Assembly: GCA_035709005.1 (NCBI GenBank)
Contig: DASTFB010000087.1
Span: forward strand, 62,001-126,000
Source: Candidatus Methylomirabilota bacterium
GTDB taxonomy: Bacteria > Methylomirabilota > Methylomirabilia > Rokubacteriales > CSP1-6
DNA length: 64,000 bases
Direction: 5' to 3'
Each line of letters begins with the position of its first letter. Position 1 is the first letter of the stretch. A program made the position numbers and the translations under genes. Positions 1-64,000 of this stretch are shown piece after piece. The notes under the pieces are model-generated. The model had not been told where the DNA came from, searched no databases, and was given only the letters and a program-made list of their open reading frames with translations.

Positions 1-2116
1 GGGCCACGACGTCCGGGGAGGCCCGATGGCGCTCCTCGCCCTCGCTGCGGGCCGCCCGGAAGCGTCCGGGCTCGAGCATGTACACCACGGCGTGGGCGAA
101 GCCTCGCTCGGTCAGGCGCTGCGACGCGCGGAGGACCTCGGTCAGCTGATACGCGCCCACGGCGGTCAGGATCACGCGCGCCTCGTCGGGGGAGTGGCCG
201 GCCCAGTCGAGCCGCAGGGCGCCGTCGCGCAACAGGGCGCTCGCCTCGTCGCCGGTGAAGCGGTCGGGCACCGCCAGCTTGGGGACGACGAGCGTCCAGA
301 TCTGGCCGCACGTCCGGTAGACAGCCTGCATCACCGCGGCGGCCGTGTTGTAGTCCGCGGGGAACATCACGCGGGAGACGTCCGACGGCTCGCCCAGGAG
401 AACTTCCGCCAGCGCCGGATCCTGATGGGACCGCTCGTTCTTGGCGTTCTCCCAGGTGTGTGAGGTCAGGACCAGCGGCACCGAGAGCCAGCCCGGCGGC
501 CGGCCGGCCGCGGCGAGCTCGTCTGCGAAGATGATTTCCTGACGGACGGCGCCGTGCATCTTGGCCCCGAAGGCCTCGTACGTGACGATGATGTTGAGGC
601 CGCCCTTGTTGCCCAGCGCCGCCGAGGCCACGGCTTCCTCGTTGAGCGCCGTGATCACCGCGCCCCCGACCGCCTCCGGGATTCCTTCCTCGGGATCGGT
701 GACGCGGAACTTGAGGTTCTCCAGCGTCCGGAGCATGCGGTTGCTGCGCATCTCGTCCGGGTTGCCCACCCGCGGTCTGAGCCCGGAGTTGGCCTGGACG
801 ACGGCGAGGAAGCCCTCGTCGACAGCGGCCATGGGACTGGTTGTGGCTCCTCGGGACCCGTCGGCGCGATCCGCTGGAACCTGCCGGAACACGGGTTCGG
901 GCGACTTCAGGAGGCTCACGCGACGGGTGGCCAGCGCGTGATCGCGCTCGCGGGGGCGCCCGGTGCGGCCGTGGCCCTGGAACGCCTGGGCGGCCCCCGC
1001 GAGCTCGGCCGGCGGCACCCGGAGCCGCCGCGCGTGCTCGTTGAAGCGTCGGGCCGCCAGGGCATCGGTGTGCGGGTTCGTGCCGAGAGGCAAGTTGTGG
1101 GCGAGGTTGGTCCCGGCGCCATAAAAGCCCGCACCCTTCGGGGCGACCGCGATCCCGTAGGGCAGGCGCACGGGGTATCTGGCCTGCCCGGCTTTGACCG
1201 CCGCGGCGGCCGCCTCCAGCCGCCGCTCGATCTCGTAGATCGCCCACACGAACGCCGCCGGGTCCCGCCCGTCGAAGACGAAGGGGTCGAAGCTGTTGAG
1301 CCTCAGGTGCCGGAGGAGCCAGGCGATACCCCCCTGCTGGGACATGGTCGTTCGCTGGTCGATCCGCCGGCCGTTGGCGATCATGATCGGCGCGACCAGG
1401 CCGGAATCCTCGGCCCGCCACCAGCGCGGTGCCCAGTCGCCGCCGCGCTGCTCCTCGAAGGCCCCGTCGCTCAGGAACACCACCAGGCACTCGCCCGGCA
1501 GTGGCATGTGCACGTACTGCAGCTCGGCGAACCCCAGGTAACCGCCTTCGGCCAGCCCTCCGGCCGTGTGGGCGTTGACGTGGCTGCCGAGCGGTGAGTC
1601 CTGACGCCCGTCGTCGCGCAGCCGATACGAGTAGAAATCGCGGACGTAGCGCGTCAGGCCCTCGTCGGAGACGGAATAGCGCTCGGCGTGGGCCCGCGTC
1701 ATGTTGCCCACCAGCAGGTTCACGGAGTCGACGGCGGCCACGCAGTGGCCCTGGCCCATGAGCCAGGCGCGCGTGGTGCCCGTGAGCGCGTTGACCGCCA
1801 GGTACCCCGTGTAGGCGGGCACCATGTTCAGGGCCCCGCCGGTGTGGCCCTCCGGCGAGGGCTTGAAGTCCTCCGGGCGCAACGGGCGGCCATCCAGGTA
1901 GACGTTGCGCGCATACGTCTCGTGGACGACGAGCCACATGCCTGCGCTGGCGATGCGGTCGGCGGCGAGCAGCAGCTCGTAGACGGGCGTCCCGTCGCCC
2001 TGCCCGCCCTTCCGCGACAGCGCTTCCACCATGGCGCGGATGCGCCGCTGGGTCATCGACGTGTGGCGGATCGGCCCGTAGCCGCTCGTCCACCGGGTGT
2101 CGGCATTACCGTTCAC
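1..2116 (-). CDS. Phosphoketolase-family protein (3' end outside window)
   Basis: About 705 residues lie in the window; the C-terminus runs off the left edge. My translation shows features of the thiamine-diphosphate phosphoketolase (XFP) superfamily: EGHTGGALNMVPAYTGYLA, MGQGHCVAAVDSVNLLVGN, SPLGSHVNAHTAGG, VGNPDEMRSNRM and a transketolase-like second half (ALNEEAVASAALGNKGG, SHTWENAKNERSHQDP). Phosphoketolases split xylulose-5-P or fructose-6-P with phosphate into acetyl-P and an aldose-P in the cytosol. The start is a GTG at 2114-2116, overlapping the end of ackA by 11 bp, so the two are translationally coupled and acetyl-P would feed acetate kinase. It differs from canonical Xfp: the usual GDG(x)E ThDP segment appears to be SDGAFEEQ. 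Relatives of this divergent branch are often named xylulose-5-phosphate 3-epimerase. Family is fairly sure, substrate is not. Confidence 0.75.
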   Translation of the reverse strand, partial: MNGNADTRWTSGYGPIRHTSMTQRRIRAMVEALSRKGGQGDGTPVYELLLAADRIASAGMWLVVHETYARNVYLDGRPLRPEDFKPSPEGHTGGALNMVPAYTGYLAVNALTGTTRAWLMGQGHCVAAVDSVNLLVGNMTRAHAERYSVSDEGLTRYVRDFYSYRLRDDGRQDSPLGSHVNAHTAGGLAEGGYLGFAELQYVHMPLPGECLVVFLSDGAFEEQRGGDWAPRWWRAEDSGLVAPIMIANGRRIDQRTTMSQQGGIAWLLRHLRLNSFDPFVFDGRDPAAFVWAIYEIERRLEAAAAAVKAGQARYPVRLPYGIAVAPKGAGFYGAGTNLAHNLPLGTNPHTDALAARRFNEHARRLRVPPAELAGAAQAFQGHGRTGRPRERDHALATRRVSLLKSPEPVFRQVPADRADGSRGATTSPMAAVDEGFLAVVQANSGLRPRVGNPDEMRSNRMLRTLENLKFRVTDPEEGIPEAVGGAVITALNEEAVASAALGNKGGLNIIVTYEAFGAKMHGAVRQEIIFADELAAAGRPPGWLSVPLVLTSHTWENAKNERSHQDPALAEVLLGEPSDVSRVMFPADYNTAAAVMQAVYRTCGQIWTLVVPKLAVPDRFTGDEASALLRDGALRLDWAGHSPDEARVILTAVGAYQLTEVLRASQRLTERGFAHAVVYMLEPGRFRAARSEGEERHRASPDVVA

Positions 2117-3251
2117 GGAGCGCCTCCCTCGTCTCGCGCGCGATGATCGCCTCCTCGTCGGTGGGGATGACGAATACCCCGATGCGCGATGTCGCCGTGC
2201 TGATGCAACCCTCGCTGCCGATGACCCGGGCGTTGCGCGCCTCGTCCAGCCGGAGTCCGCACCACTCCATCCCGGCGCAGATGCGGGCGCGCACCGGGGG
2301 CCAGTGCTCCCCGATTCCGCCGGTGAAGACGACGGCGTCGGCGCCGCCGAGGGCGGCCAGGTACGCGCCCAGATACTTCCGCGCGCGGTAACAGAAGATC
2401 TCCACCGCCAATTGGGCCCGGGGGTCGTGCTGCTCCCCGGCCAGCAGGTCCCGCATGTCGGCGCTCACGCCCGACAAGCCGAGGAGCCCGGACCTCTCGT
2501 TCAGCCACCGCTCGACCTCGGCCGCGTCCACGTCCTCCTTGCGGACCAGGTAGCCGACCAGCGCGGCATCGAGATCACCGGCGCGCGTACCCATCACGAG
2601 CCCCTCCAGGGGCGTGAAGCCCATCGACGTGTCGATCGACGTGCCATCACGGATGGCCGCGGCCGAGCACCCGTTGCCCAGATGGAAGACCACGAGACGC
2701 GCGCCGTCCGATGGCCGCGCGAGCTCCCGATACCGCTCCACGACGTACCGGTAGGACGTCCCGTGGAAGCCGAACCGGCGGACGCCGTGCCGTTCCGCCA
2801 GCTCGTAGGGAATGGCGTACCGGTAGGCGTGCTCCGGCAGGGCCGCATGAAACGCCGTATCGAACACCGCAACCATCGGGACCTCCGGGCCCAGCACCTG
2901 GCGGCAGGCGCGGATCGCGGCCAGGCTCGGCCGGTTGTGGAGCGGGGCCAGGTCCTCGAGCGCCTCGATCGCCGCCACCACCTGGTCATCGATCACCGTG
3001 GGTCGGACGAAGCTCCGGCCGCCGTGCACCACGCGGTGGCCGACCGCCTCCACGGGAGAAGCATCGGGGACGGCCTGGACCCGCTCGACGACCCGGCGGA
3101 CCGCCTCGCCGTGATCCGTCTGGCCGCCGGCCACTCCGATTCGCTCGATCACGCCCCGCAAGATCTCGCGCCCCACCGCGTGCGGGCTCTCGAACCGGCT
3201 CAGGCGGAACTTCAGGGACGAGCTTCCCGCGTTCAGCACGAGCACCCTCAT
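2106..3251 (-). CDS. ackA: Acetate kinase
   Basis: 381 aa, usual length for AckA. It interconverts acetyl phosphate + ADP and acetate + ATP in the cytosol. Diagnostic ASKHA-fold motifs are visible: N-terminal LVLNAGSSSLKF, VFDTAFH near the middle, FGFHGTSY, HLGNGCS, GTRAGDLD and VFTGGIGEH, with the C-terminal PTDEE carrying the conserved acidic residue. The ATG start at 3251 is directly followed by the conserved RVLVLNAGSSS, so no upstream extension is plausible. It is the first gene of a minus-strand pair with the phosphoketolase-family gene, with which it overlaps; together they can turn sugar phosphate and Pi into acetate and ATP without phosphotransacetylase. The upstream gap is shared with the divergent TRAP operon. 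Confidence 0.95.
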   Translation of the reverse strand: MRVLVLNAGSSSLKFRLSRFESPHAVGREILRGVIERIGVAGGQTDHGEAVRRVVERVQAVPDASPVEAVGHRVVHGGRSFVRPTVIDDQVVAAIEALEDLAPLHNRPSLAAIRACRQVLGPEVPMVAVFDTAFHAALPEHAYRYAIPYELAERHGVRRFGFHGTSYRYVVERYRELARPSDGARLVVFHLGNGCSAAAIRDGTSIDTSMGFTPLEGLVMGTRAGDLDAALVGYLVRKEDVDAAEVERWLNERSGLLGLSGVSADMRDLLAGEQHDPRAQLAVEIFCYRARKYLGAYLAALGGADAVVFTGGIGEHWPPVRARICAGMEWCGLRLDEARNARVIGSEGCISTATSRIGVFVIPTDEEAIIARETREALRER

Positions 3252-3339
3252 GACGCCCGTCGCGGGAATGCCCCCCGCCCTCTCGAGCCAACCGTAGAGA
3301 CGAAGGCGCCCTCCGTCAAGCCGGACCGCGCCGGCCAGC

Positions 3340-3388
3340 CGTCCATGCCTCGAACGCGCTTGACAGCACGTCCATGCCTCACTAGCTT
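3340..3388 (+). promoter_or_regulatory. Promoter of the TRAP operon with a 12-bp direct repeat
   Basis: A sigma70-like promoter is visible: TTGACA at 3360-3365, a 17-bp spacer, and TAGCTT at 3383-3388, about 50 bp before the dctP start. The 12-mer CGTCCATGCCTC occurs twice, at 3340-3351 and 3369-3380, exactly 29 bp apart; one copy lies just upstream of the -35 box and the other in the spacer. That placement suits an operator for a repressor or activator, but the binding protein is unknown. Confidence 0.5.
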
Positions 3389-3440
3389 ACCGGTGCCCGG
3401 GCCGGCGCGCCGGACCGAGGCGACACCCAAGGAGGCGCAC

Positions 3441-4469
3441 ATGAAGCGCTGGAGCCTCGCGGCCGCTCTGCTGATCGCGCTCGCCCTCCCGCCGGCGCCC
3501 GCGGCGGCCCAAACCGTCACGCTGAAGCTGAGCCACTTCGTGCCGCCGGTTGCGCCTCCCCACGCGACGTTCCTGGCCCCGTGGGCGGCCAAGGTGGAGA
3601 AGGCGTCCGGGGGCCGGCTCAAGATCCAGATCTACCCGTCCATGCAGCTCGGGGGCACGCCGCCCCAGCTCATCGACCAGATCAAGGACGGCGTGGTGGA
3701 CATCGGCTGGACCCTCCCCGGCTACACCGCCGGCCGTTTCCCGCGGACGGAGATCTTCGAGATTCCCTTCCTGCACACCAACGCGCTCGGGACCACGCTG
3801 GCGCTGCAGGACTACTACGAGAAATATCTGCGCGACGAGTACAAGGATTACCACGTGCTGCTGCTGCACGTCCACGGCGGCACGCTGGTCCACGCCAACA
3901 AGCCCATCCTCAAGCTCGAGGACTACAAGGGGTTGAAGATCCGCACGGCGAATCGCGCCGGCAGCGTCTATCTGCGCGCGGTGGGGGCCAACGCCGTGGG
4001 CTCCCCGGTGCCCGAGGTCCCCCAGATGCTCTCCAAGGGGGTGATCGATGGCGCCCTGCTCCCCTACGAGATCGCCCGCCCCCTCAAGATCCACGAGCTC
4101 GTGAAGTACCACTCGGAGCTCGCCGGCCCCCAGCCCCGCCTGGGCACCAGCGTGTTCCTGTTCGCGATGAACAAGAAGAAGTACGAGTCGCTGCCCGCGG
4201 ATCTCAAGAAGGTGATCGATCAGCATTCGGGACGCCACATCGCCGCCTGGGCCGGCCAGAACTGGGACGACATCGAGAAGCCGGGCAAGGAGGCCGCGCA
4301 AAAGGCCGGCAATCAGTTCCCGGTGATGCCCGTGTCCGAGGTCGAGCGCGTGCGCGCGGCCGTCAAGCCCGAAATCGCGAAATTCTTGAAGGAGCTGTCG
4401 TCCGCCGGTTTCGACGCCAACGCGGCGTACGCCGAGGCCCAGAAGCTGGTCAAGAAGTACACGAAGTAG
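3441..4469 (+). CDS. dctP: TRAP transporter periplasmic solute-binding protein, DctP family
   Basis: 342 aa. A cleavable signal peptide (about residues 1-25, ending PAAAQ) is followed by the DctP fold: VTLKLSHFVPPVAPPH at the start of the mature protein, ASGGRLKIQIYPSMQLGG, and the conserved GLKIRT plus Arg-containing segment around residue 170 that contacts a carboxylate in family members. It captures an organic acid (or similar) in the periplasm and passes it to DctQM for Na+-driven import. The start is chosen at the ATG preceded by GGAGG at 3431-3435. dctQ begins 7 bp downstream. The ligand cannot be read from sequence. It is the first gene of dctPQM. Confidence 0.92.
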   Translation: MKRWSLAAALLIALALPPAPAAAQTVTLKLSHFVPPVAPPHATFLAPWAAKVEKASGGRLKIQIYPSMQLGGTPPQLIDQIKDGVVDIGWTLPGYTAGRFPRTEIFEIPFLHTNALGTTLALQDYYEKYLRDEYKDYHVLLLHVHGGTLVHANKPILKLEDYKGLKIRTANRAGSVYLRAVGANAVGSPVPEVPQMLSKGVIDGALLPYEIARPLKIHELVKYHSELAGPQPRLGTSVFLFAMNKKKYESLPADLKKVIDQHSGRHIAAWAGQNWDDIEKPGKEAAQKAGNQFPVMPVSEVERVRAAVKPEIAKFLKELSSAGFDANAAYAEAQKLVKKYTK

Positions 4470-4476
4470 CCCACGC

Positions 4477-4953
4477 GTGACCGGCGCCCTCGAGGGTCTG
4501 GCCCGCGCCTTCGCCCTGGCCGGGGGCGCGCTCCTGGTCGTGATCACCGGGATGTCCGTGGTCTCGATCGTCGGGCGGGCCGTCCTCGGCACGCCGGTGC
4601 CGGGCGACTTCGAGCTGGTCCAGGTCGGCTGCGGGGCGGGAATCGCCATGTTCCTGCCCTACTGCCAGCTTCGCCGCGGCAACATCATCGTCGACTTCTT
4701 CACCGTCAGGGCGCCCGCGCGCGTGCAGGCCGCGCTCGACGCCTTTGGCGCGCTCGCCGTGGCGGCCGTCATGGCGCTGCTGGCCTGGCGCACGACGGCC
4801 GGGATGCTGACCGTCAAGGCCGCCGGCGAGGTGTCGATGATCGTCGGCTTCCCCATCTGGATCGGCTACGCGGCCATCGTGCCCTCGCTGGCGCTGGCCG
4901 CCCTCGTCGGCCTGGCCACCGCCATCGCGTCCTGGAAGGCAGCGCGGGGCTGA
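4477..4953 (+). CDS. dctQ: TRAP transporter small membrane subunit, DctQ family
   Basis: 158 aa, four hydrophobic segments typical of DctQ (about residues 12-33, 48-63, 83-105 and 125-150), with the conserved internal block (FLPYCQLRRGNIIVDFF) that in family members has a positively charged turn. DctQ is the small integral-membrane subunit that pairs with DctM in the inner membrane. The start is GTG at 4477, 7 bp after the dctP stop. The end sits directly against the dctM reading frame. Function is inferred from family and from its place in an intact P-Q-M cassette. Confidence 0.88.
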   Translation: MTGALEGLARAFALAGGALLVVITGMSVVSIVGRAVLGTPVPGDFELVQVGCGAGIAMFLPYCQLRRGNIIVDFFTVRAPARVQAALDAFGALAVAAVMALLAWRTTAGMLTVKAAGEVSMIVGFPIWIGYAAIVPSLALAALVGLATAIASWKAARG

Positions 4954-4988
4954 GCGCGGTCGAAGCCGGGCTCCTGCTGTTCGCGGCG

Positions 4989-6272
4989 ATGCTCGGCCTC
5001 ATGGCCCTCCGCGTGCCCATCGCCATCGCCATGTTCATTCCCGGCGCCGTGGGCTATGCCCTGCTGGCGAGCCCCACGGTCCTGCTGAACCATCTCAAGG
5101 GCGCGGCTTGGGCGCGCCTGTCCGTCTACGACCTCTCGGTGATTCCGCTGTTCCTGCTCATGGGGCAGTTCGCCACCCAGGGCGGTCTGTCGCGCGCGCT
5201 GTTTCGGTTCACCAACACGCTCGTCGGCCACCACCGCGCCGGCCTGGCCATGGCCGCCGTGCTGGCCTGCGCCGCCTTCGGCACCATCTGCGGCTCGTCG
5301 GTGGCGACCGCAGCGACCCTCAGTCAGGTGGCCCTGCCCGAGATGCGGCGCCACCACTACTCGGGACGGCTGGCCACGGCCACCCTGGCCGCCGGCGGGA
5401 CGCTCGGTATCCTGGTCCCGCCGTCGGTGGTCCTGGTGGTCTACGCGATCCTCACCGAACAGAACATCGCCAAGCTGTTCGCGGCCGCCTTCGTGCCCGG
5501 CGCGCTGGCCGCCGCCGGCTACGTCACCGCGATCGCCGTGTACGTACGGCTGGTGCCCGGCCAGGCGCCCGCGCTGCCACGCGCCACCCGGCAGGAGCGC
5601 CTGGCCGCCCTCGCCGACGTGTGGCCCATCGCCGCGATCTTCGTGGTGGTCTTCGGCGGCATCTACGGAGGCCTGTTCACGCCCACCGAGGGGGCCGGGG
5701 TCGGCGCGGCGGGCACCTTCCTCACCGCGGTGGCCAGGCGCGAGCTCGGCCTGGCCGCGCTCCAGCGGGCGTTCCTCGGCACCGCCGAGACCACCGCCAT
5801 GGTCTTCCTGATCTTCCTCGGGGCCGACATGCTGAACGCCGCGCTGGCCCTGTCCCAGATGCCGGCACAGCTCGCCCAGTCCGTGGTGGAGCTGAGCCTG
5901 CCCCCGCTGGCCGTCGTGGCGGGGATCCTCGGCTTCTACATCATCCTCTGCAGCGTCATGGACGAGCTGTCCATGATCATCCTGACCGTCCCCATCCTCA
6001 TCCCGGTGGTGATGGAGCTGAGCCTGTTCGGCCTGAACTCGACGGAGAAGGCGATCTGGTTCGGGATCCTGGTCCTCTCGGTCGTCGAGATCGGGCTCAT
6101 CGCGCCGCCCGTCGGCCTGAACGTGTACGTCGTGAACAGCCTCGCCCGCGACGTGCCCATGGCCGAGACCTACCGGGGCGTGCTCCCCTTCCTGGCCTCG
6201 GACGCCGTCCGCGTCACGCTGCTCCTGGCCTTCCCCATCCTGTCGCTCTGGGCGGTGCGCCTGATCAGCTGA
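4989..6272 (+). CDS. dctM: TRAP transporter large permease, DctM family
   Basis: 427 aa from ATG 4989; about 11-12 hydrophobic segments. Family signatures include FGTICGSSVATAATLSQVALPEM, ATLAAGGTLGILVPPSV and FTPTEGAGVGAAG. DctM is the Na+-coupled transport subunit in the inner membrane. The frame stays open upstream to a CTG at 4950 that overlaps the dctQ stop (CTGA) and would add 13 residues (LSAVEAGLLLFAA); these extend the first helix as in relatives, so the true start may be this CTG rather than ATG 4989. Nothing coding follows for about 250 bp, so it is the last gene of the operon. Confidence 0.92.
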   Translation: MLGLMALRVPIAIAMFIPGAVGYALLASPTVLLNHLKGAAWARLSVYDLSVIPLFLLMGQFATQGGLSRALFRFTNTLVGHHRAGLAMAAVLACAAFGTICGSSVATAATLSQVALPEMRRHHYSGRLATATLAAGGTLGILVPPSVVLVVYAILTEQNIAKLFAAAFVPGALAAAGYVTAIAVYVRLVPGQAPALPRATRQERLAALADVWPIAAIFVVVFGGIYGGLFTPTEGAGVGAAGTFLTAVARRELGLAALQRAFLGTAETTAMVFLIFLGADMLNAALALSQMPAQLAQSVVELSLPPLAVVAGILGFYIILCSVMDELSMIILTVPILIPVVMELSLFGLNSTEKAIWFGILVLSVVEIGLIAPPVGLNVYVVNSLARDVPMAETYRGVLPFLASDAVRVTLLLAFPILSLWAVRLIS

Positions 6273-6520
6273 CCGCGGCCCGGAGGTCGTCGTCAGCAAG
6301 CGCCGCACCGGGACGCCGCTGCCGCCGTCGCTGCGTCACCGCATCCCCAGGTGGGAAGCTCACGCCTCACTCGATCCTCCCGGGCGTTTCACGCACCGTC
6401 GAGAAGCCCGCCACTTCAGCAGGTTACAGCCACCATAACCGGACGGCTGCGGCACCGGGTATGCACGCGTTGATGACTTGTCCCTCTGGAGGACCGACTC
6501 CGCCCCTGAAGGAGGCCCCA

Positions 6521-7006
6521 ATGGCAGAGGCCCATTTCTACGCGACGCTCGTCTGGAGCGGCGGAGCGCTCGGACCGACCAGCTCCGTCGAACGTTACTC
6601 GCGAGAGTTCCGAGCCGAGTTCGAAGGTAAGCCTCCGTTGCGAGGTTCTGCCGATCCGGCGTTTCACGGCGACCCCACCCTCTACAATCCCGAAGACCTG
6701 CTCCTTGGCTCGCTGGCCGGTTGCCACATGCTGAGCTATCTGGCCGTCTGTGCCCACGCCGGCATCGCGGTGCGCTCGTACGAGGACGCCGCCGTCGCCA
6801 CGATCGCGCGCCGGGACGGGAAGGTGAGGTTTGTCGATGTGCTCCTTCGCCCCAAGGTGGTGCTGGAACCGGGAAGCGATCTCGAGAAGGCCAGGGCGCT
6901 ACACGAGAAGGCGCACAACATCTGCGTCGTGGTGAACTCGGTGAACTTCCCGGTTCGTCACGAGGCGGAGGTGACCATGCCCAGCGCGAGCGTGGCCGCC
7001 GTGTAG
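6521..7006 (+). CDS. OsmC/Ohr-family protein
   Basis: 161 aa. OsmC-family peroxidases use two cysteines to reduce organic hydroperoxides. Both family positions are present: one in LAGCHMLSYLAVCA (about residue 68) and one in HNICVVVNSVNFPV near the C-terminus. The N-terminal strand region (ATLVWSGG) and YNPEDLLLGSLAGC fit the subgroup of short cytosolic OsmC proteins. The start ATG follows GGAGG at 6511-6515. It stands alone about 250 bp after dctM, with the small membrane protein gene 57 bp downstream; I saw no clear promoter in 6273-6520. Substrate and regulation are unknown. Confidence 0.85.
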   Translation: MAEAHFYATLVWSGGALGPTSSVERYSREFRAEFEGKPPLRGSADPAFHGDPTLYNPEDLLLGSLAGCHMLSYLAVCAHAGIAVRSYEDAAVATIARRDGKVRFVDVLLRPKVVLEPGSDLEKARALHEKAHNICVVVNSVNFPVRHEAEVTMPSASVAAV

Positions 7007-7063
7007 CCGGCACCGGCGGTCCCTCGAAGCCTCCTGCTCGGCACCGAATAAGGAGAAGCGCCG

Positions 7064-7321
7064 ATGATGAACCAGGACCAGGGCACGCAACGCAGGAGCG
7101 CCATGGCGATGTGCCCGATGGCGTCGATGTGCAGGGAGATGGCGGAAAAACCGGGTATCGGCCTCCTGCTGCTGATACCCGGCCTCCTCCTGATCCTGGG
7201 AGGTGTGTTGATTTTCCTGGAGCCGAAGTTCCTGGTCTGGCTCCTGGCCGGCACCTCGATCCTGATTGGCCTGGTGATCCTGTTCTTCGCGCTGTCCATA
7301 CGAAAGATGGTCACTCGCTAG
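7064..7321 (+). CDS. Small membrane protein, two hydrophobic segments
   Basis: 85 aa, function unknown. The N-terminal 26 residues are hydrophilic and Met/Cys-rich (MAMCPMASMCREM), followed by two closely spaced transmembrane segments (about residues 31-52 and 54-78) and a short basic tail. AGGAGA lies about 10 bp upstream of the ATG. The Cys/Met-rich head could bind a soft metal ion, which would fit the MerR regulator and copper ATPase nearby, but that is inference. It follows the OsmC-like gene on the same strand with a 57-bp gap. Confidence 0.6.
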   Translation: MMNQDQGTQRRSAMAMCPMASMCREMAEKPGIGLLLLIPGLLLILGGVLIFLEPKFLVWLLAGTSILIGLVILFFALSIRKMVTR

Positions 7322-7396
7322 GGAGCGGCGCGGGCCGGACCCTCAGCCAACCGTCGGTGGGGCAGGCCCGTCCCGGGCGCAGCGCCGCCGACCCGT

Positions 7397-7870
7397 TCAG
7401 GGACAGCTCGCCTCCACCGCTCGGCTGATCTCCTGCGGCGAGGCGAACAGGAGCGACGCCCGGTCGCCCTGCATCCCTGCCGGCAGCAACACGGGCCGGC
7501 CGGGAGCCGGCCCCTGCGCGCTGGAGTCCGTCTTCAAGCGCAGATTGAGCTCCCAGAAAGGGACCGTCCGGCCATCTTCGGTCGTGACGTGGTAGCCGTC
7601 GCCGCAGTAGCGAATCCCCTTCACCCGACGTTCCGGCCCCAGCGCCTTGAGGTTTGGGACGTGCCAGGCCGGCCATCATCCGCCCCCGTGGCGCCACGGC
7701 AGGCGCTCGGACTGCGGCAACCGCCTCCAGGTACGCGACGACGTCGGCCGCTGTCTTCCATCTTTCAGTCCGGGGAACGTCATGAGATTCCCCGGCACGA
7801 CGGCCTGGGGGTCCTCGAGCCAGCGCCCGAACGTAGCGACGTCCCACACGACAGTGGCGGCTTTGAGCGC
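7397..7870 (-). pseudogene. Decayed c-type cytochrome, frameshifted and without its heme motif
   Basis: Reading the minus strand, three fragments in different frames line up as one protein. The first holds VVWDVATFGRWLEDP and NLMTFPGLKD, the C-terminal heme-ligand Met region of a class I cytochrome c. After a frameshift comes TAADVVAYLEAV, the last cytochrome helix. After a stop and another shift comes NLKALGPERRVKGIRYCGDG and about 70 more residues (PFWELNLRLKTD, AGMQGDRASLLFASP), a tail I associate with cytochromes of this type. The N-terminal half with CXXCH is absent: upstream sequence runs into the MerR promoter. The last fragment is open for 75 codons (7397-7624) but has no plausible start. 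Gene identity is inference; the broken frames are directly visible. Confidence 0.65.
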
Positions 7871-7892
7871 TGAACGGCGAACCCGAAAAGGC

Positions 7893-7924
7893 TTGACCTT
7901 GCCCCCAGGGGCAAGGTCTATCCT
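7893..7924 (+). promoter_or_regulatory. MerR-type promoter with perfect dyad operator
   Basis: TTGACC (7893-7898) and TATCCT (7919-7924) are separated by 20 bp, the overlong spacer typical of promoters activated by MerR-family metal sensors. The spacer holds a perfect dyad: GACCTTGCCCC (7895-7905) and GGGGCAAGGTC (7908-7918) around a 2-bp centre. It resembles CueR/HmrR-class operators. The GTG start of the regulator lies only 8 bp after the -10 box, so the transcript would be essentially leaderless and autoregulated. Confidence 0.8.
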
Positions 7925-7931
7925 GGGCCCC

Positions 7932-8375
7932 GTGCGGTCAGGGTTGCTGATCGGCGAGGTGGCTGCGCGTAGCGGGATGAGCCGCAAGGCTCTTCGGCTC
8001 TATGAGGCCAAAGGGTTGCTGCCGCCTTCGCGCCGCACTCAATCCGGCTACCGTGTCTACCCGGACGACGTGCTGGTAGTCCTCGCGTTCATTGGCCGCG
8101 CGCGCCAGCTCGGGTTCACGCTAACCGAGATCGGGGAGATCGTCGCTCTTCGGCGGGCAGGGCGCGCTCCTTGCACACATGTACGGGCCATTCTTCACAA
8201 GAAGATCAGGAGCCTCGGAACTCTCTTGGACGACCTGCGAGGCAGTCTGCGGTCCTGGGGCACCGCCTCCGGGCGGTTGCCCGCCATCTGTCCGCATATC
8301 GAGTCGAAGGGAGGTGATCAGCGATGGAGAGATTCTCCCTCTGCCCAGGCTGCACGAACTGTCCGGAAGTCGTGA
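7932..8375 (+). CDS. MerR-family metal-responsive transcriptional regulator
   Basis: 147 aa. The N-terminal winged helix is clear: LLIGEVAARSGMSRKALRLY then GLLPPSRRTQSGYRVY, then a dimerisation helix. Two cysteine sites, APCTHV (about residue 85) and ICPH (about residue 120), sit where metal-sensing members bind Cu+, Zn2+ or similar. Such regulators bend an overlong promoter spacer upon metal binding. The start GTG 7932 is chosen because the family domain begins there and the operator dyad ends at 7918. The C-terminal 17 codons overlap the next small gene, whose strong GGGAGGTGAT ribosome site lies within this gene. Likely controls itself and the small Cys protein; which metal it senses is unknown. 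Confidence 0.85.
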   Translation: MRSGLLIGEVAARSGMSRKALRLYEAKGLLPPSRRTQSGYRVYPDDVLVVLAFIGRARQLGFTLTEIGEIVALRRAGRAPCTHVRAILHKKIRSLGTLLDDLRGSLRSWGTASGRLPAICPHIESKGGDQRWRDSPSAQAARTVRKS

Positions 8376-8488
8376 TCGATGGCGACGCCATCCGGATCGG
8401 TGAGGATGGGAACGCGGCTGTCCTCAAAAAAGAGGAATGGAACGTCCTTGTGGACCTCATCCGATCAGGGCAGCTTTCGGGCCGCTGA
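8324..8488 (+). CDS. 54-aa cysteine-motif protein co-transcribed with MerR
   Basis: 54 aa, no recognised function. It begins MERFSLCPGCTNCPEV, a Cys-x2-Cys-x2-Cys cluster, then an acidic segment (IDGDAIRIGEDGN) and an amphipathic helix (KKEEWNVLVDLIRSG). Coding is supported by a near-perfect Shine-Dalgarno sequence (GGGAGGTGAT, 8309-8318) five to six bases before the ATG and by overlap with the merR 3' end in another frame. The cysteine cluster and co-expression suggest a small metal-binding or metal-transfer protein serving the MerR sensor; this is inference. A strong hairpin follows right after the stop. Confidence 0.7.
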   Translation: MERFSLCPGCTNCPEVVIDGDAIRIGEDGNAAVLKKEEWNVLVDLIRSGQLSGR

Positions 8489-8494
8489 TTCCTG

Positions 8495-8521
8495 AGCGAG
8501 GGGCGGCCGCCGCCCCTCGCT
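8495..8521. terminator. Bidirectional terminator hairpin
   Basis: AGCGAGGGGCGG (8495-8506) pairs perfectly with CCGCCCCTCGCT (8510-8521) across a 3-nt loop. It lies exactly between two convergent genes, the 54-aa protein (ends 8488) and the BNR-repeat gene (ends 8523), and would serve both. No long U-tract is seen. Confidence 0.7.
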
Positions 8522-8522
8522 G

Positions 8523-9443
8523 TCACCGCGAGGATGTGCGCGACCGCCCACGCTCGAGCAGGACCTCCCACGTCCCCCCGCCATCGCCCGAGCGCAGGAC
8601 GTCGGCGCTCGTCGTGGCAGCCACGACCTGCTGGCCAGGGCCTACCGCCAGCGCGATCACGGGATCCTGCGCCTCGCGTTGAAGCGCGGACTTCTCCCAC
8701 GTCCTTCCGCTGTCCGCGCTTCGGAAGAGAACGCTGGCGGCACCGGCCGCGAAGGCGTAAACGACGCGTGCGTCGTTGCGGTGGAACGCCACGGCAGTGA
8801 CCGGCGCCCCGGCCGGGAGTCCCGTCACCGGCAACCATGTGAGCCCGCGGTCGCGACTTGCCAGCAAGCCCCGGCGCGTGCCCGCAAGCAGGGGCCCCGC
8901 GGGCGCCGGGCTGGCGGCGAGAGCGCTGACGTCGGCGAGCCCGCGGGTGGGCAGGCGCTCGACCTTGGCTGACGCCGGCGAGACCCGATAAAGCCCCGGC
9001 TCACCGGCGACAGTCCAGCCATAGAGATGACCCCCGTCGTGAGGGCTCCAGGCAAGCGCGTGGAAGTCCGCCTTGCCCCGGAGCGCCACCGACCGCCACG
9101 TGGCGCCGCCGTCCCGGCTCTCGAGGACCCCCAGGTTGGCGACCCCCTCCCGGTGATACGTGGGCAGATCGGGATGACCGCTCGCCCAGACCAGGCCCTG
9201 GCGGCTCGGATGCGCCGTGAACCCCATGAGGTCGAAGCGATGCTCGCCTACGAGCTCAGGCCTTCGGCCCGGCGCGAGCTTCGCGAGGCCCGTATGCGTC
9301 GCCACATAGACGATCGCGGGATCACCCGAGTCGACCGACAAACCGTGGATGTGATGGACCTGGACCTCGCTTGCCCACCCGGTCACGATCGCCAGCGTGA
9401 GAAGCCCCACCACGAGCGGCATCAGGGCCTTGCCTCGGATCAC
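8523..9443 (-). CDS. Exported BNR/sialidase-like beta-propeller protein (F510_1955-type)
   Basis: 306 aa from GTG 9443 (299 from ATG 9422). An N-terminal hydrophobic segment (MPLVVGLLTLAIVTGWAS) is followed by repeated propeller blades with the BNR/Asp-box pattern: SRDGGATWRSV, SRDRGLTWLPV, SADSGRTWEKS, SGDGGGTWEVL. The first blade contains HHIHGLSVD. Proteins of this layout are annotated as glycosyl-hydrolase-like or photosystem-stability-like, but catalytic sialidase residues are not evident, so an enzymatic role is doubtful. GTG 9443 overlaps the stop of the upstream Met-rich gene (GTGA), implying coupled translation; ATG 9422 is an alternative. It is the last gene of the mtrAB operon and probably acts in the periplasm. 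Confidence 0.75.
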   Translation of the reverse strand: MIRGKALMPLVVGLLTLAIVTGWASEVQVHHIHGLSVDSGDPAIVYVATHTGLAKLAPGRRPELVGEHRFDLMGFTAHPSRQGLVWASGHPDLPTYHREGVANLGVLESRDGGATWRSVALRGKADFHALAWSPHDGGHLYGWTVAGEPGLYRVSPASAKVERLPTRGLADVSALAASPAPAGPLLAGTRRGLLASRDRGLTWLPVTGLPAGAPVTAVAFHRNDARVVYAFAAGAASVLFRSADSGRTWEKSALQREAQDPVIALAVGPGQQVVAATTSADVLRSGDGGGTWEVLLERGRSRTSSR

Positions 9444-9877
9444 GGGCGCGGACCGGGCGCGGATGGCGCCGGCACCTTCTCCAGTTCGGCGCCGTGCTTC
9501 AGCAGAACCTCGCCCATCGCCTTGAGGAGGTCGCCGCAGATTCTCAGGCTCCGGCTCATCGCCCTGGCGTCGTCGTGCGCCAGCATCCTTGCCGTCGGGC
9601 ACAGACTCAATGGCCCTTCGCCACCGCGGCCATGACCCATCATCCCGCCGCCGTGCATGCGCATCATCTCTCCCATCATGCCGCCGCCCATCATGCCGCC
9701 CATCCCGCCGGGACCCCCGCCCGGCGCCGGCTGGCCGGGTGCCGGTTGGCCGGGCACGGGCGCTTGCTGCTGCGGGTGGTGAGGATCGGATGGCTGACCG
9801 GATTGCTGGGCGACGGCCGGCAGCGTGACGGTGATCAGCACTGCCGCGACCGCGATCGGACCGATGACGCGCATCAT
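9440..9877 (-). CDS. Exported Met/Gly/Pro-rich protein
   Basis: 145 aa. A signal peptide (about 1-23, ending AVAQQ) is followed by a Pro/Gln/His linker (PHHPQQQAPVPGQPAPGQP) and a Met/Gly tract (GGMGGMMGGGMMGEMMRM, then HGGGMM), then a helical C-terminus with two cysteines (LCPTARML and RICGDLLKAM). Methionine and histidine clusters in exported proteins commonly bind copper or silver; that role is inferred. It lies 34 bp after mtrB and overlaps the BNR gene by a GTGA, so it belongs to the mtrA-mtrB transcript. A second Met-rich exported protein is encoded at 26451-26918; similarity between the two is in composition rather than clear homology. Confidence 0.75.
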   Translation of the reverse strand: MMRVIGPIAVAAVLITVTLPAVAQQSGQPSDPHHPQQQAPVPGQPAPGQPAPGGGPGGMGGMMGGGMMGEMMRMHGGGMMGHGRGGEGPLSLCPTARMLAHDDARAMSRSLRICGDLLKAMGEVLLKHGAELEKVPAPSAPGPRP

Positions 9878-9911
9878 GACGAACCCTCCTTCGCCGATTG
9901 TGGCTCTGAGG

Positions 9912-12128
9912 CTAGTCGAAGCGGTAGCCCAGCGTTGCTATAAGCATGTGGGCATCGTAATTCCTGGCGTCATTCCCCAGCCAGATCGACGTCACGCCCG
10001 GAATGAACGGGTTCAGCCGATCGGTCCGCCAGTCGTTCTTCCGAAACGACTCGAAGACGTACCCGAGCTTGGCCGTCCACCTCTTCGCGAAGCGGTACCG
10101 CAACGCCGTCTCCAGACGGAGGAGCCGGTCTTCGAAGGCGGGCCAGGGCTTGGCGGTGGCCGTGGCATCCTGGGCCGCCGTCCCGCTGGCTGGCGTCACG
10201 GGGTTCCCGTTCTGCACCCTACCGAGCGCAGAGGCGTAGCTGGCGTCGAGGCTCCAGTCGAGCACCCGCGGGATCAGCCCGATCCGGGTACCCGCATAGA
10301 GCGTGTCCACGGTGTCGGTGTGGACGGCTATCCAGTCGTAATCGGCAAAATCCAAGGTCACGCCCCCACTCACCGGCCGGCTCCGGGAACGCTGCGTCTG
10401 CTCGATGACTTCGTGGGTGTAGCCGCCGTAGAGCGATAGCCACCGCAGAGGAGCCCAGGTGAGATCGACGCCGACGGACCAGGTGGTGGCGTCCTGCAGA
10501 CCGAGGGGTGACGCGATGTAGTCGTCGTCGTACAGGGCTCCCGTCACCGAGGCGGTGACGGCGTCGGCGGGCATGAACTGCAGGAGCAGGTCGACGCGCT
10601 GGCGATCCCGCTCGCCCTCGTCGAATTTCCTCAGCAGCGGAGACTGGCTCTGGGCCGCAGCGCTGGTCACATCCTCCTCTACCACCGTGTGCACGAGGTG
10701 GGCAAACGTGTCGTACTCCTCGATCCGCCGAAACGAGGGACGGTACGTGAGCCGGACGAGCAGCCAGTCGAGCGGCGTGGCGTCCAGAGCGCCCCTGGCG
10801 AAGTACTCGTCGCTCGTGGGGACCTCGCGGTGTTCGTTGCGGTCCCACCGCTCCCAGCCTCCACCCACCGTGATGGTCAGCGGGCGCAGGAGGCGCATTC
10901 GCGCATCGGCGTCCGCATTCTGTCGGGTGTACTCGAAGCGGCCCGCCCGGCGGTCTTCGACCACCAGGGTCCGGTCGTCGACGACGTGCCCGGGAAAGAC
11001 CGGCTCGTCGCTCATGTCCTGCAGGTCGTAGAGCCGGTAGCGCAATCTGAGGGTCAGCGGTCGCAGTGGTCGGCTGGTGGCGCTCAAGTTTACGAGCGTG
11101 GTCCCGACCATCCCGTTGAGGCTGTCCTGCGGCAGGGCAAGCGCCGGGTCGCTGATGGCCGGGTTGATCGTGTGGGGCAGAAACGTCTCGTTCTGAAGAC
11201 GCAAGCTGTACGCGACATTCGCGGTCAGGCGCGTCCGGAGCGGCAGGGTGACCCCTCCGGCGAGGCTCAGCGTGTGGGCCATGTTGTCGGGGGCCAGCGC
11301 GATCTGTCCCGAGGCCGGGGCGGCCGCGCCGCCGTCGCTGGCGCCGCACGACGCCACGTTGCCGAAGCACGGGTTGTCGGCGATGACGCGGCTCAGCGAG
11401 TTCTGGAACATCGAGAGCGCGTACCCGAGCTGCAGCTGCCAGCGGTCGCGAGCCAGGGTCGCGCGCAGGCGCAGGTCGTGGATCGTCTGGTCGATCGGCT
11501 CCACGATCTCGTAGAAATTGTTGCCCGGGCTGCCGAATGCCATCCCGAAGGGACGGTCGCCGGCTTTATGGGTCCGCGTGTACTGCGCGTCCAGATCCAG
11601 ATCCGGGGTCGGCGTGACCCTGACGAACATCCGCGCGGTGTCCCAGCGGATGCTGATCTCGGACTGATCGGGCGTGTTGTGGGTCGAGAGCGCGGGCCGC
11701 GGAGCCGGCAGCGTGAAAACACCGCGGTCGGTCTCGACGGCCAGCGTCCGCGCGGTCGTGGAGTACAGGTGGGGGATCTGATCCCATGCGAACCCGAACT
11801 GCCAGAGCCCGAGCCGGCCGGCGCCCAGCGAGAACTCCTGGTCCTCGTGGCCCCACTTCGAGCCCCCGAGCTCGACGGAGTAGCTTTCGTCGGGACGAAA
11901 CAGCCTCAGCTGCAGCTCGTGCAGGAACGGCCCGGGCGATAGGTCTCGGTACTCCTCGAACTTAGCTCGACGGGTCGGCGAGGGACGCTCGATGAAGAAT
12001 CGGCCCCCGGCCTCGACCTCCCCCTCGAGGGTGAGGCCGCCCGGGCTGACCTGGGCGGAGGCGAGGTCAGCGCCCCCGAGCACCGTCAGCGCCGCGACGA
12101 TGAGGGCTTTCGGCCTCGCCGCTCTCAT
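9912..12128 (-). CDS. mtrB: MtrB/PioB-family outer-membrane beta-barrel
   Basis: 738 aa. A signal peptide (about 1-25, SAQ) is followed by a long alternating-hydrophobicity barrel. Family hallmarks include LTLEGEVEAGGRFF near the mature N-terminus, FHELQLRLF-like strands (FLHELQLRLFRPDESYSVEL), a DARNYDAHMLIATLGYRFD C-terminus ending in Phe-Asp, and many strands built as R-L-x-Y. MtrB/PioB forms the outer-membrane sheath that surrounds a periplasmic decaheme cytochrome and lets electrons cross the outer membrane. It starts 3 bp after the mtrA stop, as in other porin-cytochrome conduits. A pair of cysteines (NPCFGNVASCG, about residue 255) lies in a predicted loop. No surface decaheme (MtrC/OmcA) gene is present, making this a PioAB- or MtoAB-like two-part conduit. 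Confidence 0.88.
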   Translation of the reverse strand: MRAARPKALIVAALTVLGGADLASAQVSPGGLTLEGEVEAGGRFFIERPSPTRRAKFEEYRDLSPGPFLHELQLRLFRPDESYSVELGGSKWGHEDQEFSLGAGRLGLWQFGFAWDQIPHLYSTTARTLAVETDRGVFTLPAPRPALSTHNTPDQSEISIRWDTARMFVRVTPTPDLDLDAQYTRTHKAGDRPFGMAFGSPGNNFYEIVEPIDQTIHDLRLRATLARDRWQLQLGYALSMFQNSLSRVIADNPCFGNVASCGASDGGAAAPASGQIALAPDNMAHTLSLAGGVTLPLRTRLTANVAYSLRLQNETFLPHTINPAISDPALALPQDSLNGMVGTTLVNLSATSRPLRPLTLRLRYRLYDLQDMSDEPVFPGHVVDDRTLVVEDRRAGRFEYTRQNADADARMRLLRPLTITVGGGWERWDRNEHREVPTSDEYFARGALDATPLDWLLVRLTYRPSFRRIEEYDTFAHLVHTVVEEDVTSAAAQSQSPLLRKFDEGERDRQRVDLLLQFMPADAVTASVTGALYDDDYIASPLGLQDATTWSVGVDLTWAPLRWLSLYGGYTHEVIEQTQRSRSRPVSGGVTLDFADYDWIAVHTDTVDTLYAGTRIGLIPRVLDWSLDASYASALGRVQNGNPVTPASGTAAQDATATAKPWPAFEDRLLRLETALRYRFAKRWTAKLGYVFESFRKNDWRTDRLNPFIPGVTSIWLGNDARNYDAHMLIATLGYRFD

Positions 12129-12131
12129 CGC

Positions 12132-13112
12132 CTACCGCGTGAAGGCGAATCCCGAGGGATGGTTGGAGCCATGGATGTTCACGTGGCAGCTGGAACAGGC
12201 TCGGCCGAACACGAACTTGGCGGATGCGGTTTCCCGACCGTACGGGTTGGTCGGATGGCGGGTCTCCACGTGGCACTGCTGGCAGAGCCGTGGCTTGGCC
12301 ATCTTGAGCATCCGCTCGTGGTTGGAGCCGTGTGGATCGTGGCAATTCACGCAGCTCTCGGCGACGGGCGGATGCTCCCAGAGGAACGGCCCCCGCTTCT
12401 CGGCGTGGCAGGTGTAGCAGGTGTCGTTGAGGGACTGCTCCTTGAGCAGGGCCGGGGTGACGGTGCCGTGCGGGTTGTGGCACGACGTACAGGTCATCTT
12501 GCCCTCCCGCAGCGGCATGTGGGACGAGCGCATCTGCTGGGCCCGCCTCTGGATATGGCAGGAGCCGCAGGTATCGATCTCGGTAGCCCGGGCCAACTGG
12601 GCGCGCGGCGAATGGTCCTGCATGACCCTGTGGCAGCCGGCGCAGGTGACGTCGCGGGAGTCGTGGGGGCTCCCGGTCCAGAACAGGCGGTCGCCCTTGG
12701 TGTGGCACGCCAGGCACGCCTCGCTCCGCCGCTCCGGCGCGGTGGGATCGTCCCTGGCGAAGGTGATCAGCCTGGCCTGACGCCCCTTACCTCCACCGGC
12801 CTCGACGTGGGCCTGGCCCGGCCCGTGGCAGTTCTCGCAGCCCAGCCGCTCCAGCGCATTGCGCGGATGCCGGAGGAACAGCCGCCCCATCCGGGTGGTC
12901 GCGAAGCGCTCGTAGGCGTCCTCGTGGCACGCCTTGCAGGTCTCGGCGCCGACGTAGCCGTCTACCGGAGCCGATGCAGTGGTGCTCGATTGCGCGACTG
13001 GCGAAACGGGAGAAGGCGGCTGGGCTGGCGAGCAGGCAGAGAGCGCAAAGGCCAGGGCCAAAAGCCCTGTGCACCCGACTATCGTGACGGACCAGGCTGC
13101 TCGTCGTCCCAC
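12132..13112 (-). CDS. mtrA: MtrA/PioA/DmsE-type decaheme c-type cytochrome
   Basis: 326 aa with exactly ten CXXCH motifs, at about residues 59, 92, 133, 157, 182, 208, 232, 254, 277 and 306 (CKACH, CENCH, CLACH, CAGCH, CGSCH, CTSCH, CYTCH, CVNCH, CQQCH, CSSCH), the count and spacing of MtrA-type cytochromes. The signal sequence ends in LSACS, so it may be a lipoprotein (Cys 27). It carries electrons through the periplasm and into the MtrB barrel. The GTG start at 13112 is directly followed by an RRAAW n-region. mtrB follows after 3 bp. The GHVC-type small protein gene lies 98 bp upstream on the same strand. Direction of electron flow (metal oxidation or reduction) cannot be told from sequence. 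Confidence 0.93.
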   Translation of the reverse strand: MGRRAAWSVTIVGCTGLLALAFALSACSPAQPPSPVSPVAQSSTTASAPVDGYVGAETCKACHEDAYERFATTRMGRLFLRHPRNALERLGCENCHGPGQAHVEAGGGKGRQARLITFARDDPTAPERRSEACLACHTKGDRLFWTGSPHDSRDVTCAGCHRVMQDHSPRAQLARATEIDTCGSCHIQRRAQQMRSSHMPLREGKMTCTSCHNPHGTVTPALLKEQSLNDTCYTCHAEKRGPFLWEHPPVAESCVNCHDPHGSNHERMLKMAKPRLCQQCHVETRHPTNPYGRETASAKFVFGRACSSCHVNIHGSNHPSGFAFTR

Positions 13113-13210
13113 GCCACGCCTCCCCGACAGGGGACGTCCCGAACGCTCAACGAAGACACCTGCCCTCGAACCAGCAGATCTGTGAGGGACAGTGAGAGGC
13201 GGACGAGAGG

Positions 13211-13546
13211 CTAGATCAGTAGCGCGGCGTGGCGTAAGAACAGCGGCGGTGAGGTCGCGACAGCTCGAACCTGCCCAGCCGCCGACCGAGCACGCAGGGC
13301 ATTGCGTTCAGGAGTAATCTCCGCACTGGCCGCGCCGACGATGATGAGGCTCACAGGCGACGGTGCCGCGGCGTCACACGACGCTTCGGCGACCGCATCA
13401 GTGGCGTGACCGGGCGTCTCGTCGGCGGCTTCACGGGTCGTGACCGTCGCCGTCGAAGCATGATCCGGGACCGGGCACACGTGGCCCAAGCACATCGCGG
13501 CTGTGAACGCCACCAGGACCTGGCCGAATCGCTGCGCCAGACGCAC
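13211..13546 (-). CDS. Small exported GHVC...PPLFLxHAxLLI protein (copy 1)
   Basis: 111 aa from GTG 13546; the frame is open upstream to 13741 but the hydrophobic leader (RFGQVLVAFTAAMC) begins just after this GTG. Directly after the leader comes LGHVCPVPDHAS, then an acidic/His-containing middle with one more Cys (AEASCDAAAP), and an invariant-looking end SPPLFLRHAALLI. I do not recognise a family. The protein encoded at 30615-30974 shares the same plan (GHVC, Pro, His, ASC, PPLFLxHAxLLI end), so the two are paralogues. This copy heads the mtrA-mtrB operon and is divergent from the monoheme/tetraheme operon. A role in conduit assembly or metal sensing is possible but speculative. Confidence 0.65.
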   Translation of the reverse strand: MRLAQRFGQVLVAFTAAMCLGHVCPVPDHASTATVTTREAADETPGHATDAVAEASCDAAAPSPVSLIIVGAASAEITPERNALRARSAAGQVRAVATSPPLFLRHAALLI

Positions 13547-13557
13547 GGTAGCGTAAC

Positions 13558-13586
13558 CTTGACACCGCTGCCTCGCGTGTGTCAAG
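13558..13586. promoter_or_regulatory. Divergent inverted repeat CTTGACAC-N13-GTGTCAAG
   Basis: Perfect 8-bp inverted repeat: CTTGACAC at 13558-13565 and GTGTCAAG at 13579-13586. It fills the 63-bp gap between the divergent starts at 13546 (minus) and 13610 (plus). Each arm contains a TTGACA, so the site could be two face-to-face -35 boxes or an operator coordinating both cytochrome operons. No convincing -10 boxes are seen at 17-18 bp. Confidence 0.5.
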
Positions 13587-13609
13587 CGATCGGCAGGGTG
13601 GAGACCACA

Positions 13610-13891
13610 GTGATTCTTCGAACGTCGGCCCTCGTGCTCGTCTTCTGGAGCGTTAGCCTCGGTGCCGCCGTGGCCGAGCCACTCTGGGTAAAGAACGCGA
13701 AGGACCTCGGGTACCCGGCCCAGAACTGTCTCTACTGCCACAGCACCAAGCTGCCGAAAAAGGAGACCTACACGCCTGGCGAGCTGAACGACCGCGGCCG
13801 GTGGCTGGTCCAGGAACGAGAGCGGCGCCGAGCGAGCCAGGTCGATCTGTCGTGGCTGAAGGACTATCCCGGCGGTAAAGCTCAGAAGTGA
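13610..13891 (+). CDS. Small periplasmic monoheme c-type cytochrome
   Basis: 93 aa from GTG 13610. The signal peptide (about 1-22, ending AAVAEP) is followed by WVKNAKDLGYPAQNCLYCHS, a single CXXCH heme site at about residue 38, and a lysine/arginine-rich C-terminus (ERERRRASQVDLSWLKDYPGG). The start is chosen at 13610 because GGTGGAG (13597-13603) is well placed before it; GTG 13598 is an alternative. There is no obvious distal Met ligand motif, and the protein is too short for a full class I fold, so it may be a small electron shuttle or a partner of the tetraheme protein, whose GTG start overlaps its stop (GTGA). It is the first gene of the plus-strand operon divergent from mtrAB. Confidence 0.8.
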   Translation: MILRTSALVLVFWSVSLGAAVAEPLWVKNAKDLGYPAQNCLYCHSTKLPKKETYTPGELNDRGRWLVQERERRRASQVDLSWLKDYPGGKAQK

Positions 13892-14574
13892 CGAGCGGAT
13901 GGCTCGGGTCCTTGCTGCCTCTCCTGGCGACAGCCACCTCAGCCATCCCGCAACCGCACGGGTGGCTCGGCACGGTCAACGACTGGGCCCGCGGACTCGG
14001 GATCGCGTTCGCCATTCTCGATTGCGTCCTTCTCGCCGTCGCCTGGACGATGCTCCGCCGGGCAGGAGTGACACCCACCCTGAGGCTGCTGCTGCCCGCG
14101 GCGGTCGTCGTGCTGCCGCTCGCCGTGACATTCTTCGGATACCACTACGGATTCGAAGCGGCCAAGAGCGTGGAGGCCTGCGGGGCCTGCCATGCGATGA
14201 GACCGTACGTGAGCGACCTCCGCGAGCCCGCCAGTCAGACGCTGGCCGCCGTTCATTTCAAGAACCGCTACATCCAGGACAATCAATGCTACACGTGTCA
14301 TTCCGACTACGGCATGTTCGGGGGACTGAGGGCGAAGTGGAAGGGGCTCGAGCACCTCGCGCGCCAGACAACGGGGTCCTATAGCCTGCCGCTGACGATC
14401 GCCCGTCCCTATGCCAGCGCCCGGTGCCTGCACTGTCACGGAGAATCCCTGAAGTTCCTCGAATCGGCCGGCCACGGCCGGGAACTGGTGGCGCAGATGA
14501 TCACCGGCGCGGTTTCGTGCCTCGGCTGCCACGGCCCTGCGCACCGGGCGGCAGCCGCTCGGGCGGTGCAGTGA
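13888..14574 (+). CDS. NapC/NirT/CymA-like tetraheme quinol dehydrogenase
   Basis: 228 aa with four CXXCH sites at about residues 98 (CGACH), 134 (CYTCH), 180 (CLHCH) and 211 (CLGCH), the layout of NapC/NrfH/CymA proteins. These oxidise membrane quinols and pass electrons to periplasmic cytochromes; CymA supplies MtrA in Shewanella. The heme region has NapC-like features (ACHAMRPYVSDL, HFKNRYIQDNQCYTCHSDYG, PLTIARPYASARC). Unlike NapC with its single anchor, the N-terminus has two strong hydrophobic helices (about 36-56 and 64-84) and perhaps a third (4-20). GTG start overlaps the monoheme gene stop. In context it is the likely link between the quinone pool and the MtrAB conduit transcribed divergently. 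Confidence 0.85.
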   Translation: MTSGWLGSLLPLLATATSAIPQPHGWLGTVNDWARGLGIAFAILDCVLLAVAWTMLRRAGVTPTLRLLLPAAVVVLPLAVTFFGYHYGFEAAKSVEACGACHAMRPYVSDLREPASQTLAAVHFKNRYIQDNQCYTCHSDYGMFGGLRAKWKGLEHLARQTTGSYSLPLTIARPYASARCLHCHGESLKFLESAGHGRELVAQMITGAVSCLGCHGPAHRAAAARAVQ

Positions 14575-14774
14575 TCGCCCGGCAGCCCCGTCTCCTGCGC
14601 GCCGTCATCGTGCTCACCGGTCTGGGTGTCCTCCTCACCCTGATCATGCTGATCCGGGTCACCGGTCTCACGCTGGCGCTCTTCATGTTCGTGGCGCAAC
14701 CCCTGCTGCTGGTCGCCGTCGTCCTGCTGGCCTGGCGGGTCGTCCGCGATCTGCGGCGTAGCGGTCTCGTGTGA
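14571..14774 (+). CDS. Small two-helix membrane protein
   Basis: 67 aa from GTG 14571, which overlaps the tetraheme gene stop (GTGA). Two hydrophobic segments (about residues 10-28 and 33-53) are followed by a basic tail (RVVRDLRRSGLV). I recognise no family. The four-base overlap and lack of any gap indicate translation coupled to the NapC-like protein, so it may be an accessory subunit that helps anchor or assemble it; this is inferred from position only. A gap of about 200 bp follows with a weak TGGGGC/GCCCCA hairpin at 14841-14858 and no other clear feature. Confidence 0.6.
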   Translation: MIARQPRLLRAVIVLTGLGVLLTLIMLIRVTGLTLALFMFVAQPLLLVAVVLLAWRVVRDLRRSGLV

Positions 14775-14973
14775 AATCTCGCGATGCGCCGAGGCATTGC
14801 CGTTGTCGGGGGCCTGATGGCGGGCCGTATCCGCCTCAGATGGGGCTGCAATGCCCCAGTGGCAAGGTGTTCGATCGGTGAATCTGCCGGGAACCGGCTG
14901 ATTCCACGAGACCTTCCGGGCTGTGGGTTCTGGCAGGCAATTTGCCCTGGAGGCCAGGCAGGAGCGCTTGAGC

Positions 14974-15204
14974 ATGCCTCGTAGATTGGCGGTCATGGTG
15001 CTGATCGGATTGGTCCTAGCGGCTGGCCTCTGCATCCTGGACGACGACGGCGCCGACGCCGATCTGTGCAACCTGAGTCTCCTGATCGTGACCGTCTCTC
15101 CGCTCGCTTTTTCACTGGCGGTTACCGGCCGTGCTCAGCCAGGCCCCCTTGCCGGGTACATTGCCCCTCTAGCGGACCGCCCGTCTCCCCCTCCCCGCGC
15201 CTGA
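14974..15204 (+). CDS. Small exported protein of unknown function
   Basis: 76 aa from ATG 14974, with GGAG about 10 bases upstream (14961-14964); the frame is open further upstream but those codons lack a signal. A hydrophobic leader (RRLAVMVLIGLVLAAGLC) is followed by an acidic patch (DDDGADADLC), another hydrophobic stretch and a Pro/Arg-rich end (DRPSPPPRA). The plan (leader, acidic or His patch with Cys, hydrophobic stretch, proline-rich tail) resembles the other small exported proteins at 13211, 30615 and 31214. No function is known. Confidence 0.5.
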   Translation: MPRRLAVMVLIGLVLAAGLCILDDDGADADLCNLSLLIVTVSPLAFSLAVTGRAQPGPLAGYIAPLADRPSPPPRA

Positions 15205-15312
15205 CCCTCCTCAACGTTGTAGCAGAGTCTCTGGCGGCTCGGCCTGCGCCCCCGGGCACGACCGGCACGGAAGCCGGGACGTCAACCCCCGGCGCCCGCA
15301 TGGAGGGACGCG

Positions 15313-15591
15313 ATGCACAGCCTGAACTGGCGCGCGATGACATTGTCCCTCGGGCTCTTCAGCGCCGTGACGTTCGTCGTGTGCGTGGCATACGGCCTAC
15401 TAGTCCCGAGGAGCCTCCACATGACACAGTTTCTCGAGGCCATCCTGCCGGGCTTCACGTGGCTCACCGCGGGGAGCTTCGTGCTCGGGCTGGTGGAGAC
15501 CTTCCTCTACGGCGTGTACGCGGGGCTCGTGTTCACGCCCATCTACAACGTCGTGGCGCGACGCTTTCAGCCAGTGAAGGAGGCTCGGTGA
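15313..15591 (+). CDS. DUF5676-like membrane protein
   Basis: 92 aa with two transmembrane helices (about residues 9-30 and 50-75). Sequence features such as LNWRAMTLSLGLFSAVTFVVC, ILPGFTWLTAGSFVLGLVE and YGVYAGLVFTPIYNVV match what I know of DUF5676 proteins, which end in a Gly-rich helix followed by (F/I)YN. GGAGGGA (15303-15309) precedes the ATG. The role is unknown; these proteins often sit near redox or metal genes. It is followed after 25 bp by the LOG-family gene on the same strand. Confidence 0.65.
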   Translation: MHSLNWRAMTLSLGLFSAVTFVVCVAYGLLVPRSLHMTQFLEAILPGFTWLTAGSFVLGLVETFLYGVYAGLVFTPIYNVVARRFQPVKEAR

Positions 15592-15616
15592 AAGCCGGTC
15601 CATCTCAGGAGATCTG

Positions 15617-16243
15617 ATGACACCCTCATCTTACGTGGCCCGCGACCCGTTCACCGGTGTCCAGGTCCGCATCGGAGTGATGGGCTCGGCGGCCGAGTTG
15701 CCGGAGCCGAGTATCACCGCCCTCTGCAGGAGGTTGGGGCGGACCATCGCGGACCGCGGATGCTGCCTGCTGACGGGTGCGTGCCCCGGGCTCCCGCACG
15801 AGGCCGTGCTGGGCGCCAAGGAGGTTGGCGGCCATGTCGTGGGGATCTCCCCAGCGAGCTCGCTCAAGGAACATGTCGAGAGCTTCACCTCTCCTTATCG
15901 TGAGTACGACGTGCTGGTGTTCACGGGCCTCGGTCTCATGGGCCGCGAGATGGTGAACATCCGGAGCAGCGATATCGTGGTCGTCATCGGCGGGCGATCG
16001 GGCACGCTCGGCGAGTTTGCCATCGCCTACGAGGAGGGCAAGCTGATCGGCGTTCTCACGGGAACGGGTGGCATCACGGCCGCGCTGCGAACGGTGGAGA
16101 CGAGCCTCCGGAAGAAGACCGGCGCCGAGGTGATGTACGAAGCGGACCCGAGCCGGCTCGTGGACCGGCTCCTCGGGCACTATCGGTCCTCAGATTATGT
16201 GTGCCCCTGCTGGCCGGGTTCCCGGCGGGGCAACGAGGCGTAG
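15617..16243 (+). CDS. LOG/SLOG-family nucleotide-binding protein (TIGR00725-like)
   Basis: 208 aa. The Rossmann-like SLOG fold is recognisable: RIGVMGSA near the start, then LGRTIADRGCCLLTGACPGLP, and IGGRSGTLGEF at about residue 120, the counterpart of the PGGxGTxxE motif of LOG proteins. Members bind nucleotides; plant LOG enzymes release cytokinin from nucleotide precursors, but many bacterial members are uncharacterised and mis-named lysine decarboxylases. An AGGAG lies a few bases before ATG 15617. The C-terminus (SSDYVCPCWPGS) adds two cysteines. It precedes the ABC exporter genes; functional link unknown. Confidence 0.75.
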   Translation: MTPSSYVARDPFTGVQVRIGVMGSAAELPEPSITALCRRLGRTIADRGCCLLTGACPGLPHEAVLGAKEVGGHVVGISPASSLKEHVESFTSPYREYDVLVFTGLGLMGREMVNIRSSDIVVVIGGRSGTLGEFAIAYEEGKLIGVLTGTGGITAALRTVETSLRKKTGAEVMYEADPSRLVDRLLGHYRSSDYVCPCWPGSRRGNEA

Positions 16244-16292
16244 GCGGGTCGATGGCTCTTCGAGCGCCGATTCCCCGCACGGCCGCCGTCAG

Positions 16293-17498
16293 ATGACCAG
16301 GCTGCCGACGGGGACCGTCCGCCGTGCTGCGATGATGCTCGGCGTAGCCGCCCTGGCGGCTGCGGTGACGGCGGCGGCGGCGTGGCTCGTGCTGCGCCCG
16401 GCAGAACGGCCGTCGGGGATCCTCGAGGTCAACGGCCGCGTCGAGGGTGACGAGTCGGCCGTGGGGCCGCGGGCGGGCGGTAAGGTCGTGAAACTGCTGG
16501 TCCGGGAGGGCCAACGCGTCGACTCCGGCGCGCTGATTGCCGAGCTCGCGTCCGACCAGGTCCGCGCCCAGCTCGCCCAGGCCGCGCACGCCGTGCACAC
16601 GGCCCGCGAGGAGCTCGCCGAGGCTCACGCCCACCTGGCCTCGGCCCGCCGCGAGGTCGAGACGGCGGACCTCGCGGTCACGCACGCCAGGCAACAAGCC
16701 CGGGCGCGGATCGGCGAGGCCGAGGCGGCGCTGGGCGCCGCCCGCGCCCGGCTGACGGAGGCGGAGGCCAGTCGGACGAACGCCGACCGCGATTTCGCCA
16801 GAGCCCGGGAGCTCTACGCCAAGGAGCTCATCGCCGCCCAGCAGCTCGACCAGGCGCAGACGCGCTTCGAGGTCGCACGGGCCGGCGCGGAGGCCGCCCG
16901 GCAACACGTCGGGCAGGCCGAGGAGACGCTGGCCCTGGCCCGAACTTCCCGGACGGCGGCCGAGGTGCTCGAGGGCCGCGCGCAGACCGCGCGCGAGCGC
17001 GTGCGAGAGGCCCGGGCGGCGATCGAGACCGCCCGCGCACGGATCGAGGTGGCCGATGCCAACCGCGCGGTGGCGCGCGCGAACGTGGAAGATACCCGGG
17101 TGCTGGCGCCCTTCACCGGAACCGTGCTCCGGAAGCTGGTGGAGCCCGGCGAGGTGGTGGCGGCGGGCACGCCGCTGGTCCTCTTCGTCGATCTCGCGCG
17201 GCTCCACGCCAAGGTGTACGTGCCGGAGGCCGATCTCGGCAAGGTCAAGGTGGGCGATCCCGCGCGTGTCTACACCGACGCGTTCCCCGGCCGGGCCTTC
17301 GACGCCCACGTCTCTGAGGTCGCGCAGCACGCCGAGTTCACGCCACGGGACGTGCACATGAAGGACGAGCGCGCGAAGCTCGTCTTCGCCGTCAAGCTGG
17401 CGATCGACAACCCCGAGGGGATCCTCAAGCCCGGCATGCCCGTCGACGCGCTGATCCGGTGGCGTCCCGATGCTTCCTGGCCAGAGCCGGAGAAATAG
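16293..17498 (+). CDS. HlyD-family periplasmic adaptor (YbhG-like)
   Basis: 401 aa from ATG 16293. An N-terminal membrane anchor (about residues 13-33) is followed by a biotinyl-lipoyl-like half (VNGRVEGDESAVGPRAGGKV), a very long Ala/Glu/Arg-rich coiled-coil hairpin (about 85-290), the second lipoyl half (VLAPFTGTVLRKLVEPGEVV) and a beta-barrel domain. Such adaptors join an inner-membrane ABC transporter to an outer-membrane channel. It is 3 bp from the ATPase gene and the cassette order adaptor-ATPase-permease-permease matches E. coli ybhGFSR, exporters of cationic drugs. No TolC-like gene is present here. The upstream in-frame ATG at 16197 lacks anchor-like sequence and was not chosen. Confidence 0.88.
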   Translation: MTRLPTGTVRRAAMMLGVAALAAAVTAAAAWLVLRPAERPSGILEVNGRVEGDESAVGPRAGGKVVKLLVREGQRVDSGALIAELASDQVRAQLAQAAHAVHTAREELAEAHAHLASARREVETADLAVTHARQQARARIGEAEAALGAARARLTEAEASRTNADRDFARARELYAKELIAAQQLDQAQTRFEVARAGAEAARQHVGQAEETLALARTSRTAAEVLEGRAQTARERVREARAAIETARARIEVADANRAVARANVEDTRVLAPFTGTVLRKLVEPGEVVAAGTPLVLFVDLARLHAKVYVPEADLGKVKVGDPARVYTDAFPGRAFDAHVSEVAQHAEFTPRDVHMKDERAKLVFAVKLAIDNPEGILKPGMPVDALIRWRPDASWPEPEK

Positions 17499-17501
17499 CC
17501 G

Positions 17502-19409
17502 ATGACAGCGGCGATCGAGGCCCGGGGGCTCACGAAGCGGTTCGGACAGACGACGGCCGTCGACGGCGTCGATCTCGAGATCGCGCCGGGGGAGCTGTTC
17601 GGCATCGTCGGGCCCAACGGCGCCGGCAAGACGACACTGCTCCTCATGCTGGCCGCGCTCGTGGATCCGACCGCGGGGCAGGCCCGGATAGACGACCGCG
17701 ACGTCGCCCGGAGCGGCCCGGCCGCGCGCGAGCGCCTCGGCTACGTGTCCCAGGACTTCACGCTCTACGGAACGCTCAGCGTGGAGGAGAATCTCGATTT
17801 CTTCGCCGACCTGTACGGGGTGCCGGCGTCCGCGCGCGCCGAGCGGAAGGCCGGGCTGCTGACCTGGAGCCGCCTGGAGCCGTTCCGGACCCGGCGGGCG
17901 GCCGCACTGTCGGGCGGCATGCAGAAGAAGCTCCACCTCTGCTGTTCGCTCATCCACGAGCCGGCCGTGCTCCTCCTCGACGAGCCGACCACGGGCGTCG
18001 ACCCGGTCTCGCGTCGCGAGTTGTGGGAGATCCTGCACGGCCTCGTGGGGCGGGGGCTCACTCTGGTGGTGACGACGCCGTACATGGACGAGGCCGAGCG
18101 CTGCGGGCGCGTCGCGCTGATGGACCGTGGCCGCATCCTGAGGCACGACCGCCCGGCGGCGCTCAAGGCCGGCGTCGCCGAGGCAGTCTGGCGGGTGCGG
18201 GCCCCCGACCTCGCCTCAGCCCGGACCCGGCTGGCCGCCCCCCCGGCCTTCCAGGTCCGCCTCGCGGGCGATGCCCTCCACGTGATCACGCCTTCGGCGC
18301 CGGACGTCGAGGGTGACATCCGGCGGCGGCTCGGCGGCGCTGTGGTCGACATCCGCCGCGTGCCCCCGACCATGGAGGACGTCTTCGTCCTGACCGTGGG
18401 GGACCGGGCGAGGCGACCGCCGGCGATGGCGACCGGCCCGACGGCACCTCCCCGCAGCGCCGGTCCCGCGGTACGCCTCGAGGCACTCACCAGGCGTTTC
18501 GGCGACTTCGTCGCCGTGGATGGCATTTCGCTCTCCGTCGATCGTGGCGAGATCTTCGGATTCCTCGGTCCCAACGGCTCGGGGAAGACCACGACCATCA
18601 GGATGCTGTGCGGGGTCCTCCCGCCGTCATCGGGGCGGGGCGAAGTGCTCGGGCATGACGTTCGTCGCCCTGGCCGGCGCGTGAAGGCGCGAATCGGCTA
18701 CATGTCCCAGCGCTTCTCGCTCTATCAGGACCTGACCGTCGGCGAAAACCTGGCCTTCTTCGGGCGCGGCTACGGCCTCCCCGCCGGCCGCCTCGCCGAG
18801 CGGGTCGCCTGGGCGCTGGAGCTGGCCGGGCTGGGGGGTGAGGAGCGTCGGCTTGCGCGTGAGCTCTCCGGCGGCGTCAAGCAGCGGTTGGCGCTCGGCT
18901 GCGCCCTGCTCCACGATCCCGAGGTGCTGTTCCTCGACGAGCCCACGGCCGGTGTCGACCCGGTGGCGCGGCGGCAGTTCTGGGACATCATCGTCGCCCT
19001 CGCATCCTCGGGCACGACGGCCTTCGTGACCACCCACTACCTGGACGAGGCGGAGCACTGCCACCGGCTCGGCCTGATGTACCAGGGGCGGCTCATCGCC
19101 GAGGGCAGTCCTCGTCAGCTCAAGGAGCGGATGCGGGCAGGCGTGATGGTGGAGGTCGCCTGCGCCGATCCCCTGCGAGCGCTCGGCCTGATCCGGGCCG
19201 AGCCCGCGCTCGGGCGGGTCAGCCTCTTCGGCGACCGACTGCACGTCCTCGTCGACGATCCAAACGCGGCCATGCCGTCCCTCCGGACGGCGTTGCGCGA
19301 GGCGGGCCTCATCGTCGAGCGGCTGGAGACGGTCCCCCTCACGCTCGAGGACGTGTTCGTGATCTTCGTGGAGATGGAGGAGGCGCGGCTGAGGACCGCC
19401 GGTGGATAG
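17502..19409 (+). CDS. ABC exporter ATPase with two fused nucleotide-binding domains (YbhF-like)
   Basis: 635 aa, two complete ABC ATPase domains in tandem. Domain 1 (about 1-230): Walker A GPNGAGKTT, signature LSGGMQKKL, Walker B LLLDEPTTGVDP. Domain 2 (about 325-560): Walker A GPNGSGKTT, signature LSGGVKQRL, Walker B LFLDEPTAGVDP. A linker of about 90 residues (DVFVLTVGDRARRPPAMATG) joins them, and a similar tail ends the protein. It powers the two ABC-2 permeases encoded next. Each NBD likely serves one half-transporter. The next gene starts at a GTG inside the last codons of this one. Confidence 0.92.
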   Translation: MTAAIEARGLTKRFGQTTAVDGVDLEIAPGELFGIVGPNGAGKTTLLLMLAALVDPTAGQARIDDRDVARSGPAARERLGYVSQDFTLYGTLSVEENLDFFADLYGVPASARAERKAGLLTWSRLEPFRTRRAAALSGGMQKKLHLCCSLIHEPAVLLLDEPTTGVDPVSRRELWEILHGLVGRGLTLVVTTPYMDEAERCGRVALMDRGRILRHDRPAALKAGVAEAVWRVRAPDLASARTRLAAPPAFQVRLAGDALHVITPSAPDVEGDIRRRLGGAVVDIRRVPPTMEDVFVLTVGDRARRPPAMATGPTAPPRSAGPAVRLEALTRRFGDFVAVDGISLSVDRGEIFGFLGPNGSGKTTTIRMLCGVLPPSSGRGEVLGHDVRRPGRRVKARIGYMSQRFSLYQDLTVGENLAFFGRGYGLPAGRLAERVAWALELAGLGGEERRLARELSGGVKQRLALGCALLHDPEVLFLDEPTAGVDPVARRQFWDIIVALASSGTTAFVTTHYLDEAEHCHRLGLMYQGRLIAEGSPRQLKERMRAGVMVEVACADPLRALGLIRAEPALGRVSLFGDRLHVLVDDPNAAMPSLRTALREAGLIVERLETVPLTLEDVFVIFVEMEEARLRTAGG

Positions 19410-20544
19410 CCTGCGCCGTTGTCTGGCCATCGCGCGCAAGGAGGCGCGTGAGATCCGGCGCGACCCGATCACGCTGGGGATCGCGATGGTGCTGCCCCTC
19501 ATCATGATGTTCCTCCTCGCCTACGCGATCACGCTCGACGTCCGGGAGATCCGGATGGCGGTCCTCGACGAGGACGGCAGCGCGGACAGTCGCGAGTACG
19601 TCGCCGGCTTCCTCCGGTCGGGCTACTTCCGGCTCCAGGCCACCGTGCACTCCTTCGGGGAGGTCGAGCGGCTGCTCGATTATGGGGCCGCCCGCCTGGT
19701 CCTCGTGATTCCCGAGGGGTTTGCCCGCACGCTGGCCCAGGGGCGTCCGGTCGACGTCCAGATCCTCCTCGACGGCTCGTTCGCCAACACGGCCATCCTC
19801 GCCCTGAACTACGCCGACCGGATCACCGAGGACTACACGCTCGGGATCCAGGAGCGCTCGCTGGCGTCGCGCGCCGGGTCGGCGGTCCGGCTGGCGGAAG
19901 CCGTCCGACTGGAGCCGCGGATCCGCCACAACCTTGAGTTGCGCAACGAGAACTTCGTGGTGCCCGGTCTTTTCGCGCTGATCCTCATGGCCTTCCCGCC
20001 GATGCTCACGGCGCTCGCGGTGGTGCGGGAACGCCAGCGCGGCTCCATTCTCCAGCTCGCCATCGCGCCCGTTCGCCCCTGGGAGTTCCTCGTCGGCAAG
20101 CTCGTCCCCTACGCAGCCCTCGCGTTCGCCGAGATGCTGCTCCTCCTGGCCGCGGGGTGGGTCTGGTTCGGCGTCGCCGTCCGGGGCAGCGTACCGCTCC
20201 TCCTGGGGCTGTCCCTCATCTACGTCCTGTGCACGGTCGCGATCGGTCTCGCCGTGTCCACCGTGACGCGCAGCCAGGTCGTGGCGATCCTGCTGTCCAT
20301 CGTGCTCACCTTGATGCCCTCGTTTCTCTTCTCCGGCTTCCTGTTCAGCATCGACAGCATGCCGGTAGGATTCCGGGCGTACACGTACCTCTTCCCCGCC
20401 CGGTACTTCATGACGATCGCCCGCGGGATCGTGCTGAAGGGGGCCGGACTCGATCAGCTCTGGGGGCAAGCCCTGGCCCTGGTGGCCTACGGCGCCGTCC
20501 TGCTCACCCTGGCCTCCCTGCGCTTCGGCCGGCGGCTAGGTTGA
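19402..20544 (+). CDS. ABC-2 type permease (YbhS-like), first
   Basis: 380 aa from GTG 19402, overlapping the ATPase stop. One N-terminal transmembrane helix (about 22-42), a large extracytoplasmic domain (about 45-190) and five C-terminal helices form the ABC-2 layout; motifs include RKEAREIRRDPITLGIAM at the start and FLFSIDSMP before the last helices, typical of DrrB/YbhS proteins. It forms half of the membrane channel with the next gene. Substrate is unknown; hydrophobic cations or drugs are exported by the E. coli relatives. Confidence 0.9.
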   Translation: MDSLRRCLAIARKEAREIRRDPITLGIAMVLPLIMMFLLAYAITLDVREIRMAVLDEDGSADSREYVAGFLRSGYFRLQATVHSFGEVERLLDYGAARLVLVIPEGFARTLAQGRPVDVQILLDGSFANTAILALNYADRITEDYTLGIQERSLASRAGSAVRLAEAVRLEPRIRHNLELRNENFVVPGLFALILMAFPPMLTALAVVRERQRGSILQLAIAPVRPWEFLVGKLVPYAALAFAEMLLLLAAGWVWFGVAVRGSVPLLLGLSLIYVLCTVAIGLAVSTVTRSQVVAILLSIVLTLMPSFLFSGFLFSIDSMPVGFRAYTYLFPARYFMTIARGIVLKGAGLDQLWGQALALVAYGAVLLTLASLRFGRRLG

Positions 20545-20547
20545 CGC

Positions 20548-21672
20548 GTGGGGCCCCTGGCTGCCCTCGTCCGGAAGGAGCTCATCCAGTTTCTCCGGAG
20601 CCGGCCGCTGGTCGTAATCGTGGTCTGGACCATCGCGATCGAGATCGCAATCTGCGCCTGGAGCATCACCTACGACATGAAGCACCTGAGCCTGGCGATC
20701 TTCGACCTGGACCAGTCGGCCTCGAGCCGCGAGCTGGTGGAGCGATTCGCCCGGACCGAGTACTTCGACCGGCGTTTCCAGGCGCACAGCGATGCCGAGC
20801 TCGATGCGCTGATCGAGAGCGGCCGCGCCACCCTCGGCCTGGTGATCCCCCCGGGTTTCGCGCGCCGGATCGATCAGCGCCTGCCCGCGGCCGTCCAGCT
20901 GGTCGCCGACGGGACGAACTCCAACACGGCCCTGATCGCGCTCGGGTACGCCGACCGGGTCGTCCACGCCTATTCGCGCGGCCTCCAGCTGAGCCAGCTC
21001 CAGGCCAGGCTCGGTCGGATCGAGATCGTGCCCGAGGTGCGCGCCCAGCGGCGAGCCTGGTACAACCCCTCGCTGCGCAGCGTGGACTTCGTGGTGGTCT
21101 CGATGCTGACCCTCGCGGTCATGATGATCGCCGTGATCCTGCCGGCGGCGGGGCTGGCGTGGGAGAAGGAGGCCGGGACGGTCGAGCAGCTCCTGGTTAT
21201 GCCGTTCCGGGCGTGGGAGCTGATGCTCGCCAAGGTCGTGCCGACCTTCGCGGTGAGCCTGGCGTCACTGGCCCTGGCGTTGTGGGTGCCCTGGTGGTTC
21301 GCAGTGCCCATCCGCGGCAGCCTTGTGCTTTTCTTCGCGCTGTCCGCCGTGTTCCTCTTCAGCGGCCTGGGAGTGGGCCTCCTGATCGGCGCCGTCACCG
21401 ACAACTTGCAGCAGGCGCTGCTCCTGTCCTTCTTCACGATCTTCCCCGTGTTCGTGATCTCCGGGACCTTGGCGCCCGTGGAAACGATGCCGCGGGCGAT
21501 CCAGCTACTCTCGCTGGCCAGCCCGCTGACGTACTACACGGACATCGCGCTGGCGATCTTCCTGAAGGGTGTCGGGATAGAAGCGTTGTGGCGCCAGGCC
21601 CTGGCCATGGCTGGCCTCGGGCTAGCCATCCTCGCGCTCGGACTCTGGCGCTTCCGCCGTCAACTTGCCTGA
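20548..21672 (+). CDS. ABC-2 type permease (YbhR-like), second
   Basis: 374 aa from GTG 20548, 3 bp after the first permease. Same ABC-2 topology: one helix at about 26-46, a periplasmic domain, then five helices. Typical elements are RKELIQFLRSRPLVVIV, LVADGTNSNTALIALGYA (shared with the first permease as LLDGSFANTAILALNYADR) and ISGTLAPVETMPRAIQ. The two permeases are clearly paralogous and would pair as a heterodimer driven by the double ATPase. Confidence 0.9.
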   Translation: MGPLAALVRKELIQFLRSRPLVVIVVWTIAIEIAICAWSITYDMKHLSLAIFDLDQSASSRELVERFARTEYFDRRFQAHSDAELDALIESGRATLGLVIPPGFARRIDQRLPAAVQLVADGTNSNTALIALGYADRVVHAYSRGLQLSQLQARLGRIEIVPEVRAQRRAWYNPSLRSVDFVVVSMLTLAVMMIAVILPAAGLAWEKEAGTVEQLLVMPFRAWELMLAKVVPTFAVSLASLALALWVPWWFAVPIRGSLVLFFALSAVFLFSGLGVGLLIGAVTDNLQQALLLSFFTIFPVFVISGTLAPVETMPRAIQLLSLASPLTYYTDIALAIFLKGVGIEALWRQALAMAGLGLAILALGLWRFRRQLA

Positions 21673-21687
21673 AGAGAGGAGACGCCC

Positions 21688-22383
21688 ATGCAGGCCAGAG
21701 ACCTCATGACGACGAGCGTGATCACCGTCAGCCCCGAGACGCGGGTCCGGGAGCTGGCCCGTCTCTTGCTGGAGCACCACATCAGCGCCGTCCCCGTGGT
21801 CGACAGCGACAATCGCATCCTCGGGATCGTCAGCGAGGGCGATCTGATGCGCCGGGCGGAGGTCGGAACCGAGTGGCACCGGTCGTGGTGGCTGTCACTG
21901 ATGGCGGGTGCGGATCAGCTGGCCCGCGAATATGTGAAGACGCACGGCCGGCGAGCGGACGACGTCATGACGCGCGATGTCGTCACCGTGGCCGAGGACA
22001 CGCCCGCCCATGAGATCGCCGGCCTCCTCGAGAAGCGCCGGATCAAGAGGGTGCCGGTGGTGCGAGACGGGCGGCTCGTGGGGATCGTCAGCCGGGCCGA
22101 CCTGCTCCGCGGGCTCGCGGTCCAGCCGCTTCCAGCCGAGGCGCCGTCGGCGGCGGACGACCGGGCGATCCGCGAACGCCTGCTTCGCGAGCTGCGCGGC
22201 ACAGCGTGGACGAGCCCCGTATCGAACAACGTGGTCGTGAAGGACGGCGTGGTCCATCTGTGGGGACTGGTGTCGACAGAAGACGAACGCCGGGCTCTGC
22301 GTGTCGCTGCGAGCAACGTTCCAGGGGTGCGGGCCGTCGAGGATCATCTGCTGCGGGTGCCGGTGGTGGGGTCGGCCGAGTGA
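21688..22383 (+). CDS. CBS-pair protein with C-terminal BON domain
   Basis: 231 aa. Two CBS motifs (about residues 1-60 and 88-145) each start with the xDxMT pattern (ARDLMTTSVITV, ADDVMTRDVVTV) and end in GIVSxxDLLR-like strands; the region between them has a Trp-rich turn (EWHRSWWLSLM). A BON domain follows (about 155-225: VVVKDGVVHLWGLVSTEDER, VPGVRAVEDHL). CBS pairs bind adenosyl ligands, while BON domains are linked to membrane or phospholipid contact. GAGAGGAG precedes the ATG. Placed between an ABC exporter and a copper ATPase, it may sense energy charge or ions, which is inference. Confidence 0.85.
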   Translation: MQARDLMTTSVITVSPETRVRELARLLLEHHISAVPVVDSDNRILGIVSEGDLMRRAEVGTEWHRSWWLSLMAGADQLAREYVKTHGRRADDVMTRDVVTVAEDTPAHEIAGLLEKRRIKRVPVVRDGRLVGIVSRADLLRGLAVQPLPAEAPSAADDRAIRERLLRELRGTAWTSPVSNNVVVKDGVVHLWGLVSTEDERRALRVAASNVPGVRAVEDHLLRVPVVGSAE

Positions 22384-22455
22384 GCCGGGTCGCCGTTCCC
22401 CCGGGGCGGCGCCAGTCCCGTTCGCGGGCCTGCTGCGAAACAGGGAGGACATCAT

Positions 22456-24564
22456 ATGAGCGCACGGCAACGCGCTAGCGATCGCGCCGGACATCGCGAC
22501 CATGCGCCCGACGTCCATAGCCCCGTCGTCCACGGAGGCGGGGGTGGGACTGCCGAGGCCGCGCACCGAGGACAGGCTGCCGCCGGGCACCCCCGCAGTG
22601 GGGGCGGGGGCCACCACGCCCACATGGTCGCCGACTTTCGCCGGCGCTTCTGGATTTCTCTGATCCTGTCGATCCCGGTGCTGGCGCTGGCGCCGCTCCT
22701 CCAGCGCTGGCTGGGGCTCAGCGACGTGCTGGCCTTCCCGGGAGACCGGGCGGTCCAGACCGTGCTCGCGACGGCCATCTACTTCTACGGGGGCTGGCCG
22801 TTCCTGCGCGGTTTCGCCGCCGAGCTCGGGAAGCGCCAGCCCGGGATGATGACGCTGATCGCGCTGGCCATCACGGTCGCCTGGGGCTACAGCGTCCTGG
22901 TGGCCCTCGGGCTCCGCGGCGAGGTGTTCTTCTGGGAGCTGGCGACGCTGATCGACATCATGCTGCTCGGGCACTGGATCGAGATGAAGTCGGTGCTCGG
23001 CGCCTCGGCCGCGCTCGAGAGCCTGGTGCGGCTCATGCCGGCCGAGGCGCACCTGGTGGCCGCCGACGGCTCGACGCGGGAGGTGCCCGTCACGGAGCTG
23101 CAGCGTGGCGACCGCGTGCTGGTCAAGCCGGGCGAGAAGATCCCCACGGACGGCACGATCGTCCAGGGCCAGACCTCCGTCAACGAGGCCATGCTGACGG
23201 GCGAGAGCAGGCCCGTGGAGAAGGGCGAGGGCGCGACCGTGATCGGGGGCGCGGTCAACGGCGAGGCGGCCATCACGGTCGAAGTGCGGAAGACCGGGGA
23301 CGAGACGTACCTCTCGCAGGTCATCGCCATGGTCCGACAGGCCCAGGAGTCTCGCTCGCGCTCTCAGGACCTCGCCAACCGGGCGGCCGTCTGGCTGACG
23401 GTGGTTGCGCTCGGAGGCGGCGCCGTGACCCTGGTGGCCTGGCTCGCCATCGGCGCCCCCTTCCCGTTCGCGCTCGCCCGGACGGTGACGGTCATGGTCA
23501 TCGCCTGCCCGCACGCCCTCGGCCTCGCCGTGCCCCTCGTGGTCGCCGTCTCCACCGCGCTCTCAGCGGGCAACGGCCTCCTCATCCGCGACCGCTCGGC
23601 CTTCGAGCGCGCCCGCGCCCTCGACGCGATCGTGTTCGACAAGACGGGTACGCTCACGGAGGGGCGCTTCGGCGTCACCGACGTCATCCTGCTCGCCAAA
23701 CGGAGCGAGGAGGATCTCTTGCGCCTGGCGGCCAGCCTGGAGAGCCAGTCGGAGCACCCCATCGCCGCCGGCATCGTGCGGGGCGCCCAGGACAGGAAGA
23801 TCCCGTTCCCGTCACCCGCGGAGTTCCGCGCCATCCCCGGCAAGGGTGCCGAGGCCTTGGTGGACGATGCGCGCGTGAAGGTGGTGAGCCCGGGCTACCT
23901 GAAAGCCGAGGGCCTCGAGGTCGACAACGCGCGAGTCCGTGAGGTCGCCGAGCAAGGGAAGACCGTCGTTTACGTGCTGGTGAACGACCGCCTGGAGGGA
24001 GCCATCGCGCTCGCCGATATCATCCGGCCCGAGTCGCGCGAGGCGCTAGCCCGCCTGAAGGCGATGGGCATCAAGGTGATGATGCTGACGGGTGATGCCA
24101 CCGCCGTCGCGCGGTGGGTGGCCCGCGAGCTGGCGCTCGACGAGTTCTTCGCCGAAGTCCTCCCCGACCAGAAGGCGGCGAAGATCAAGGAGGTGCAGGA
24201 GCGGGGCCTCACGGTGGCCATGATCGGGGACGGCGTCAACGACGCCCCGGCCCTTACCCAGGCCGACGTGGGCATCGCCGTCGGCGCCGGCACCGACGTG
24301 GCCATCGAGTCCGCGGACATCGTGCTGGTCCGCTCCGACCCGCGCGATGTGACGGCGATCGTGGACCTGGCCCGTGCCACCTACCGCAAGATGGTGCAGA
24401 ACCTCTGGTGGGCCACGGGCTACAACGCCGTGGCCATCCCCGTCGCGGCCGGCGTGCTCTCCCCGGCCGGCATCCTGCTCACGCCAGCGGCGGGGGCCGT
24501 CCTCATGTCGGTGTCGACGGTGATCGTCGCGATCAACGCGCGCTTGCTGCGCCTGCAGAGATGA
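22456..24564 (+). CDS. copB: CopB-type copper/heavy-metal P1B-ATPase
   Basis: 702 aa. P-type ATPase motifs are all present: TGES (actuator), DKTGT (phosphorylated Asp), [16 protein letters not shown]. The transmembrane metal site is CPH ([14 protein letters not shown]), diagnostic of the CopB (P1B-3) subgroup that exports Cu ions from the cytoplasm. In place of a heavy-metal-associated domain, the N-terminal 56 residues are His/Gly-rich ([26 protein letters not shown]), as in CopB. Eight transmembrane helices are expected. GGGAGGA precedes ATG 22456. It ends the plus-strand run and faces the minus-strand YHS/DUF2933/Met-rich copper-type set. Confidence 0.93.
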
Positions 24565-24603
24565 TTCCCTCGTGGGCCCATGAGTACGATCGCCTCCTGG
24601 GCA

Positions 24604-25683
24604 TCACTCCGTCCCGGGCCATGGGGAGGCGGAGCGCCGGCCGAACGCCCCCTCACCTGCGGGCTCCAGACGCCCGAAATTCGCGTACCGAGGCCACCAC
24701 CCGCGTTGCGTGCGCCGGGCCAGCTCGGCCATCGCACCGAGCCAGGCGCCGGGCACGCGCGGGACGATCCACTGCGACCACCGGAGCCACGTGTAGATCG
24801 CGCGGTGCCTCAGAACGAAGCGTCGGTACGCGGCCAGGCCTTGCTCCAGCGTCGTCCGCCCCTCGAGGATGTCCTGGACGACGCGGCCGCACCGGTCGCC
24901 GAAGTACAGCGCCGGACGGATGCCCTCGGCAGTCAGGGGCAGGCAGTGTCCGGCCGCGTCACCGGCGGCGAACACCGTGCCCACCGTGGGCGCCCCGAGC
25001 CCCGAGGGGAAGTACGTGCCGTGATAGCGGCCTGGAGCGAGACCAAGATCCCCCATGAACCGCTCGAGCGGCTGCCTGAGCCTGGACGTGCCCGCATAGC
25101 TGCCTACGCCGACCCGGCTCGCCTCGCCTACGGGAAAGATCCAGCTCACGATGTGTCGGGCCTCGTCGGGTGCCGCCCAGAAGTAGAGCGCCTCGCCCTG
25201 GTAATCTGTCCGGGTCTCGAGGCCAAAGCTCATCGGTGCGTGCGCGCCGGCATGGCCGCCGCCCGTCAGCACCCCACGCCATCCCGAGCAGTCCACAACG
25301 CAGCGGGCCTCGAACCGTCCGGCCTCGGTCTCGACGGCCCCGTCACGAAGCCCTGTGACGGCGGTGCGGAGGAAGACCGCGCCGGTCTGGTCCAGCAGCC
25401 CCCGGCAGAAGCGCCGGTAGTCGAAGGTGCAGTACGGCATGTCGCCGAGGTCGTAGATCGTGGTCCGCGTCGGCGCGTGGACGACCGCCTTGCGGTGCAC
25501 CTGGAGCACGCTCGCCTCGACGCCCAGCGCCTGGGGCACCCACAGAGGTGTGCCGCAGGCGGAGGTCTGGACTTCGCCGACCTCGCGGCGGTCCAGGAGC
25601 AGCACGCGGCCCCGGAGCCTACGGGCGACCGCGAGGCCGGCAAAGCTGGCCCCCACGATGATCGCGTCGTAGTCACGCGTCAC
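24604..25683 (-). CDS. FAD-dependent oxidoreductase, geranylgeranyl-reductase-like
   Basis: 359 aa. The N-terminal Rossmann dinucleotide site is DAIIVGASFAGLAVARRL, and a second FAD motif reads TVFAAGDAAGHCLPLTAEG at about residue 245-265, as in the geranylgeranyl reductase / GG-red SF family that saturates isoprenoid chains and in related monooxygenases. VDCSGWRG (about 130) is the conserved DCSG-like FAD contact. The substrate is unknown: quinone side chains or membrane lipids are possible. It lies 24 bp after the YHS gene, at the end of the minus-strand copper-type run and convergent with copB. Confidence 0.8.
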   Translation of the reverse strand: MTRDYDAIIVGASFAGLAVARRLRGRVLLLDRREVGEVQTSACGTPLWVPQALGVEASVLQVHRKAVVHAPTRTTIYDLGDMPYCTFDYRRFCRGLLDQTGAVFLRTAVTGLRDGAVETEAGRFEARCVVDCSGWRGVLTGGGHAGAHAPMSFGLETRTDYQGEALYFWAAPDEARHIVSWIFPVGEASRVGVGSYAGTSRLRQPLERFMGDLGLAPGRYHGTYFPSGLGAPTVGTVFAAGDAAGHCLPLTAEGIRPALYFGDRCGRVVQDILEGRTTLEQGLAAYRRFVLRHRAIYTWLRWSQWIVPRVPGAWLGAMAELARRTQRGWWPRYANFGRLEPAGEGAFGRRSASPWPGTE

Positions 25684-25707
25684 CGGGGCTGCCCCAAGGG
25701 AGCTGCG

Positions 25708-25854
25708 TCACTTCCCCGCGTACTGCGCCGGCGCCTTCTCGAAGGTCGCCTTGCAGCCGGCAGAGCAGAAGTAATAGGTTTTACCGGCGTGCACCGCGGT
25801 CCCGGCCGCCTTCTTCTCGTCCACGTTCATCCCACAGACCGGATCCTTCGTCAT
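25708..25854 (-). CDS. YHS-domain protein
   Basis: 48 aa, below the usual ORF cut-off. The translation begins MTKDPVCGMNVDEKKAAG and continues with KTYYFCSAGCKATFEKAP, the complete YHS motif with Cys at DPVCGM and CSAGC. YHS domains (TRASH-like) bind copper or other soft metals and occur in copper ATPases and as free small proteins. GGAGAGGG lies just upstream of the ATG. It sits in the same minus-strand run as DUF2933, SHOCT and Met-rich genes and opposite copB, supporting a copper-related role. Confidence 0.9.
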   Translation of the reverse strand: MTKDPVCGMNVDEKKAAGTAVHAGKTYYFCSAGCKATFEKAPAQYAGK

Positions 25855-25914
25855 CGACCCTCTCCTTTCGTCGTCATGGCTGCCCTTTCCCTGTTCGCGA
25901 CATCATGGGCCGCT

Positions 25915-26013
25915 CGTTCGTGGTGGCGCTGTTCACCGAGCGTGCACGCAGTCGCGGGATCCAGGCCGGCGTTCCCGCGGCCTACATCTCGGCGAAGAGC
26001 GCCACCACGAACG
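25915..26013. repeat. Long imperfect inverted repeat (fold-back) at the end of a truncated gene
   Basis: A 26-nt arm at 25915-25940 matches the reverse complement of 25988-26013 at 24 of 26 positions, with a 47-nt loop that itself holds a 7-bp stem (CGCGGGA/TCCCGCG). The right arm is inside the truncated methyltransferase-like ORF (codons for FVVALFAE). The left arm, read on the plus strand, encodes FVVALFTE, the same peptide. So a piece of the gene was copied in inverted orientation just past its premature stop. Confidence 0.75.
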
Positions 26014-26143
26014 CCGCGAAGCCGCCAAACGACCGCCACTCACGGGCCGTGCGCGGTCGAGTGAAGCTGAAGGCGAAGACCAGGAACACGAGCGAGTTGA
26101 TCGCGACGAGGGGCCAGAGCCCGTAGGCCGGCGCCTCGCTCAT
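25982..26143 (-). CDS. Truncated membrane methyltransferase-like protein (N-terminal fragment)
   Basis: 53 aa. It starts at an ATG overlapping the DUF2933 stop (ATGA). LWPLVAINSLVFLVFAFSF forms one membrane helix, then TRPRTAREWRSFGGFAAFVV leads into ALFAEM and a TAG stop. The isoprenylcysteine carboxyl-methyltransferase-like proteins that usually follow DUF2933 continue here as EMYGFPLTIY; the stop replaces the Tyr codon and the rest is missing, with an inverted repeat lying across the break. Probably a remnant, though the fragment may still be made. Family assignment is from memory of similar clusters. Confidence 0.6.
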   Translation of the reverse strand: MSEAPAYGLWPLVAINSLVFLVFAFSFTRPRTAREWRSFGGFAAFVVALFAEM

Positions 26144-26382
26144 GTGTCGCGCCCGCCCGGGGCCGGCCGCCCCGCGTCGCTACGCCGCTCCAGGTCTCCA
26201 GCATGATGCCCGCTGCCGCCGCGACCACCGTGGCCGCCGTGTCGGCCATGCATGAAGAAGTGCAGGAGCGGGCAGGCGAGCAGCAGAAGATACGGAACGA
26301 CGCCGAACACGTGCGCCCGGTGCTCCGTCAGCATGAAGAAGGCCGCGATCGCGAGGAACGCGAGCAGCACCCACCAGGTCAT
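26140..26382 (-). CDS. DUF2933 small membrane protein
   Basis: 80 aa. MTWWVLLAFLAIAAFFMLTE forms the first helix, then HRAHVFGVVPYLLLLACPLLH the second, followed by a His/Gly-rich tail (FFMHGRHGGHGGRGGSGHH). The pattern of short TM, HRAH, then L-L-L-A-C-P-L-x-H-x-F-M-H is what I know of DUF2933, a small protein linked to copper or heavy-metal gene clusters. The His-rich tail could bind metal. Its stop overlaps the start of the truncated methyltransferase-like ORF. Confidence 0.8.
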   Translation of the reverse strand: MTWWVLLAFLAIAAFFMLTEHRAHVFGVVPYLLLLACPLLHFFMHGRHGGHGGRGGSGHHAGDLERRSDAGRPAPGGRDT

Positions 26383-26450
26383 CGCGTCACCTCCGCCGGA
26401 AGATCACGGGCCCGGCAGCCATTCGTGACCGGTCGGAGCCCGCCAGGCGG

Positions 26451-26918
26451 CTACTTTGTCTTCGGCGCCGCCGAGGGCGTGCCCATCATCTCCGACATGT
26501 GCTTCTGCATCTCGGCCATGTGGCGCATCATCTCGGACATCTGTTCATGCAGGTCGCCGCGTGCTCCCATGCCGCCCTGACCGCCGGCGGCGCCGGGCCC
26601 CATGGGCCCGCGCGAACCCATGCCACCCATCATTGCGTGCATCATGCCCATCATCCCGCCCATCTCTTGCATGAGCTCGCCCATACGCTTCTGCTGCTCG
26701 GGCGACATCCCGCCGCTCTCCATCATCTCGGCCATCTGCTGCATCATCCCTTGCATCTGCTGCAGCGTGCCCTGCATCTGCATCATGGGTCCCATGCCCG
26801 GTCCACCACGATCCATGCCGGCCCCCGGACGCCCGGGGCCCATCTGCGCATGCGCAGCCGCCGGCGCCAGCCCCACCACCACGGCCGCCAGCACACCGAT
26901 CATCCATCGCGTCTTCAT
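26451..26918 (-). CDS. Exported methionine-rich protein
   Basis: 155 aa from ATG 26918. A signal peptide (about 1-24, AAAHAQ) precedes a mature protein in which roughly a quarter of residues are Met: GPMMQMQGTLQQMQGMMQQM, MGGMMGMMHAMMGGMGSRGP, EQMSEMMRHMAEMQKHMSEM. Met-x2-Met and Met-x3-Met spacing on predicted helices is typical of Cu+-binding periplasmic proteins; function is inferred. The frame is open upstream to 27050 but that part has no signal. It lies 16 bp after the SHOCT gene. Compare the Met/Gly-rich protein at 9440-9877 in the mtrAB operon. Confidence 0.75.
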   Translation of the reverse strand: MKTRWMIGVLAAVVVGLAPAAAHAQMGPGRPGAGMDRGGPGMGPMMQMQGTLQQMQGMMQQMAEMMESGGMSPEQQKRMGELMQEMGGMMGMMHAMMGGMGSRGPMGPGAAGGQGGMGARGDLHEQMSEMMRHMAEMQKHMSEMMGTPSAAPKTK

Positions 26919-26934
26919 CGCCGTTTCCCTCTCT

Positions 26935-27267
26935 TCATGTGAGATCCCGCTTCCGGGCTTCGAACTCCTCCTTGCCGATCTCCCCTCTCGCATAGCGCTC
27001 GCGCAGGATCTGGAGCGCGCGGTCGGCGCGCGGCTCGCCCCGAGACTCATCGCCCTGTCGCACGAGCCACCGGATGCCGAGCACGAGGCCTGCGATCACG
27101 AGTGCCCAGAAGAAGAACATCATCACCATCATCCCCAAGCCCCAGGCACCCCATCCCCACATCATCGGATGCGCGCCCCAATCCCAGGGACGGTCCTGGG
27201 CCACCACGATCAGCCGCAAAAGTCCCAGGTCGGACAGGCCGAGCGTCGTGCCTGCTGTGGCAAGCAT
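26935..27267 (-). CDS. SHOCT-domain membrane protein
   Basis: 110 aa. A Trp/Gly/Met-rich stretch (WDWGAHPMMWGWGAWGLGMM) leads into one strong transmembrane helix (about 48-68) and a C-terminal SHOCT domain: DRALQILRERYARGEIGKEE then FEARKRDL. SHOCT is a short oligomerisation domain at the C-terminus of many small membrane proteins, and this helix-plus-SHOCT form is frequent in copper clusters. The first ~20 residues before the Trp-rich part are weakly hydrophobic and the start could be internal. It opens the copper-type run after a hairpin terminator at 27451-27469. Confidence 0.8.
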   Translation of the reverse strand: MLATAGTTLGLSDLGLLRLIVVAQDRPWDWGAHPMMWGWGAWGLGMMVMMFFFWALVIAGLVLGIRWLVRQGDESRGEPRADRALQILRERYARGEIGKEEFEARKRDLT

Positions 27268-27450
27268 CAGAGTCCCTCCCCATGGTCCGGGCCACTACGC
27301 CCAGCCGCAGACCGCGGACGCACCCTGGCTTCGGACGCGCAGCGGCTGCGAGCCCTCGAACGAGCATCAAGCCTGCCATACCAGCGACCCCGGGAAAGCT
27401 TTCGAAATCGCGAACTTCCCGCCTGCGGCCACAGCCCGCCCTTGCCGGGT

Positions 27451-27469
27451 GGGGAGGACGTGCCTCCCC
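27451..27469 (-). terminator. Terminator-like hairpin after the cytochrome-porin operon
   Basis: GGGGAGG (27451-27457) and CCTCCCC (27463-27469) pair perfectly around a 5-nt loop, 32 bp beyond the stop of the small exported protein at 27502. It lies in a 234-bp gap before the SHOCT gene and probably separates two minus-strand transcripts. The rest of 27268-27501 shows no gene. Confidence 0.5.
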
Positions 27470-27501
27470 AGCGGAGCACGGTCGCCCCGTCGCACCGTGC
27501 C

Positions 27502-27843
27502 TCATCGCTCCAGTACGACCTTCACGAGCTCGGCCACCTCCCGGTCCCCCTCGTGCTTCGTCTCGACACTGACGATCCAGCCGGGCTTGAGCGCGGTCAG
27601 CGGAAGCAGTTGCTCCACGAAGCCGGTCTTCCCGGGGTCGGTGGCCCTGACGAACCTCACGACCCTCGCTCCCGGCTTGAGGTGCACCACCACCTGGCGG
27701 GTCTTCCCCTGGGCCGTCGCTTCCAGGGTCACCGTCCGCGCACCGGCATCCACAGCCTTCACGGAACCCGCGATCGGCGCCTCGTCGGCGACTGCCACCG
27801 TGGCGAAGAAAAGGAAACCCGCCGCTACTTGAATCGCTCTCAT
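27502..27843 (-). CDS. Exported small beta-barrel-like protein (CusF/DUF5666-like plan)
   Basis: 113 aa from ATG 27843. A signal peptide (about 1-20, VAVADE) is followed by a repeated strand pattern: IAGSVKAVDAGARTVTLEAT, KTRQVVVHLKPGARVVRF, LKPGWIVSVETKHEGDR, VAELVKVVLER. The S-V-K-x-V-D-x-x-x-x-T-V-T-L opening is shared by small OB-fold proteins such as CusF and DUF5666 domains. The Met/Trp copper ligands of CusF are not visible, so metal binding is not supported. It is 29 bp downstream of the triheme cytochrome and is probably the last gene of that transcript. Confidence 0.65.
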   Translation of the reverse strand: MRAIQVAAGFLFFATVAVADEAPIAGSVKAVDAGARTVTLEATAQGKTRQVVVHLKPGARVVRFVRATDPGKTGFVEQLLPLTALKPGWIVSVETKHEGDREVAELVKVVLER

Positions 27844-27872
27844 CGTGTATCCTCCGTGCACGCGGCTGACGG

Positions 27873-29120
27873 TCACCTCGCTGCCGTGGCGCGCTCACGG
27901 TCCCGAGCGAGGGACAGCACGTAATACGCGAGGTCCCAGACCTGCTCGGGCTCCAGCGCATCCGCATAGGACGGCATCGGCGTGCCGGCCAGGCCTGTCA
28001 TCAGGGTGCGGTAGATGTCCTCGGGGCGGCGACCATTCTTGAAGCGCTCGGCACGGGTCAGATCCGCCGCCGCGATGGGCAGACCGCGGTTGTCCTTCAG
28101 GGTCGGGGCCGAGGGACCATCACCCCGTCCGCCCGCGCCGTGGCAGGCAAGACACTCGGCATCGGCGTAGAGCTGCTTGCCGCGAGCCACGCGCTCGGGC
28201 GTGACGGGCGGCGCGGCCGGTATCACGACCGTCCGGATCTCGTCCCGCTCCCAGAATCGTCGGTTGAGGCTCTTGACGTATTCGATCACCTCGAGCCGTT
28301 GCTCCTCGGGCATGTGACGGAAGCTAGGCATGATGCGGTGGCCACGGAGCCCGATCGTCATCGCCCCCCGAGGGCCCCGGACACCCTCGGTCACCGTCCG
28401 GAACAGATCGGCCGTGATCGGCAACTGGCCTGTAGGGGTCGAGCGGAACTTGAACTCGCCGCTGGTGAAGTCACGAGGCTGGGGCGCCCGCCGGGGCGAC
28501 AGGGTCGCCCCCACCGTGCCATCGCCACGCCCCTGGTCGCCATGGCACGGCAGGCACGCCATCACGTAGATGTCGCGGCCGACGAGCACGCTCTCGGGGT
28601 GCTCCCACGGCGTATGGGGGCCGTCGTGCCCGGAAAAGGTGTGCTGGTAGGCCATGACGGCCCAGCGCTCCTCCACCGACAGCTCGCCCTTCCAGGGCGG
28701 CATGGCCGAGCCCTTACTCTTGAACGGCTCGGCTTGCCCACCCTCGGTCACGCGCCAGAACCAGTAGTTGTCGCGCATCTCGGCCACGCCGGCCTTGTCG
28801 GTGAAGTCGGAGGGCTTGAGCGGGAGGGCCAGGCCGGCCGGCCCCTTGCCGTCCCCGCCGTCGCCGTGGCAAACCGCGCACTTCGCGGTGTAGATCTGCT
28901 TGCCGCGGGCGATCATCGCCGGATCGGTCCACACGCTCGTGGGCACATGGGCGTCCGCATAGCCCAGCGGGGCCGGCACATGGGCGTGACCGCCCGCATC
29001 AGCGTGATCGTCGCCGTTGGCGCGGATCGCCGGCGGGTTCGATCCCCAGAGGCCCAGCATCGCAAGCGCGCACGCGGCCCCCAGCGTGATCCACCTCTTC
29101 CGCCTCACAGGCCCCTCCAT
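27873..29120 (-). CDS. Triheme c-type cytochrome (three class I domains)
   Basis: 415 aa. Signal/anchor region at about 10-30, a His-rich linker (NGDDHADAGGHAHVP), then three cytochrome c domains with CXXCH at residues 81 (CAVCH), 189 (CLPCH) and 323 (CLACH). Each heme motif is followed by HGxGGxGDGxxxxxL-type sequence and later Met-containing ligand regions (AMPPWKGELS, IMPSFRHMPEE, PMPSYADAL). Multi-domain cytochromes like this transfer electrons in the periplasm. Its ATG overlaps the stop of the Cyc2-like gene (TGATG), so the two are made together; it is the natural periplasmic electron acceptor for the cytochrome-porin. Confidence 0.9.
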   Translation of the reverse strand: MEGPVRRKRWITLGAACALAMLGLWGSNPPAIRANGDDHADAGGHAHVPAPLGYADAHVPTSVWTDPAMIARGKQIYTAKCAVCHGDGGDGKGPAGLALPLKPSDFTDKAGVAEMRDNYWFWRVTEGGQAEPFKSKGSAMPPWKGELSVEERWAVMAYQHTFSGHDGPHTPWEHPESVLVGRDIYVMACLPCHGDQGRGDGTVGATLSPRRAPQPRDFTSGEFKFRSTPTGQLPITADLFRTVTEGVRGPRGAMTIGLRGHRIMPSFRHMPEEQRLEVIEYVKSLNRRFWERDEIRTVVIPAAPPVTPERVARGKQLYADAECLACHGAGGRGDGPSAPTLKDNRGLPIAAADLTRAERFKNGRRPEDIYRTLMTGLAGTPMPSYADALEPEQVWDLAYYVLSLARDRERATAAR

Positions 29121-30550
29121 CAGAAATCCCAGTCGATGCCGACGAACAGCTGGTTCCGCCAGCTCCGCAGCGCGTTGTGCTCGACGGTGCTCCGGAGGTT
29201 CACGCTGTCCCGGACGAAGAAGGCGATGTTCTGCCAGGGGTAGAACTTCGCCTGGACCGAAAGCACGCTGCCGTCGCGCTTGTCGTCCCGGAGACCCCCC
29301 GCCCAGAGCTGGTCGAACCGGCCGGAGAGCATCACCTTCTCGTGCACGAGGTAGTCGGCCTGGACCGTGAAGCCAGCCGCCGAGCGGTCGAACTCGCGCC
29401 GGAGCTCCCCCGGCAACCCGTAGAGCAGATCGAAGATGAGCGCCCCGTACACGTCGAGGGCCTTCCAGCGGACGTTGGCGGCCAGGCCATAGCGCAACCG
29501 GTCGAGTCGCCGGTCGCCGGGCTGCTCGTGATCGCCGGGGTCGGGGGCGCGCACGACGCCGACCCCCCCGTTGAGCAGCGCCGACACGTTGAAGGTCAGC
29601 TCCCGGCGATCGAGGAGATCGTACCGGAGCATCGCATAGGCGTTGAAGCCTTCGTTCTCCCGCAGGAACCCCGCCTGGGCCAGGACCACGTCGTTGATCA
29701 TGGCGTGGAAGTCCGCCCCCGGCTCACCGGTCGTGTTGTACATGACCTGGTCGGTGACGAGCTGTGGCTCGCCGTCGTCGCGCTCCTTGAACAGCCCGAA
29801 GAACTTGGAGGCGAACGCGTACGGCACGACCGGTAATCGATGGACCTCCCCCCGGCCATCCTCTTCCTCGATCTCCGTTTCCGTCGCCTCGACGAGCTGG
29901 CGGTTCGTCGGATACGAGAAGTTGGTGTTGGGGTCGATCTTACCCGCCATCAGCATTGGCCCGTGCATGGTGAAGCCGCCGTGCCGGCCCACCATCGTCT
30001 GGCCACCCATCTGCATAGTCGGGGCGCCGAGGACGCCCAGCAGGGCGCCCATGTTCCACATGAAGAAGGCCTCCTTGCCGAGGCCGAAGACGTCCTTGCG
30101 CTCCACGAAGCCGCGGCTCGGCGAGAATCCGACGGACTTCGGCTCGTACTCGAACTCCAGGTAGACGCTGAGATCGGGCGTGAGGGAGCGCGTCACGAAC
30201 AGGGCGAACTCGTGCGGCGGCTCGAACGTCGTTTCGGTCTCGTCCGGCGACTCCGAGTACTCGAACAGCCCACCGACGATTCTGAGGGCCAGGCTATCGA
30301 TGGCGGTCTTGAGCGGGCCGTCCTCCTTGAGACTCCCCACCAGCCCCTCGGGCCGGGCGGCGCTGGGAATTTGAAAGCCCATCAGGTGGAACTGCTCGCC
30401 GAACCGGTTCAGGCGCGGCGGGCGAGTATGACAGACGTTACACTGCAGGTCGTACTGCCGGGCGAACGCCGGCACCGCCTCTGCCGTTTCCACAAGAACG
30501 CAGCCGACCAGCATCGCGCCAAGCGCGACGTCGAGCAGTCGCCTCGCCAT
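29120..30550 (-). CDS. Cyc2-like fused monoheme cytochrome and outer-membrane porin
   Basis: 476 aa. Signal peptide (about 1-25), then AFARQYDLQCNVCHTRPPRL with one CXXCH at residue 37 and NRFGEQFHLMGF, followed by about 400 residues of alternating-strand beta-barrel ending FVGIDWDF (C-terminal Phe, as in outer-membrane barrels). A heme right at the mature N-terminus preceded by A-x-R-Q and followed by a barrel is the arrangement of Cyc2, the outer-membrane iron oxidase of neutrophilic and acidophilic iron oxidisers. This is an inference: a wider set of porins shares this heme-plus-barrel form and substrates are unproven. The adjacent triheme cytochrome and the GHVC-type leader protein support an electron-conduit role. 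Confidence 0.75.
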   Translation of the reverse strand: MARRLLDVALGAMLVGCVLVETAEAVPAFARQYDLQCNVCHTRPPRLNRFGEQFHLMGFQIPSAARPEGLVGSLKEDGPLKTAIDSLALRIVGGLFEYSESPDETETTFEPPHEFALFVTRSLTPDLSVYLEFEYEPKSVGFSPSRGFVERKDVFGLGKEAFFMWNMGALLGVLGAPTMQMGGQTMVGRHGGFTMHGPMLMAGKIDPNTNFSYPTNRQLVEATETEIEEEDGRGEVHRLPVVPYAFASKFFGLFKERDDGEPQLVTDQVMYNTTGEPGADFHAMINDVVLAQAGFLRENEGFNAYAMLRYDLLDRRELTFNVSALLNGGVGVVRAPDPGDHEQPGDRRLDRLRYGLAANVRWKALDVYGALIFDLLYGLPGELRREFDRSAAGFTVQADYLVHEKVMLSGRFDQLWAGGLRDDKRDGSVLSVQAKFYPWQNIAFFVRDSVNLRSTVEHNALRSWRNQLFVGIDWDF

Positions 30551-30614
30551 AGCCTCCCCTTCGCTGGAGACACCACGATCTGCAGCTGAAACGTCGGCCG
30601 AGAGGAAGAGGAGT

Positions 30615-30974
30615 CTAGATCAGGAGCGAGGCGTGCAATAGAAAGAGCGGCGGCGCCGTGAACATCGGAGCGATGACGGCGGCGTCCGCAGCCCCGCGAC
30701 GATCGACCGCCGCCGAGGCGAGCTCCGAGCGCAGCGCCGGCGCGACCACGGACACCTGCGACGCCCGCAAGCCACTACAGGACGCAGCATGGGCGGCCTC
30801 GTCGGTGCCGGGATGATCGTGCTGGGAGGACGCCGCCTCCGTCGGGAGATCCGCCTCGTGAACGTAGGACTGGAAGTCGGCGGCGTGAGCATGCGGCAGA
30901 ACGCAGACGTGACCGGCGACGGCCATCACCGCTACCAGAAGCATCACGAGGGTCGGCCACGAGCGCCGGCTCAT
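30615..30974 (-). CDS. Small exported GHVC...PPLFLxHAxLLI protein (copy 2)
   Basis: 119 aa from ATG 30974. The leader (SWPTLVMLLVAVMAVAG) runs into GHVCVLPHAHAADFQSYVHE, a His-rich middle (SQHDHPGTDEAAHAASC) and the end APPLFLLHASLLI. It shares with the protein at 13211-13546 the GHVC motif right after the leader, the ASC near the middle and the PPLFLxHAxLLI C-terminus, so they are paralogues; this copy has more His. I recognise no named family. It is 64 bp upstream of the Cyc2-like gene on the same strand. A promoter (30983-31012) places the transcript start at or next to the ATG. Confidence 0.65.
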   Translation of the reverse strand: MSRRSWPTLVMLLVAVMAVAGHVCVLPHAHAADFQSYVHEADLPTEAASSQHDHPGTDEAAHAASCSGLRASQVSVVAPALRSELASAAVDRRGAADAAVIAPMFTAPPLFLLHASLLI

Positions 30975-30982
30975 GGCTCCCG

Positions 30983-31012
30983 AGGCTACCGTCACGAGGG
31001 AGAGGATGTCAA
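30983..31012 (-). promoter_or_regulatory. Promoter of the Cyc2-like operon, probably leaderless
   Basis: On the minus strand, TTGACA (31012-31007), an 18-bp spacer and TAGCCT (30988-30983) form a good sigma70-type promoter. Only 8 bp separate the -10 box from ATG 30974, so transcription would begin at or within a base or two of the start codon. Confidence 0.55.
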
Positions 31013-31175
31013 ACTTCACGACGGCCTCCGCAGGTAGACCTTGCCGATCGCTCCGCCATGCTTGCCGCCTCCCAGCTCGCTGGCGGCCACGCCGATCCGC
31101 GTAGCCCCCCCGCGTAGCAGCCGGACTGCTGAGCCATCCCCAGCGCGAGGCAGTGACGCTGACGCGCATTGCGAC

Positions 31176-31204
31176 TTGCTCGGCGGCCGGTCTTGCGCTA
31201 TTTC
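31176..31204 (+). promoter_or_regulatory. Promoter of the zinc-type gene run, probably near-leaderless
   Basis: TTGCTC (31176-31181), a 17-bp spacer and TATTTC (31199-31204) lie 9 bp before ATG 31214. The match to consensus is moderate. Together with the minus-strand promoter at 30983-31012 it makes this a divergent control region. Confidence 0.4.
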
Positions 31205-31213
31205 TTTCCCGGC

Positions 31214-31528
31214 ATGACCCGCCTTCAATGTGCCCGCCGCCGCCGGTCGGTGGCGGGGTTCTTGCTGAGCGCCTGCGCCCTGCTGACGCTCCTCGTCAGT
31301 GGCGCGAGCACGACACACGACCACACGCACGGTGTGGGGCTCTACAACTCGGGGTGCTCGCTGCTGGCGTTGGCCGCGCTCGGGAGCAACCCGGCGCTCG
31401 ATGCAGAGCGGCAGGCCCTGCCCGCAGAGCTCGTCACCTGGACCGGACCACCGCCGGCCGCAGTTGTCATCCCGGAATCGTTCCGTCAGTACCCCGCATC
31501 TCGCGCACCTCCGTCCGTCCTCGGCTAG
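31214..31528 (+). CDS. Small exported His-motif protein
   Basis: 104 aa from ATG 31214. A basic start (MTRLQCARRRR) and hydrophobic leader (VAGFLLSACALLTLLVSG) precede THDHTHGVGLYNSGCSLLAL, a His/Asp patch with one Cys, then a Pro-rich tail (TGPPPAAVVIP, SRAPPSVLG). No family recognised. The HDHTH patch could bind zinc, which would suit the ZnuA-like and ZnuB-like genes downstream; this is inference. The leader-patch-Cys-proline plan recalls the small proteins at 13211, 14974 and 30615. Confidence 0.55.
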   Translation: MTRLQCARRRRSVAGFLLSACALLTLLVSGASTTHDHTHGVGLYNSGCSLLALAALGSNPALDAERQALPAELVTWTGPPPAAVVIPESFRQYPASRAPPSVLG

Positions 31529-31604
31529 CGCTCCCGTCCTGATCCCCTAGCGCGTCCAGGCGACGCGCGACTGGCATCAACCCCTTCGGGCACGGAGGCC
31601 CGCT

Positions 31605-32927
31605 ATGCGCGGACGGCTTACGATCTGCTGTGCGTTCGGACTTGGGTTGGCATGCTCCAGCTCGCCAGGGCAAGCGTTCGAGCCTCTTGAACTTGGACTC
31701 CGGCCGGGCACGGCGGCTCGGTCCGCCCAGGCCGCTCCGGCGGCGCCCCCGCCATCAGCGCCAGGGGCCCCCGCGGCACCCACGCTCGAAGAGCTGGCCA
31801 GGCCCCGCGCCCCATTCACGCTGTATGAGCGGCGCGGGACCGGGCAGCTCCTCTTCGACCTGGGTGTGGTGGGCGACTTCATCGCCAATATCACTCAGGA
31901 CAATATCGACAAGGCAGACGCCGGCACCTTTGCCGGCCGCGAGAACCGGTTCTTTCCGCGCGAGGTCGAGCTCTTGCTCTACGGCCAGATCGATCCCTAT
32001 GCTCGCGGCGAAGTCAGACTCGAGGCGGCCGAGGAGCTCGAAGACGGGGAGCGCGACCTGCACCTGGGCCTCGCCGAGGCGAACCTCACGCTCCTCACCC
32101 TGCCCTTCGGCACCCAGCTCAAGATGGGGAAGATGCGTAATCGCTTCGGTCTCCTCAACCAGCTCCATCGCGAGGGGCTGCCTCAGCCGGACCAGCCCAG
32201 CGTGCTCACCCGGTTCCTGGGTGAGGAAGGACTCGTGGAGAGTGGGGCGGAAGTGACGTGGGTCGCGCCGCTCCCCTTGTACCTCGAGGCTCTTGTCGGG
32301 CTGTTCAACGGCGACAACGAGGACGCCTTCGGCCGGAGCAGTCTCAAGGTCCCGCTCGCGACCGGGCGACTGCGGACCTTCGTCGATCTGGAGACGCTGG
32401 GGGCGGTCCAGTTCGGGGCCTCCGTGGCCAACGGCCAGACCGAGGAGCGGCGCTCGCAGACCTTGGTCGGCTACGACGTGAAGTACAAGCTCACGCCGGA
32501 AGGCTGGCGCCATCCGCTGCTGACGCTCGCCAGCGAGGGCATCTGGTCCCGCCGGGAAGCCGCGATCGAGGAGGAGATCGACACCGACGCCGACGGTATC
32601 CCCGACACGACCGTGACGGTCGACACGAAGACTCGGCGGCGCTTCGGATGGTATGCCTACGCCGAGGTCCAACCGACGCGGCGGTGGGCCGGCGGGGTTC
32701 GGTACGACAATACCCAGCTTCTCGAAGGTCCGGGCCGCGAGTGGGCGATCGAGCCCTACGTCACGTTCTGGGCGTCGGATTTTTTACGCTTCCGGCTTGC
32801 CTACAAGAAGACCAAGCGTGACGATCGGGAGTCGTTCAATGCCAACGGCGCATCAGGGCGCAGTGCCGACGAAATCTTCTTCCAGGCCACGTTCTTCCTG
32901 GGGGCTCATCAACCCCATCCCTTCTAG
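31605..32927 (+). CDS. Outer-membrane beta-barrel protein, metal-uptake context
   Basis: 440 aa. Signal peptide (about 1-24), a Pro/Ala-rich linker (AAPAAPPPSAPGAPAAP), a periplasmic plug-like start, and then amphipathic strands: FFPREVELLLYGQIDPYARG, LPFGTQLKMGKMRNRFG, AIEPYVTFWASDFLRFRLAY, ending FFLGAHQPHPF. The NRFG motif after a strand and a terminal Phe are typical of porins related to phosphate/pyrophosphate-selective OprP types. It lies 12 bp before a ZnuA-like gene with AGGAGGA between, so it may be the outer-membrane gate for the same metal. The role is inferred from context. Confidence 0.7.
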   Translation: MRGRLTICCAFGLGLACSSSPGQAFEPLELGLRPGTAARSAQAAPAAPPPSAPGAPAAPTLEELARPRAPFTLYERRGTGQLLFDLGVVGDFIANITQDNIDKADAGTFAGRENRFFPREVELLLYGQIDPYARGEVRLEAAEELEDGERDLHLGLAEANLTLLTLPFGTQLKMGKMRNRFGLLNQLHREGLPQPDQPSVLTRFLGEEGLVESGAEVTWVAPLPLYLEALVGLFNGDNEDAFGRSSLKVPLATGRLRTFVDLETLGAVQFGASVANGQTEERRSQTLVGYDVKYKLTPEGWRHPLLTLASEGIWSRREAAIEEEIDTDADGIPDTTVTVDTKTRRRFGWYAYAEVQPTRRWAGGVRYDNTQLLEGPGREWAIEPYVTFWASDFLRFRLAYKKTKRDDRESFNANGASGRSADEIFFQATFFLGAHQPHPF

Positions 32928-32939
32928 GAGGAGACGCTG

Positions 32940-33860
32940 ATGCATCGATTGTTTCGCCTGTTCATCGCCGGCCTCGTCGCGGTCGTCACCACGGTGCCGG
33001 TCCACGCCCAGCCGAAGATCCGGGTCGTCGCCTCGACGCCGGATCTCAAGTCGCTGACCGAAGCGGTTGGAGGCGACCGCGTGGACGTTGAAAGCCTTGC
33101 CCGGGGTTGGCAGAACTTCCACGATGTGGAGGTCCGGCCGAGCCTGATGGTGAAGCTCCGGCGCGCCGACCTGCTCGTCACGAACGGCCTCGACCTGGAC
33201 TTCTGGGTGGACTCTCTCGTTCAGGGCGCGCACAATCCCAAGCTGCTGGTCGGCGGTCCAGGGCGGATCGATGCGTCGCGCGGCGTGCCAGTCCAGGAAA
33301 TCCCCGCCGGTCGCGTCGACCGCTCGATGGGCGATGTCCACCCTCTGGGTAACCCGCACTACACCCTTGATCCAGCAACCGCGCCGATCGCGACGGCCAA
33401 TATCCTGGATGGGCTCGCGCGCCTGACCCCCGAGCATCGCGAGCTCTTCGACCGCCGGCGGGACGAGTTTCTCGGGCGGCTTCGCGCCGCCCAGACGCGG
33501 TGGCGGGAGACCCTCGAGCGCTTCAAGGGCGCCAAGGTCGTCGTCTATCACAATACGTGGATCTATTTCCTCTCCCGCTTCGGCCTCACCCAGGCCGGGA
33601 CGATCGAGGACCGCCCTGGGATTCCGCCCTCGCCCGCGCATCTGGCCGCCATCGTCCGCCGAATGAAAGACGAGCGTATCCGGGTCGTAGTCCTCGCCCC
33701 CTGGGGCGACCGCAGGCTCGCTGAACGAGTGGCTGCCGACGCTGGGGCCCAGGTGATCGTGCTGGCCCACACGGTCGGCGCGGTGAAAGGCACGGACTCC
33801 TATCTCGAAATGATCGGGCACAACGTGAACGCCCTGGCCCGAGCCCTGGGCGCTTCATGA
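32940..33860 (+). CDS. ZnuA-like metal ABC transporter substrate-binding protein
   Basis: 306 aa. Signal peptide (about 1-23, VHAQ), then IRVVASTPDLKSLTEAVGGD, the cluster A-I metal-binding fold. Candidate ligands are His in WQNFHDVEVRPS (about residue 60), His in GNPHYTLDP (about 140), His in VVYHNTWIYF (about 205), and Asp/Glu near the C-terminus. Family members bind Zn2+ or Mn2+ in the periplasm; the canonical His-rich loop of ZnuA is absent, only DVHPLGNPH remains. ATG 32940 is preceded by AGGAGGA. The permease gene starts within its last codons (ATGA overlap). Confidence 0.88.
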   Translation: MHRLFRLFIAGLVAVVTTVPVHAQPKIRVVASTPDLKSLTEAVGGDRVDVESLARGWQNFHDVEVRPSLMVKLRRADLLVTNGLDLDFWVDSLVQGAHNPKLLVGGPGRIDASRGVPVQEIPAGRVDRSMGDVHPLGNPHYTLDPATAPIATANILDGLARLTPEHRELFDRRRDEFLGRLRAAQTRWRETLERFKGAKVVVYHNTWIYFLSRFGLTQAGTIEDRPGIPPSPAHLAAIVRRMKDERIRVVVLAPWGDRRLAERVAADAGAQVIVLAHTVGAVKGTDSYLEMIGHNVNALARALGAS

Positions 33861-34720
33861 GCGATCTGCTGGCACTCCTCTGGGCCCCGTTTCTGATGTG
33901 CCTGGTGCTCACGGGGATCCATGCCTACCTCGGCATCCACGTGATCGCCCGCGAGGTGGTGTTCGTGGATATCGCCCTGGCCCAGATCGCGGCCCTCGGG
34001 GCTACGGCCGCCTTCCTCGTCGGCATCCCGCTGGAGGCGTGGGGTTCGTACGCGACGGGATTGGCGGCGACGCTGCTGGGGGCCGTCATCCTCGCGCTCA
34101 GTCGCGCCCGCCAGCGTCAGGTATCCCAGGAAGCCGTCATCGGCGTGGTCTATGCTGTCTCGACGGCCGCGGCTATTCTGCTGATCGACCGCGCGCCCCA
34201 TGGCAGTGAGCACCTTCGCGCGATGCTTGTCGGCAACATCTTGGCCGTGAATGGAGCCGACGTGGTGAAGGTCGCGGCCCTGTACGCGGTCGTCGGAGCC
34301 TTTCACTGGCTCTGGAGGCGACAGTTCGTGCTGATCACGCTCTCGCCCGAGGCAGCGTTTCGGGAAGGCTGGAACGTCCGTCTCTGGGACTTTATCTTCT
34401 ACGCCTCATTTGGCGTGGTCGTGACAAGCTCGGTCCGGGTAGCCGGAGTCCTCCTCGTCTTTTCCTACCTCATCGTTCCCGCGCTCGCTGGCACGGTTCT
34501 GGGCGGCCGTCTATCGACCCGCCTGGCGATCGGGTGGGCCTTCGGAACCGCGGTGAGCATCCTCGGCGTGGCCGGCTCGGCGATCCTGGACACCCCGACC
34601 GGCGCCACGGTGGTCTGCGCCTTCGGGCTCTCGCTGTTGATTCTCACCGGCTTCACACGGGTGCTGGGATTGCCGGTGCTGCGTAAGGAGGCTGATGGTG
34701 CTCGCCTGCGGTCCACCTGA
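33857..34720 (+). CDS. ZnuB-like metal ABC transporter permease
   Basis: 287 aa with seven to eight hydrophobic helices. Features of ABC-3 family permeases: LGIHVIAREVVFVDIALAQI with the VF(V/A)DxALAQIAALG segment, SQEAVIGVVYAVSTAAAI, and GVLLVFSYLIVPALAG. It forms the inner-membrane channel for Zn or Mn import with the ZnuA-like protein. The ATPase subunit that normally completes the set is not encoded here: after the stop at 34720 the next gene is the convergent livF. A ZnuC must come from elsewhere or be missing. Confidence 0.9.
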   Translation: MSDLLALLWAPFLMCLVLTGIHAYLGIHVIAREVVFVDIALAQIAALGATAAFLVGIPLEAWGSYATGLAATLLGAVILALSRARQRQVSQEAVIGVVYAVSTAAAILLIDRAPHGSEHLRAMLVGNILAVNGADVVKVAALYAVVGAFHWLWRRQFVLITLSPEAAFREGWNVRLWDFIFYASFGVVVTSSVRVAGVLLVFSYLIVPALAGTVLGGRLSTRLAIGWAFGTAVSILGVAGSAILDTPTGATVVCAFGLSLLILTGFTRVLGLPVLRKEADGARLRST

Positions 34721-34756
34721 GACCGACGGATCAGGATGCAGGGGCCCGGGATCAGG

Positions 34757-35467
34757 TCAGCCGATCCCCAGGTGGGTGTGCTTGATCTCCTCGTTCGCCG
34801 ACAGCTCCTGGGGCGAGAGGTCGAAGACCACTCTGCCCTTCGTGATGATGTTCACCCGGTCCACGACCTTGATGGCGAAGGGCGTGTTCTGCTCGACGAG
34901 GAGGATGGAGAGGCCCTCCTCCTTGAGCTTGCGGATGGCCTCGCCCAGGTGCTGGATGATGAGGGGAGCGAGCCCCTCGGAGGGCTCGTCCAGGATGAGG
35001 CAGGTGGGGTTGGTCATGAGCGCCCGGGCGATGGCCAGCATCTGCTGCTCGCCACCCGAGAGCGAGCCCGCGCGCTGCTCGGCGCGCTCGCCCAGGCGGG
35101 GGAAGAGCTCGTAGACGGAGTCGAAGTTCCAGCGGCTCTGGCCGTCCCGCGCCTGATGGGCCACCAGCAGGTTCTCCCGGACGGAGAGAGTGGGAAACAC
35201 CCGCCGGCCCTGCGGACACAGGCCGATGCCCATGTTGCAGGTGTCGAAGCTGGGAACCTGGGTGATGTCCATGCCCTGGAAGGTGATCTTGCCCCGCCGG
35301 GGGGGCACGAAGCCCATGATGGAGTTGATGAGGGTGGTCTTGCCCATCCCGTTGCGGCCGAGGACGCCCAGCGCCTCGCGCTCGCGCACCTCCAGGGTCA
35401 GGCCCTGGAGGATGTAGGAGTCTCCGTAGTAGGTGTGGACGTCTTCGACGGACAGCAGGGCAGCCAT
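34757..35467 (-). CDS. livF: Branched-chain amino acid-type ABC transporter ATPase LivF
   Basis: 236 aa from ATG 35467. Walker A GRNGMGKTT, signature LSGGEQQML, Walker B LILDEPSEGLAP, H-loop LLVEQNTPFA; the EQN after the switch and the short length are typical of LivF. It energises uptake of branched-chain amino acids or related amides with LivG. It follows livG after 4 bp, last gene of livHMKGF, and is convergent with the ZnuB-like gene with only 36 bp between. Confidence 0.93.
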   Translation of the reverse strand: MAALLSVEDVHTYYGDSYILQGLTLEVREREALGVLGRNGMGKTTLINSIMGFVPPRRGKITFQGMDITQVPSFDTCNMGIGLCPQGRRVFPTLSVRENLLVAHQARDGQSRWNFDSVYELFPRLGERAEQRAGSLSGGEQQMLAIARALMTNPTCLILDEPSEGLAPLIIQHLGEAIRKLKEEGLSILLVEQNTPFAIKVVDRVNIITKGRVVFDLSPQELSANEEIKHTHLGIG

Positions 35468-35471
35468 GGCC

Positions 35472-36227
35472 TCAGCTCTTCCCCAGGTAGATCTCTTTGA
35501 CCTGATGGTCGTTCCGCACCTCATCGCTCGGCCCCCCGAGGAGCACCTTGCCGTAGTGGAGGACGGTGATGTCGGAAACGACGCCGAAGAGGACGTCCAG
35601 GTCGTGTTCGATGATGAGGATGGAGAGGTCCGGGTCCAGCGAGCTGAGGAACCGGGCCATCTCGCGCGACTCGCCCGTGGCGAGCCCGGCCGAAGGCTCG
35701 TCCAGCAGGAGCACCTTGGGATCGCTGGCCAGGCCGAGCACGACTTCGAGCTGGCGCTGCTCGCCGTGGGAGAGGTTGCGCACCTGCTGGTCCCGCAGGT
35801 GCCAGAAGCTCGCTTCGGTCAGGAGCTTCTCGGCCTTCTCGTACACGTTCTTGTAGCGGGCGAGAGGGCGCCACATGACGAGCTTCATGGGACGCACTCC
35901 CTGGACCGCGAGCAGCACGTTGTCGAGCACGGTCAGCTTCGGGAAGAGGCTGGTGATCTGGAAGGTCCGCGCCATCCCCAGGGCCGTCCGCTTGTGGGTG
36001 GGCCAGTGGGTGACGTCCTGGCCGAACAGGGAGATCCGGCCCGAGGTCACCGGCAGCACTCCGGTGATGAGGTGGAACAGGGTCGTCTTGCCCGCCCCGT
36101 TCGGCCCCAGGATGCCGTGCCGGTCGCCCGCGTGCAGGCGCAGGTTCACGTCGTCGACGGCGTGGAGGCCGCCGAAGTGCTTTGAAATGCCCTTCAGCTC
36201 CAAGCGAGGCTGCCTCTCGCCGGTCAC
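35472..36227 (-). CDS. livG: Branched-chain amino acid-type ABC transporter ATPase LivG
   Basis: 251 aa from GTG 36227, which has GAGGAA about six bases upstream. Walker A GPNGAGKTT, signature LSHGEQRQL (the LivG form), Walker B LLLDEPSAGL, switch region LIIEHDLDVLF, and GMARTFQ typical of LivG. The C-terminal VKEIYLG also fits LivG. A 12-bp hairpin separates it from livK. Confidence 0.93.
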   Translation of the reverse strand: MTGERQPRLELKGISKHFGGLHAVDDVNLRLHAGDRHGILGPNGAGKTTLFHLITGVLPVTSGRISLFGQDVTHWPTHKRTALGMARTFQITSLFPKLTVLDNVLLAVQGVRPMKLVMWRPLARYKNVYEKAEKLLTEASFWHLRDQQVRNLSHGEQRQLEVVLGLASDPKVLLLDEPSAGLATGESREMARFLSSLDPDLSILIIEHDLDVLFGVVSDITVLHYGKVLLGGPSDEVRNDHQVKEIYLGKS

Positions 36228-36264
36228 GAATTCCTCTCCGTCCGCTCCTGGAGGGCCGGGCGTC

Positions 36265-36293
36265 GCCGCCCGGAGGGTACGCCTCCGGGCGGC
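36265..36293 (-). terminator. Intra-operon hairpin downstream of livK
   Basis: GCCGCCCGGAGG (36265-36276) pairs perfectly with CCTCCGGGCGGC (36282-36293) across a 5-nt loop, between the livK stop and the livG start. There is no U-tract, so it is more likely a partial terminator or a 3'-end protecting hairpin that keeps binding-protein mRNA above ATPase mRNA. Confidence 0.55.
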
Positions 36294-36306
36294 CTGCCTC
36301 ATCCCC

Positions 36307-37566
36307 TCATTTCCCGCAGAACTTGCACGGCGGGTAGTCCTTGTCGTACACGGGGTTCTTCAGGAACTCCTCGGGCGTCCACTTCCAGAACTGGCTCACC
36401 GCCGGGTAGGTCTTGATGACGACGTTCCACAGCGAGTTGGGCTTGACGCCCAGGTTGTTGCGGTCGCCGGGGACACGCTCCACCTTGCGGATGTAGCAGT
36501 TCTGCACGGGGTTGGCGTACTTGTCGAGGACGATCGGGCCGCGGACCGCGTCCACCTTGAGGGACCTCAATTGATCGAGCCAGGTCAGGGTCTTGTCAGG
36601 GTCATAGCCGGTCTTCTTGAGCGCCTCGTGGATGTAGTAGGCGCTCGTGTACGCCGCCTCGGAATAGTAGGAGGCCATCTTCCCGTAGCGCTGCTGGAAC
36701 TCCTTGACGAAGGCGTGGTTCTTCGGGGTGTCCAGCGCTGCGCTGTAGTGCGACGTCGTGATGTAGCCGATCGCTTCGTCGCCCATGTTGGGAAGGATGA
36801 ACTCGTCCGCGCTCGTCGTCCCTCCGAGGAGAGGCATCTTGAAGCCGGACGCCTTGAACTGCTTGGGGAAGGCCAGCGACATGGGGCCGACCATTAGGGC
36901 GTACACCGCGTCCACGTCCCGGGGGATGAGGGGCAAATAGGGCCCGAAGTCCACGGCGTTCAGCTTGGGCCAGACCTTGGCGACGATCTTGCCGCCCCGC
37001 GCCTCGAACCCCGCCTGGAAGCCGCCCACCGACTCGTAGCCGAAGGCATAGTCGGCCCCCACGGTCGCGATCCGGCGGAAGCCCTGCTCATATGCCCAGT
37101 CGCCGAGGGCGTGCTGGCACTGAGCGCTCGTGAAGCTGAGCCGGGCATAATACTTGGTCCTCTTGCGCTGGGTCTGGTCCTCGCCCGCGGGCGCCGGCGA
37201 GATGTAGGGGACCTTGAACTGATCCGCCACGGGCGCCAGGGCGTAGCCGGTGGGCGCCAGGAGGCCGCCCAGGAACATGTGCACCTTGTCGCGCTGGATG
37301 AGCTTCTGCGCCTTCGCCACGGCCAGGGCGGGCTTGCCTTCGTTGTCCTCGGTGATGAACTTCACGCTCAACGGGCCCATCTTGTGCTTGACCTGCTCCA
37401 GGTACATCGTGAAGCCGTTGATCTGGTCCTTGGCGATCTGGGCGAAGGGCCCCGTGACAGGCGCGATGAAGCCGATTCGGACCTCCTCCGCTGCCGGGGC
37501 CGGGCCCGCGCCGACCGCCAGCGCCAAGCCGACTCCTGCGACTGCCGCGAGCCATCTGTGTCTCAT
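36307..37566 (-). CDS. ABC transporter substrate-binding protein, LivK type
   Basis: 419 aa. Signal peptide (about 1-25, PAPAAE), then VRIGFIAPVTGPFAQIAKDQ, the opening of the type I periplasmic leucine-binding fold (Peripla_BP_6), ARLSFTSAQCQHALGDWAYE, and TVGADYAFGYESVGGFQAGF with the conserved turn. It delivers ligands such as branched-chain amino acids, amides or aromatic acids to LivHM. Its ATG overlaps the livM stop. Three C-terminal cysteines (NCYIRK, YPPCKFCGK) are unusual for the family. The exact ligand is unknown. Confidence 0.88.
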   Translation of the reverse strand: MRHRWLAAVAGVGLALAVGAGPAPAAEEVRIGFIAPVTGPFAQIAKDQINGFTMYLEQVKHKMGPLSVKFITEDNEGKPALAVAKAQKLIQRDKVHMFLGGLLAPTGYALAPVADQFKVPYISPAPAGEDQTQRKRTKYYARLSFTSAQCQHALGDWAYEQGFRRIATVGADYAFGYESVGGFQAGFEARGGKIVAKVWPKLNAVDFGPYLPLIPRDVDAVYALMVGPMSLAFPKQFKASGFKMPLLGGTTSADEFILPNMGDEAIGYITTSHYSAALDTPKNHAFVKEFQQRYGKMASYYSEAAYTSAYYIHEALKKTGYDPDKTLTWLDQLRSLKVDAVRGPIVLDKYANPVQNCYIRKVERVPGDRNNLGVKPNSLWNVVIKTYPAVSQFWKWTPEEFLKNPVYDKDYPPCKFCGK

Positions 37567-38585
37567 GATTGCTTCCTCCCTTCCAGGGTGGTGAGACTCG
37601 TCGCGACGCGCCGATCTTCTGCCGAGCTTCCAGCTTCCTCCTTCCGGGACCAGAGCCCCTGGACCAGGCCCAGGATCCCCTGGCGTGCGTAGAGGATGGT
37701 GATGATGTAGGTGATGCCCAGGAACATGTACCAGCGCTCAATGTAGGTGCTCACCCAGTACCGCAGGAACATGATGACCCCGGCCCCGATGACGGGCCCC
37801 ACCAGGGTCGCGGGCCCTCCCAGCGCCACCATCAGGAGCGCCTCCACCGAGGTCACCAGCTCCACGTCGGTCGGGGCGATGAACCGGTTCAGCAACGCCC
37901 AGAGGGTGCCCGAGATCCCGGCCAGGGTGCCCGAGATCACGAAGGCCAGGTACTTGTGTAGCCACGTGTTGTACCCGAGCATCTTCATCCGGGCCTCGGA
38001 CTCGCGGATGCCCACGAGGGTCTTCCCGAAGGGGCTCTTGACGAGGAGGTAGAGCAGACCCAAGCACATCATGAAGATGGCGAAGGTGAAATAGAAGAAC
38101 AACACGGGATCCTGCAGGGAGAACCCGAAGAAGTCGGGGGGCACGATGCCCGCGATACCGTTGTCCCCGCCCGTCATGGTGTGCCAGCGGTACACGAGGC
38201 CCCACATCACCATCGAGAAGGACAGCGTGATCATGAGGAAGTACACGCCGACCGCCCGGATGGCCAGCAAGCCCAGGAACAGCGCGGCCAGGCAGGAGAG
38301 ACCCAGGCCCACGCCGAAGATGGCGAAGAGGTTCGACACGTTCATGTTGGCGATCATGATGGCGGCGGAGTAGGCGCCGAGGGCGAAGTAGACGCCGTGC
38401 CCCATGGAGCGAAGACCCGTGTAGCCCACCAGGATGTCCAGGCTCATGGCCATGATCGCGAACACGAGCGTACGGGTGATGATCGTCTGGAGATAGTCGT
38501 TGAGGTTGGGGGTGACGGCGCCCAGGGCGGCGAAGCAGGCCAGCGTCAGCACGACCCGACTGTGTCTGGCCAGGCGCCTGAGCAT
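37563..38585 (-). CDS. livM: Branched-chain amino acid-type ABC permease LivM
   Basis: 340 aa from ATG 38585. About ten hydrophobic helices; LivM-type motifs LVGYTGLRSMGHGVYFALGA (the (L)xGYxGxxSxGHGxxF signature), VKSPFGKTLVGIRESEARM and SGTLAGISGTLWALLNRF, where the family has the EAA-like loop. A longer reading in this frame extends into livH sequence without the family's start and is rejected. livH precedes by 5 bp and livK overlaps its end. Confidence 0.92.
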   Translation of the reverse strand: MLRRLARHSRVVLTLACFAALGAVTPNLNDYLQTIITRTLVFAIMAMSLDILVGYTGLRSMGHGVYFALGAYSAAIMIANMNVSNLFAIFGVGLGLSCLAALFLGLLAIRAVGVYFLMITLSFSMVMWGLVYRWHTMTGGDNGIAGIVPPDFFGFSLQDPVLFFYFTFAIFMMCLGLLYLLVKSPFGKTLVGIRESEARMKMLGYNTWLHKYLAFVISGTLAGISGTLWALLNRFIAPTDVELVTSVEALLMVALGGPATLVGPVIGAGVIMFLRYWVSTYIERWYMFLGITYIITILYARQGILGLVQGLWSRKEEAGSSAEDRRVATSLTTLEGRKQS

Positions 38586-38590
38586 GCCCC

Positions 38591-39472
38591 CTAGCCTCTT
38601 CCGAAGAGGCCGGTGGGCTTGAGGGCGAGGATCAGGGCCATGGGAGCGAACAGGGCGAAGTAGGAGAGCTCGGGGAAGAGCGCGGTGCCGAAGTTCTCCA
38701 TGAAGCCGACCACGATGCTCCCGACCACCGCGCCGGTCAGGCTTCCCAGGCCCCCGATGATGACCACGGCGAAGGCGTAGGGAAGGATCAGGAAATCGAT
38801 GCCCGGGGAGACCCCGAGGAAGGCGCCTCCCACCACCCCACCCATCGCCGAGAGGAACACGCCCAGGCCGTAGATGCTCATCTGAACGCGGTTGGTGTTG
38901 ATGCCGACGCCGCGGGCCATCTGGGGATCGTCCACCGTCGCCCGCACGATGGCCCCCGCGCGCGTGCGCTCGATGACGAAGTAGAGGATCGCCCACACGA
39001 GCACCGCGGCGAAGATCATGAAGGCCCGGTAGCGGGGGAAGGAGATGCCGCCGATGACCGTGCTCTCGTCCAGGGGCCAGGGACGGTGGAGCATGTAGTT
39101 GTCCCCCGTCCAGATGAGGATGTTGGTGTCGAACAGGATGAAGGCGAAGCCGATCGTGACGAGCACCTGGGCCAGGGTGTCCTGCCCCAGGCGGCGCAGG
39201 AAGAAGCGCTCGATGAACACGGCGACCCCCGCCACGACGCCTCCCCCGACCACCATCGCCACCGGCAGCGTCCAGAGGGCGGTCCCCAGCACGCGGTAGA
39301 CCGAAAGGGCAATGTAGCCCCCGAGCAGGAAGAAGGCCGCGTGGGCGAGGTTCACGATGCGCATGACACCGAAGATGATCGAGAGCCCGCTCGCCAGCAG
39401 GAAGAGCAGGGCCGCGTAGGAGAGGCTGTTGTAGGAGAGCTCGATGACGTTTCTGAGCGTGAAAACGGCCAT
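38591..39472 (-). CDS. livH: Branched-chain amino acid-type ABC permease LivH
   Basis: 293 aa from ATG 39472 with GGCAGAGGCGG just upstream. Motifs SGLSIIFGVMRIVNLAHAAF (the conserved NxAHG-like segment), RTRAGAIVRATVDDPQMARG, GVSPGIDFL and VVIIGGLGSLTGAVVGSIVV are diagnostic of LivH. Eight or so helices in the inner membrane. It is the first gene of livHMKGF; about 120 bp without a clear promoter separates it from the upstream HMG-CoA-synthase-like gene. Confidence 0.93.
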   Translation of the reverse strand: MAVFTLRNVIELSYNSLSYAALLFLLASGLSIIFGVMRIVNLAHAAFFLLGGYIALSVYRVLGTALWTLPVAMVVGGGVVAGVAVFIERFFLRRLGQDTLAQVLVTIGFAFILFDTNILIWTGDNYMLHRPWPLDESTVIGGISFPRYRAFMIFAAVLVWAILYFVIERTRAGAIVRATVDDPQMARGVGINTNRVQMSIYGLGVFLSAMGGVVGGAFLGVSPGIDFLILPYAFAVVIIGGLGSLTGAVVGSIVVGFMENFGTALFPELSYFALFAPMALILALKPTGLFGRG

Positions 39473-39592
39473 TCCGCCTCTGCCTCGTTTTCGGGGGGTC
39501 GCCCGATTTCCCCTGAATTGCCCATCATGGTGATCGATTTCCACGCCTGCTGCAAGACAGGAACAGTCGCGCGCGGCCTGGTCGCGGGCGAG

Positions 39593-41011
39593 CTACGGGG
39601 CCAGGGCCGGCCGCAGCTTCCAGAAGTAGTTCACGTACTCCTCCCCTTCGTGCAGGCGGCGGAACGTGAGCTCGACCGGCATGTCGACCTCCACGGTCGC
39701 GGGGTCGACGTCGGTGACCTGAGCGTAGAAGCGGCCTCCGCCCTCCAGGTCGGCTGCCGCCATGATCGTGGGCGGATCGGGGCTGGGCACCAGGTGATCC
39801 CTCGTGAACGTGAAGATCTTGCCCCGCCGGGCCAGGCGATAGTCCACCAACCGGTCCGACGAGCACTTCCAGCACAGGTGACGGCGCGGGTAGCTGACGG
39901 CGCCGCAGTCCTCGCAGCGCTGCCCGTAGAGGCGGAGGTTCTGGCGCTCCTCGCGGACCAGGGTGGGCACGCTGGAGAACGACTTGACGACCTCCGTCGC
40001 CACGTGGCGCCGGAACTTCAAAAACTTGCCGTAGTGCACGAGCGGCCGGCCGGCGCCCAGCTGGCGGGCGATCGGCCGAGCGGGACGGAAGTCGCGCACG
40101 GCCTCCGTCGCCTCGAACAGCAGGGCCTCGGCGCCGTTGCCGTACGAGACCACGAGCATCTGCTGGCGGGGCTGGAGCTCCTCCAGGGCGGCGGCCAGGC
40201 CGAGCAGACAGGCCGCGGTCCCGGTACTGCCCACGCGTGGGATGACGGGCTCCGCCGGCATGGCCGACTCCAGGCGCAGCATCCTGACCAGGGCCGCGTG
40301 GGTCCGGGCGTCAGGACCGTAAAGCACCAGCTTGCCGATGTCCTGTCGCTTGCGGCCCGTGCGCTGAAGGAGCCCCTCGACGGCCTCGGCGATGTGCCTG
40401 TCCAGCCCGTGAGCCCGCACGAACGTCGGGTCGGACAGCCATTGCACGTAGCGATCGCCGTCGTTGCGCCAGAAGTCGGTGAACTCGTGGCTCACGGCGA
40501 AGGCGTCCACGAACGCGGCGAGCACGCCCTCCCCGCCGACGAGCGCGGCCCCGGCCCCGTCGCCGACCAGGAGCTCCAGCTCGCCCCCCGGCTCCACCGG
40601 GCGCAGGTCGGCCGCCGCCACCAGCGCCTCGGCCACCGAACCCGCCCGCACGCTGTCCAGGGCCAGCCGCAACGCGGTGGTGCCGGCCCGCAGCGAGCCG
40701 AAGAGGTCGGCCGTCAAGATGGGGGCCGGGAGGTCGGCCACGGCGGCGAGCACGGTGGCGTTGGATTTCTCGATGTAGGGCGCCGACGTCGAGGCGAAGA
40801 AGCAGGCGCCGACTCGCGAGGTGTCGCGCCCGCTCAGGGCGCCCAGCGCGGCCTCGCAGGCCATGGTCAGGGCGTCCTCGTCATAGTTGGCGACCGCCCG
40901 CTCGGCTCCCGACGCGCCACCCCACACCTGGGCCACGGTCTTGCCGGACAGACGGTAGCGGGGCACGTACCCGGCGACCCCGGTCACCCCGACGCTCCGC
41001 TCGGCGCTCAT
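39593..41011 (-). CDS. HMG-CoA-synthase-like / OB-fold (DUF35) fusion protein
   Basis: 472 aa with two parts. Residues 1-330 resemble the thiolase-fold HMG-CoA synthase family: [34 protein letters not shown] with GDGAGAALV, and [12 protein letters not shown]. Residues 335-472 are a rubredoxin-like zinc ribbon ([18 protein letters not shown]) and an OB-fold, a DUF35-type partner usually encoded separately. Where archaeal HMG-CoA synthases carry the catalytic Cys (F-A-C-K-A-G-T), this one has GSLRAGT, so Cys is replaced by Leu. The protein is probably not a normal HMG-CoA synthase; condensation or acyl-CoA binding remains open. ATG overlaps the stop of the DUF1232 gene. Confidence 0.8.
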
Positions 41012-41364
41012 CGACCGGCGAAGATCCGGGCCTTGACGCGACCGGGCACCCAGCGGGCCACCAGGTGGGCGATCCGGGCCACCTGATCCAGCGACGTCGG
41101 CGTCCCCGGCCAGTAGCGGAGCACCAGCGCGCGGTCCACGTAATTCAGGATGCCGTCGAGCACGATCGCGGCCAGCACCAGGTCGTCGAGGTAGCCGAGC
41201 AGCGGAATGAAGTCGGGCAGCACGTCCAACGGGCTCAGCAGATATGCGGCGGCCGCCGCCAGCGCGAGCTTCGCGGTTCGGGGCAACCGCGGGTCGGCGA
41301 CCAGTCGCGCCACCAGCCGGGCGATGTCGGGCAATGCCCGCAAGAGCGTCGTCACCCGCGCCAC
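41008..41364 (-). CDS. DUF1232 (YkvA-like) membrane protein
   Basis: 118 aa. The DUF1232 core is plain: [20 protein letters not shown] followed by [15 protein letters not shown], i.e. a hydrophobic segment, YLLSPxDxxPDFIPxxGxxDD. One or two membrane helices. Function is unknown in general. It overlaps the HMG-CoA-synthase-like gene by ATGA and follows the EtfD-like gene after 4 bp, in a minus-strand run from meaB. Confidence 0.88.
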
Positions 41365-41368
41365 GGGA

Positions 41369-43354
41369 TCATTCCAGGCTCTCGGCCACCAGCTCGCTGA
41401 TGTCCTTCACGCCCAGCCGCTCCTCGGCCCCGGCCACTTTGCGGCCGAGATCGATCATGGCCAGACAGAACGGGCAGGCGGTACCCACCGTGGTCGCGTC
41501 CGTGCTCAGCGCCTCCTCGACCCGGATCACGTTCACGCGCTTGCGCGCCGGCACCTCCATCCACATGTGCCCGCCTCCGCCGCCGCAACAGAGCCCGCGC
41601 TCGCGGTTGCGGGGCATCTCGATCACGCGCAGCCCGGGCACCGCCCGGGCCACGGCGCGCGGCGCCTCCATGATGCCGTTGTAGCGCCCGAGGTAACACG
41701 AGTCGTGGAAGGCGATCACCTCGTCCAGCGGCTTGCGCGGGACGATCCGTCCGCTCTCGATGAGCTCGCGGATGAGCACGGAGTGATGGACCACCGGCCA
41801 CGTCCCGCCGAACCGGGGGAACTCGTTGCGGATGGTGTTGAAGCAATGCGGACAGTGCGCGAGGACTTTCTGGAAGCGGTACTGCGTCATGGCCGGGACG
41901 GTCTCCTGCTGCAGCGTCTGGTAGAGGTACTCCTCGCCCAGGCGTCGGGCCACTTCGCCGTGGCAGCGCTCTTCGGCGAGGACGCCGAACGAGACTCCGG
42001 CCGCCTTGAGGATCTTCACCACCGCGCGGGCGATGGCCTGGTTGCGCTTGTCGTAGGAGGCGGAGCAGCCGACCCAGTAGAGGTACTCCACCTCCATCCC
42101 TTCGCGCAGGACCGGGACGTCGAGCCCCTCGGCCCAGGCCAGCCGGTCGCCCGCCGGCAGCCCCCAGGGGTTGCCGGCGCGCTGGATGTTCTGCAGCGAC
42201 TGCGGGGCCGTGGAGGGCAAGGCGCCCTCCGACAGCGCGAGATACCGGCGCAGGTCGATGATCGTGTCCACGATGTCGATGAAGGCCGGGCATTCCTGCA
42301 CGCACGCCATGCACGTCGTGCAGGCCCACAGCTCCTCCGGCTTGATGAGCTGGCCGTGGATGGGGCCCGGGAGCTCTCCGTGCAGGTGGCGCTTGAGCTT
42401 CACGATGATCTGCTTGGGGCTCAGCGCGGTGCCGGCCATCCAGGCCGGGCAAGCGTCCTGACACCGCCCGCACTCCACGCACGCGTCGAAGTCGAGCCGC
42501 CGCTTCCACGAGAACTCCTCCAGCGAGGAGACGCCCAGGGATTCGGCGGCCTCGATGTTCTCGATCGTGGCGATCTCCCCCCGGGGCGTGAGCTTGGCGA
42601 AGAAGATGTTGAGGGGCGTCAGGATGAGGTGGATGAAATACGAGTGCGGGATGATCGCGATGAAGCCCAGCGACACCACCGCGTGGAAGAGCCAGGTGCC
42701 CAGGTGGAGCCCGCGCAGCGCGGCCTCCGACATCCCCGCCGCCCGCAGGGCCTCGCCCAGCGCGAAGCCCACCGGCGACCATGGCGCCCATGCCGGGTTC
42801 ACGACGGCCAGCCGCGCCGCCTCCATGATGAATCCGGTGACGTTGATGACGAAGAGCAGCGCCAGCACCCCGGCGAAGCGCGCCGTGGGATCGACGCGCG
42901 GCGGCCGGCGCACGAAGCGCCGCCACACCGCCATGCCGAGCCCGATCACGAAGAACAGCCCGAAGAGGTCCAGCGTGATTTCGTAGAAGAGGTAGAACGG
43001 CCCCTTGAGCAGCTTGTAATCGAAGAAGGGCAGCGTGATGTCGTAATCGATGGTGGCCAGCACCGTGCCCATGAACAGGGCCAGGAAGCCCCAGAACATG
43101 GTGGCGTGCATGACGCCGGGATAGGCCTGGGACAGGGTGCGGGCCTGACCGAGCACGTGCAGCGCCACCAGCTTGACGCGCTGGGGAAGACGATCGAACC
43201 GGTGCTCGGGTTTCCCCGCCCGCCAGAGCCGCACCCGTTGCCACACGCCGACCGCGCAGATCGCCACCGCGATCACGCCGCCGATGTAGAGCGCCAGCTG
43301 GGCCCAGAAGGGGACGTTCCAGAACGTGTCGCGGAACGGAACGTCGGGAGCCAT
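41369..43354 (-). CDS. EtfD/HdrD-like membrane Fe-S oxidoreductase
   Basis: 661 aa from ATG 43354 (a GTG at 43366 would add four residues). The first 290 residues hold five to six membrane helices of NarI/DsrM-like type, expected to bind hemes b (conserved His in [19 protein letters not shown]). Two 4Fe-4S motifs follow ([12 protein letters not shown] and [12 protein letters not shown]), then two CCG domains (CSASYDKR...CHGEVARR...CPHCFNTI and [10 protein letters not shown]...[10 protein letters not shown]). Such proteins pass electrons from electron-transfer flavoprotein to membrane quinone during acyl-CoA oxidation. TGATG overlap with meaB shows coupling. No etfAB is present in the window. 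Confidence 0.85.
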
Positions 43355-44349
43355 CAGCGTTTCCACGATAGCACGGCCAGCACCTGCTCGGCCGCCGAGT
43401 AGGGGTCGACCGCGCCGTCCACCACCTGCTGGAACGTGGACGCCAGGTCACCGGCGGCCAGGCGCTGCTCGAGGCTGGCCGTCAGGGTCTCCGTGAGGAG
43501 GCCGCGGAACTCCTGATGTCGTCGGGCGCGTCGCCTGACCTCCAGCGCGCCCGCCGCCTCCAGGGTCGTCCGGTGGCGCCCGATCGCCTCCAGCAATTCG
43601 GCCACGCCCCGGTCGTTGTGCGCCTCGGTGGCCAGGATGGGAATCTCCCAGTCGATGTCCCGGGGACCGGTCGCGCTCGTGTACTGCAGGTGCGCGGCGA
43701 AGCGCAGCTCGGCCATGAGCGCGTCGGCGCCGGCCCGGTCGGCCTTGTTCACCACGAACACGTCGGCCGCCTCGAGGAGCCCGGCCTTCATCGTCTGGAT
43801 GGCGTCGCCCGACTCCGGCACGAGCACGACGACGGTGGTATCGGCCAGTTTCATGATGTCGAGCTCCGTCTGGCCGACCCCCACGGTCTCCACGAAGATC
43901 CACTGCAGCCCGAAGGCGGCCAGCAGCTTGAGCACGTCGCCGGTGGCCCGGGCCAGCCCCCCGAAGGCCCCGCGCGTGGCCATGCTGCGGATGAACACGC
44001 CCGTGTCCAGCGCGTGGGCTTGCATACGGATGCGATCGCCCAGGACGGCCCCGCCGGTAAACGGGCTGGAGGGATCCACGGCGATCACGCCCACCGTCTC
44101 GTCCCGCGCGCGCACCAGCGCGGTGAGCCGGTCGACGATCGTCGACTTGCCGGCGCCGGGCGGCCCCGTCACGCCGACGACGTAGACGCCCGGACCGCGC
44201 CTGTGGACGGCGCGCATGATCGCCGGCACCGCCTCGGAGCGATTCTCGACCAGGGTGATGAGGCGGGCCAGAGCGAGCCGGTCGCCGGCCAGCATCCGCT
44301 CGACGAGCGTCGCGGGATCGTTGCGGGGAGGAGCGCCGGCGCCGGCCAT
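43354..44349 (-). CDS. meaB: Methylmalonyl-CoA mutase-associated GTPase MeaB/ArgK
   Basis: 331 aa from ATG 44349 (an upstream in-frame start at 44373 is less likely). G3E-type P-loop GTPase: Walker A GPPGAGKST, GVIAVDPSSPFTGGAVLGDR, the switch DTGVFIRSMATRG, ETVGVGQTE, and NKADRAGAD as G4. MeaB protects and reloads B12 in methylmalonyl-CoA mutase. The mutase gene is not in the window. The C-terminal dimerisation helix (RRRARRHQEFRGLL...) is complete. A hairpin immediately upstream (44374-44400) isolates it from the cytochrome gene. Confidence 0.95.
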   Translation of the reverse strand: MAGAGAPPRNDPATLVERMLAGDRLALARLITLVENRSEAVPAIMRAVHRRGPGVYVVGVTGPPGAGKSTIVDRLTALVRARDETVGVIAVDPSSPFTGGAVLGDRIRMQAHALDTGVFIRSMATRGAFGGLARATGDVLKLLAAFGLQWIFVETVGVGQTELDIMKLADTTVVVLVPESGDAIQTMKAGLLEAADVFVVNKADRAGADALMAELRFAAHLQYTSATGPRDIDWEIPILATEAHNDRGVAELLEAIGRHRTTLEAAGALEVRRRARRHQEFRGLLTETLTASLEQRLAAGDLASTFQQVVDGAVDPYSAAEQVLAVLSWKR

Positions 44350-44373
44350 CGGAGAGCGGCCGGATTCTAACAC

Positions 44374-44400
44374 GGGGAGGGCGGCCGGCCCGCCCTCCCC
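44374..44400 (-). terminator. Terminator hairpin between cytochrome and meaB transcripts
   Basis: GGGGAGGGCGG (44374-44384) pairs perfectly with CCGCCCTCCCC (44390-44400) across a 5-nt loop. It lies about 70 bp after the cytochrome stop and directly before meaB. On the minus strand it is followed by CGTGTTAGAATC, only a weak U-tract. Confidence 0.6.
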
Positions 44401-44468
44401 GGTCGGTGCTCAGTGAAGCATCGGCAACGCGGTGCCGGCCGTCACCGGCATCCTGACAGAGCGATCCG

Positions 44469-44936
44469 CTACTTCTTGATCTCCGGGCCGCGGAACGCCG
44501 TGTGGCAGGCGCCGCACGTCGTCTTGCTGAGGTCGGCGACCGCCGCGCTCGTCGCCTGGGCCGTCCCCGTCCTGGCGATGGCGGCCGTCTGGGTCGCCTT
44601 CTCTCCCAGTCGCTTCGCGTTTCCTTCGAACTCCGACCACCTCTGCCAGATCTCCGGCTTGGCTCGAGATCTGGAGGGATCCAGCGAGCCCTGCGGGAAC
44701 AGCGCCGGGATCTGACTGGACGTCTTGGCGAGCTTGTCCAGCTCGGGGGTGATCGCCTGGTGCTGTCCGGCCTTGAGCTTGCTCTGGATTGCCCTCATGG
44801 CCGCGCTCTGCTCCTTCATGAGGGCCTGGCGCTCGGCGATAGGATCGCCCATGCCCATCATCGACTTGGCCTTGGCGCAACCGAACAGGACCACCGCACC
44901 AACAATGATGACGCCTGCCTGCAGTGCCAACCTCAT
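44469..44936 (-). CDS. Cytochrome c' / c556-like lipoprotein (class II)
   Basis: 155 aa. A lipobox LFGC (Cys 20) suggests membrane anchoring. The body is helical and the only heme motif, CGACH, is at residue 141 near the C-terminus, as in class II cytochromes c' and c556 (four-helix bundles with C-terminal heme attachment). SEFEGNAKRLGEKATQTAAI aligns with the usual second half. Electron-transfer or gas-binding roles are both known in the family. It is 58 bp downstream of the diheme cytochrome gene. Confidence 0.85.
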   Translation of the reverse strand: MRLALQAGVIIVGAVVLFGCAKAKSMMGMGDPIAERQALMKEQSAAMRAIQSKLKAGQHQAITPELDKLAKTSSQIPALFPQGSLDPSRSRAKPEIWQRWSEFEGNAKRLGEKATQTAAIARTGTAQATSAAVADLSKTTCGACHTAFRGPEIKK

Positions 44937-44994
44937 CGTCTGACCTCCTGTCGAGGGCGATGGCCGCTGGCCGGCGCCCGTGAGGGTGGTGACG

Positions 44995-45939
44995 CTACGG
45001 CTTCGTGATCTTGTTGTTCACCGGGGGAATCGACTTGAGATATCCGGCGATGGCCAGACGGTCGTCCCGGGTCAGGTCTTTGTAGCCCGCCCGCGTGCCC
45101 TGGATCACCTCGGCCATCAGGCCACCGGCGACGTCGCCGTCGGGCTTGTTGCCGGTCCCCAGATACTCGGCGATCTCCTCCTCGGACCAGGTCAGCCCCG
45201 TGCTCTTGTCCGGTGTTATGTTCGGGACCTCCGAGTCCTCGGGGCCCTTCGGGTTGCCGGCCAGGAAGCGCGAATTGTCGGTCGCCATGGTGACCGTCCG
45301 GGGCGTGTGACACTCGCCACAGTGACTCACCGCCCGCACCAGGTACTCGCCCCGCGCGATTCCCGACGTGGGAGCGGACGGCGGGGGCGTCTCGCGCGGC
45401 GCGAACGCGGCCAGCCAGGCGGGCAGGAAGACGCTCTCGAAGAACGGCACGGTGATCTTCTTGGGTTGGTTCTCCCGCTTCACCGCGGGGACCGTGCGCA
45501 GGAACGCGACCAGCGCCTGGAGGTCGGCCTCAGCCATGCCGTTGAAGACCGGGTACGGGTGCACGGGGATCAAGCGCTCTCCGTTGGGCCTCCGGCCCAG
45601 CCGGATCGCCGCGATGATCTGCTCGTCGGTCCAGCCGCCGATGCCCGTCTCGCGGTCCGGCGTGATGTTTGTCGAGTACACGGTGCCGAACGCCCCATCG
45701 TAGCGTCGTCCCCCCGTGTTGACGGCCTGTTCGGGAACGGTGTGACAGCCGCATCCGCCCGCGGCGCCGAAGATGTACCGGCCGCGCAGAACAGGGTCCC
45801 CGGCCGGGGCCTGGGCCCCCGCGTGCCGGGGGGACACCAGCACGGCCGCGGCGAGCGTGAGCCCCACCCCGGTCGCCAGCAGCCTCCACCCGCCCCGCGG
45901 GGCGGAGCCCAACCTGAACTGACAGGATGAACGCGTCAA
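44995..45939 (-). CDS. Diheme class I cytochrome c with one atypical heme motif
   Basis: 314 aa from TTG 45939, which overlaps the rimI stop; TTG at residue 10 is another option. Signal peptide about 15-43. Two cytochrome c domains as in the cytochrome subunits of alcohol or aldehyde dehydrogenases: YSTNITPDRETGIGGWTDEQ and VPNITPDKSTGLTWSEEEI are the paired NITPDxxTGIGxWS motifs. The second heme site is a normal CGECH (residue 207). The first reads AAGGCGCHTVPE, i.e. CxCH rather than CXXCH (Cys 63, Cys 65, His 66). So the first heme may be held by one thioether bond or be lost. Probably periplasmic. Confidence 0.85.
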   Translation of the reverse strand: MTRSSCQFRLGSAPRGGWRLLATGVGLTLAAAVLVSPRHAGAQAPAGDPVLRGRYIFGAAGGCGCHTVPEQAVNTGGRRYDGAFGTVYSTNITPDRETGIGGWTDEQIIAAIRLGRRPNGERLIPVHPYPVFNGMAEADLQALVAFLRTVPAVKRENQPKKITVPFFESVFLPAWLAAFAPRETPPPSAPTSGIARGEYLVRAVSHCGECHTPRTVTMATDNSRFLAGNPKGPEDSEVPNITPDKSTGLTWSEEEIAEYLGTGNKPDGDVAGGLMAEVIQGTRAGYKDLTRDDRLAIAGYLKSIPPVNNKITKP

Positions 45940-46430
45940 CTGGCGCGCGGGTTCCCGCCCGCAGCGCGGCCGGGCTCCTCCCCGGCGAGGGCGACTTCCA
46001 TCACCAGGGCGTCCTCTCCGGTGTCGTAGTAGTACCCGCGCCGGCGGCCGACGACCCGAAATCCGAAGGCCTCGTAGAGGGCGCGGGCCTCGCTGTTGCT
46101 CGGCCGGACCTCCAGCACGACCGCCCGCGTGGCCCGCCGCCGGGCCTCCTCGAGGATCGAGCCCAGAAGGCTCCGCCCGATACCCCGCCGGCGCTCGTCG
46201 GGATGCACGGCGATGTTGGTGATGTGCATCTCGTCGGCGACCTCCCAGACGCAGATGTAGCCGACGATACGCTCGGCCTCGCGCGTGACGTAGCAGCGGG
46301 CGACGCGGTTCTGCTCGATCTCGTAGAGGAACGCTCCCCGCGACCAGGGCATGGTGAAGGAGGCGCGCTCGATGGCCAGCACCTCGTCCAGGTCGGCCGG
46401 CCGCATCCGTTCAGTGAACAGCGTCGCCAC
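45936..46430 (-). CDS. rimI: Ribosomal-protein-alanine N-acetyltransferase RimI
   Basis: 164 aa GNAT protein. The acetyl-CoA P-loop is RRRGIGRSLL, preceded by ITNIAVHPDE, followed by LEVRPSNSEARALYEAFGF and RRRGYY, all typical of RimI, which acetylates the N-terminus of ribosomal protein S18. It overlaps the end of tsaB by 20 bp; the tsaB-rimI pair is common in bacteria. Confidence 0.92.
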   Translation of the reverse strand: MATLFTERMRPADLDEVLAIERASFTMPWSRGAFLYEIEQNRVARCYVTREAERIVGYICVWEVADEMHITNIAVHPDERRRGIGRSLLGSILEEARRRATRAVVLEVRPSNSEARALYEAFGFRVVGRRRGYYYDTGEDALVMEVALAGEEPGRAAGGNPRAS

Positions 46431-47085
46431 GATGTTTGAGCTCCGCCTCCGACGGGCGCAGGTAGATGGGCGTCAGGGCCGCGGCGGCCACGCTCTCCCC
46501 CGCCTCGAGCCGGGCCAGGCCCAGCACCCCGACCGCCCCGGGGGAAGGCACGCGCCGGTGGGGCGGTGCCAGGATCGCGTGCGCCGCGGGGACGAGGCGG
46601 GCGCCGTCACCGAGCAGGATCACCGGCTCGCTCAGCCGAGCGGCCAACGCCTCCGGCGGCAGCGCCGCGTAGTCCCATTCCCGCCGCACCGCCTCACCCT
46701 CCCAACGATACAGACTGCAGTAGACCTCGCCTTTGCGGGCGTCGAGCACAGGGCAGACCGGCAGTGACGCGAAGGGCAACGCCGCCGCCATCGCATCCAG
46801 CGTCGGAACCGCGGCCACCGGCACGCCGAGCGCCAGGGCCAGTCCCTTGACGGCGCTGAGCCCGATGCGCAAGCCCGTGAACGAGCCGGGCCCCACGGCG
46901 ACGGCGAGTCCTTGCAGATCGCTCGGGCCCCAGCCGGCGTCGGCCAGGAGGCGATCGATCGCGGGCAGCAGCCGCTCCGAGTGCGTGGCGCTCACGTCCA
47001 AAAGGTACTCCCCGCGCAGCCGGTCGTCCTCCAGGATCGCCACGCCTCCGGCGAGGGTCGACGTCTCCACGGCCAGCAGGCGCAC
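46411..47085 (-). CDS. tsaB: tRNA threonylcarbamoyladenosine biosynthesis protein TsaB
   Basis: 224 aa. LLAVETSTLAGGVAIL opens the ASKHA fold; HSERLLPAIDRLL, VAVGPGSFTGLRIGLSAVKG and DARKGEVYCSLY are the standard TsaB landmarks. TsaB is the non-catalytic partner of TsaD in making t6A37 of tRNAs reading ANN codons. TsaC is encoded in the same window (56948-57556); tsaD and tsaE are not. Start ATG 47085 is immediately before the fold. It is divergent from pyrE. Confidence 0.93.
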   Translation of the reverse strand: MRLLAVETSTLAGGVAILEDDRLRGEYLLDVSATHSERLLPAIDRLLADAGWGPSDLQGLAVAVGPGSFTGLRIGLSAVKGLALALGVPVAAVPTLDAMAAALPFASLPVCPVLDARKGEVYCSLYRWEGEAVRREWDYAALPPEALAARLSEPVILLGDGARLVPAAHAILAPPHRRVPSPGAVGVLGLARLEAGESVAAAALTPIYLRPSEAELKHRGDAVH

Positions 47086-47147
47086 GCGGGAAGTCTAGCA
47101 CGCGCCGCCCGGCGTCGAGGGCGCGGGCGCAGATCGGAAGTGCGTGC

Positions 47148-47166
47148 GATAATACGCGCAAGGAGG
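47148..47166 (+). promoter_or_regulatory. -10 box and strong ribosome binding site of pyrE
   Basis: GATAAT (47148-47153) is a plausible -10 element and AGGAGG (47161-47166) a perfect ribosome site 8 bp from ATG 47175. No clear -35 is seen 17 bp upstream. The transcript leader would be very short. Confidence 0.4.
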
Positions 47167-47174
47167 CCTGTTCG

Positions 47175-47858
47175 ATGCCGGTGGCGCCCCGCAAAGATCC
47201 TTCTGCCGTCGAGGCGGAGGTCCGCGAAAAGATCCATCTCGAGATCCTGAAACGGACGGGCGCCTACCACGCCAACGATCACGTCCTGCTTCCCTCGGGC
47301 CAGCACACCAGCGAATACATCGAGAAGACCCTGGTGACGACGGAGCCCTCCTTCACCGAGGGCCTGGGGGCGGTCATCGCCAAGCACTTCGCCCAGTGGC
47401 CGGTGGACGTCGTCCTCTCCACCGGCCCGGGGGCGCTCATCCTCTCTCACTGCGTGGCCCGCGCCCACCCGTCCCGCCCCATCGTCCTCTACGGGACCAA
47501 GGGCATGGCCGCCGGCAAGCGGCGGGTCTCACTGCCCGTCGAGTTCCAGCGTCTGCTCCGGGAGGGGACGCGTGTCCTGCTGATCGAAGACCTGGTGTCG
47601 ACGGGCACGACGCTCAAGCTGCTCATCGACCTGGTGGAACAGCTCGGCGCCGAGATCGTGGGGATCGGCTGCCTGTGGCGGCGCACCTCCGTCAACATGG
47701 ACGGCAAGCCGGTGTTCAGCCTGGTCAGCCGGGATTTTCCGACCTACGCGGCCGGGACGTGTCCGCTATGCAAGAAGGGCGTGCCTCTCAACGAGGAGTT
47801 CGTGCGCCGGCGCCATCACCGGCGGCCCTCCACCGTGAAGGAAGTTCGCGAGCCCTAG
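47175..47858 (+). CDS. pyrE: Orotate phosphoribosyltransferase-family protein
   Basis: 227 aa type I phosphoribosyltransferase. The PRPP motif VLLIEDLVSTGTTLKLL is at about residues 135-151, VVLSTGPGALILSH is the PPi loop region, and VLLPSGQHTSEYIEKTL matches the OPRT N-terminal hood with the SGxHxxxYxxK pattern. OPRT makes OMP from orotate and PRPP. The extra C-terminal CPLCKKGVPLNEEF is common in a subgroup of OPRT-like proteins and might bind zinc, so the substrate could differ. AGGAGG is 8 bp upstream. Confidence 0.82.
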   Translation: MPVAPRKDPSAVEAEVREKIHLEILKRTGAYHANDHVLLPSGQHTSEYIEKTLVTTEPSFTEGLGAVIAKHFAQWPVDVVLSTGPGALILSHCVARAHPSRPIVLYGTKGMAAGKRRVSLPVEFQRLLREGTRVLLIEDLVSTGTTLKLLIDLVEQLGAEIVGIGCLWRRTSVNMDGKPVFSLVSRDFPTYAAGTCPLCKKGVPLNEEFVRRRHHRRPSTVKEVREP

Positions 47859-47911
47859 GTAGCGCCGCTCGAGCGGCGGCTTTGCCGCCGCACCCTTTCC
47901 TGGGGGGAGGC

Positions 47912-47940
47912 TCGGAGGGGGCCGCCGAGGCCCCCTCCGA
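47912..47940. terminator. Bidirectional terminator between convergent genes
   Basis: TCGGAGGGGGCC (47912-47923) pairs perfectly with GGCCCCCTCCGA (47929-47940), 5-nt loop, between pyrE (ends 47858) and the radical SAM gene (ends 47944). A second smaller hairpin GCGGCGGC-TTT-GCCGCCGC lies at about 47873-47891. Confidence 0.75.
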
Positions 47941-47943
47941 TGA

Positions 47944-49761
47944 TTAAGCGCCCTCCCACAGCCCTTCGGCGACGCCAGCGTCCCGATAGGCCGTGCGGAT
48001 CTGGTCCAGATTGCGGGTAAAGAGCAGGCCGATCTTGGCGAACGGCTCGAAGACCGGGCCCTGCCCCTCGATGAGCGGGAAACTCACCTTCGGGAGCTTG
48101 TCCCACTGTGCGTGCACCGCGGTGCTCACCGCGGTGAGCCGGCTGTAGAATTCCTCGCGCTCCCGCGCCGCCCGCTTCACGAGGGGCGTGATCACGCAGT
48201 CGATCGTCTGGCGCGCCCGGGCCGCGCCCTCCAGCGCTACCTCGGCGAGGGGAACGACCGTCACCCCCAGCTCGCTCAGGAAGCGCTGCAGCAGCCGGCC
48301 CAGCGAGTCCTGCAGCAGGACCTCGGGCAGCCCCACCGTCTTCATGTCGCGGTGGCCGAGCTGCCGAGCGTCGGCGTACAGCTGGTCGCGCAGCCATTCG
48401 ACGTGGGCCCGGTTCTCCTCGTCCTTCCACCACTGCCGGATCATCTTCTTGCCCCAGTAGCGGATGGTCGTGTAGTAGATGTCCCGCTTCAGGATCTTCT
48501 GGGCGATGCCGCGCCAGGAATAGAACTTGGCCATCGCGTTGATGGCCGCCATCTGCAGCTCGTAGGGCGACATGCGGCGAGGCTGGTGCACCGTGTGGTG
48601 GCCGTCGTAGAGCGACCAGTTGTCGTTGATCACGTACTTTTCGCCGTTGGCGTACAGCGATTCCCAGTCGGGCGAGCCCGGAATGGGCGTGAGGATCATG
48701 AACTGCACGGAGTCGATGTCGTGCTTGAGCGCGAACTCCGCCGTGGCATCGATGGTCTCCAGGTCGTCCTCGTCCGAGCCGACCACGAACATGCCGTGGA
48801 TCCGGATCTTGTGGGCGTGGAACCGCTCGATGGAGCGCTCGATCTTGGCCAGGTCCTGCTTCTTCTGGAAGAGCTTCAACGTCCGGGGGTTGATCGACTC
48901 GAAGCCGACGTAGACATTGAAACAGTTGGAGTCGCGCATGAGCTGCAAAAGCTCGGGGTCGTCCACCGTCTCCGTCCGCACCTGGGCGCCCCACTCCGGG
49001 GTGAGCCCGCGGTCGATCATCCCCCGCAGCAGCTCCTTCACCCGTTTCTTGTTCGCGGTGAAGATGTCGTCGGCGAAGAAGGCGTACATGGCGTCCTTGT
49101 GCACAGCCAGCTCCTCGAGCACGCGGCCGATCGAATGTGTCCGGAAGGCGTGGCCGTACATGCCCGGCACCGAGCAGAAGGTGCACGAGAAGGGACACCC
49201 TCGGGAGGTGGCGATGGAGATGACCCCACCGGCCTTCCAGCCCCTGATCAAGTGGTAGTCGGGAATGGGGTTGACGTCGAGGTTGGGGATCTTGGGCCGC
49301 TCGGGATTGTGCACGGCCCGGCCGTCGACCAGGTACGAGAGGTTCTGGATCTTCTCGAAGCCGCCGCCGCGCTCGATGGCCTCGACCAGTTCCTGAAACG
49401 CGAACTCGCCCTCGCCCCGGATGACGAAATCGGCGTGCCGGAGTCCTTCCTCGGCCAGGAAGCTCGTGTGCGTCCCCCCCATGACGACGAGCCCGCCGGC
49501 CTCGCGGACCTTGTCGGCCAGCCGGTAGGACTGGGGCGCCGTGGACGTGATGGCCGAGATTCCCACCAGGTCGGCCGACAGCACGTCGTTCATGTCGATC
49601 GGATGGATGTCCTCGATGTAGGTTCGCGTGTCGTAGCCCCGGGCTCGCATGATGGTGGCCAGGAGGACGGAGCCCAGCCGGGGAATGCACACGCGGCTGT
49701 AGATGTGCAGGTGGGTGCTCTTGGGCTCGACGAACACCAGTTTCTTGAGCGCACGCTTCAT
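47944..49761 (-). CDS. B12-binding radical SAM protein
   Basis: 605 aa from ATG 49761, which has GAGGAGA about 8 bp before it. Residues 1-150 form a cobalamin-binding fold (RLGSVLLATIMRARGYDTRT, DLVGISAITSTAPQSYRLAD, GGTHTSFLAEEGLRHADFVI). The radical SAM core has CxxxCxxC in SRGCPFSCTFCSVPG (about 205), GFESINPRTLKL and later strands; the C-terminal 200 residues are helical and unassigned. Such enzymes often methylate or rearrange unactivated carbons, e.g. in lipids or natural products. The substrate is unknown. It is the last gene of the long minus-strand run; a terminator follows. Confidence 0.88.
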   Translation of the reverse strand: MKRALKKLVFVEPKSTHLHIYSRVCIPRLGSVLLATIMRARGYDTRTYIEDIHPIDMNDVLSADLVGISAITSTAPQSYRLADKVREAGGLVVMGGTHTSFLAEEGLRHADFVIRGEGEFAFQELVEAIERGGGFEKIQNLSYLVDGRAVHNPERPKIPNLDVNPIPDYHLIRGWKAGGVISIATSRGCPFSCTFCSVPGMYGHAFRTHSIGRVLEELAVHKDAMYAFFADDIFTANKKRVKELLRGMIDRGLTPEWGAQVRTETVDDPELLQLMRDSNCFNVYVGFESINPRTLKLFQKKQDLAKIERSIERFHAHKIRIHGMFVVGSDEDDLETIDATAEFALKHDIDSVQFMILTPIPGSPDWESLYANGEKYVINDNWSLYDGHHTVHQPRRMSPYELQMAAINAMAKFYSWRGIAQKILKRDIYYTTIRYWGKKMIRQWWKDEENRAHVEWLRDQLYADARQLGHRDMKTVGLPEVLLQDSLGRLLQRFLSELGVTVVPLAEVALEGAARARQTIDCVITPLVKRAAREREEFYSRLTAVSTAVHAQWDKLPKVSFPLIEGQGPVFEPFAKIGLLFTRNLDQIRTAYRDAGVAEGLWEGA

Positions 49762-49899
49762 GGGCGAGGTCTCCTCAGGTGCTGAGGCCAGATGTTCCGA
49801 TGGGTTGGGCACACGCTAACACCCGGCTCTTGCCATTGTCAAACGACTGACCAGTGGCTACCCATCCCCACCCATAGGGGTTGCCGTCGGGACCCGCCC

Positions 49900-50421
49900 C
49901 TACTTGGTGTTGGTCTTGGCGAGGACGCGGGGCTTGGGCAGAGCGACGGGCTTGACCTTGTCCTCTTTGAGGAGGCCTTTGAGCTGATTGACGGTCTCCG
50001 AGAACTGCGACACGTCCTGGAACTGCCGGTACACCGAGGCGAAGCGGACGTAGGCGACCTGGTCCAGCCGCTTGAGGTGCTCCATCACCATGTCCCCCAG
50101 CTCCATGCTGGAGGTCTCCTTCTCGGCGCGCTCGTGCAGGCGGGCCTCGATGTCGGCCACGATGTCGTCGACCTTCTGCACCCCCACCGAGCGCTTCTCG
50201 CACGCCTTGAGGATGGAGCTCCGGAGCTTCTGGCGATCGAACGGCTCCCGCCGTCCGTCGCGCTTGGCCACGTGCGGCAGGACGTCCTCGATGTACTCGT
50301 ACGTCGTGTAGCGGCGGTGACACTTGAGGCATTCCCGGCGACGCCGGATGAACTCCCCCTCCCGGCCAACGCGCGAGTCCACGACGCGGTCCTCGGTGTG
50401 ACCGCAGAACGGACACTTCAT
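49900..50421 (-). CDS. nrdR: Transcriptional repressor NrdR
   Basis: 173 aa. The zinc ribbon is MKCPFCGHTEDRVVDSR with RRRRECLKCHRRYTTYE, followed by an ATP-cone (VAKRDGRREPFDRQKLRSSI, VYRQFQDVSQF). NrdR represses ribonucleotide reductase genes in response to dATP/ATP. The C-terminus is about 20 residues longer than E. coli NrdR and Lys/Pro-rich (VKPVALPKPRVLAKTNTK). It lies 13 bp after glyA in the minus-strand run. Confidence 0.95.
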   Translation of the reverse strand: MKCPFCGHTEDRVVDSRVGREGEFIRRRRECLKCHRRYTTYEYIEDVLPHVAKRDGRREPFDRQKLRSSILKACEKRSVGVQKVDDIVADIEARLHERAEKETSSMELGDMVMEHLKRLDQVAYVRFASVYRQFQDVSQFSETVNQLKGLLKEDKVKPVALPKPRVLAKTNTK

Positions 50422-50434
50422 CGGGCCCCTCCCC

Positions 50435-51682
50435 TCACTTGCGGCGATCCGGATACAACGGGAACCGGCTCGTCAGCTCCTGGACCTCGCCCCGGACCTG
50501 GGCCTCTACCGCCGGGACCCCCAGGTTGGTGAGCACCCGGTCGATGAGCTCGGCGATCCGCGCCATCTCGGCCTCGCGCATGCCCCGCGTCGTCACGGCG
50601 GGGGTGCCGAGGCGGATTCCGCTCGTCACCATGGGACTGCGGGTGTCGAACGGGACGGTGTTCTTGTTGGCCGTGATCCACGCCCGGTCGAGGGCCTCCT
50701 GCGCATCCTTGCCGGTGATCTTGCGGTCGGTGAGGTCCACGAGGAGCAGATGGGTGTCGGTGCCTCCGCTGACCAGCCGATACCCGCGGGCCAGGAGCGC
50801 CTCGGCCAGCGCAGCCGCGTTGCGCACCACCTGCTGCTGGTAGGCCGGCCACTCCGGCGTGAGCGCCTCCCGGAACGCCACCGCCTTGGCGGCGATGACG
50901 TGCATGAGCGGCCCGCCCTGGACTCCCGGCATCACCACCTTGTCCAGCGTCGCCGCGTCCTGCGCGCGACACATCACCATGCCGCCTCGGGGTCCGCGGA
51001 GCGTCTTGTGCGTCGTGGTGGTGACGAAATCGGCGTGGCCGATCGGGGACGGGTGCAGGCCCGCGGCCACCAGCCCGGCCGGATGCGCGATATCGGCCAT
51101 CAGCGCCGCGCCCACCTCGCGGGCGATGTCCCCGAAGGGGGCGAAGTCGATGGCCCGGGGGAAGGCCGAGCCGCCGGCGATGATCATCCGGGGGCGATGC
51201 TGGCGGGCGAGGTCACGCACCTGGTCGAGGTCGATGCGTTCGGTGTCCCGGCGCACCCCGTAGGGAACGACGTTGTAGAGCTTGCCGGAGTAGTTCACCG
51301 GGCTGCCCGCCGTGAGGTGTCCGCCGTGCGAGAGGTTCGGGCCCAGGACGGTGTCGCCGGGCTTCAGCACGGTGAAATACACGGCCATGTTGGCCTGGGC
51401 GCCCGAGTGCGGTTGCACGTTGACGTGCTCGGCGCCGAACAGCTCCCTGGCGCGGCTGATGGCCAGCTCCTCGGCGATGTCGACGACCTCGCAGCCGCCG
51501 TAGTAGCGGCGCCCGGGATACCCCTCGGCGTACTTGTTGGTCATCACCGAGCCCAGCGCTTCCAGGACCGCCTCCGAGACGAAATTCTCGGACGCGATCA
51601 GCTCGAGGTTGCGATGCTGGCGCTGGGTCTCCTCGCGGAGGGCCTTGGCGATGTCGGGATCGACCTCAGCGAGCCGGGACAT
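50435..51682 (-). CDS. glyA: Serine hydroxymethyltransferase
   Basis: 415 aa from ATG 51682. PLP enzyme converting serine + THF to glycine + 5,10-methylene-THF. Visible motifs: [62 protein letters not shown] and [15 protein letters not shown] with the PLP lysine. The start overlaps the rpiB end by 17 bp. Its one-carbon product feeds the formyl-THF steps of purN and purH in the same run. Confidence 0.96.
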
Positions 51683-52142
51683 GCGGATCCTCCCGCGCGA
51701 CCAGACGCTCCAGAGCGGCAAGCTTCTCCACGCGACGGGTGTGACGCCCAGCCGCGAAGTCGGTCCTGAGCCAGGTCTCGACGATCGAGAACGCCGTCTC
51801 CCGCGGCAGGACGCGGGCCCCCAGGGCGAGGATGTTGGCGTCGTTGTGCTCGCGGCTCATCCGCGCCGCCCCGGCATCGCCGCACACGGCGGCTCGGGCG
51901 CCCGGGACCTTGTTGGCCGCGATCGCCATCCCGATGCCGGTGCCGCACACCAGCACGCCGCGCGCGGCCTTGCCCCGAGCGACGGCTTCGGCCACGACCG
52001 CCGCGAAATCGGGATAGTCCACGATCTCGGCCGAGTGGGTGCCGAAATCGAGGACCTCGTGGTCGCGCGCCGTCAGCCACAGCTTGAGCTCCTCCTTGAG
52101 GGCGAAGCCGGCGTGATCGGCGCCGAGCGCGATGACCCACAT
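51666..52142 (-). CDS. rpiB: Ribose-5-phosphate isomerase B
   Basis: 158 aa from ATG 52142. [20 protein letters not shown] opens the RpiB/LacAB fold; [38 protein letters not shown] (with the active-site Cys) and [16 protein letters not shown] are all conserved. It interconverts ribose-5-P and ribulose-5-P, feeding PRPP for purine synthesis. The longer upstream reading in this frame belongs to the nagB region and is not coding. Confidence 0.95.
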
Positions 52143-52177
52143 ATCCCGCCAACCATACCGGTGGGGGGTGGAACGTG

Positions 52178-52936
52178 TCAAGGTACCAAGATGTCGGGGG
52201 ACAGCAGCTCCGGGCTCGCGTCCCGGTCGAGCAGGATCGTGCAGTTGGGGTGGCGTCTCAGGATCGAGCCCGGGACCTCGGGGGTGATCGGCCCGGCCGC
52301 GAGACCGGCGATCGCCCGCCGCTTGGCCGGACCGCTCACGAGGACGACCACCTCCCGGGCGGCGAGAATGGTGGCCAGCCCCAGCGTGACCGCGCGGTCG
52401 GACACGGCGCCACCGGCCAGGGCGAGGTTGACCCCGTCGGTCTTGATGTAGGCCACGGTCTCCGGTAGCAGGGTCACCGGCCGCGTCGAGGAATCGAGAG
52501 GTCCGCCCGGCTCGTTGGAGGCCAGGTGCGCGTTGGGTCCCAGGCCGAGCATCACCAGGTCGAGGCCCCCGCAGCGGGCGATGGTCTGCTCGTAGCCCTG
52601 GCACATCGCGTCGAGATCGTCGGCCTCGACACGGAAGGGATGGCAGCGCTCCTGCGGGACCGCGGCCCAGCCCACGAACTCCCTGCGCACCTGGCGCCAG
52701 AAGTAGCCGTCGACCGGCGCGGGCGGACACAGCTCGTCCACCGAGAACACGCGCAGACGCGAGAAGTCGACGGGGTCCCGAGCCTGCATGTCGCGGAGCC
52801 GCGCGTACATCCGCCGTGGCGTTCTCCCCGCCGGCACCGCCACCGCCAGCGCGGGGGTGGCTCGCACCCGGTCACGCAGGAGCTCGGATGCCGCCACGGC
52901 GAGCTCGTCGGCGTCACGGACGACGGCGAACCGCAT
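52178..52936 (-). CDS. Glucosamine-6-phosphate deaminase / 6-phosphogluconolactonase-family protein
   Basis: 252 aa. NagB-like fold: LAVAVPAGRTPRRMYARL is the phosphate loop, FSVDELCP the position of the conserved Asp-Glu, and LGLGPNAHLASNEPGGPLDS matches NagB's LGxGxDGHIAFNEPG, although DG is changed to NA. This favours deaminase over lactonase, but the Asp-Gly change makes activity uncertain. It would link amino-sugars to fructose-6-P. It lies between the MBL nuclease gene (3 bp upstream) and rpiB. Confidence 0.75.
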   Translation of the reverse strand: MRFAVVRDADELAVAASELLRDRVRATPALAVAVPAGRTPRRMYARLRDMQARDPVDFSRLRVFSVDELCPPAPVDGYFWRQVRREFVGWAAVPQERCHPFRVEADDLDAMCQGYEQTIARCGGLDLVMLGLGPNAHLASNEPGGPLDSSTRPVTLLPETVAYIKTDGVNLALAGGAVSDRAVTLGLATILAAREVVVLVSGPAKRRAIAGLAAGPITPEVPGSILRRHPNCTILLDRDASPELLSPDILVP

Positions 52937-52939
52937 GCC

Positions 52940-54318
52940 TCAGAGCGCCACACGGGCGCCGTGGGCGGCGACCGCGACACGCGGCCAGCCCAGCTCGCGG
53001 ACGATCACCTCGCACAGGGCGCTTGCCGCCGCCGGTTCTCCGTGCACGGCGTAGGTGGCCGCCGGCGGCCGCTGGAAGCCCTTCAGCCACCGGAGCAGGT
53101 CCTGCTGGTCGGCATGGGCGGACAAGGCGTCGGTCGTCAAGATCGTCGCCCGCACGGGCATCTCTTCGCCGAAGATCCTGACCGAGCGCGCGCCCTCGCA
53201 CAGCGATCGTCCGCGTGTGCCGGGCGCCTGGTAGCCGGCGAACAGCACCGTGGTCCGCTCGTCACCGAGCCGGCGGCGGAGGTGGTGGAGGATCCGTCCT
53301 CCGGTGGCCATCCCGCTTCCTGCGATGATGACCAGCGGGCCCTCCACGTCATTGAGCCGCTTCGAGTCCTCGGCGGACGGCGACAGATGGAAGCGGGCCG
53401 GGGCGAAGGGCCTCGTGCCCGCCGCGCCCGTGCGCGACGTCTCGTCGTCGTGCTCCTCGGGATGGCGGGCGTAAGCCACCGTCGCGGCGATCGCCATGGG
53501 GCTGTCCAGGTACACGGGCAGCGCCGGCACTCGATCCTCTTCCTCGAGCTGGCGCAGGAGGTAGAGCAGCTGCTGCGTCCGCCCCACGGCGAAGGCGGGG
53601 ATCAGCAGCGCGCCCCGGCGCTCGACGGCCCGCCGCATCGCCTGCACGATCACCGGCGTGCCGTCATCGGGCGGGTGGAGCCGGTTGCCGTAGGTGGATT
53701 CGACCAGAAGCGTGTCGGCCTGCAGCACCGGCTGGGGATCCTGCATGATCGGCACGCCGTAGCGGCCGAGATCACCCGAGTACACGAGCCGCTTGCCCGC
53801 CAGCTCGAGCTCGACCGTGGAGGTCCCCAGGATGTGGCCGGCCGGAACCGCGCGGCCAATCCCGGCGCGGGAGCGAAGCGAGCGTCGAAGCGTATCGGCC
53901 GCAGCAGGGCCAGCGCCCGTGCCGCGTCTTCGCCGGTGAACAGCGGCAGCGCGGGGGTGTGGCGCGTCGCCCGCACCTTGTTGCGAAAGGCCGCCTCCTC
54001 TTCCTCGAGCCGGGCGGCATCCGGCAGCATGATGGCGAGCACATCCGCTGTGCCCGGTGAGCAGTACACGGCCCCGGCGTAGCCGTTGCTCACGAGCCGG
54101 GGCAGGTAGCCGCTGTGGTCCAGGTGGGCGTGGGAGAGCAGGACGGCGTCGAGCCCGGCGGCCTCGACTGGGGACGCGGCCCAGTTGGGCTCGCGCAGCT
54201 CACGCAGCCCCTGAAACAGCCCGCACTCGAGAAGTACCTGGGCGCCGCCAGCGTCGACGAGGAACTTGGCGCCCGTCACGGTGCCGGCGGCGCCGTGAAA
54301 GGTGAGCGATGCCGTCAC
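52940..54318 (-). pseudogene. RNA-processing metallo-beta-lactamase/beta-CASP nuclease, frameshifted
   Basis: Two frames make one protein of about 460 aa. The N-terminal frame (54318 down to about 53840) begins SLTFHGAAGTVTGAKFLVDA and has the metal motif LSHAHLDHSGYLPRL. The C-terminal frame (down to 52940) contains VYSGDLGRYG, ADTLLVESTYGNR, AFAVGRTQQLLYLL, IAGSGMATGGRILHHL and DALSAHADQQDLL, all typical of the YSH1/CPSF-like beta-CASP exonuclease family. The break falls at GGCCGGCCGG (53836-53845), where the expected GHILG loop (metal-binding His) is lost; one extra G or one extra GGCC unit would restore it. It may be a real mutation or a sequencing/assembly slip. Confidence 0.8.
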
Positions 54319-55550
54319 TCGCCGTGGGCCGCGGGCGGCAGCCCCGCCCGACGGCCAGTGCCGATCACCGCAGGGGGAAACTCGAACGATTCCCGTATCG
54401 CGCCGGCGACGCCCAGGCCCACCAGCCGGGCGATGTCCAGGCGCGCCTCGGCCGCCCGGATCTCGTCCGCGCCGACGCGGGTGGAGGGATGCCGGGGGAC
54501 GAAGAGGGTGCAGCAGTCGGCGTCGGGCTCGATGGAGATCTCGAAGGTCCCGAGGCGCTGGGCCTCACCGGTGATCTCGAGCTTGTCCATGCCGACCAGC
54601 GGGCGGAGCACGGGCAGTCCCGCGACCTCATCGATGCGGGACAGGTTGGTGAGCGTCTGCGAGGCCACCTGACCCAGACTCTCGCCGGTGATCAGGGCCT
54701 CGGCCCCCATCGGGCGTCCCAGCGCCTCGGCGATCCTCACCATCATCCGCCGATACACGACGACCCGGATCGGCGGGGGCACGCTCAGCACCACCTCGCG
54801 CTGGATCTCGCCCAGCGGCACCAGCAGCAGGTCGGACCGATACTGCCACTGCGTGAGCCGCTCTACGAGCGCGCGGGCCTTGGCCTGGGAGGTGGCCGGC
54901 AAGTAGGGCACGCTGTGGAAGTGCACGAAGATCACCCGGCAGCCGCGCTTCATCATCCGCCAGGCCGCCACCGGCGAGTCGATGCCTCCCGACAGCAACG
55001 CTGCCACCGTTCCGCTGACGCCGACGGGCAGGCCGCCCGGCCCCGGCACGGGGTCGGCGTAGACGAAGGTCTCAGCGGGCAGGACCTCGACGTGGACCTC
55101 CAGCTCGGGCTCGCGCAGATTCACCCGGACGGCGTTCTGCAGCCGGGCGAGGACGAAGGCGCCCAGCTCCCGGTTCAGCTCCACCGACGTCAGCGGATAG
55201 CTCCGGAAGGCCCGCCGCGCCGAAATCCGGAACGATCGGAACGTGCGCTCGTCGACGACCCGGCCGACCGCCGCCTTCATCGCGTCCACTGTGGACGGCA
55301 CCCGGTAGGCGACGGCCACGCTGCTCACCCCGCACACCCGGGCGGTGCGGTCACGCACGGCCTCGGCGCATCCCGAGTCGCCGAGCTCCAGAAGGATCCG
55401 CCCGGGAAGCTGGCGCACGGTCACCTGCCCGAGATCGGCGGTGGCTCGGCTGAGGTTGCGGGCCAGGCGGCGCAGGAACAGCGGACGGTTGCCACGCTTC
55501 AGGCTGATCTCGTGATAGTGGACGATGACGGCGGCGTGCAGGCGGCTCAT
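54315..55550 (-). CDS. thiI: tRNA 4-thiouridine synthetase ThiI (without rhodanese domain)
   Basis: 411 aa. A ferredoxin-like plus THUMP N-terminus (HYHEISLKRGNRPLFLRRLA; FRISARRAFRSYPLTSVELN), the PP-loop ATPase motif LLSGGIDSPVAAW (about 185) and VHFHSVPYLPATSQAKARAL, LITGESLGQVASQTLTNL. The catalytic region has DCCTLFVPRHPST with the Cys corresponding to E. coli Cys344. There is no C-terminal rhodanese domain, as in many bacteria. Makes s4U8 in tRNA and may supply sulfur for thiamine. ATGA overlap with the MBL nuclease gene. Confidence 0.93.
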   Translation of the reverse strand: MSRLHAAVIVHYHEISLKRGNRPLFLRRLARNLSRATADLGQVTVRQLPGRILLELGDSGCAEAVRDRTARVCGVSSVAVAYRVPSTVDAMKAAVGRVVDERTFRSFRISARRAFRSYPLTSVELNRELGAFVLARLQNAVRVNLREPELEVHVEVLPAETFVYADPVPGPGGLPVGVSGTVAALLSGGIDSPVAAWRMMKRGCRVIFVHFHSVPYLPATSQAKARALVERLTQWQYRSDLLLVPLGEIQREVVLSVPPPIRVVVYRRMMVRIAEALGRPMGAEALITGESLGQVASQTLTNLSRIDEVAGLPVLRPLVGMDKLEITGEAQRLGTFEISIEPDADCCTLFVPRHPSTRVGADEIRAAEARLDIARLVGLGVAGAIRESFEFPPAVIGTGRRAGLPPAAHGE

Positions 55551-55560
55551 CGAGGACCTG

Positions 55561-56355
55561 TCAGTAGAGGCAGCCGGGGAACGTCGACACAGCGGCCCGC
55601 CGGTTCGGGACCCTGTACATCTTCACGCCGCCCTCGGCGCCGGCGAACGGCTCGCCGAGAATACCATCGTGAATGGCCCAGCTGCGACCGCGGACCGAGG
55701 CTTCACCGCCCCGGCGGCGGAACGGCGTGGAGCCATCCAGACGGGCCCACAAATCCCCGTCGGGCTGGAACCCGGCGTGGATGCGGTCCATGCGCTCCCG
55801 CCCCACGAAGTAGTCGCAGCCGTGCCGCTCGTAGAGCAGCGCCGAGTGATAGAAGAGGGGCTCCACCAGGTAGAAGTCACCGCCGAGGAGCTGGCAGAAG
55901 CCATCCATGCATTCCAGCACCCGGCCCAACATCCTGAGCCCACGCCGCACCTGTCCCGGGGCCAACCCATCGCTCAGCGCGCGCAGCTCCTCGGCCACGT
56001 TGCGCGAGGCGGTCCCGAGCAGCGTGTCGTGCCCTTCGTCGTCGCGGTCGATGTCGTAGCGCGGCGCCCGGGGATCGTTGATCTGCACCAGGGCCAGCTC
56101 GGGCGGCCCGAAGACCGACATGCCGACGTCGATGAGCAGCACCGGGTCGCGGTCGTGCTCGCGGGCTCGCAGCTCCACCCGGGCCCAGGGCTTGTCCTCA
56201 CTGGCCGTGACGCGCAACAGGTGCTCGCCGCCGGGACCTTCGAGCCGCCGGGGATCCACGGCATACCGCGCGAGCAGCTCCTCGGGGATCAGCCGCACGT
56301 AGAGCCGCTCGCGCACGCCCAGGGGCAGGGCGTTGAGGCCCAGGATGGAGCTCAT
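55561..56355 (-). CDS. Hypothetical protein, unknown fold
   Basis: 264 aa, family not recognised. It begins MSSILGLNALPLGVRERLYV, has no signal peptide or membrane helix, and is rich in Arg/Asp/Glu. Blocks that look conserved: LIPEELLARYAVDP, YDIDRDDEGHDTLLGTASRN, CMDGFCQLLGGDFYLVEPLF, YHSALLYERHGCDYFVG, VKMYRVPNRRAAV. Three cysteines (CMDGFC, GCDYF) and several His could bind metal or Fe-S, which is only a suggestion. Its ATG overlaps the mobA stop and thiI follows after 10 bp, so it is made with molybdopterin and tRNA-modification genes. Confidence 0.7.
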   Translation of the reverse strand: MSSILGLNALPLGVRERLYVRLIPEELLARYAVDPRRLEGPGGEHLLRVTASEDKPWARVELRAREHDRDPVLLIDVGMSVFGPPELALVQINDPRAPRYDIDRDDEGHDTLLGTASRNVAEELRALSDGLAPGQVRRGLRMLGRVLECMDGFCQLLGGDFYLVEPLFYHSALLYERHGCDYFVGRERMDRIHAGFQPDGDLWARLDGSTPFRRRGGEASVRGRSWAIHDGILGEPFAGAEGGVKMYRVPNRRAAVSTFPGCLY

Positions 56356-56951
56356 CCCGCGCTCCGCTCGGCCAGCGCCCGGGCTCGCTCAAGCTCCTGG
56401 GGGGTGTTGACGTTCATGAAGACGATGTCGGGATCGCCGTAACGACCCAGCTCGTCCTCCTCGATGGGAACCACCTGGACGGCGTCGAAGAAGTCGATGA
56501 TCTTCAGGCGCCCCCGATTCAGCCGCTCCTGCATGGGCGGCAGGCACGTCTTTCGGTAGGCGGCGTGCAGCGTCTCGTACAGGCCATGCACGCGCGGGAT
56601 CACGACGTCGCCGGCGCCCGCCCGCTCGACCACCATTCGCACGATCTCCGGGCGGAGAAACGGCATATCGCAGGCGACGGTGAACGCCGCGTCGCCCGAG
56701 GCCGCCTTCAGGCCGGAGTAGATCCCGCCCAGCGACCCGTGGTCCGGATAGACGTCGGGCACCATCGGCACACCGAGAAAGCCGTACAGCTCCGGAGTGT
56801 TGGTCACGACCAGCACATCATCCACCGCTGATTCCAGGGCCCTCATCACCCGCTCGATGATCCGCCGGCCGCCGAGATCCATCAGCGCCTTGGGCCGGCC
56901 TCCCATGCGGGTGCTCTTGCCGCCCGCCTGGATGACGCCGGTGACCCTCAC
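56352..56951 (-). CDS. mobA: Molybdenum cofactor guanylyltransferase-like protein
   Basis: 199 aa, Rossmann-like nucleotidyltransferase. IQAGGKSTRMGGRPKALMDL is the GTP-binding loop (LAGGxSxRMGxxKxL), PDHGSLGGIYSGLKA and VACDMPFLRPE (Asp for Mg2+) complete the MobA pattern; the C-terminal NVNTPQELERA is also typical. MobA links GMP to molybdopterin for Mo enzymes. The GGRPK version of the loop is one residue longer than usual. Overlaps tsaC by ATGA/GTGA. A CTP-dependent MobA-like transferase is an alternative. Confidence 0.85.
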   Translation of the reverse strand: MRVTGVIQAGGKSTRMGGRPKALMDLGGRRIIERVMRALESAVDDVLVVTNTPELYGFLGVPMVPDVYPDHGSLGGIYSGLKAASGDAAFTVACDMPFLRPEIVRMVVERAGAGDVVIPRVHGLYETLHAAYRKTCLPPMQERLNRGRLKIIDFFDAVQVVPIEEDELGRYGDPDIVFMNVNTPQELERARALAERSAG

Positions 56952-57556
56952 AGGCGGACCGCGCCCTCTCGCAGGACGCGCGGCGCGTCGCCGGTCATGT
57001 CGACAACCGTGGAGGGCGAGCCGCCCGCGGTGGGACCGCCGTCGAGCAGCAACGGCAGCGCTCCGACGAAGTAGGCCAGCACCTCGTCTGCCGTCGTCGG
57101 AGGGGGCGCTCCGGAGGGGTTGGCGCTGGGCGCCGTGATCGGTCCGCCCAGTCCGGCGACCAGCGCCCGGGCCAGCCAGTGGGGGGACAGCCGTACGCCG
57201 ATCGTGGACGTTCCCGCGGTCAGCTCGGCTGGCAGCTCGGAGCGCGCGGGCAGGACCAGGGTGAGCGCGCCCGGCCAGTGGCGCGCCATGAGCGCGCGCG
57301 CCGACTCACCGACCAGGGCGATGCGCTGGGCCATCGCGATGGAGTCGACGAGCACCAGCAGGGGCTTCGACCAGGCCCGCCCCTTGAGGTCGAACACGCG
57401 CCTGACCGCGCCGGCATCGAGCGCGTGGGCGCCGAGGGCGTAGAAGGTCTCGGTGGGAAAGGCCAGGAGACCGCCGCTCTTCAGCACCTCAACCGCCCGC
57501 TCAAGCACTGCCCCGGAAACGCTGGCCGGATCGAGCTTCTGGACCTCTGGCCCCAT
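56948..57556 (-). CDS. tsaC: L-threonylcarbamoyladenylate synthase TsaC/Sua5 family
   Basis: 202 aa. LKSGGLLAFPTETFYALGAH is the YrdC signature (PTxTxYGL), followed by KPLLVLVDS, WPGALTLVLPA, IGVRLSPHWL and ITAPSANPSGAPPPTTADEV, all of the YrdC/Sua5 fold. The length is TsaC-like, without the Sua5 C-terminal domain. It makes threonylcarbamoyl-AMP for tRNA t6A, with TsaB encoded about 10 kb away. GRAWSKPLLVL replaces the common KxRPxxxPL. 9 bp after purE. Confidence 0.93.
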   Translation of the reverse strand: MGPEVQKLDPASVSGAVLERAVEVLKSGGLLAFPTETFYALGAHALDAGAVRRVFDLKGRAWSKPLLVLVDSIAMAQRIALVGESARALMARHWPGALTLVLPARSELPAELTAGTSTIGVRLSPHWLARALVAGLGGPITAPSANPSGAPPPTTADEVLAYFVGALPLLLDGGPTAGGSPSTVVDMTGDAPRVLREGAVRL

Positions 57557-57565
57557 CCCGATCAG

Positions 57566-58132
57566 CTATCTCCGCGCCTTCATCTGCTCGGCGACTTTCC
57601 GCGCACGGTCCTCCACCTCGTCGGCGAGCCGCTTGCGGTATGCGACGAGCCGCTCGGCGAGAGCCGCATCGCCCGTGGCGATGATCTGCGCGGCGAGGAT
57701 CGCCGCGTTTGCTGCACCCCAGGCCCCGATGGCCACGGTCGCCACAGGCACGCCCTTGGGCATCTGGACCATGGAGAGCAGCGCGTCCAGTCCTCCCAGG
57801 GGCGTCGCGGCCAGGGGCACCCCGACGACCGGCACGGACGACGACGCGGCCAGGACCCCGGGCAACGCGGCCGCCCCGCCCGCGGCCCCGATGAGGACCT
57901 TGATCCCTCGCGCGTGAGCCGTCGCCGCGTAGTCGTGGGTGCGCTCGGGCGTGCGATGCGCGGAGGCCACCACCACCTCGCTGCCGATCTCCAGCGCATC
58001 CAGGACCCTCACCGCTTCCAGCATCACGGGCAAATCGGAATCGCTGCCGAGGACGATCCCGACCCGGACTCCCCCCTCTCGGGGCTTCGGGCCCGCGATT
58101 GCTCTACGGCGTGACGACGGCTCTGCGCCCAA
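57566..58132 (-). CDS. purE: N5-carboxyaminoimidazole ribonucleotide mutase
   Basis: 188 aa from TTG 58132. The domain is class I PurE: VGIVLGSDSDLPVMLEAVRV, VVVASAHRTPERTHDY, IGAAGGAAALPGVLA. No ATG or GTG lies near the domain start. TTG 58132 is chosen because AGGAG (58138-58142 on the minus strand) is five bases upstream; it gives an N-terminal extension of about 20 residues (LGAEPSSRRRAIAGPKPREG) and overlaps the purD end by 29 bp. PurE converts N5-CAIR to CAIR. The partner purK is not in the window. Confidence 0.93.
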   Translation of the reverse strand: MGAEPSSRRRAIAGPKPREGGVRVGIVLGSDSDLPVMLEAVRVLDALEIGSEVVVASAHRTPERTHDYAATAHARGIKVLIGAAGGAAALPGVLAASSSVPVVGVPLAATPLGGLDALLSMVQMPKGVPVATVAIGAWGAANAAILAAQIIATGDAALAERLVAYRKRLADEVEDRARKVAEQMKARR

Positions 58133-59378
58133 TGTCTCTCCTGTAGTGCATCCCCTCGAAGTGGATGGAGTCGACGGCGGCGTAAGCGCGCTCGATGGCA
58201 ACGCGAAGCGAAGACCCCGTTGCCGTCACGCCCAGCACGCGTCCGCCGGCCGTGACCAGGCCTCCGTCGCGCCGGGCCGTGCCGGCGTGAAACGCGCGGA
58301 CGCCTTCCATGGCCTCGGCGGCCTCCAGGCCTGCAACCGGGAGGCCGGTGGCGTACGCGCCGGGATAGCCTCCCGAGGCCAGCGTGACGCACACGGCGGC
58401 CTCGGGGCTCCACCGCACCCGGGCGGGCAACGCCTCGCCGCGGGCTGCGGCCAGGAGGAGCGGGACGATGTCGTCCTGGAGGCGAGCCATGAGCACCTGG
58501 CACTCCGGGTCGCCGAAGCGGCAGTTGAACTCGAGCACCTTGGGCCCCTCGGCGGTCAGCATGAGGCCGACGAAGAGCACCCCACGGTAGACCACCCCTT
58601 CCTTGGCGAGCGCCGCGACCGTGGGCATGACGATGGTCTCCATGACCGCCTGCTCCATCGCCAGGGGGAAGCCCGGTACCGGCGAGTAGGCGCCCATCCC
58701 CCCCGTGTTCGGCCCGCAATCGTCATCGAACACCGTCTTGTGGTCCTGGGCCGCTCCCAGCGCGACCGCCGTGGAGCCATTGGCCAGGGCGAAGAACGAG
58801 ACCTCCTCGCCGACCAGCAGCTCCTCGACGACGACGATGTCGCCAGCGGCGCCGAAGGCTCGTTCTTCCATGCAGGCGGCGATCGCCGCGTCGGCGTCGG
58901 CCAGCGTGCGGCAGACGACGGCGCCCTTGCCCGCGGCCAGGCCGTCGGCCTTGACGACCAGCGGGACGCCCAGCTTCCGGCAATACCGCCGCGCCTCGGC
59001 GGCGGCGGCGAACGTCGCGAATCGGGCCGTGGGAATCCCGTGGCTGGCCATCAACTCCTTGGCCCAGGCTTTCGAGCCCTCGATCCGCGCCGCCGCCGAG
59101 CCGGGCCCCAGCGCAATGAGGCCGGCGTCGCCGAACCGGTCGGCGAGGCCCGCGACCAGTGGCGCCTCCGGTCCCACCACGGTGAGGTCGACGCGCTCGG
59201 CCCGGGCCAGGCTCACGAGATCCGCGGCGGCATCGGGGGGGATCGCCCGGCAGTCGGCATGCGCCGCGATGCCGGGGTTGCCGGGCGTGGCCAGCACCGA
59301 CTGGACGATCGGGCTGCCGGCGATTCGCCAGGCCAGGGCGTGCTCGCGGCCGCCGCCGCCGACGAGCAGCACCTTCAT
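58104..59378 (-). CDS. purD: Phosphoribosylamine-glycine ligase
   Basis: 424 aa from ATG 59378. MKVLLVGGGGREHALAW, VVGPEAPLVAGLADRF, KADGLAAGKGAVVC, DDDCGPNTGGMGAYSPV and LEFNCRFGDPE are the classic PurD ATP-grasp motifs. It joins phosphoribosylamine and glycine to give GAR. The start overlaps the stop of the MerR-TPR gene. Second of the five purine genes here by pathway order (F, D, N, E, H). Confidence 0.97.
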   Translation of the reverse strand: MKVLLVGGGGREHALAWRIAGSPIVQSVLATPGNPGIAAHADCRAIPPDAAADLVSLARAERVDLTVVGPEAPLVAGLADRFGDAGLIALGPGSAAARIEGSKAWAKELMASHGIPTARFATFAAAAEARRYCRKLGVPLVVKADGLAAGKGAVVCRTLADADAAIAACMEERAFGAAGDIVVVEELLVGEEVSFFALANGSTAVALGAAQDHKTVFDDDCGPNTGGMGAYSPVPGFPLAMEQAVMETIVMPTVAALAKEGVVYRGVLFVGLMLTAEGPKVLEFNCRFGDPECQVLMARLQDDIVPLLLAAARGEALPARVRWSPEAAVCVTLASGGYPGAYATGLPVAGLEAAEAMEGVRAFHAGTARRDGGLVTAGGRVLGVTATGSSLRVAIERAYAAVDSIHFEGMHYRRDIGRRAVVTP

Positions 59379-60283
59379 TCGGGCTTGCTCCCGCCTTCCG
59401 GGGGCTCGACGAGCTCGAGATGGGCGCGCGCGATACGGGCCCACGGGCTGCCGGCGTCCAGGTCGAGGTAGCGCTGCCAGTGGCGAAAGGCCTCGGCATT
59501 GCGGCCGGCCCTGGCCAGCGCGGCCGCCAGGTTGAAATGCGCGTCGGCGTAGTCGGGTGACAGGGCAAGCGCCTGGCGATAGTGCTGGATCGCCTGCTCG
59601 GCGTCTCCGCTGTCCTCGTCGAGCGAGCCCAGGTTGTAGGCGGCCTCGGCGCAGTTCTTATCCTGGGCCAGCGCCTCGACGTAGGCGCGCCGGGCCCCGT
59701 CGTATTGCCCCATCCGGTGCAGGAGCAAGCCGAGGTTGTTCCAGGCCGCGGCGTAGGCAGGGTCCAGCGCGACGACCCGCCGGTAGGCGTCGATGGCGTC
59801 CTCCCAGCGTCCGGGATCGGCGTCCCACTCGCTGGCGCGCTGGAACCACACCTCCGCCTGGGCGGCCGGCGGGTGCAACGGTCGCACGAGTCCGGTGACC
59901 AGCGTCGCCACGGCGTCCTTGTTGAGATCGCCCGCGTCCAGCGCCAAAACCGTCTGGCCGGTACGGGGATCGAAGCGCATGCGCTCGGACTGGGCGAGCA
60001 GGCGGCCGCCCTCCACGACGAAGCGCACCTCGGCCAGCGGGTTCTCGAGATCCGGCGCCTGGCGGCGGAGCGCCGTCAACGCCTCCCGGATCTGCCGCAC
60101 GCCGGCCCCGGCATCGAGCAGCGCGCTGGCCGCCTTGAGGGCGAGCAGATCGCGGAACGTGTAGCCGCCTCCCCGCTGGAGCAGGTCGAGCCTGCGCAAC
60201 TGGGCCACCCGCCTGGGCGTGAGGCTCAGGACGCGCGTCAGCTCCCGATGGCCGTAGATCCGCTCGGGGCTGGGGCCGGCCAT
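59375..60283 (-). CDS. MerR-like DNA-binding domain fused to TPR repeats
   Basis: 302 aa. Residues 1-75 look like a MerR-type winged helix (IYGHRELTRVLSLTPRRVAQ, GYTFRDLLALKAASALLDAG, VRQIREALTALR), but the recognition helix RRVAQLRRLDLLQRGG is divergent. Residues 150-290 hold four to five tetratricopeptide repeats (WNNLGLLLHRMGQYDGARRA, AYNLGSLDEDSGDAEQAIQH, AHFNLAAALARAGRNAEAFR). The combination is unusual; a regulator that senses protein partners is one reading. It sits between purH (3 bp) and purD (ATGA overlap), so it is translated with purine enzymes. Confidence 0.75.
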   Translation of the reverse strand: MAGPSPERIYGHRELTRVLSLTPRRVAQLRRLDLLQRGGGYTFRDLLALKAASALLDAGAGVRQIREALTALRRQAPDLENPLAEVRFVVEGGRLLAQSERMRFDPRTGQTVLALDAGDLNKDAVATLVTGLVRPLHPPAAQAEVWFQRASEWDADPGRWEDAIDAYRRVVALDPAYAAAWNNLGLLLHRMGQYDGARRAYVEALAQDKNCAEAAYNLGSLDEDSGDAEQAIQHYRQALALSPDYADAHFNLAAALARAGRNAEAFRHWQRYLDLDAGSPWARIARAHLELVEPPEGGSKPE

Positions 60284-60286
60284 CGC

Positions 60287-61945
60287 TCAGTGACGGAAGT
60301 GTCGGATGCCGGTGAACAGCATGCCCATGCCGTGCTCGTCGGCCGCGGCGATGACCTCGGCGTCGCGCACCGAGCCACCCGGCTGGATCACCGCGGTGAC
60401 GCCGGCCCGGGCCAGGACGTCGAGCCCGTCCCGGAACGGGAAGAACGCGTCCGAGGCGCCGACGCTGCCCCGCGTAGCCAGCTTGGCCTCGCCGGCCCGG
60501 AGCACGGCCAGCCGCGCGGAGTCGAGCCGGTTCATCTGGCCGGCGCCCACCCCGATGACCTGCTCGCGCGTGGTCAGCACGATGGCGTTCGACTTCACGT
60601 GCTTGGCCACCCGCCACGCGAAGCCCAGCGCCGCCTGCTCGTCGTCGCTGGGCGCCCGCTGCGAGACCACCCGCAGGGCCGCCGGATCGAGGTCGACGTC
60701 GTCGAGGCTCTGGGTGAGCAGGCCCCCCAGCACGCTACGGAGCTCGATGCCGCCGGCCGGCCGCTGGCACGGCAGCTCCAGCACCCGGCACTTCTTCTTG
60801 GTCCGGCGCAGCTCCTCCAGGGCATCGGCGGCGAACGCCGGGGCGAAGAGGATCTCCACGAAGATCCCGCTGAGCGCGGCCACGACCCCCATGTCCAGCG
60901 TACGATTGACGCCCACGATGCCGCCGTATATGGAGACGGGGTCGGAGGCCTTCGCCCGCACCATGGCCTCGGCGACCGTCACGCCGCACGCCGCTCCGCA
61001 GGGATTGGTGTGCTTCACGACCACGGCGGCGGGGTCCGGGAACTCGAGCAGCAGGCCCAGCGCGGCCGACAGATCGAGCAGGTTGTTGTAGCCGAGCTCG
61101 GGCCCATGCAGCTGTCGCATGGCGCCGACCCCGAAGGGCCAGCCGTTTGCCTCGCGATAGAGCGCCGCCGCCTGGTGCGGATTCTCCCCATACCGCAATG
61201 CCGCCACCCGCTCGTACTCGACCCGCAAGCGCTCCGGAAATTCGACTGTTCGAGCGTCGGCTTCACCGCCGCTACCTGACGTCGCGGGCGCGATCGAGCC
61301 CAGGGCTCGGTCGAGACCCGAATCGGGGGGTTTGGGGGAGGGCGCCTCGCACCCCCCCAACTGGAGATAGGCGGCGATCGCCGCGTCGTACTGCGCCGTC
61401 CGTCGGAACGCCTCCCGGGCCAGGCTGCGCCGGGTGGCCGCGCTCAACGTCCCCTGACCGGCCCTGAGCTCCTCCAGCACGGTGGCGTACTGCGAGACGT
61501 CGGTGACGACGGCGACACCGTCGTGGTTCTTGGCGGCCGCGCGAATCATGGTGGGCCCTCCCACGTCGATCTGCTCGATGGCCTCAGCCCGGCCGACCCC
61601 GGGCCGGGCGACCGTGGCTTCGAAAGGATAGAGCGAGACCACGACCAGATCGATGGGGGGGATGCCGTGGCGCTCCAGCGTGGCCAGGTGCTCCGGCAGG
61701 TCGCGGCGGGCCAGGATGCCGCCGTGGATGCGGGGATGCAGTGTCTTCACGCGGCCGTCGAGCATCTCCGAGAAGCCCGTGATGTCACTCACCTCGCGGA
61801 CCGGTATTCCGGCTTCCCGGAGCAGCCGGGCGGTGCCGCCCGTCGAGACGAGCTCCACGCCCAACTCGTGCAGGCCGCGGGCGAAGTCCACGACGCCCGT
61901 CTTGTCGTGCACGCTGACGAGGGCTCGCGCGATCTTCACGGTCAC
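60287..61945 (-). CDS. purH: Bifunctional AICAR formyltransferase / IMP cyclohydrolase
   Basis: 552 aa. IMP cyclohydrolase part (about 1-195): ALVSVHDKTGVVDFARGL, STGGTARLLREAG, DGRVKTLHPRIHGG. AICAR transformylase part (from about 235): LRYGENPHQAAALY, NPCGAACGV, SDAFFPFRDGLDVLARAGV. It performs the last two steps of IMP synthesis. Between the domains, about 34 residues (CEAPSPKPPDSGLDRALGSI and on) replace the usual few; the DNA there is a palindromic insert. Start ATG 61945 is coupled with purN. Confidence 0.96.
   Translation of the reverse strand: MTVKIARALVSVHDKTGVVDFARGLHELGVELVSTGGTARLLREAGIPVREVSDITGFSEMLDGRVKTLHPRIHGGILARRDLPEHLATLERHGIPPIDLVVVSLYPFEATVARPGVGRAEAIEQIDVGGPTMIRAAAKNHDGVAVVTDVSQYATVLEELRAGQGTLSAATRRSLAREAFRRTAQYDAAIAAYLQLGGCEAPSPKPPDSGLDRALGSIAPATSGSGGEADARTVEFPERLRVEYERVAALRYGENPHQAAALYREANGWPFGVGAMRQLHGPELGYNNLLDLSAALGLLLEFPDPAAVVVKHTNPCGAACGVTVAEAMVRAKASDPVSIYGGIVGVNRTLDMGVVAALSGIFVEILFAPAFAADALEELRRTKKKCRVLELPCQRPAGGIELRSVLGGLLTQSLDDVDLDPAALRVVSQRAPSDDEQAALGFAWRVAKHVKSNAIVLTTREQVIGVGAGQMNRLDSARLAVLRAGEAKLATRGSVGASDAFFPFRDGLDVLARAGVTAVIQPGGSVRDAEVIAAADEHGMGMLFTGIRHFRH
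61295..61360. repeat. Palindromic insert within purH linker
   Basis: CGAGCCC-A-GGGCTCG (61295-61309) is a perfect 7-bp dyad; TTGGGGG (61332-61338) and CCCCCAA (61354-61360) form a second one. Together they lie in the DNA for PurH residues about 196-230, which the family lacks. The insert keeps the frame open. Confidence 0.6.
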
Positions 61946-62556
61946 CGCTCCACCAGGACTCGCCGGCCGACGATGCGCAGCCGCCCTTCGGCGAACAGCC
62001 GTATCGCCTGGGAATAGAGCCGGTGCTCCTCGGCCAGGATCCGCGCGGCCAGCGTCTGTTCAGTGTCGTCCGGTTCCACGGGGACGCTGGATTGTAAGAT
62101 GATCGGGCCCGTGTCGACGCCCTCGTCGACGAAGTGCACCGTGGCCCCGGCGACCTTGACCCCATGCTCGAGGGCCTGGCGCTGGGCGTGGAGCCCGGGA
62201 AACGCGGGGAGCAACGCGGGGTGGATGTTCATGACGTGGCCGGCCCAGGCCCGGATGAAGCCGCCGCCCAGGATGCGCATGAACCCGGCCAGGCAGACGA
62301 GCCCCACCCGCGCCTCCTCCAGCCGGCGGCTGAGCGCGGCGTCGTACGCCTCGCGTTCGCCGAAGTCCTTGGGGTTCAGGAACACGCCGGCCACGCCGTG
62401 AGCCGCCGCCCGCTCCAGGGCCGGCGCCCGCTCGCGATCGGAGACGACCAGCACGACCCGAGCCGGGAAGTCGGGGAGCCGGCTCGCCTCGAGGATCGCC
62501 TCGAGGTTCGAGCCCCGGCCGGAGGCCAGCACGGCGACGCGGAGCGGCTCGCTCAC
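61942..62556 (-). CDS. purN: Phosphoribosylglycinamide formyltransferase
   Basis: 204 aa. VAVLASGRGSNLEAILEA (nucleotide loop), FLNPKDFGEREAYDAAL, LVCLAGFMRILGGGFIRAW, MNIHPALLPAFPGLHAQRQA (catalytic N-I-H) and GATVHFVDEGVDTGPIIL, all as in PurN. It formylates GAR with 10-formyl-THF. Overlaps both neighbours (ndh and purH) by 4 bp. Confidence 0.97.
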   Translation of the reverse strand: MSEPLRVAVLASGRGSNLEAILEASRLPDFPARVVLVVSDRERAPALERAAAHGVAGVFLNPKDFGEREAYDAALSRRLEEARVGLVCLAGFMRILGGGFIRAWAGHVMNIHPALLPAFPGLHAQRQALEHGVKVAGATVHFVDEGVDTGPIILQSSVPVEPDDTEQTLAARILAEEHRLYSQAIRLFAEGRLRIVGRRVLVER

Positions 62557-63857
62557 GCCGCGTGGGGCTCGCGGGCTGCGCGCAGCGCCACACAGATGGG
62601 ACAGCGGCTGGCTGACCGCATCATGGTGGAATCCCGGGGGAAGACACGGGCCAGCGACCAGTCCAGGGCCACCTGTAGCTGCTTGCGCACGCCTACCAGC
62701 TTCAGCAGGTGCAGGGCGTTCCAGAAGAGCCAGGCCAGGTATCCCGAGAACCGGATCCCCATGACCTCCACCACAGCGTCCTTCTCGCCGAGGGACACCA
62801 GCATGCCCCGCGGAGCGAACTCGATCGTGGCCAGCGGCCGGCCTTCCAGCTCCGCCACGATGTTCTCGCCGGCGAGCCGACCGTGGGCCAGCGCCGCGGG
62901 AATAATGGGAATGGACGTCTCGGGCTTGCCTTCCACGCTCACGGCATCCCCGGCGCCGTAGACCTCCGGGTGGCCGGGGATCTGCAGCCGCCCGTTGACG
63001 ACGATGCGGCCCAGGCGGTCGTGGGCTACCGGCAGATCCGCCAGCAACGGATGACCCTTGACGCCGGCAGCCCAGACGACGAGACCGGCCCGGATGATCT
63101 CGGCGCCCGCGACCTCCACCGCCCCCGGCAGCACTCGGGTGACGCGCGCCGACGTCCTGACCTCGATGCCCTCCCGATTGAGCCGCCGGAGCGCCCGCGC
63201 CGCCAGCGAAGGGTGCACGCCGCGCAGGATCTCGCCGCCCGCCTCGAGCACCATGAGGCGGTAGTCGCGCGCGTCGATCCCCCGGTAGCGCGGCACGACG
63301 TACGAGTGGAAGAAATCCTGAACCTCCGTGATCAGCTCGACGCCGGTGTACCCGCCGCCGACGACGCAGATGGTCAGCAGGCGCCGGCGGATCTCGGCGT
63401 CGGGCTCGTGATCGGCGTGCTCGGCCAGGTCGATGAGATGGTCACGCAGGAGGATGGCGTCCTCGAGCTGCTTGTAGGGCAGCGCATGCTCCTCCACGCC
63501 GGGCACGCCGAACGTCGGGGTCACACCGCCCAGGGCGATGACCAGACGGTCGTAGGCCAGCACGCCCTCACTCAGGGTGAGCCGTCGCGCCGCCAGATCG
63601 ATGGCGACCACGTGGTCCCGCCGGAACCGGAAGTGGCGCGCCCCCCGCAGGTCGCGGATCGGCTGGACGATGTGCCGGGGCTCCACCAGGGACGAGGCGA
63701 CCTGGGGGAGCAGCGGCGTGAAGAGCAGGTAGTTCCGATCACTCACCAGCAGCAGCTCGACGTCGGGCCGGCGGCCCAGGCGCCGTTCCAGCACCCGCAT
63801 GGCCTCCATCCCGGCGAAGCCGCCGCCGAGCACCACGACCCGGGTGAGCGGGTCCAT
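62553..63857 (-). CDS. ndh: Type II NADH dehydrogenase (NDH-2)
   Basis: 434 aa from ATG 63857. The FAD Rossmann is VVVLGGGFAGMEAMRVLERR, the NADH Rossmann ICVVGGGYTGVELITEVQDF (about 165), and VYGAGDAVSVEG (about 290) the second FAD contact; WAAGVKGHPL is typical of NDH-2. A C-terminal membrane-association region (FSGYLAWLFWNALHLLKLVG) also fits. It passes electrons from NADH to quinone without pumping. CPIC (SRCPICVALRA) at the end is unusual. An ndh gene inside a purine cluster is not typical; it overlaps purN. Confidence 0.92.
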   Translation of the reverse strand: MDPLTRVVVLGGGFAGMEAMRVLERRLGRRPDVELLLVSDRNYLLFTPLLPQVASSLVEPRHIVQPIRDLRGARHFRFRRDHVVAIDLAARRLTLSEGVLAYDRLVIALGGVTPTFGVPGVEEHALPYKQLEDAILLRDHLIDLAEHADHEPDAEIRRRLLTICVVGGGYTGVELITEVQDFFHSYVVPRYRGIDARDYRLMVLEAGGEILRGVHPSLAARALRRLNREGIEVRTSARVTRVLPGAVEVAGAEIIRAGLVVWAAGVKGHPLLADLPVAHDRLGRIVVNGRLQIPGHPEVYGAGDAVSVEGKPETSIPIIPAALAHGRLAGENIVAELEGRPLATIEFAPRGMLVSLGEKDAVVEVMGIRFSGYLAWLFWNALHLLKLVGVRKQLQVALDWSLARVFPRDSTMMRSASRCPICVALRAAREPHAA

Positions 63858-63865
63858 CCCGGGGG

Positions 63866-64000
63866 TCAGGGCTCGAAGAGGCGGAGTTGCGGCGTGGGCT
63901 CGGGCACGATCCCCACCCGGTAGCTCCCCGTGAAGCACGCATGACAGAACTGCGTCGGATCGGATCCGGTGGACTTCAGCATGCCCTCCAGGCTGAGGTA
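63866..64000 (-). CDS. purF: Amidophosphoribosyltransferase, C-terminal fragment (gene runs off the right edge)
   Basis: 44 codons and the stop are inside the window. The translation reads YLSLEGMLKSTGSDPTQFCH, then ACFTGSYRVGIVPEP and a short tail ending LFEP. The YLSLEGM and C-x-A-C-F-T-G-x-Y motifs are specific to the PurF C-terminus, whose cysteines bind an Fe-S cluster in many bacteria. PurF makes phosphoribosylamine from PRPP and glutamine. ndh starts 9 bp downstream. The rest of the gene lies beyond 64000. Confidence 0.9.
   Translation of the reverse strand, partial: YLSLEGMLKSTGSDPTQFCHACFTGSYRVGIVPEPTPQLRLFEP

Follow-up and report, generated by a model that had tools for sequence, protein, structure and literature searches.

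A Cyc2-type heme porin of Rokubacteria that is probably linked to copper and preceded by a CutF-like leader

In metagenome studies, the presence of Cyc2-like genes is taken as a marker of iron oxidation. The stretch of DNA analysed here (the window, 64,000 nucleotides), which comes from a soil bacterium, encodes such a gene and raises the question of which metal its product serves. Cyc2 homologues in Rokubacteria are as such not new, and FeGenie lists Rokubacteria among the taxa with cyc2 or sulfocyanin homologues. The clade to which the window copy belongs offers a concrete test of whether the Cyc2 fold serves other metals. A clade that passes the Cyc2 signature, yet resides in copper-efflux neighbourhoods under a CutF-like leader, would mean that the marker over-calls iron oxidation. 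We consider it quite probable that the gene encodes a copper-linked Cyc2-type heme porin under a leader of this kind. To the further reading, that it is part of an outer-membrane heme-porin module which responds to a metal, most likely to copper, we assign a probability of roughly 0.48.

The heme porin and its operon partners

The porin ORF is read from 30550 to 29120 on the minus strand, starts with ATG and encodes 476 amino acids. The first-pass annotation had located it correctly, without giving the strand, and had described a single CXXCH at residue 37 and a terminal Phe, both of which are present. It was assigned as a Cyc2-like fused monoheme cytochrome-porin from the ORF, the motif, the orthologues and a low-confidence porin-like fold. 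Cyc2 proteins have been defined by a single N-terminal CXXCH with AXPXFAR[Q/K][T/Y] before it and PXL four residues after it, a length of at least 365 residues, a blastp E-value of up to 1e-5 to a query from any of three clusters and a 16-stranded porin of the OprO/OprP kind (Keffer et al. 2021, PMC8406198). Compared with this consensus, the heme domain core of the window protein (30410..30478, minus strand) runs in the order AVPAFARQY (residues 25-33), DLQ, CNVCH (residues 37-41), TRP and PRL (residues 45-47), and all testable sequence features of the definition, length included, are present. This supports the fusion of the Cyc2 type with a translationally coupled triheme partner that had been proposed. 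The likeness to A. ferrooxidans Cyc2, Mariprofundus Cyc2PV-1 and Leptospirillum Cyt572 (PMC8406198) lies in this N-terminal heme signature fused to a porin-like region and in an adjacent cytochrome c gene.

The porin stop and the start of the next gene overlap as TGATG, the coupling to a triheme cytochrome that had been noticed earlier. The product of that gene (27873..29120, minus strand) is a cytochrome c of 415 amino acids with three class-I domains (Pfam PF00034/PF13442) and three CXXCH motifs at residues 81, 189 and 323. Wherever the contig of a clade porin extends far enough downstream, a partner with 70-80% identity follows the porin, and the N-terminal domain is 63-69% identical to cytochromes of other operons headed by the leader described below. 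The start of the third gene, present as such in most clade loci, overlaps the triheme stop; it encodes an exported-looking protein of 124 amino acids (27502..27876, minus strand) which is weakly CusF/OB-fold-like (CusF_Ec E=0.016, below cut-off) and in which, by inspection, the CusF metal ligands are missing.

About 400 residues behind the heme domain had been called barrel-like, with a 16-stranded barrel and a heme plug named as the structure to look for. Two AlphaFold2 runs, on the full-length and the mature porin, gave about 15-18 strands, and the top Foldseek matches are the 16-stranded porins OmpC, OmpF, OmpU, PorB and DcaP, with TM up to 0.47. The confidence of the models is low (pLDDT 38-39) because the input sequences are all close relatives, and they were used for strand count and Foldseek class alone. 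The strand number and the porin class give a weak though consistent support for the barrel. Searches of the porin against PDB sequences (phmmer and profile), Pfam and NCBIfam gave no match.

A separate clade among copper genes

The porin ORF is more than a product of chance, since orthologues with 67-78% identity and the same gene order occur in further Rokubacteria and also in a second family of this class; with members this similar, and six of the nine genomes from one genus, invariance and synteny partly reflect shared ancestry. These porins form a small clade of Rokubacteria-class genomes on a long stem (2.1 substitutions/site), which is placed apart from the other Methylomirabilota Cyc2-like proteins (support 100/100) and outside the plasmid A. 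ferrooxidans/Acidiphilium-type group. Beyond the heme domain of about 50 residues, no similarity of the porin was detectable to the Cyc2-like proteins compared, whose only named references were the copies on A. ferrooxidans and Acidiphilium plasmids. The N-terminal matches to Cyc2-like proteins had E-values of 1e-8 to 5e-11 and that to the A. ferrooxidans plasmid copy 0.067. Plasmid records and IMG/VR, searched with the window porin, returned nothing.

The clade carries a Met/His-rich insert at residues 176-204 (APTMQMGGQTMVGRHGGFTMHGPMLMAGK; 29939..30025, minus strand). All eight of its Met and His positions are invariant, against 4/12 elsewhere after residue 60 (7 full-length members; Fisher p=0.004), and the AlphaFold2 models have a pLDDT of about 20-30 in this region. 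The insert is absent from the other Cyc2-like proteins. Those of other Methylomirabilota (G059, G056, G020, G023, G033 and G086) share a heme domain of about 50 residues with about 40-50% identity, and some likewise have multiheme class-I cytochrome neighbours, but they lack the insert and neither copper neighbours nor a leader were seen adjoining the porin.

Genes for a copper P-type ATPase or CusABC/CusCB are present near the porin in 7/9 clade genomes, and a CsoR-type repressor in one more, that at the G051 locus being CsoR/RicR-like. CusABC lies upstream in G028, G080 and G077 (about 7 kb off) and CusCB in G083; CusA reaches 1115 bits with TIGR00914 (cut-off 701), and the three Met residues that bind copper in E. 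coli CusA are all retained. A copper P1B ATPase is found near the operon in the window genome (G000) and in G028, G082 and G079. The window copy (22456..24564, plus strand) has a CPH motif, scores 614 bits against TIGR01511 (cut-off 397) and is 81% identical to the ATPase adjoining the G028 operon. It is convergent to the porin operon and not co-directional with it. At the threshold used, CusA had no match in the window genome, and no copper gene was found within the sequence covered at loci L015, L013/L057 and L017. Seven Cyc2-like loci outside the clade but in the same class had no copper neighbours, only CusA/B/C fragments of 26-27% identity in two of them. Random co-location was rejected, as a genome of 5 Mb with about four copper loci would give roughly 2% per locus against the 7/9 genomes observed, a comparison for which the kinship of the genomes makes any binomial figure too optimistic.

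We also rejected a PcoB-like barrel, since a heme motif is present and PcoA is above cut-off in 0/95 genomes of the class. The PcoAB/CopAB pair of porin and multicopper oxidase (PMC5566968) likewise brings together an outer-membrane barrel and a periplasmic redox protein in the context of copper. In the window protein, however, the redox group is a heme that is part of the barrel protein itself, with a triheme cytochrome behind it.

A rival explanation would be an Fe(II) oxidase of the Cyc2 type, similar to cluster 3 or more distant, in which dissolved Fe2+ enters the barrel, the heme passes electrons through the triheme protein to a terminal oxidase and the copper genes are mere neighbours. 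The agreement with the sequence definition of Cyc2 speaks for it, as do the oxidation of Fe(II) by three characterised Cyc2 proteins (PMC8406198), the adjacent cytochrome partner of the plasmid Cyc2-like genes and the Mto/Pio-like decaheme/PioB pair that the same window encodes. We nevertheless consider it unlikely. The undetectable barrel similarity stands against it, as do the copper neighbours and the Met/His insert, which are specific to the window clade; a Mto/Pio porin is present in only G000 and G051 among the nine clade genomes, and the Cyc2 authors themselves regard the function of divergent branches as uncertain and urge caution.

The leader ORF and its intergenic hairpin

The operon opens with a leader ORF of 119 amino acids (30615..30974, minus strand), which encodes an exported-looking protein with an N-terminus that is hydrophobic by eye, a GHxCxxPxHxH-type motif and the tail PPLFLLHASLLI at the stop. 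Eight clade genomes have it ahead of the porin, with motif and tail invariant and an identity of 29-45% to the window copy; H22, C24, P27, H28 and H30, invariant in the eight sequences, form a putative metal site. Matches to Pfam remained below threshold (DUF6769, E=0.0014; DUF2946, E=0.06 to 4.3). CutF-like leaders have been described by a Cys/His metal site, a PP within the last 15 residues and a signal peptide (PMC9973294). The window leader has the Cys/His motif and the PP (TAPPLFLLHASLLI within the final 15 residues), and lies 64 nt before the porin; in G080 and G051 the PP is replaced by LP and RP, respectively.

The 64-nt intergenic region (30551..30614, minus strand) is predicted by its MFE fold to form an RNA hairpin, in which the 5' arm (about 30602-30613), just past the leader stop, base-pairs with the Shine-Dalgarno region of the porin (about 30551-30564). 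The hairpin is found in the MFE fold of 8/8 loci. Pairing is better between cognate arms than after permutation of the partners, with p=0.0006 for the eight loci, 0.0056 for six non-redundant loci and 0.0001 for eleven leader loci. The window hairpin taken alone is no stronger than with shuffles of its own 5' arm (p=0.16), and because of this weak significance the argument for the hairpin is drawn from the comparison across loci.

This arrangement is reminiscent of CutF-CutO of Rhodobacter capsulatus (PMC9973294) and of CruR (PMC9426467), in which a small exported Cys/His ORF with a Pro-containing C-terminal tail is also located directly upstream and a hairpin masks the ribosome-binding site of the next gene. 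The likeness extends to the genes served, as members of the leader family precede multicopper oxidases and copper efflux genes: a copper ATPase (G038), a multicopper oxidase (G018) and a multicopper oxidase with a cytochrome, OEP and MerR (G086). It differs in that a heme porin and a triheme cytochrome lie downstream, the tail reads PLFLLHAxLI and the DUF2946 match is not significant. As members are also found ahead of a ZnuA/AztC-like gene (G082) and of the decaheme/PioB operon, the family is possibly not copper-specific. Occurring within one phylum before copper ATPases, multicopper oxidases, Cyc2-like and decaheme/PioB operons, it gives a handle on when uncultured Rokubacteria express outer-membrane redox proteins.

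Because of the copper neighbours, the insert private to the clade and the Cys/His leader with its hairpin, a role of the porin linked to copper is more likely than one in growth on iron. The earlier suggestion of an iron oxidase, for which there is also no similarity beyond the heme domain, is not supported; its alternative, an oxidase of another metal, may hold. The same neighbourhood, leader and insert would also suit a porin that handles copper but does not use its heme to oxidise Cu(I). Examples would be a heme-gated or heme-reduced copper-selective channel, or an uptake system that reduces Cu(II) while electrons move outward through the triheme protein, and CutF/CruR-like leaders are also found upstream of TonB-type outer-membrane receptors. 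This explanation appears decidedly unlikely to us. Most of the neighbours are efflux genes (CusABC, P1B ATPases), and at other loci the leader family precedes multicopper oxidases; oxidation and detoxification are therefore favoured over uptake.

A possible route for copper electrons and the second leader-headed operon

For the copper-responsive heme-porin module that we prefer, the following sequence of events seems plausible. The leader would be translated and exported, and a metal, probably copper, bound to its Cys/His motif may slow the ribosome at the conserved C-terminal tail. Positioned over the 5' arm past the leader stop, the ribosome would free the Shine-Dalgarno region of the porin, so that the porin, the triheme cytochrome and the small OB-like protein could be made. 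Metal ions, most likely Cu(I) pushed out by CusABC and the P1B ATPases, may then be bound by the Met/His segment, within the barrel or next to it, and give up an electron to the single heme at the periplasmic mouth. Electrons would pass through the triheme cytochrome to a terminal oxidase while toxic Cu(I) becomes Cu(II). COX1-family oxidases are encoded in 9/9 clade genomes.

The porin probably oxidises Cu(I) and hands the electrons to the triheme protein, a step that we infer, and we give the full Cu(I)-oxidase mechanism somewhat less than an even chance. If Cu(I) is oxidised, the clade would show a heme at work on a task until now attributed to multicopper oxidases. It is a tentative and rather doubtful extension that the protein is an outer-membrane cuprous oxidase derived from Cyc2, with a Met/His copper site of its own, which takes the place of the multicopper oxidases of the periplasm, passes electrons from Cu(I) via the triheme protein into respiration and is switched by a copper-sensing nascent leader.

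A paralogue of the leader (13214..13519, minus strand; E=2.5e-15 with the leader alignment), with the tail PPLFLRHAALLI, heads a second operon in the window, and its post-stop arm pairs with the ribosome-binding region of the next gene. That gene encodes an MtoA/PioA-like decaheme cytochrome (12132-13112, minus strand; 10 CXXCH) and is followed by a gene for an MtrB/PioB-family barrel (9912-12128, minus strand; PF11854, 353 bits at G000:C87:71918-73969). Such MtrAB-type pairs resemble the heme porin in being outer-membrane redox conduits, here even under the same leader type. However, they have their own porin family (PF11854) and carry ten hemes in a separate protein, whereas the 476-aa porin has no Pfam match, a partner with three hemes and, by the searches run, no homology to them; an identity as a Mto/Pio conduit was rejected on porin type and heme count.

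The presence of this conduit under the same leader type would fit a general module for extracellular electron transfer that draws on a different donor (Mn or further metals, electrodes, organics), accompanied by copper genes since terminal oxidases need copper, and Cyc2 homologues occur in the Mn(II)-oxidising Ca. Manganitrophaceae. As the linked copper genes are those of efflux and detoxification and not of oxidase assembly, we give this explanation little credence.

Near the porin operon the minus strand further encodes a SHOCT protein (26935-27267, Pfam), a Met-rich secreted protein (about 26451-27050) and a DUF2933 protein (26140-26382, Pfam). A SHOCT homologue and a Met-rich protein are present also at the G051 locus together with CsoR.

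The Cyc2-like porin and its operon

The Cyc2-like porin is a genuine ORF of 476 aa on the minus strand (30550→29120), on a contig that measures 356 kb and belongs to a genome of 4.59 Mb, whose named close relatives are all Ca. Rokubacteria MAGs. As the first-pass annotation had proposed, the protein contains a single CXXCH (CNVCH, residue 37) and terminates in Phe, and its stop codon overlaps, as TGATG, the start of the triheme partner, a cytochrome c of 415 aa with three class-I domains (29120→27873, minus strand; CXXCH at residues 81, 189 and 323). The start of a third ORF, encoding an exported-looking protein of 124 aa (27876→27502, minus strand), overlaps the end of the triheme ORF.

Cyc2 has been defined by one CXXCH, an upstream AXPXFAR[Q/K][T/Y], a downstream PXL, a minimum length of 365 residues and a porin of 16 strands (PMC8406198). 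All the sequence items of this definition are present in the window protein, where a hydrophobic start is followed by AVPAFARQY-DLQ-CNVCH-TRP-PRL. The heme motif set is shared with Cyc2; the barrel suggested earlier is modelled at low confidence, with approximately 15–18 strands in two AlphaFold2 runs (pLDDT 38–39). Top Foldseek matches of the low-confidence model are OmpC/OmpF/OmpU/PorB/DcaP and OccD porins (E ~1e-6, TM ≤0.47). Likeness to the other Cyc2-like proteins compared is mostly limited to ~50 residues around the heme. In the tree, the stem leading to the clade of close orthologues (window, G028, G051, G077, G080, G083 and G088) measures 2.1 substitutions per site, and the clade falls outside the group with the A. 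ferrooxidans/Acidiphilium plasmid copies, its deep join connecting long branches and not to be taken as a placement. Cyc2 homologues (FeGenie) and PioAB homologues (PMC10654088) are already known from Rokubacteria.

The clade porin, full or partial, is present in 9 of the 95 genomes of the class (G000, the window's own, G028, G051, G077, G079, G080, G082, G083 and G088), some of which contain an additional copy or fragment. The triheme partner lies 3′ of the porin at every clade locus whose contig reaches far enough, followed in most loci by the 124-aa protein. Frameshift-like splits of the triheme gene (L010:6001-8989) and of the porin gene (L016:5740-7081) in related MAGs could represent either assembly error or decay. 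In a further Cyc2-like clade, represented in two genomes from a different family of the class, multiheme class-I cytochrome genes flank the porin (L060:4838-8946; L061:7022-11312), one of them 38% identical to the triheme partner. An identical Cyc2-like protein adjoins a transposase in the A. ferrooxidans YQ-N3 plasmid and Acidiphilium cryptum pACRY03 (L048, L049), reflecting either recent transfer or mixed culture.

Copper genes and a Met/His insert

Copper genes lie near the operon in several clade genomes. In G028, CusA-CusC-CusB, the leader ORF, porin, triheme gene, 124-aa protein and a Cu ATPase lie on one strand throughout. CusABC in G080 and CusCB in G083 are immediately upstream of the operon, CusABC in G077 is ~7 kb upstream, and HMBD-type Cu ATPases are located downstream in G082 and G079. 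The G051 locus contains a CsoR/RicR-like repressor with SHOCT and Met-rich proteins, while the window has a CPH-type Cu ATPase convergent with the operon, together with DUF2933, Met-rich and SHOCT genes. With a score of 1115 bits against a cut-off of 701, the G028 CusA retains in alignment the three methionines that bind copper in E. coli CusA. Cu ATPase and CusA loci are few in each clade genome, so this proximity is far above chance, although six of the nine genomes belong to one genus and are not independent samples. No comparable copper neighbour was found at seven other Cyc2-like loci of the class.

Residues 176-204 of the porin (APTMQMGGQTMVGRHGGFTMHGPMLMAGK) form a Met/His insert that the other Cyc2-like proteins compared lack. 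Its Met/His positions are invariant in 8/8 cases, against 4/12 elsewhere past residue 60 (Fisher p=0.004; seven full-length members). The low-confidence models do not fix the position of the insert.

A candidate metal-responsive leader

An exported-looking ORF of 119 aa (30974→30615, minus strand) ends 64 nt before the porin. H22, C24, P27, H28 and H30 are common to eight orthologues, in which the tail PLFLLHAxLI ends at the stop (His is replaced by Tyr in one). This layout appears to be that of CutF (PMC9973294) and CruR (PMC9426467), in which an exported nascent protein with a Cys/His metal motif and a Pro-containing C-terminus precedes a nearby gene; in the CutF case, a hairpin hides the ribosome-binding site of CutO, a multicopper oxidase (PMC9973294). 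At 8/8 loci, the MFE fold joins nucleotides immediately 3′ of the leader stop codon to the Shine-Dalgarno region of the porin. Cognate arms (hairpin halves) pair better than permuted ones (mean -23.7 vs -19.9 kcal/mol, p=0.0006, eight loci; p=0.0056, six non-redundant loci; p=0.0001 once five further leader-family loci are added); taken alone, the window arm is no better than shuffles (p=0.16).

The most likely reading of the observed genes, motifs and hairpin is a copper-responsive, Cu(I)-oxidising heme porin, for which we infer the ligand, the substrate and the direction of electron flow. A metal, probably copper, would stall the ribosome on the leader, the porin Shine-Dalgarno would then open, and heme porin and triheme protein would be synthesised. 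The Met/His segment would trap Cu(I) expelled by the Cus and P1B pumps and the heme would oxidise it, from which electrons would pass through the triheme protein to a terminal oxidase; COX1-family oxidases are present in all nine clade genomes. The porin may instead oxidise Fe(II), take up or reduce copper, or serve general electron transfer. A search of the open-licence literature found no report that associates a Cyc2-like clade with copper genes or with a CutF-like leader.

Leader family and neighbouring loci

A search across genomes of the class placed leader-family members ahead of a decaheme/PioB operon (this window), an HMBD-containing Cu ATPase (G038), a multicopper oxidase (G018, L096:2865-4592), a cytochrome-OEP-multicopper oxidase-MerR operon (G086, L095:2304-6810), cytochromes (G026, G052) and a ZnuA/AztC-like gene (G082). 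The multicopper oxidase targets in G018 and G086 are of the same kind as in CutF-CutO. Single cytochromes of the G086 and G052 operons are 63–69% identical to the triheme N-terminal domain. Because the family heads varied metal and redox genes and carries the hairpin, the leader looks like a transition-metal switch, mostly for copper.

The decaheme operon of the window (9912-13519, minus strand) encodes a cytochrome with 10 CXXCH and an MtrB/PioB-family barrel (PF11854, 353 bits). It is headed by a leader paralogue, and the arm after that paralogue's stop codon base-pairs with the ribosome-binding region of the decaheme gene. Divergent from it is a tetraheme cytochrome (13888-14574, plus strand), membrane-anchored-looking and NapC/CymA-like by eye. 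A cytochrome c′ gene (PF01322) is located at 44472-45017 (minus strand). At 31169-34720 (plus strand), a small exported-looking ORF lies upstream of genes for a 440-aa outer-membrane-like protein, a binding protein of the ZnuA/AztC type and an ABC-3 permease. This small ORF ends in SRAPPSVLG, with RAPP as in CruR, and may be another metal-responsive leader, transcribed divergently from the Cyc2-like operon.
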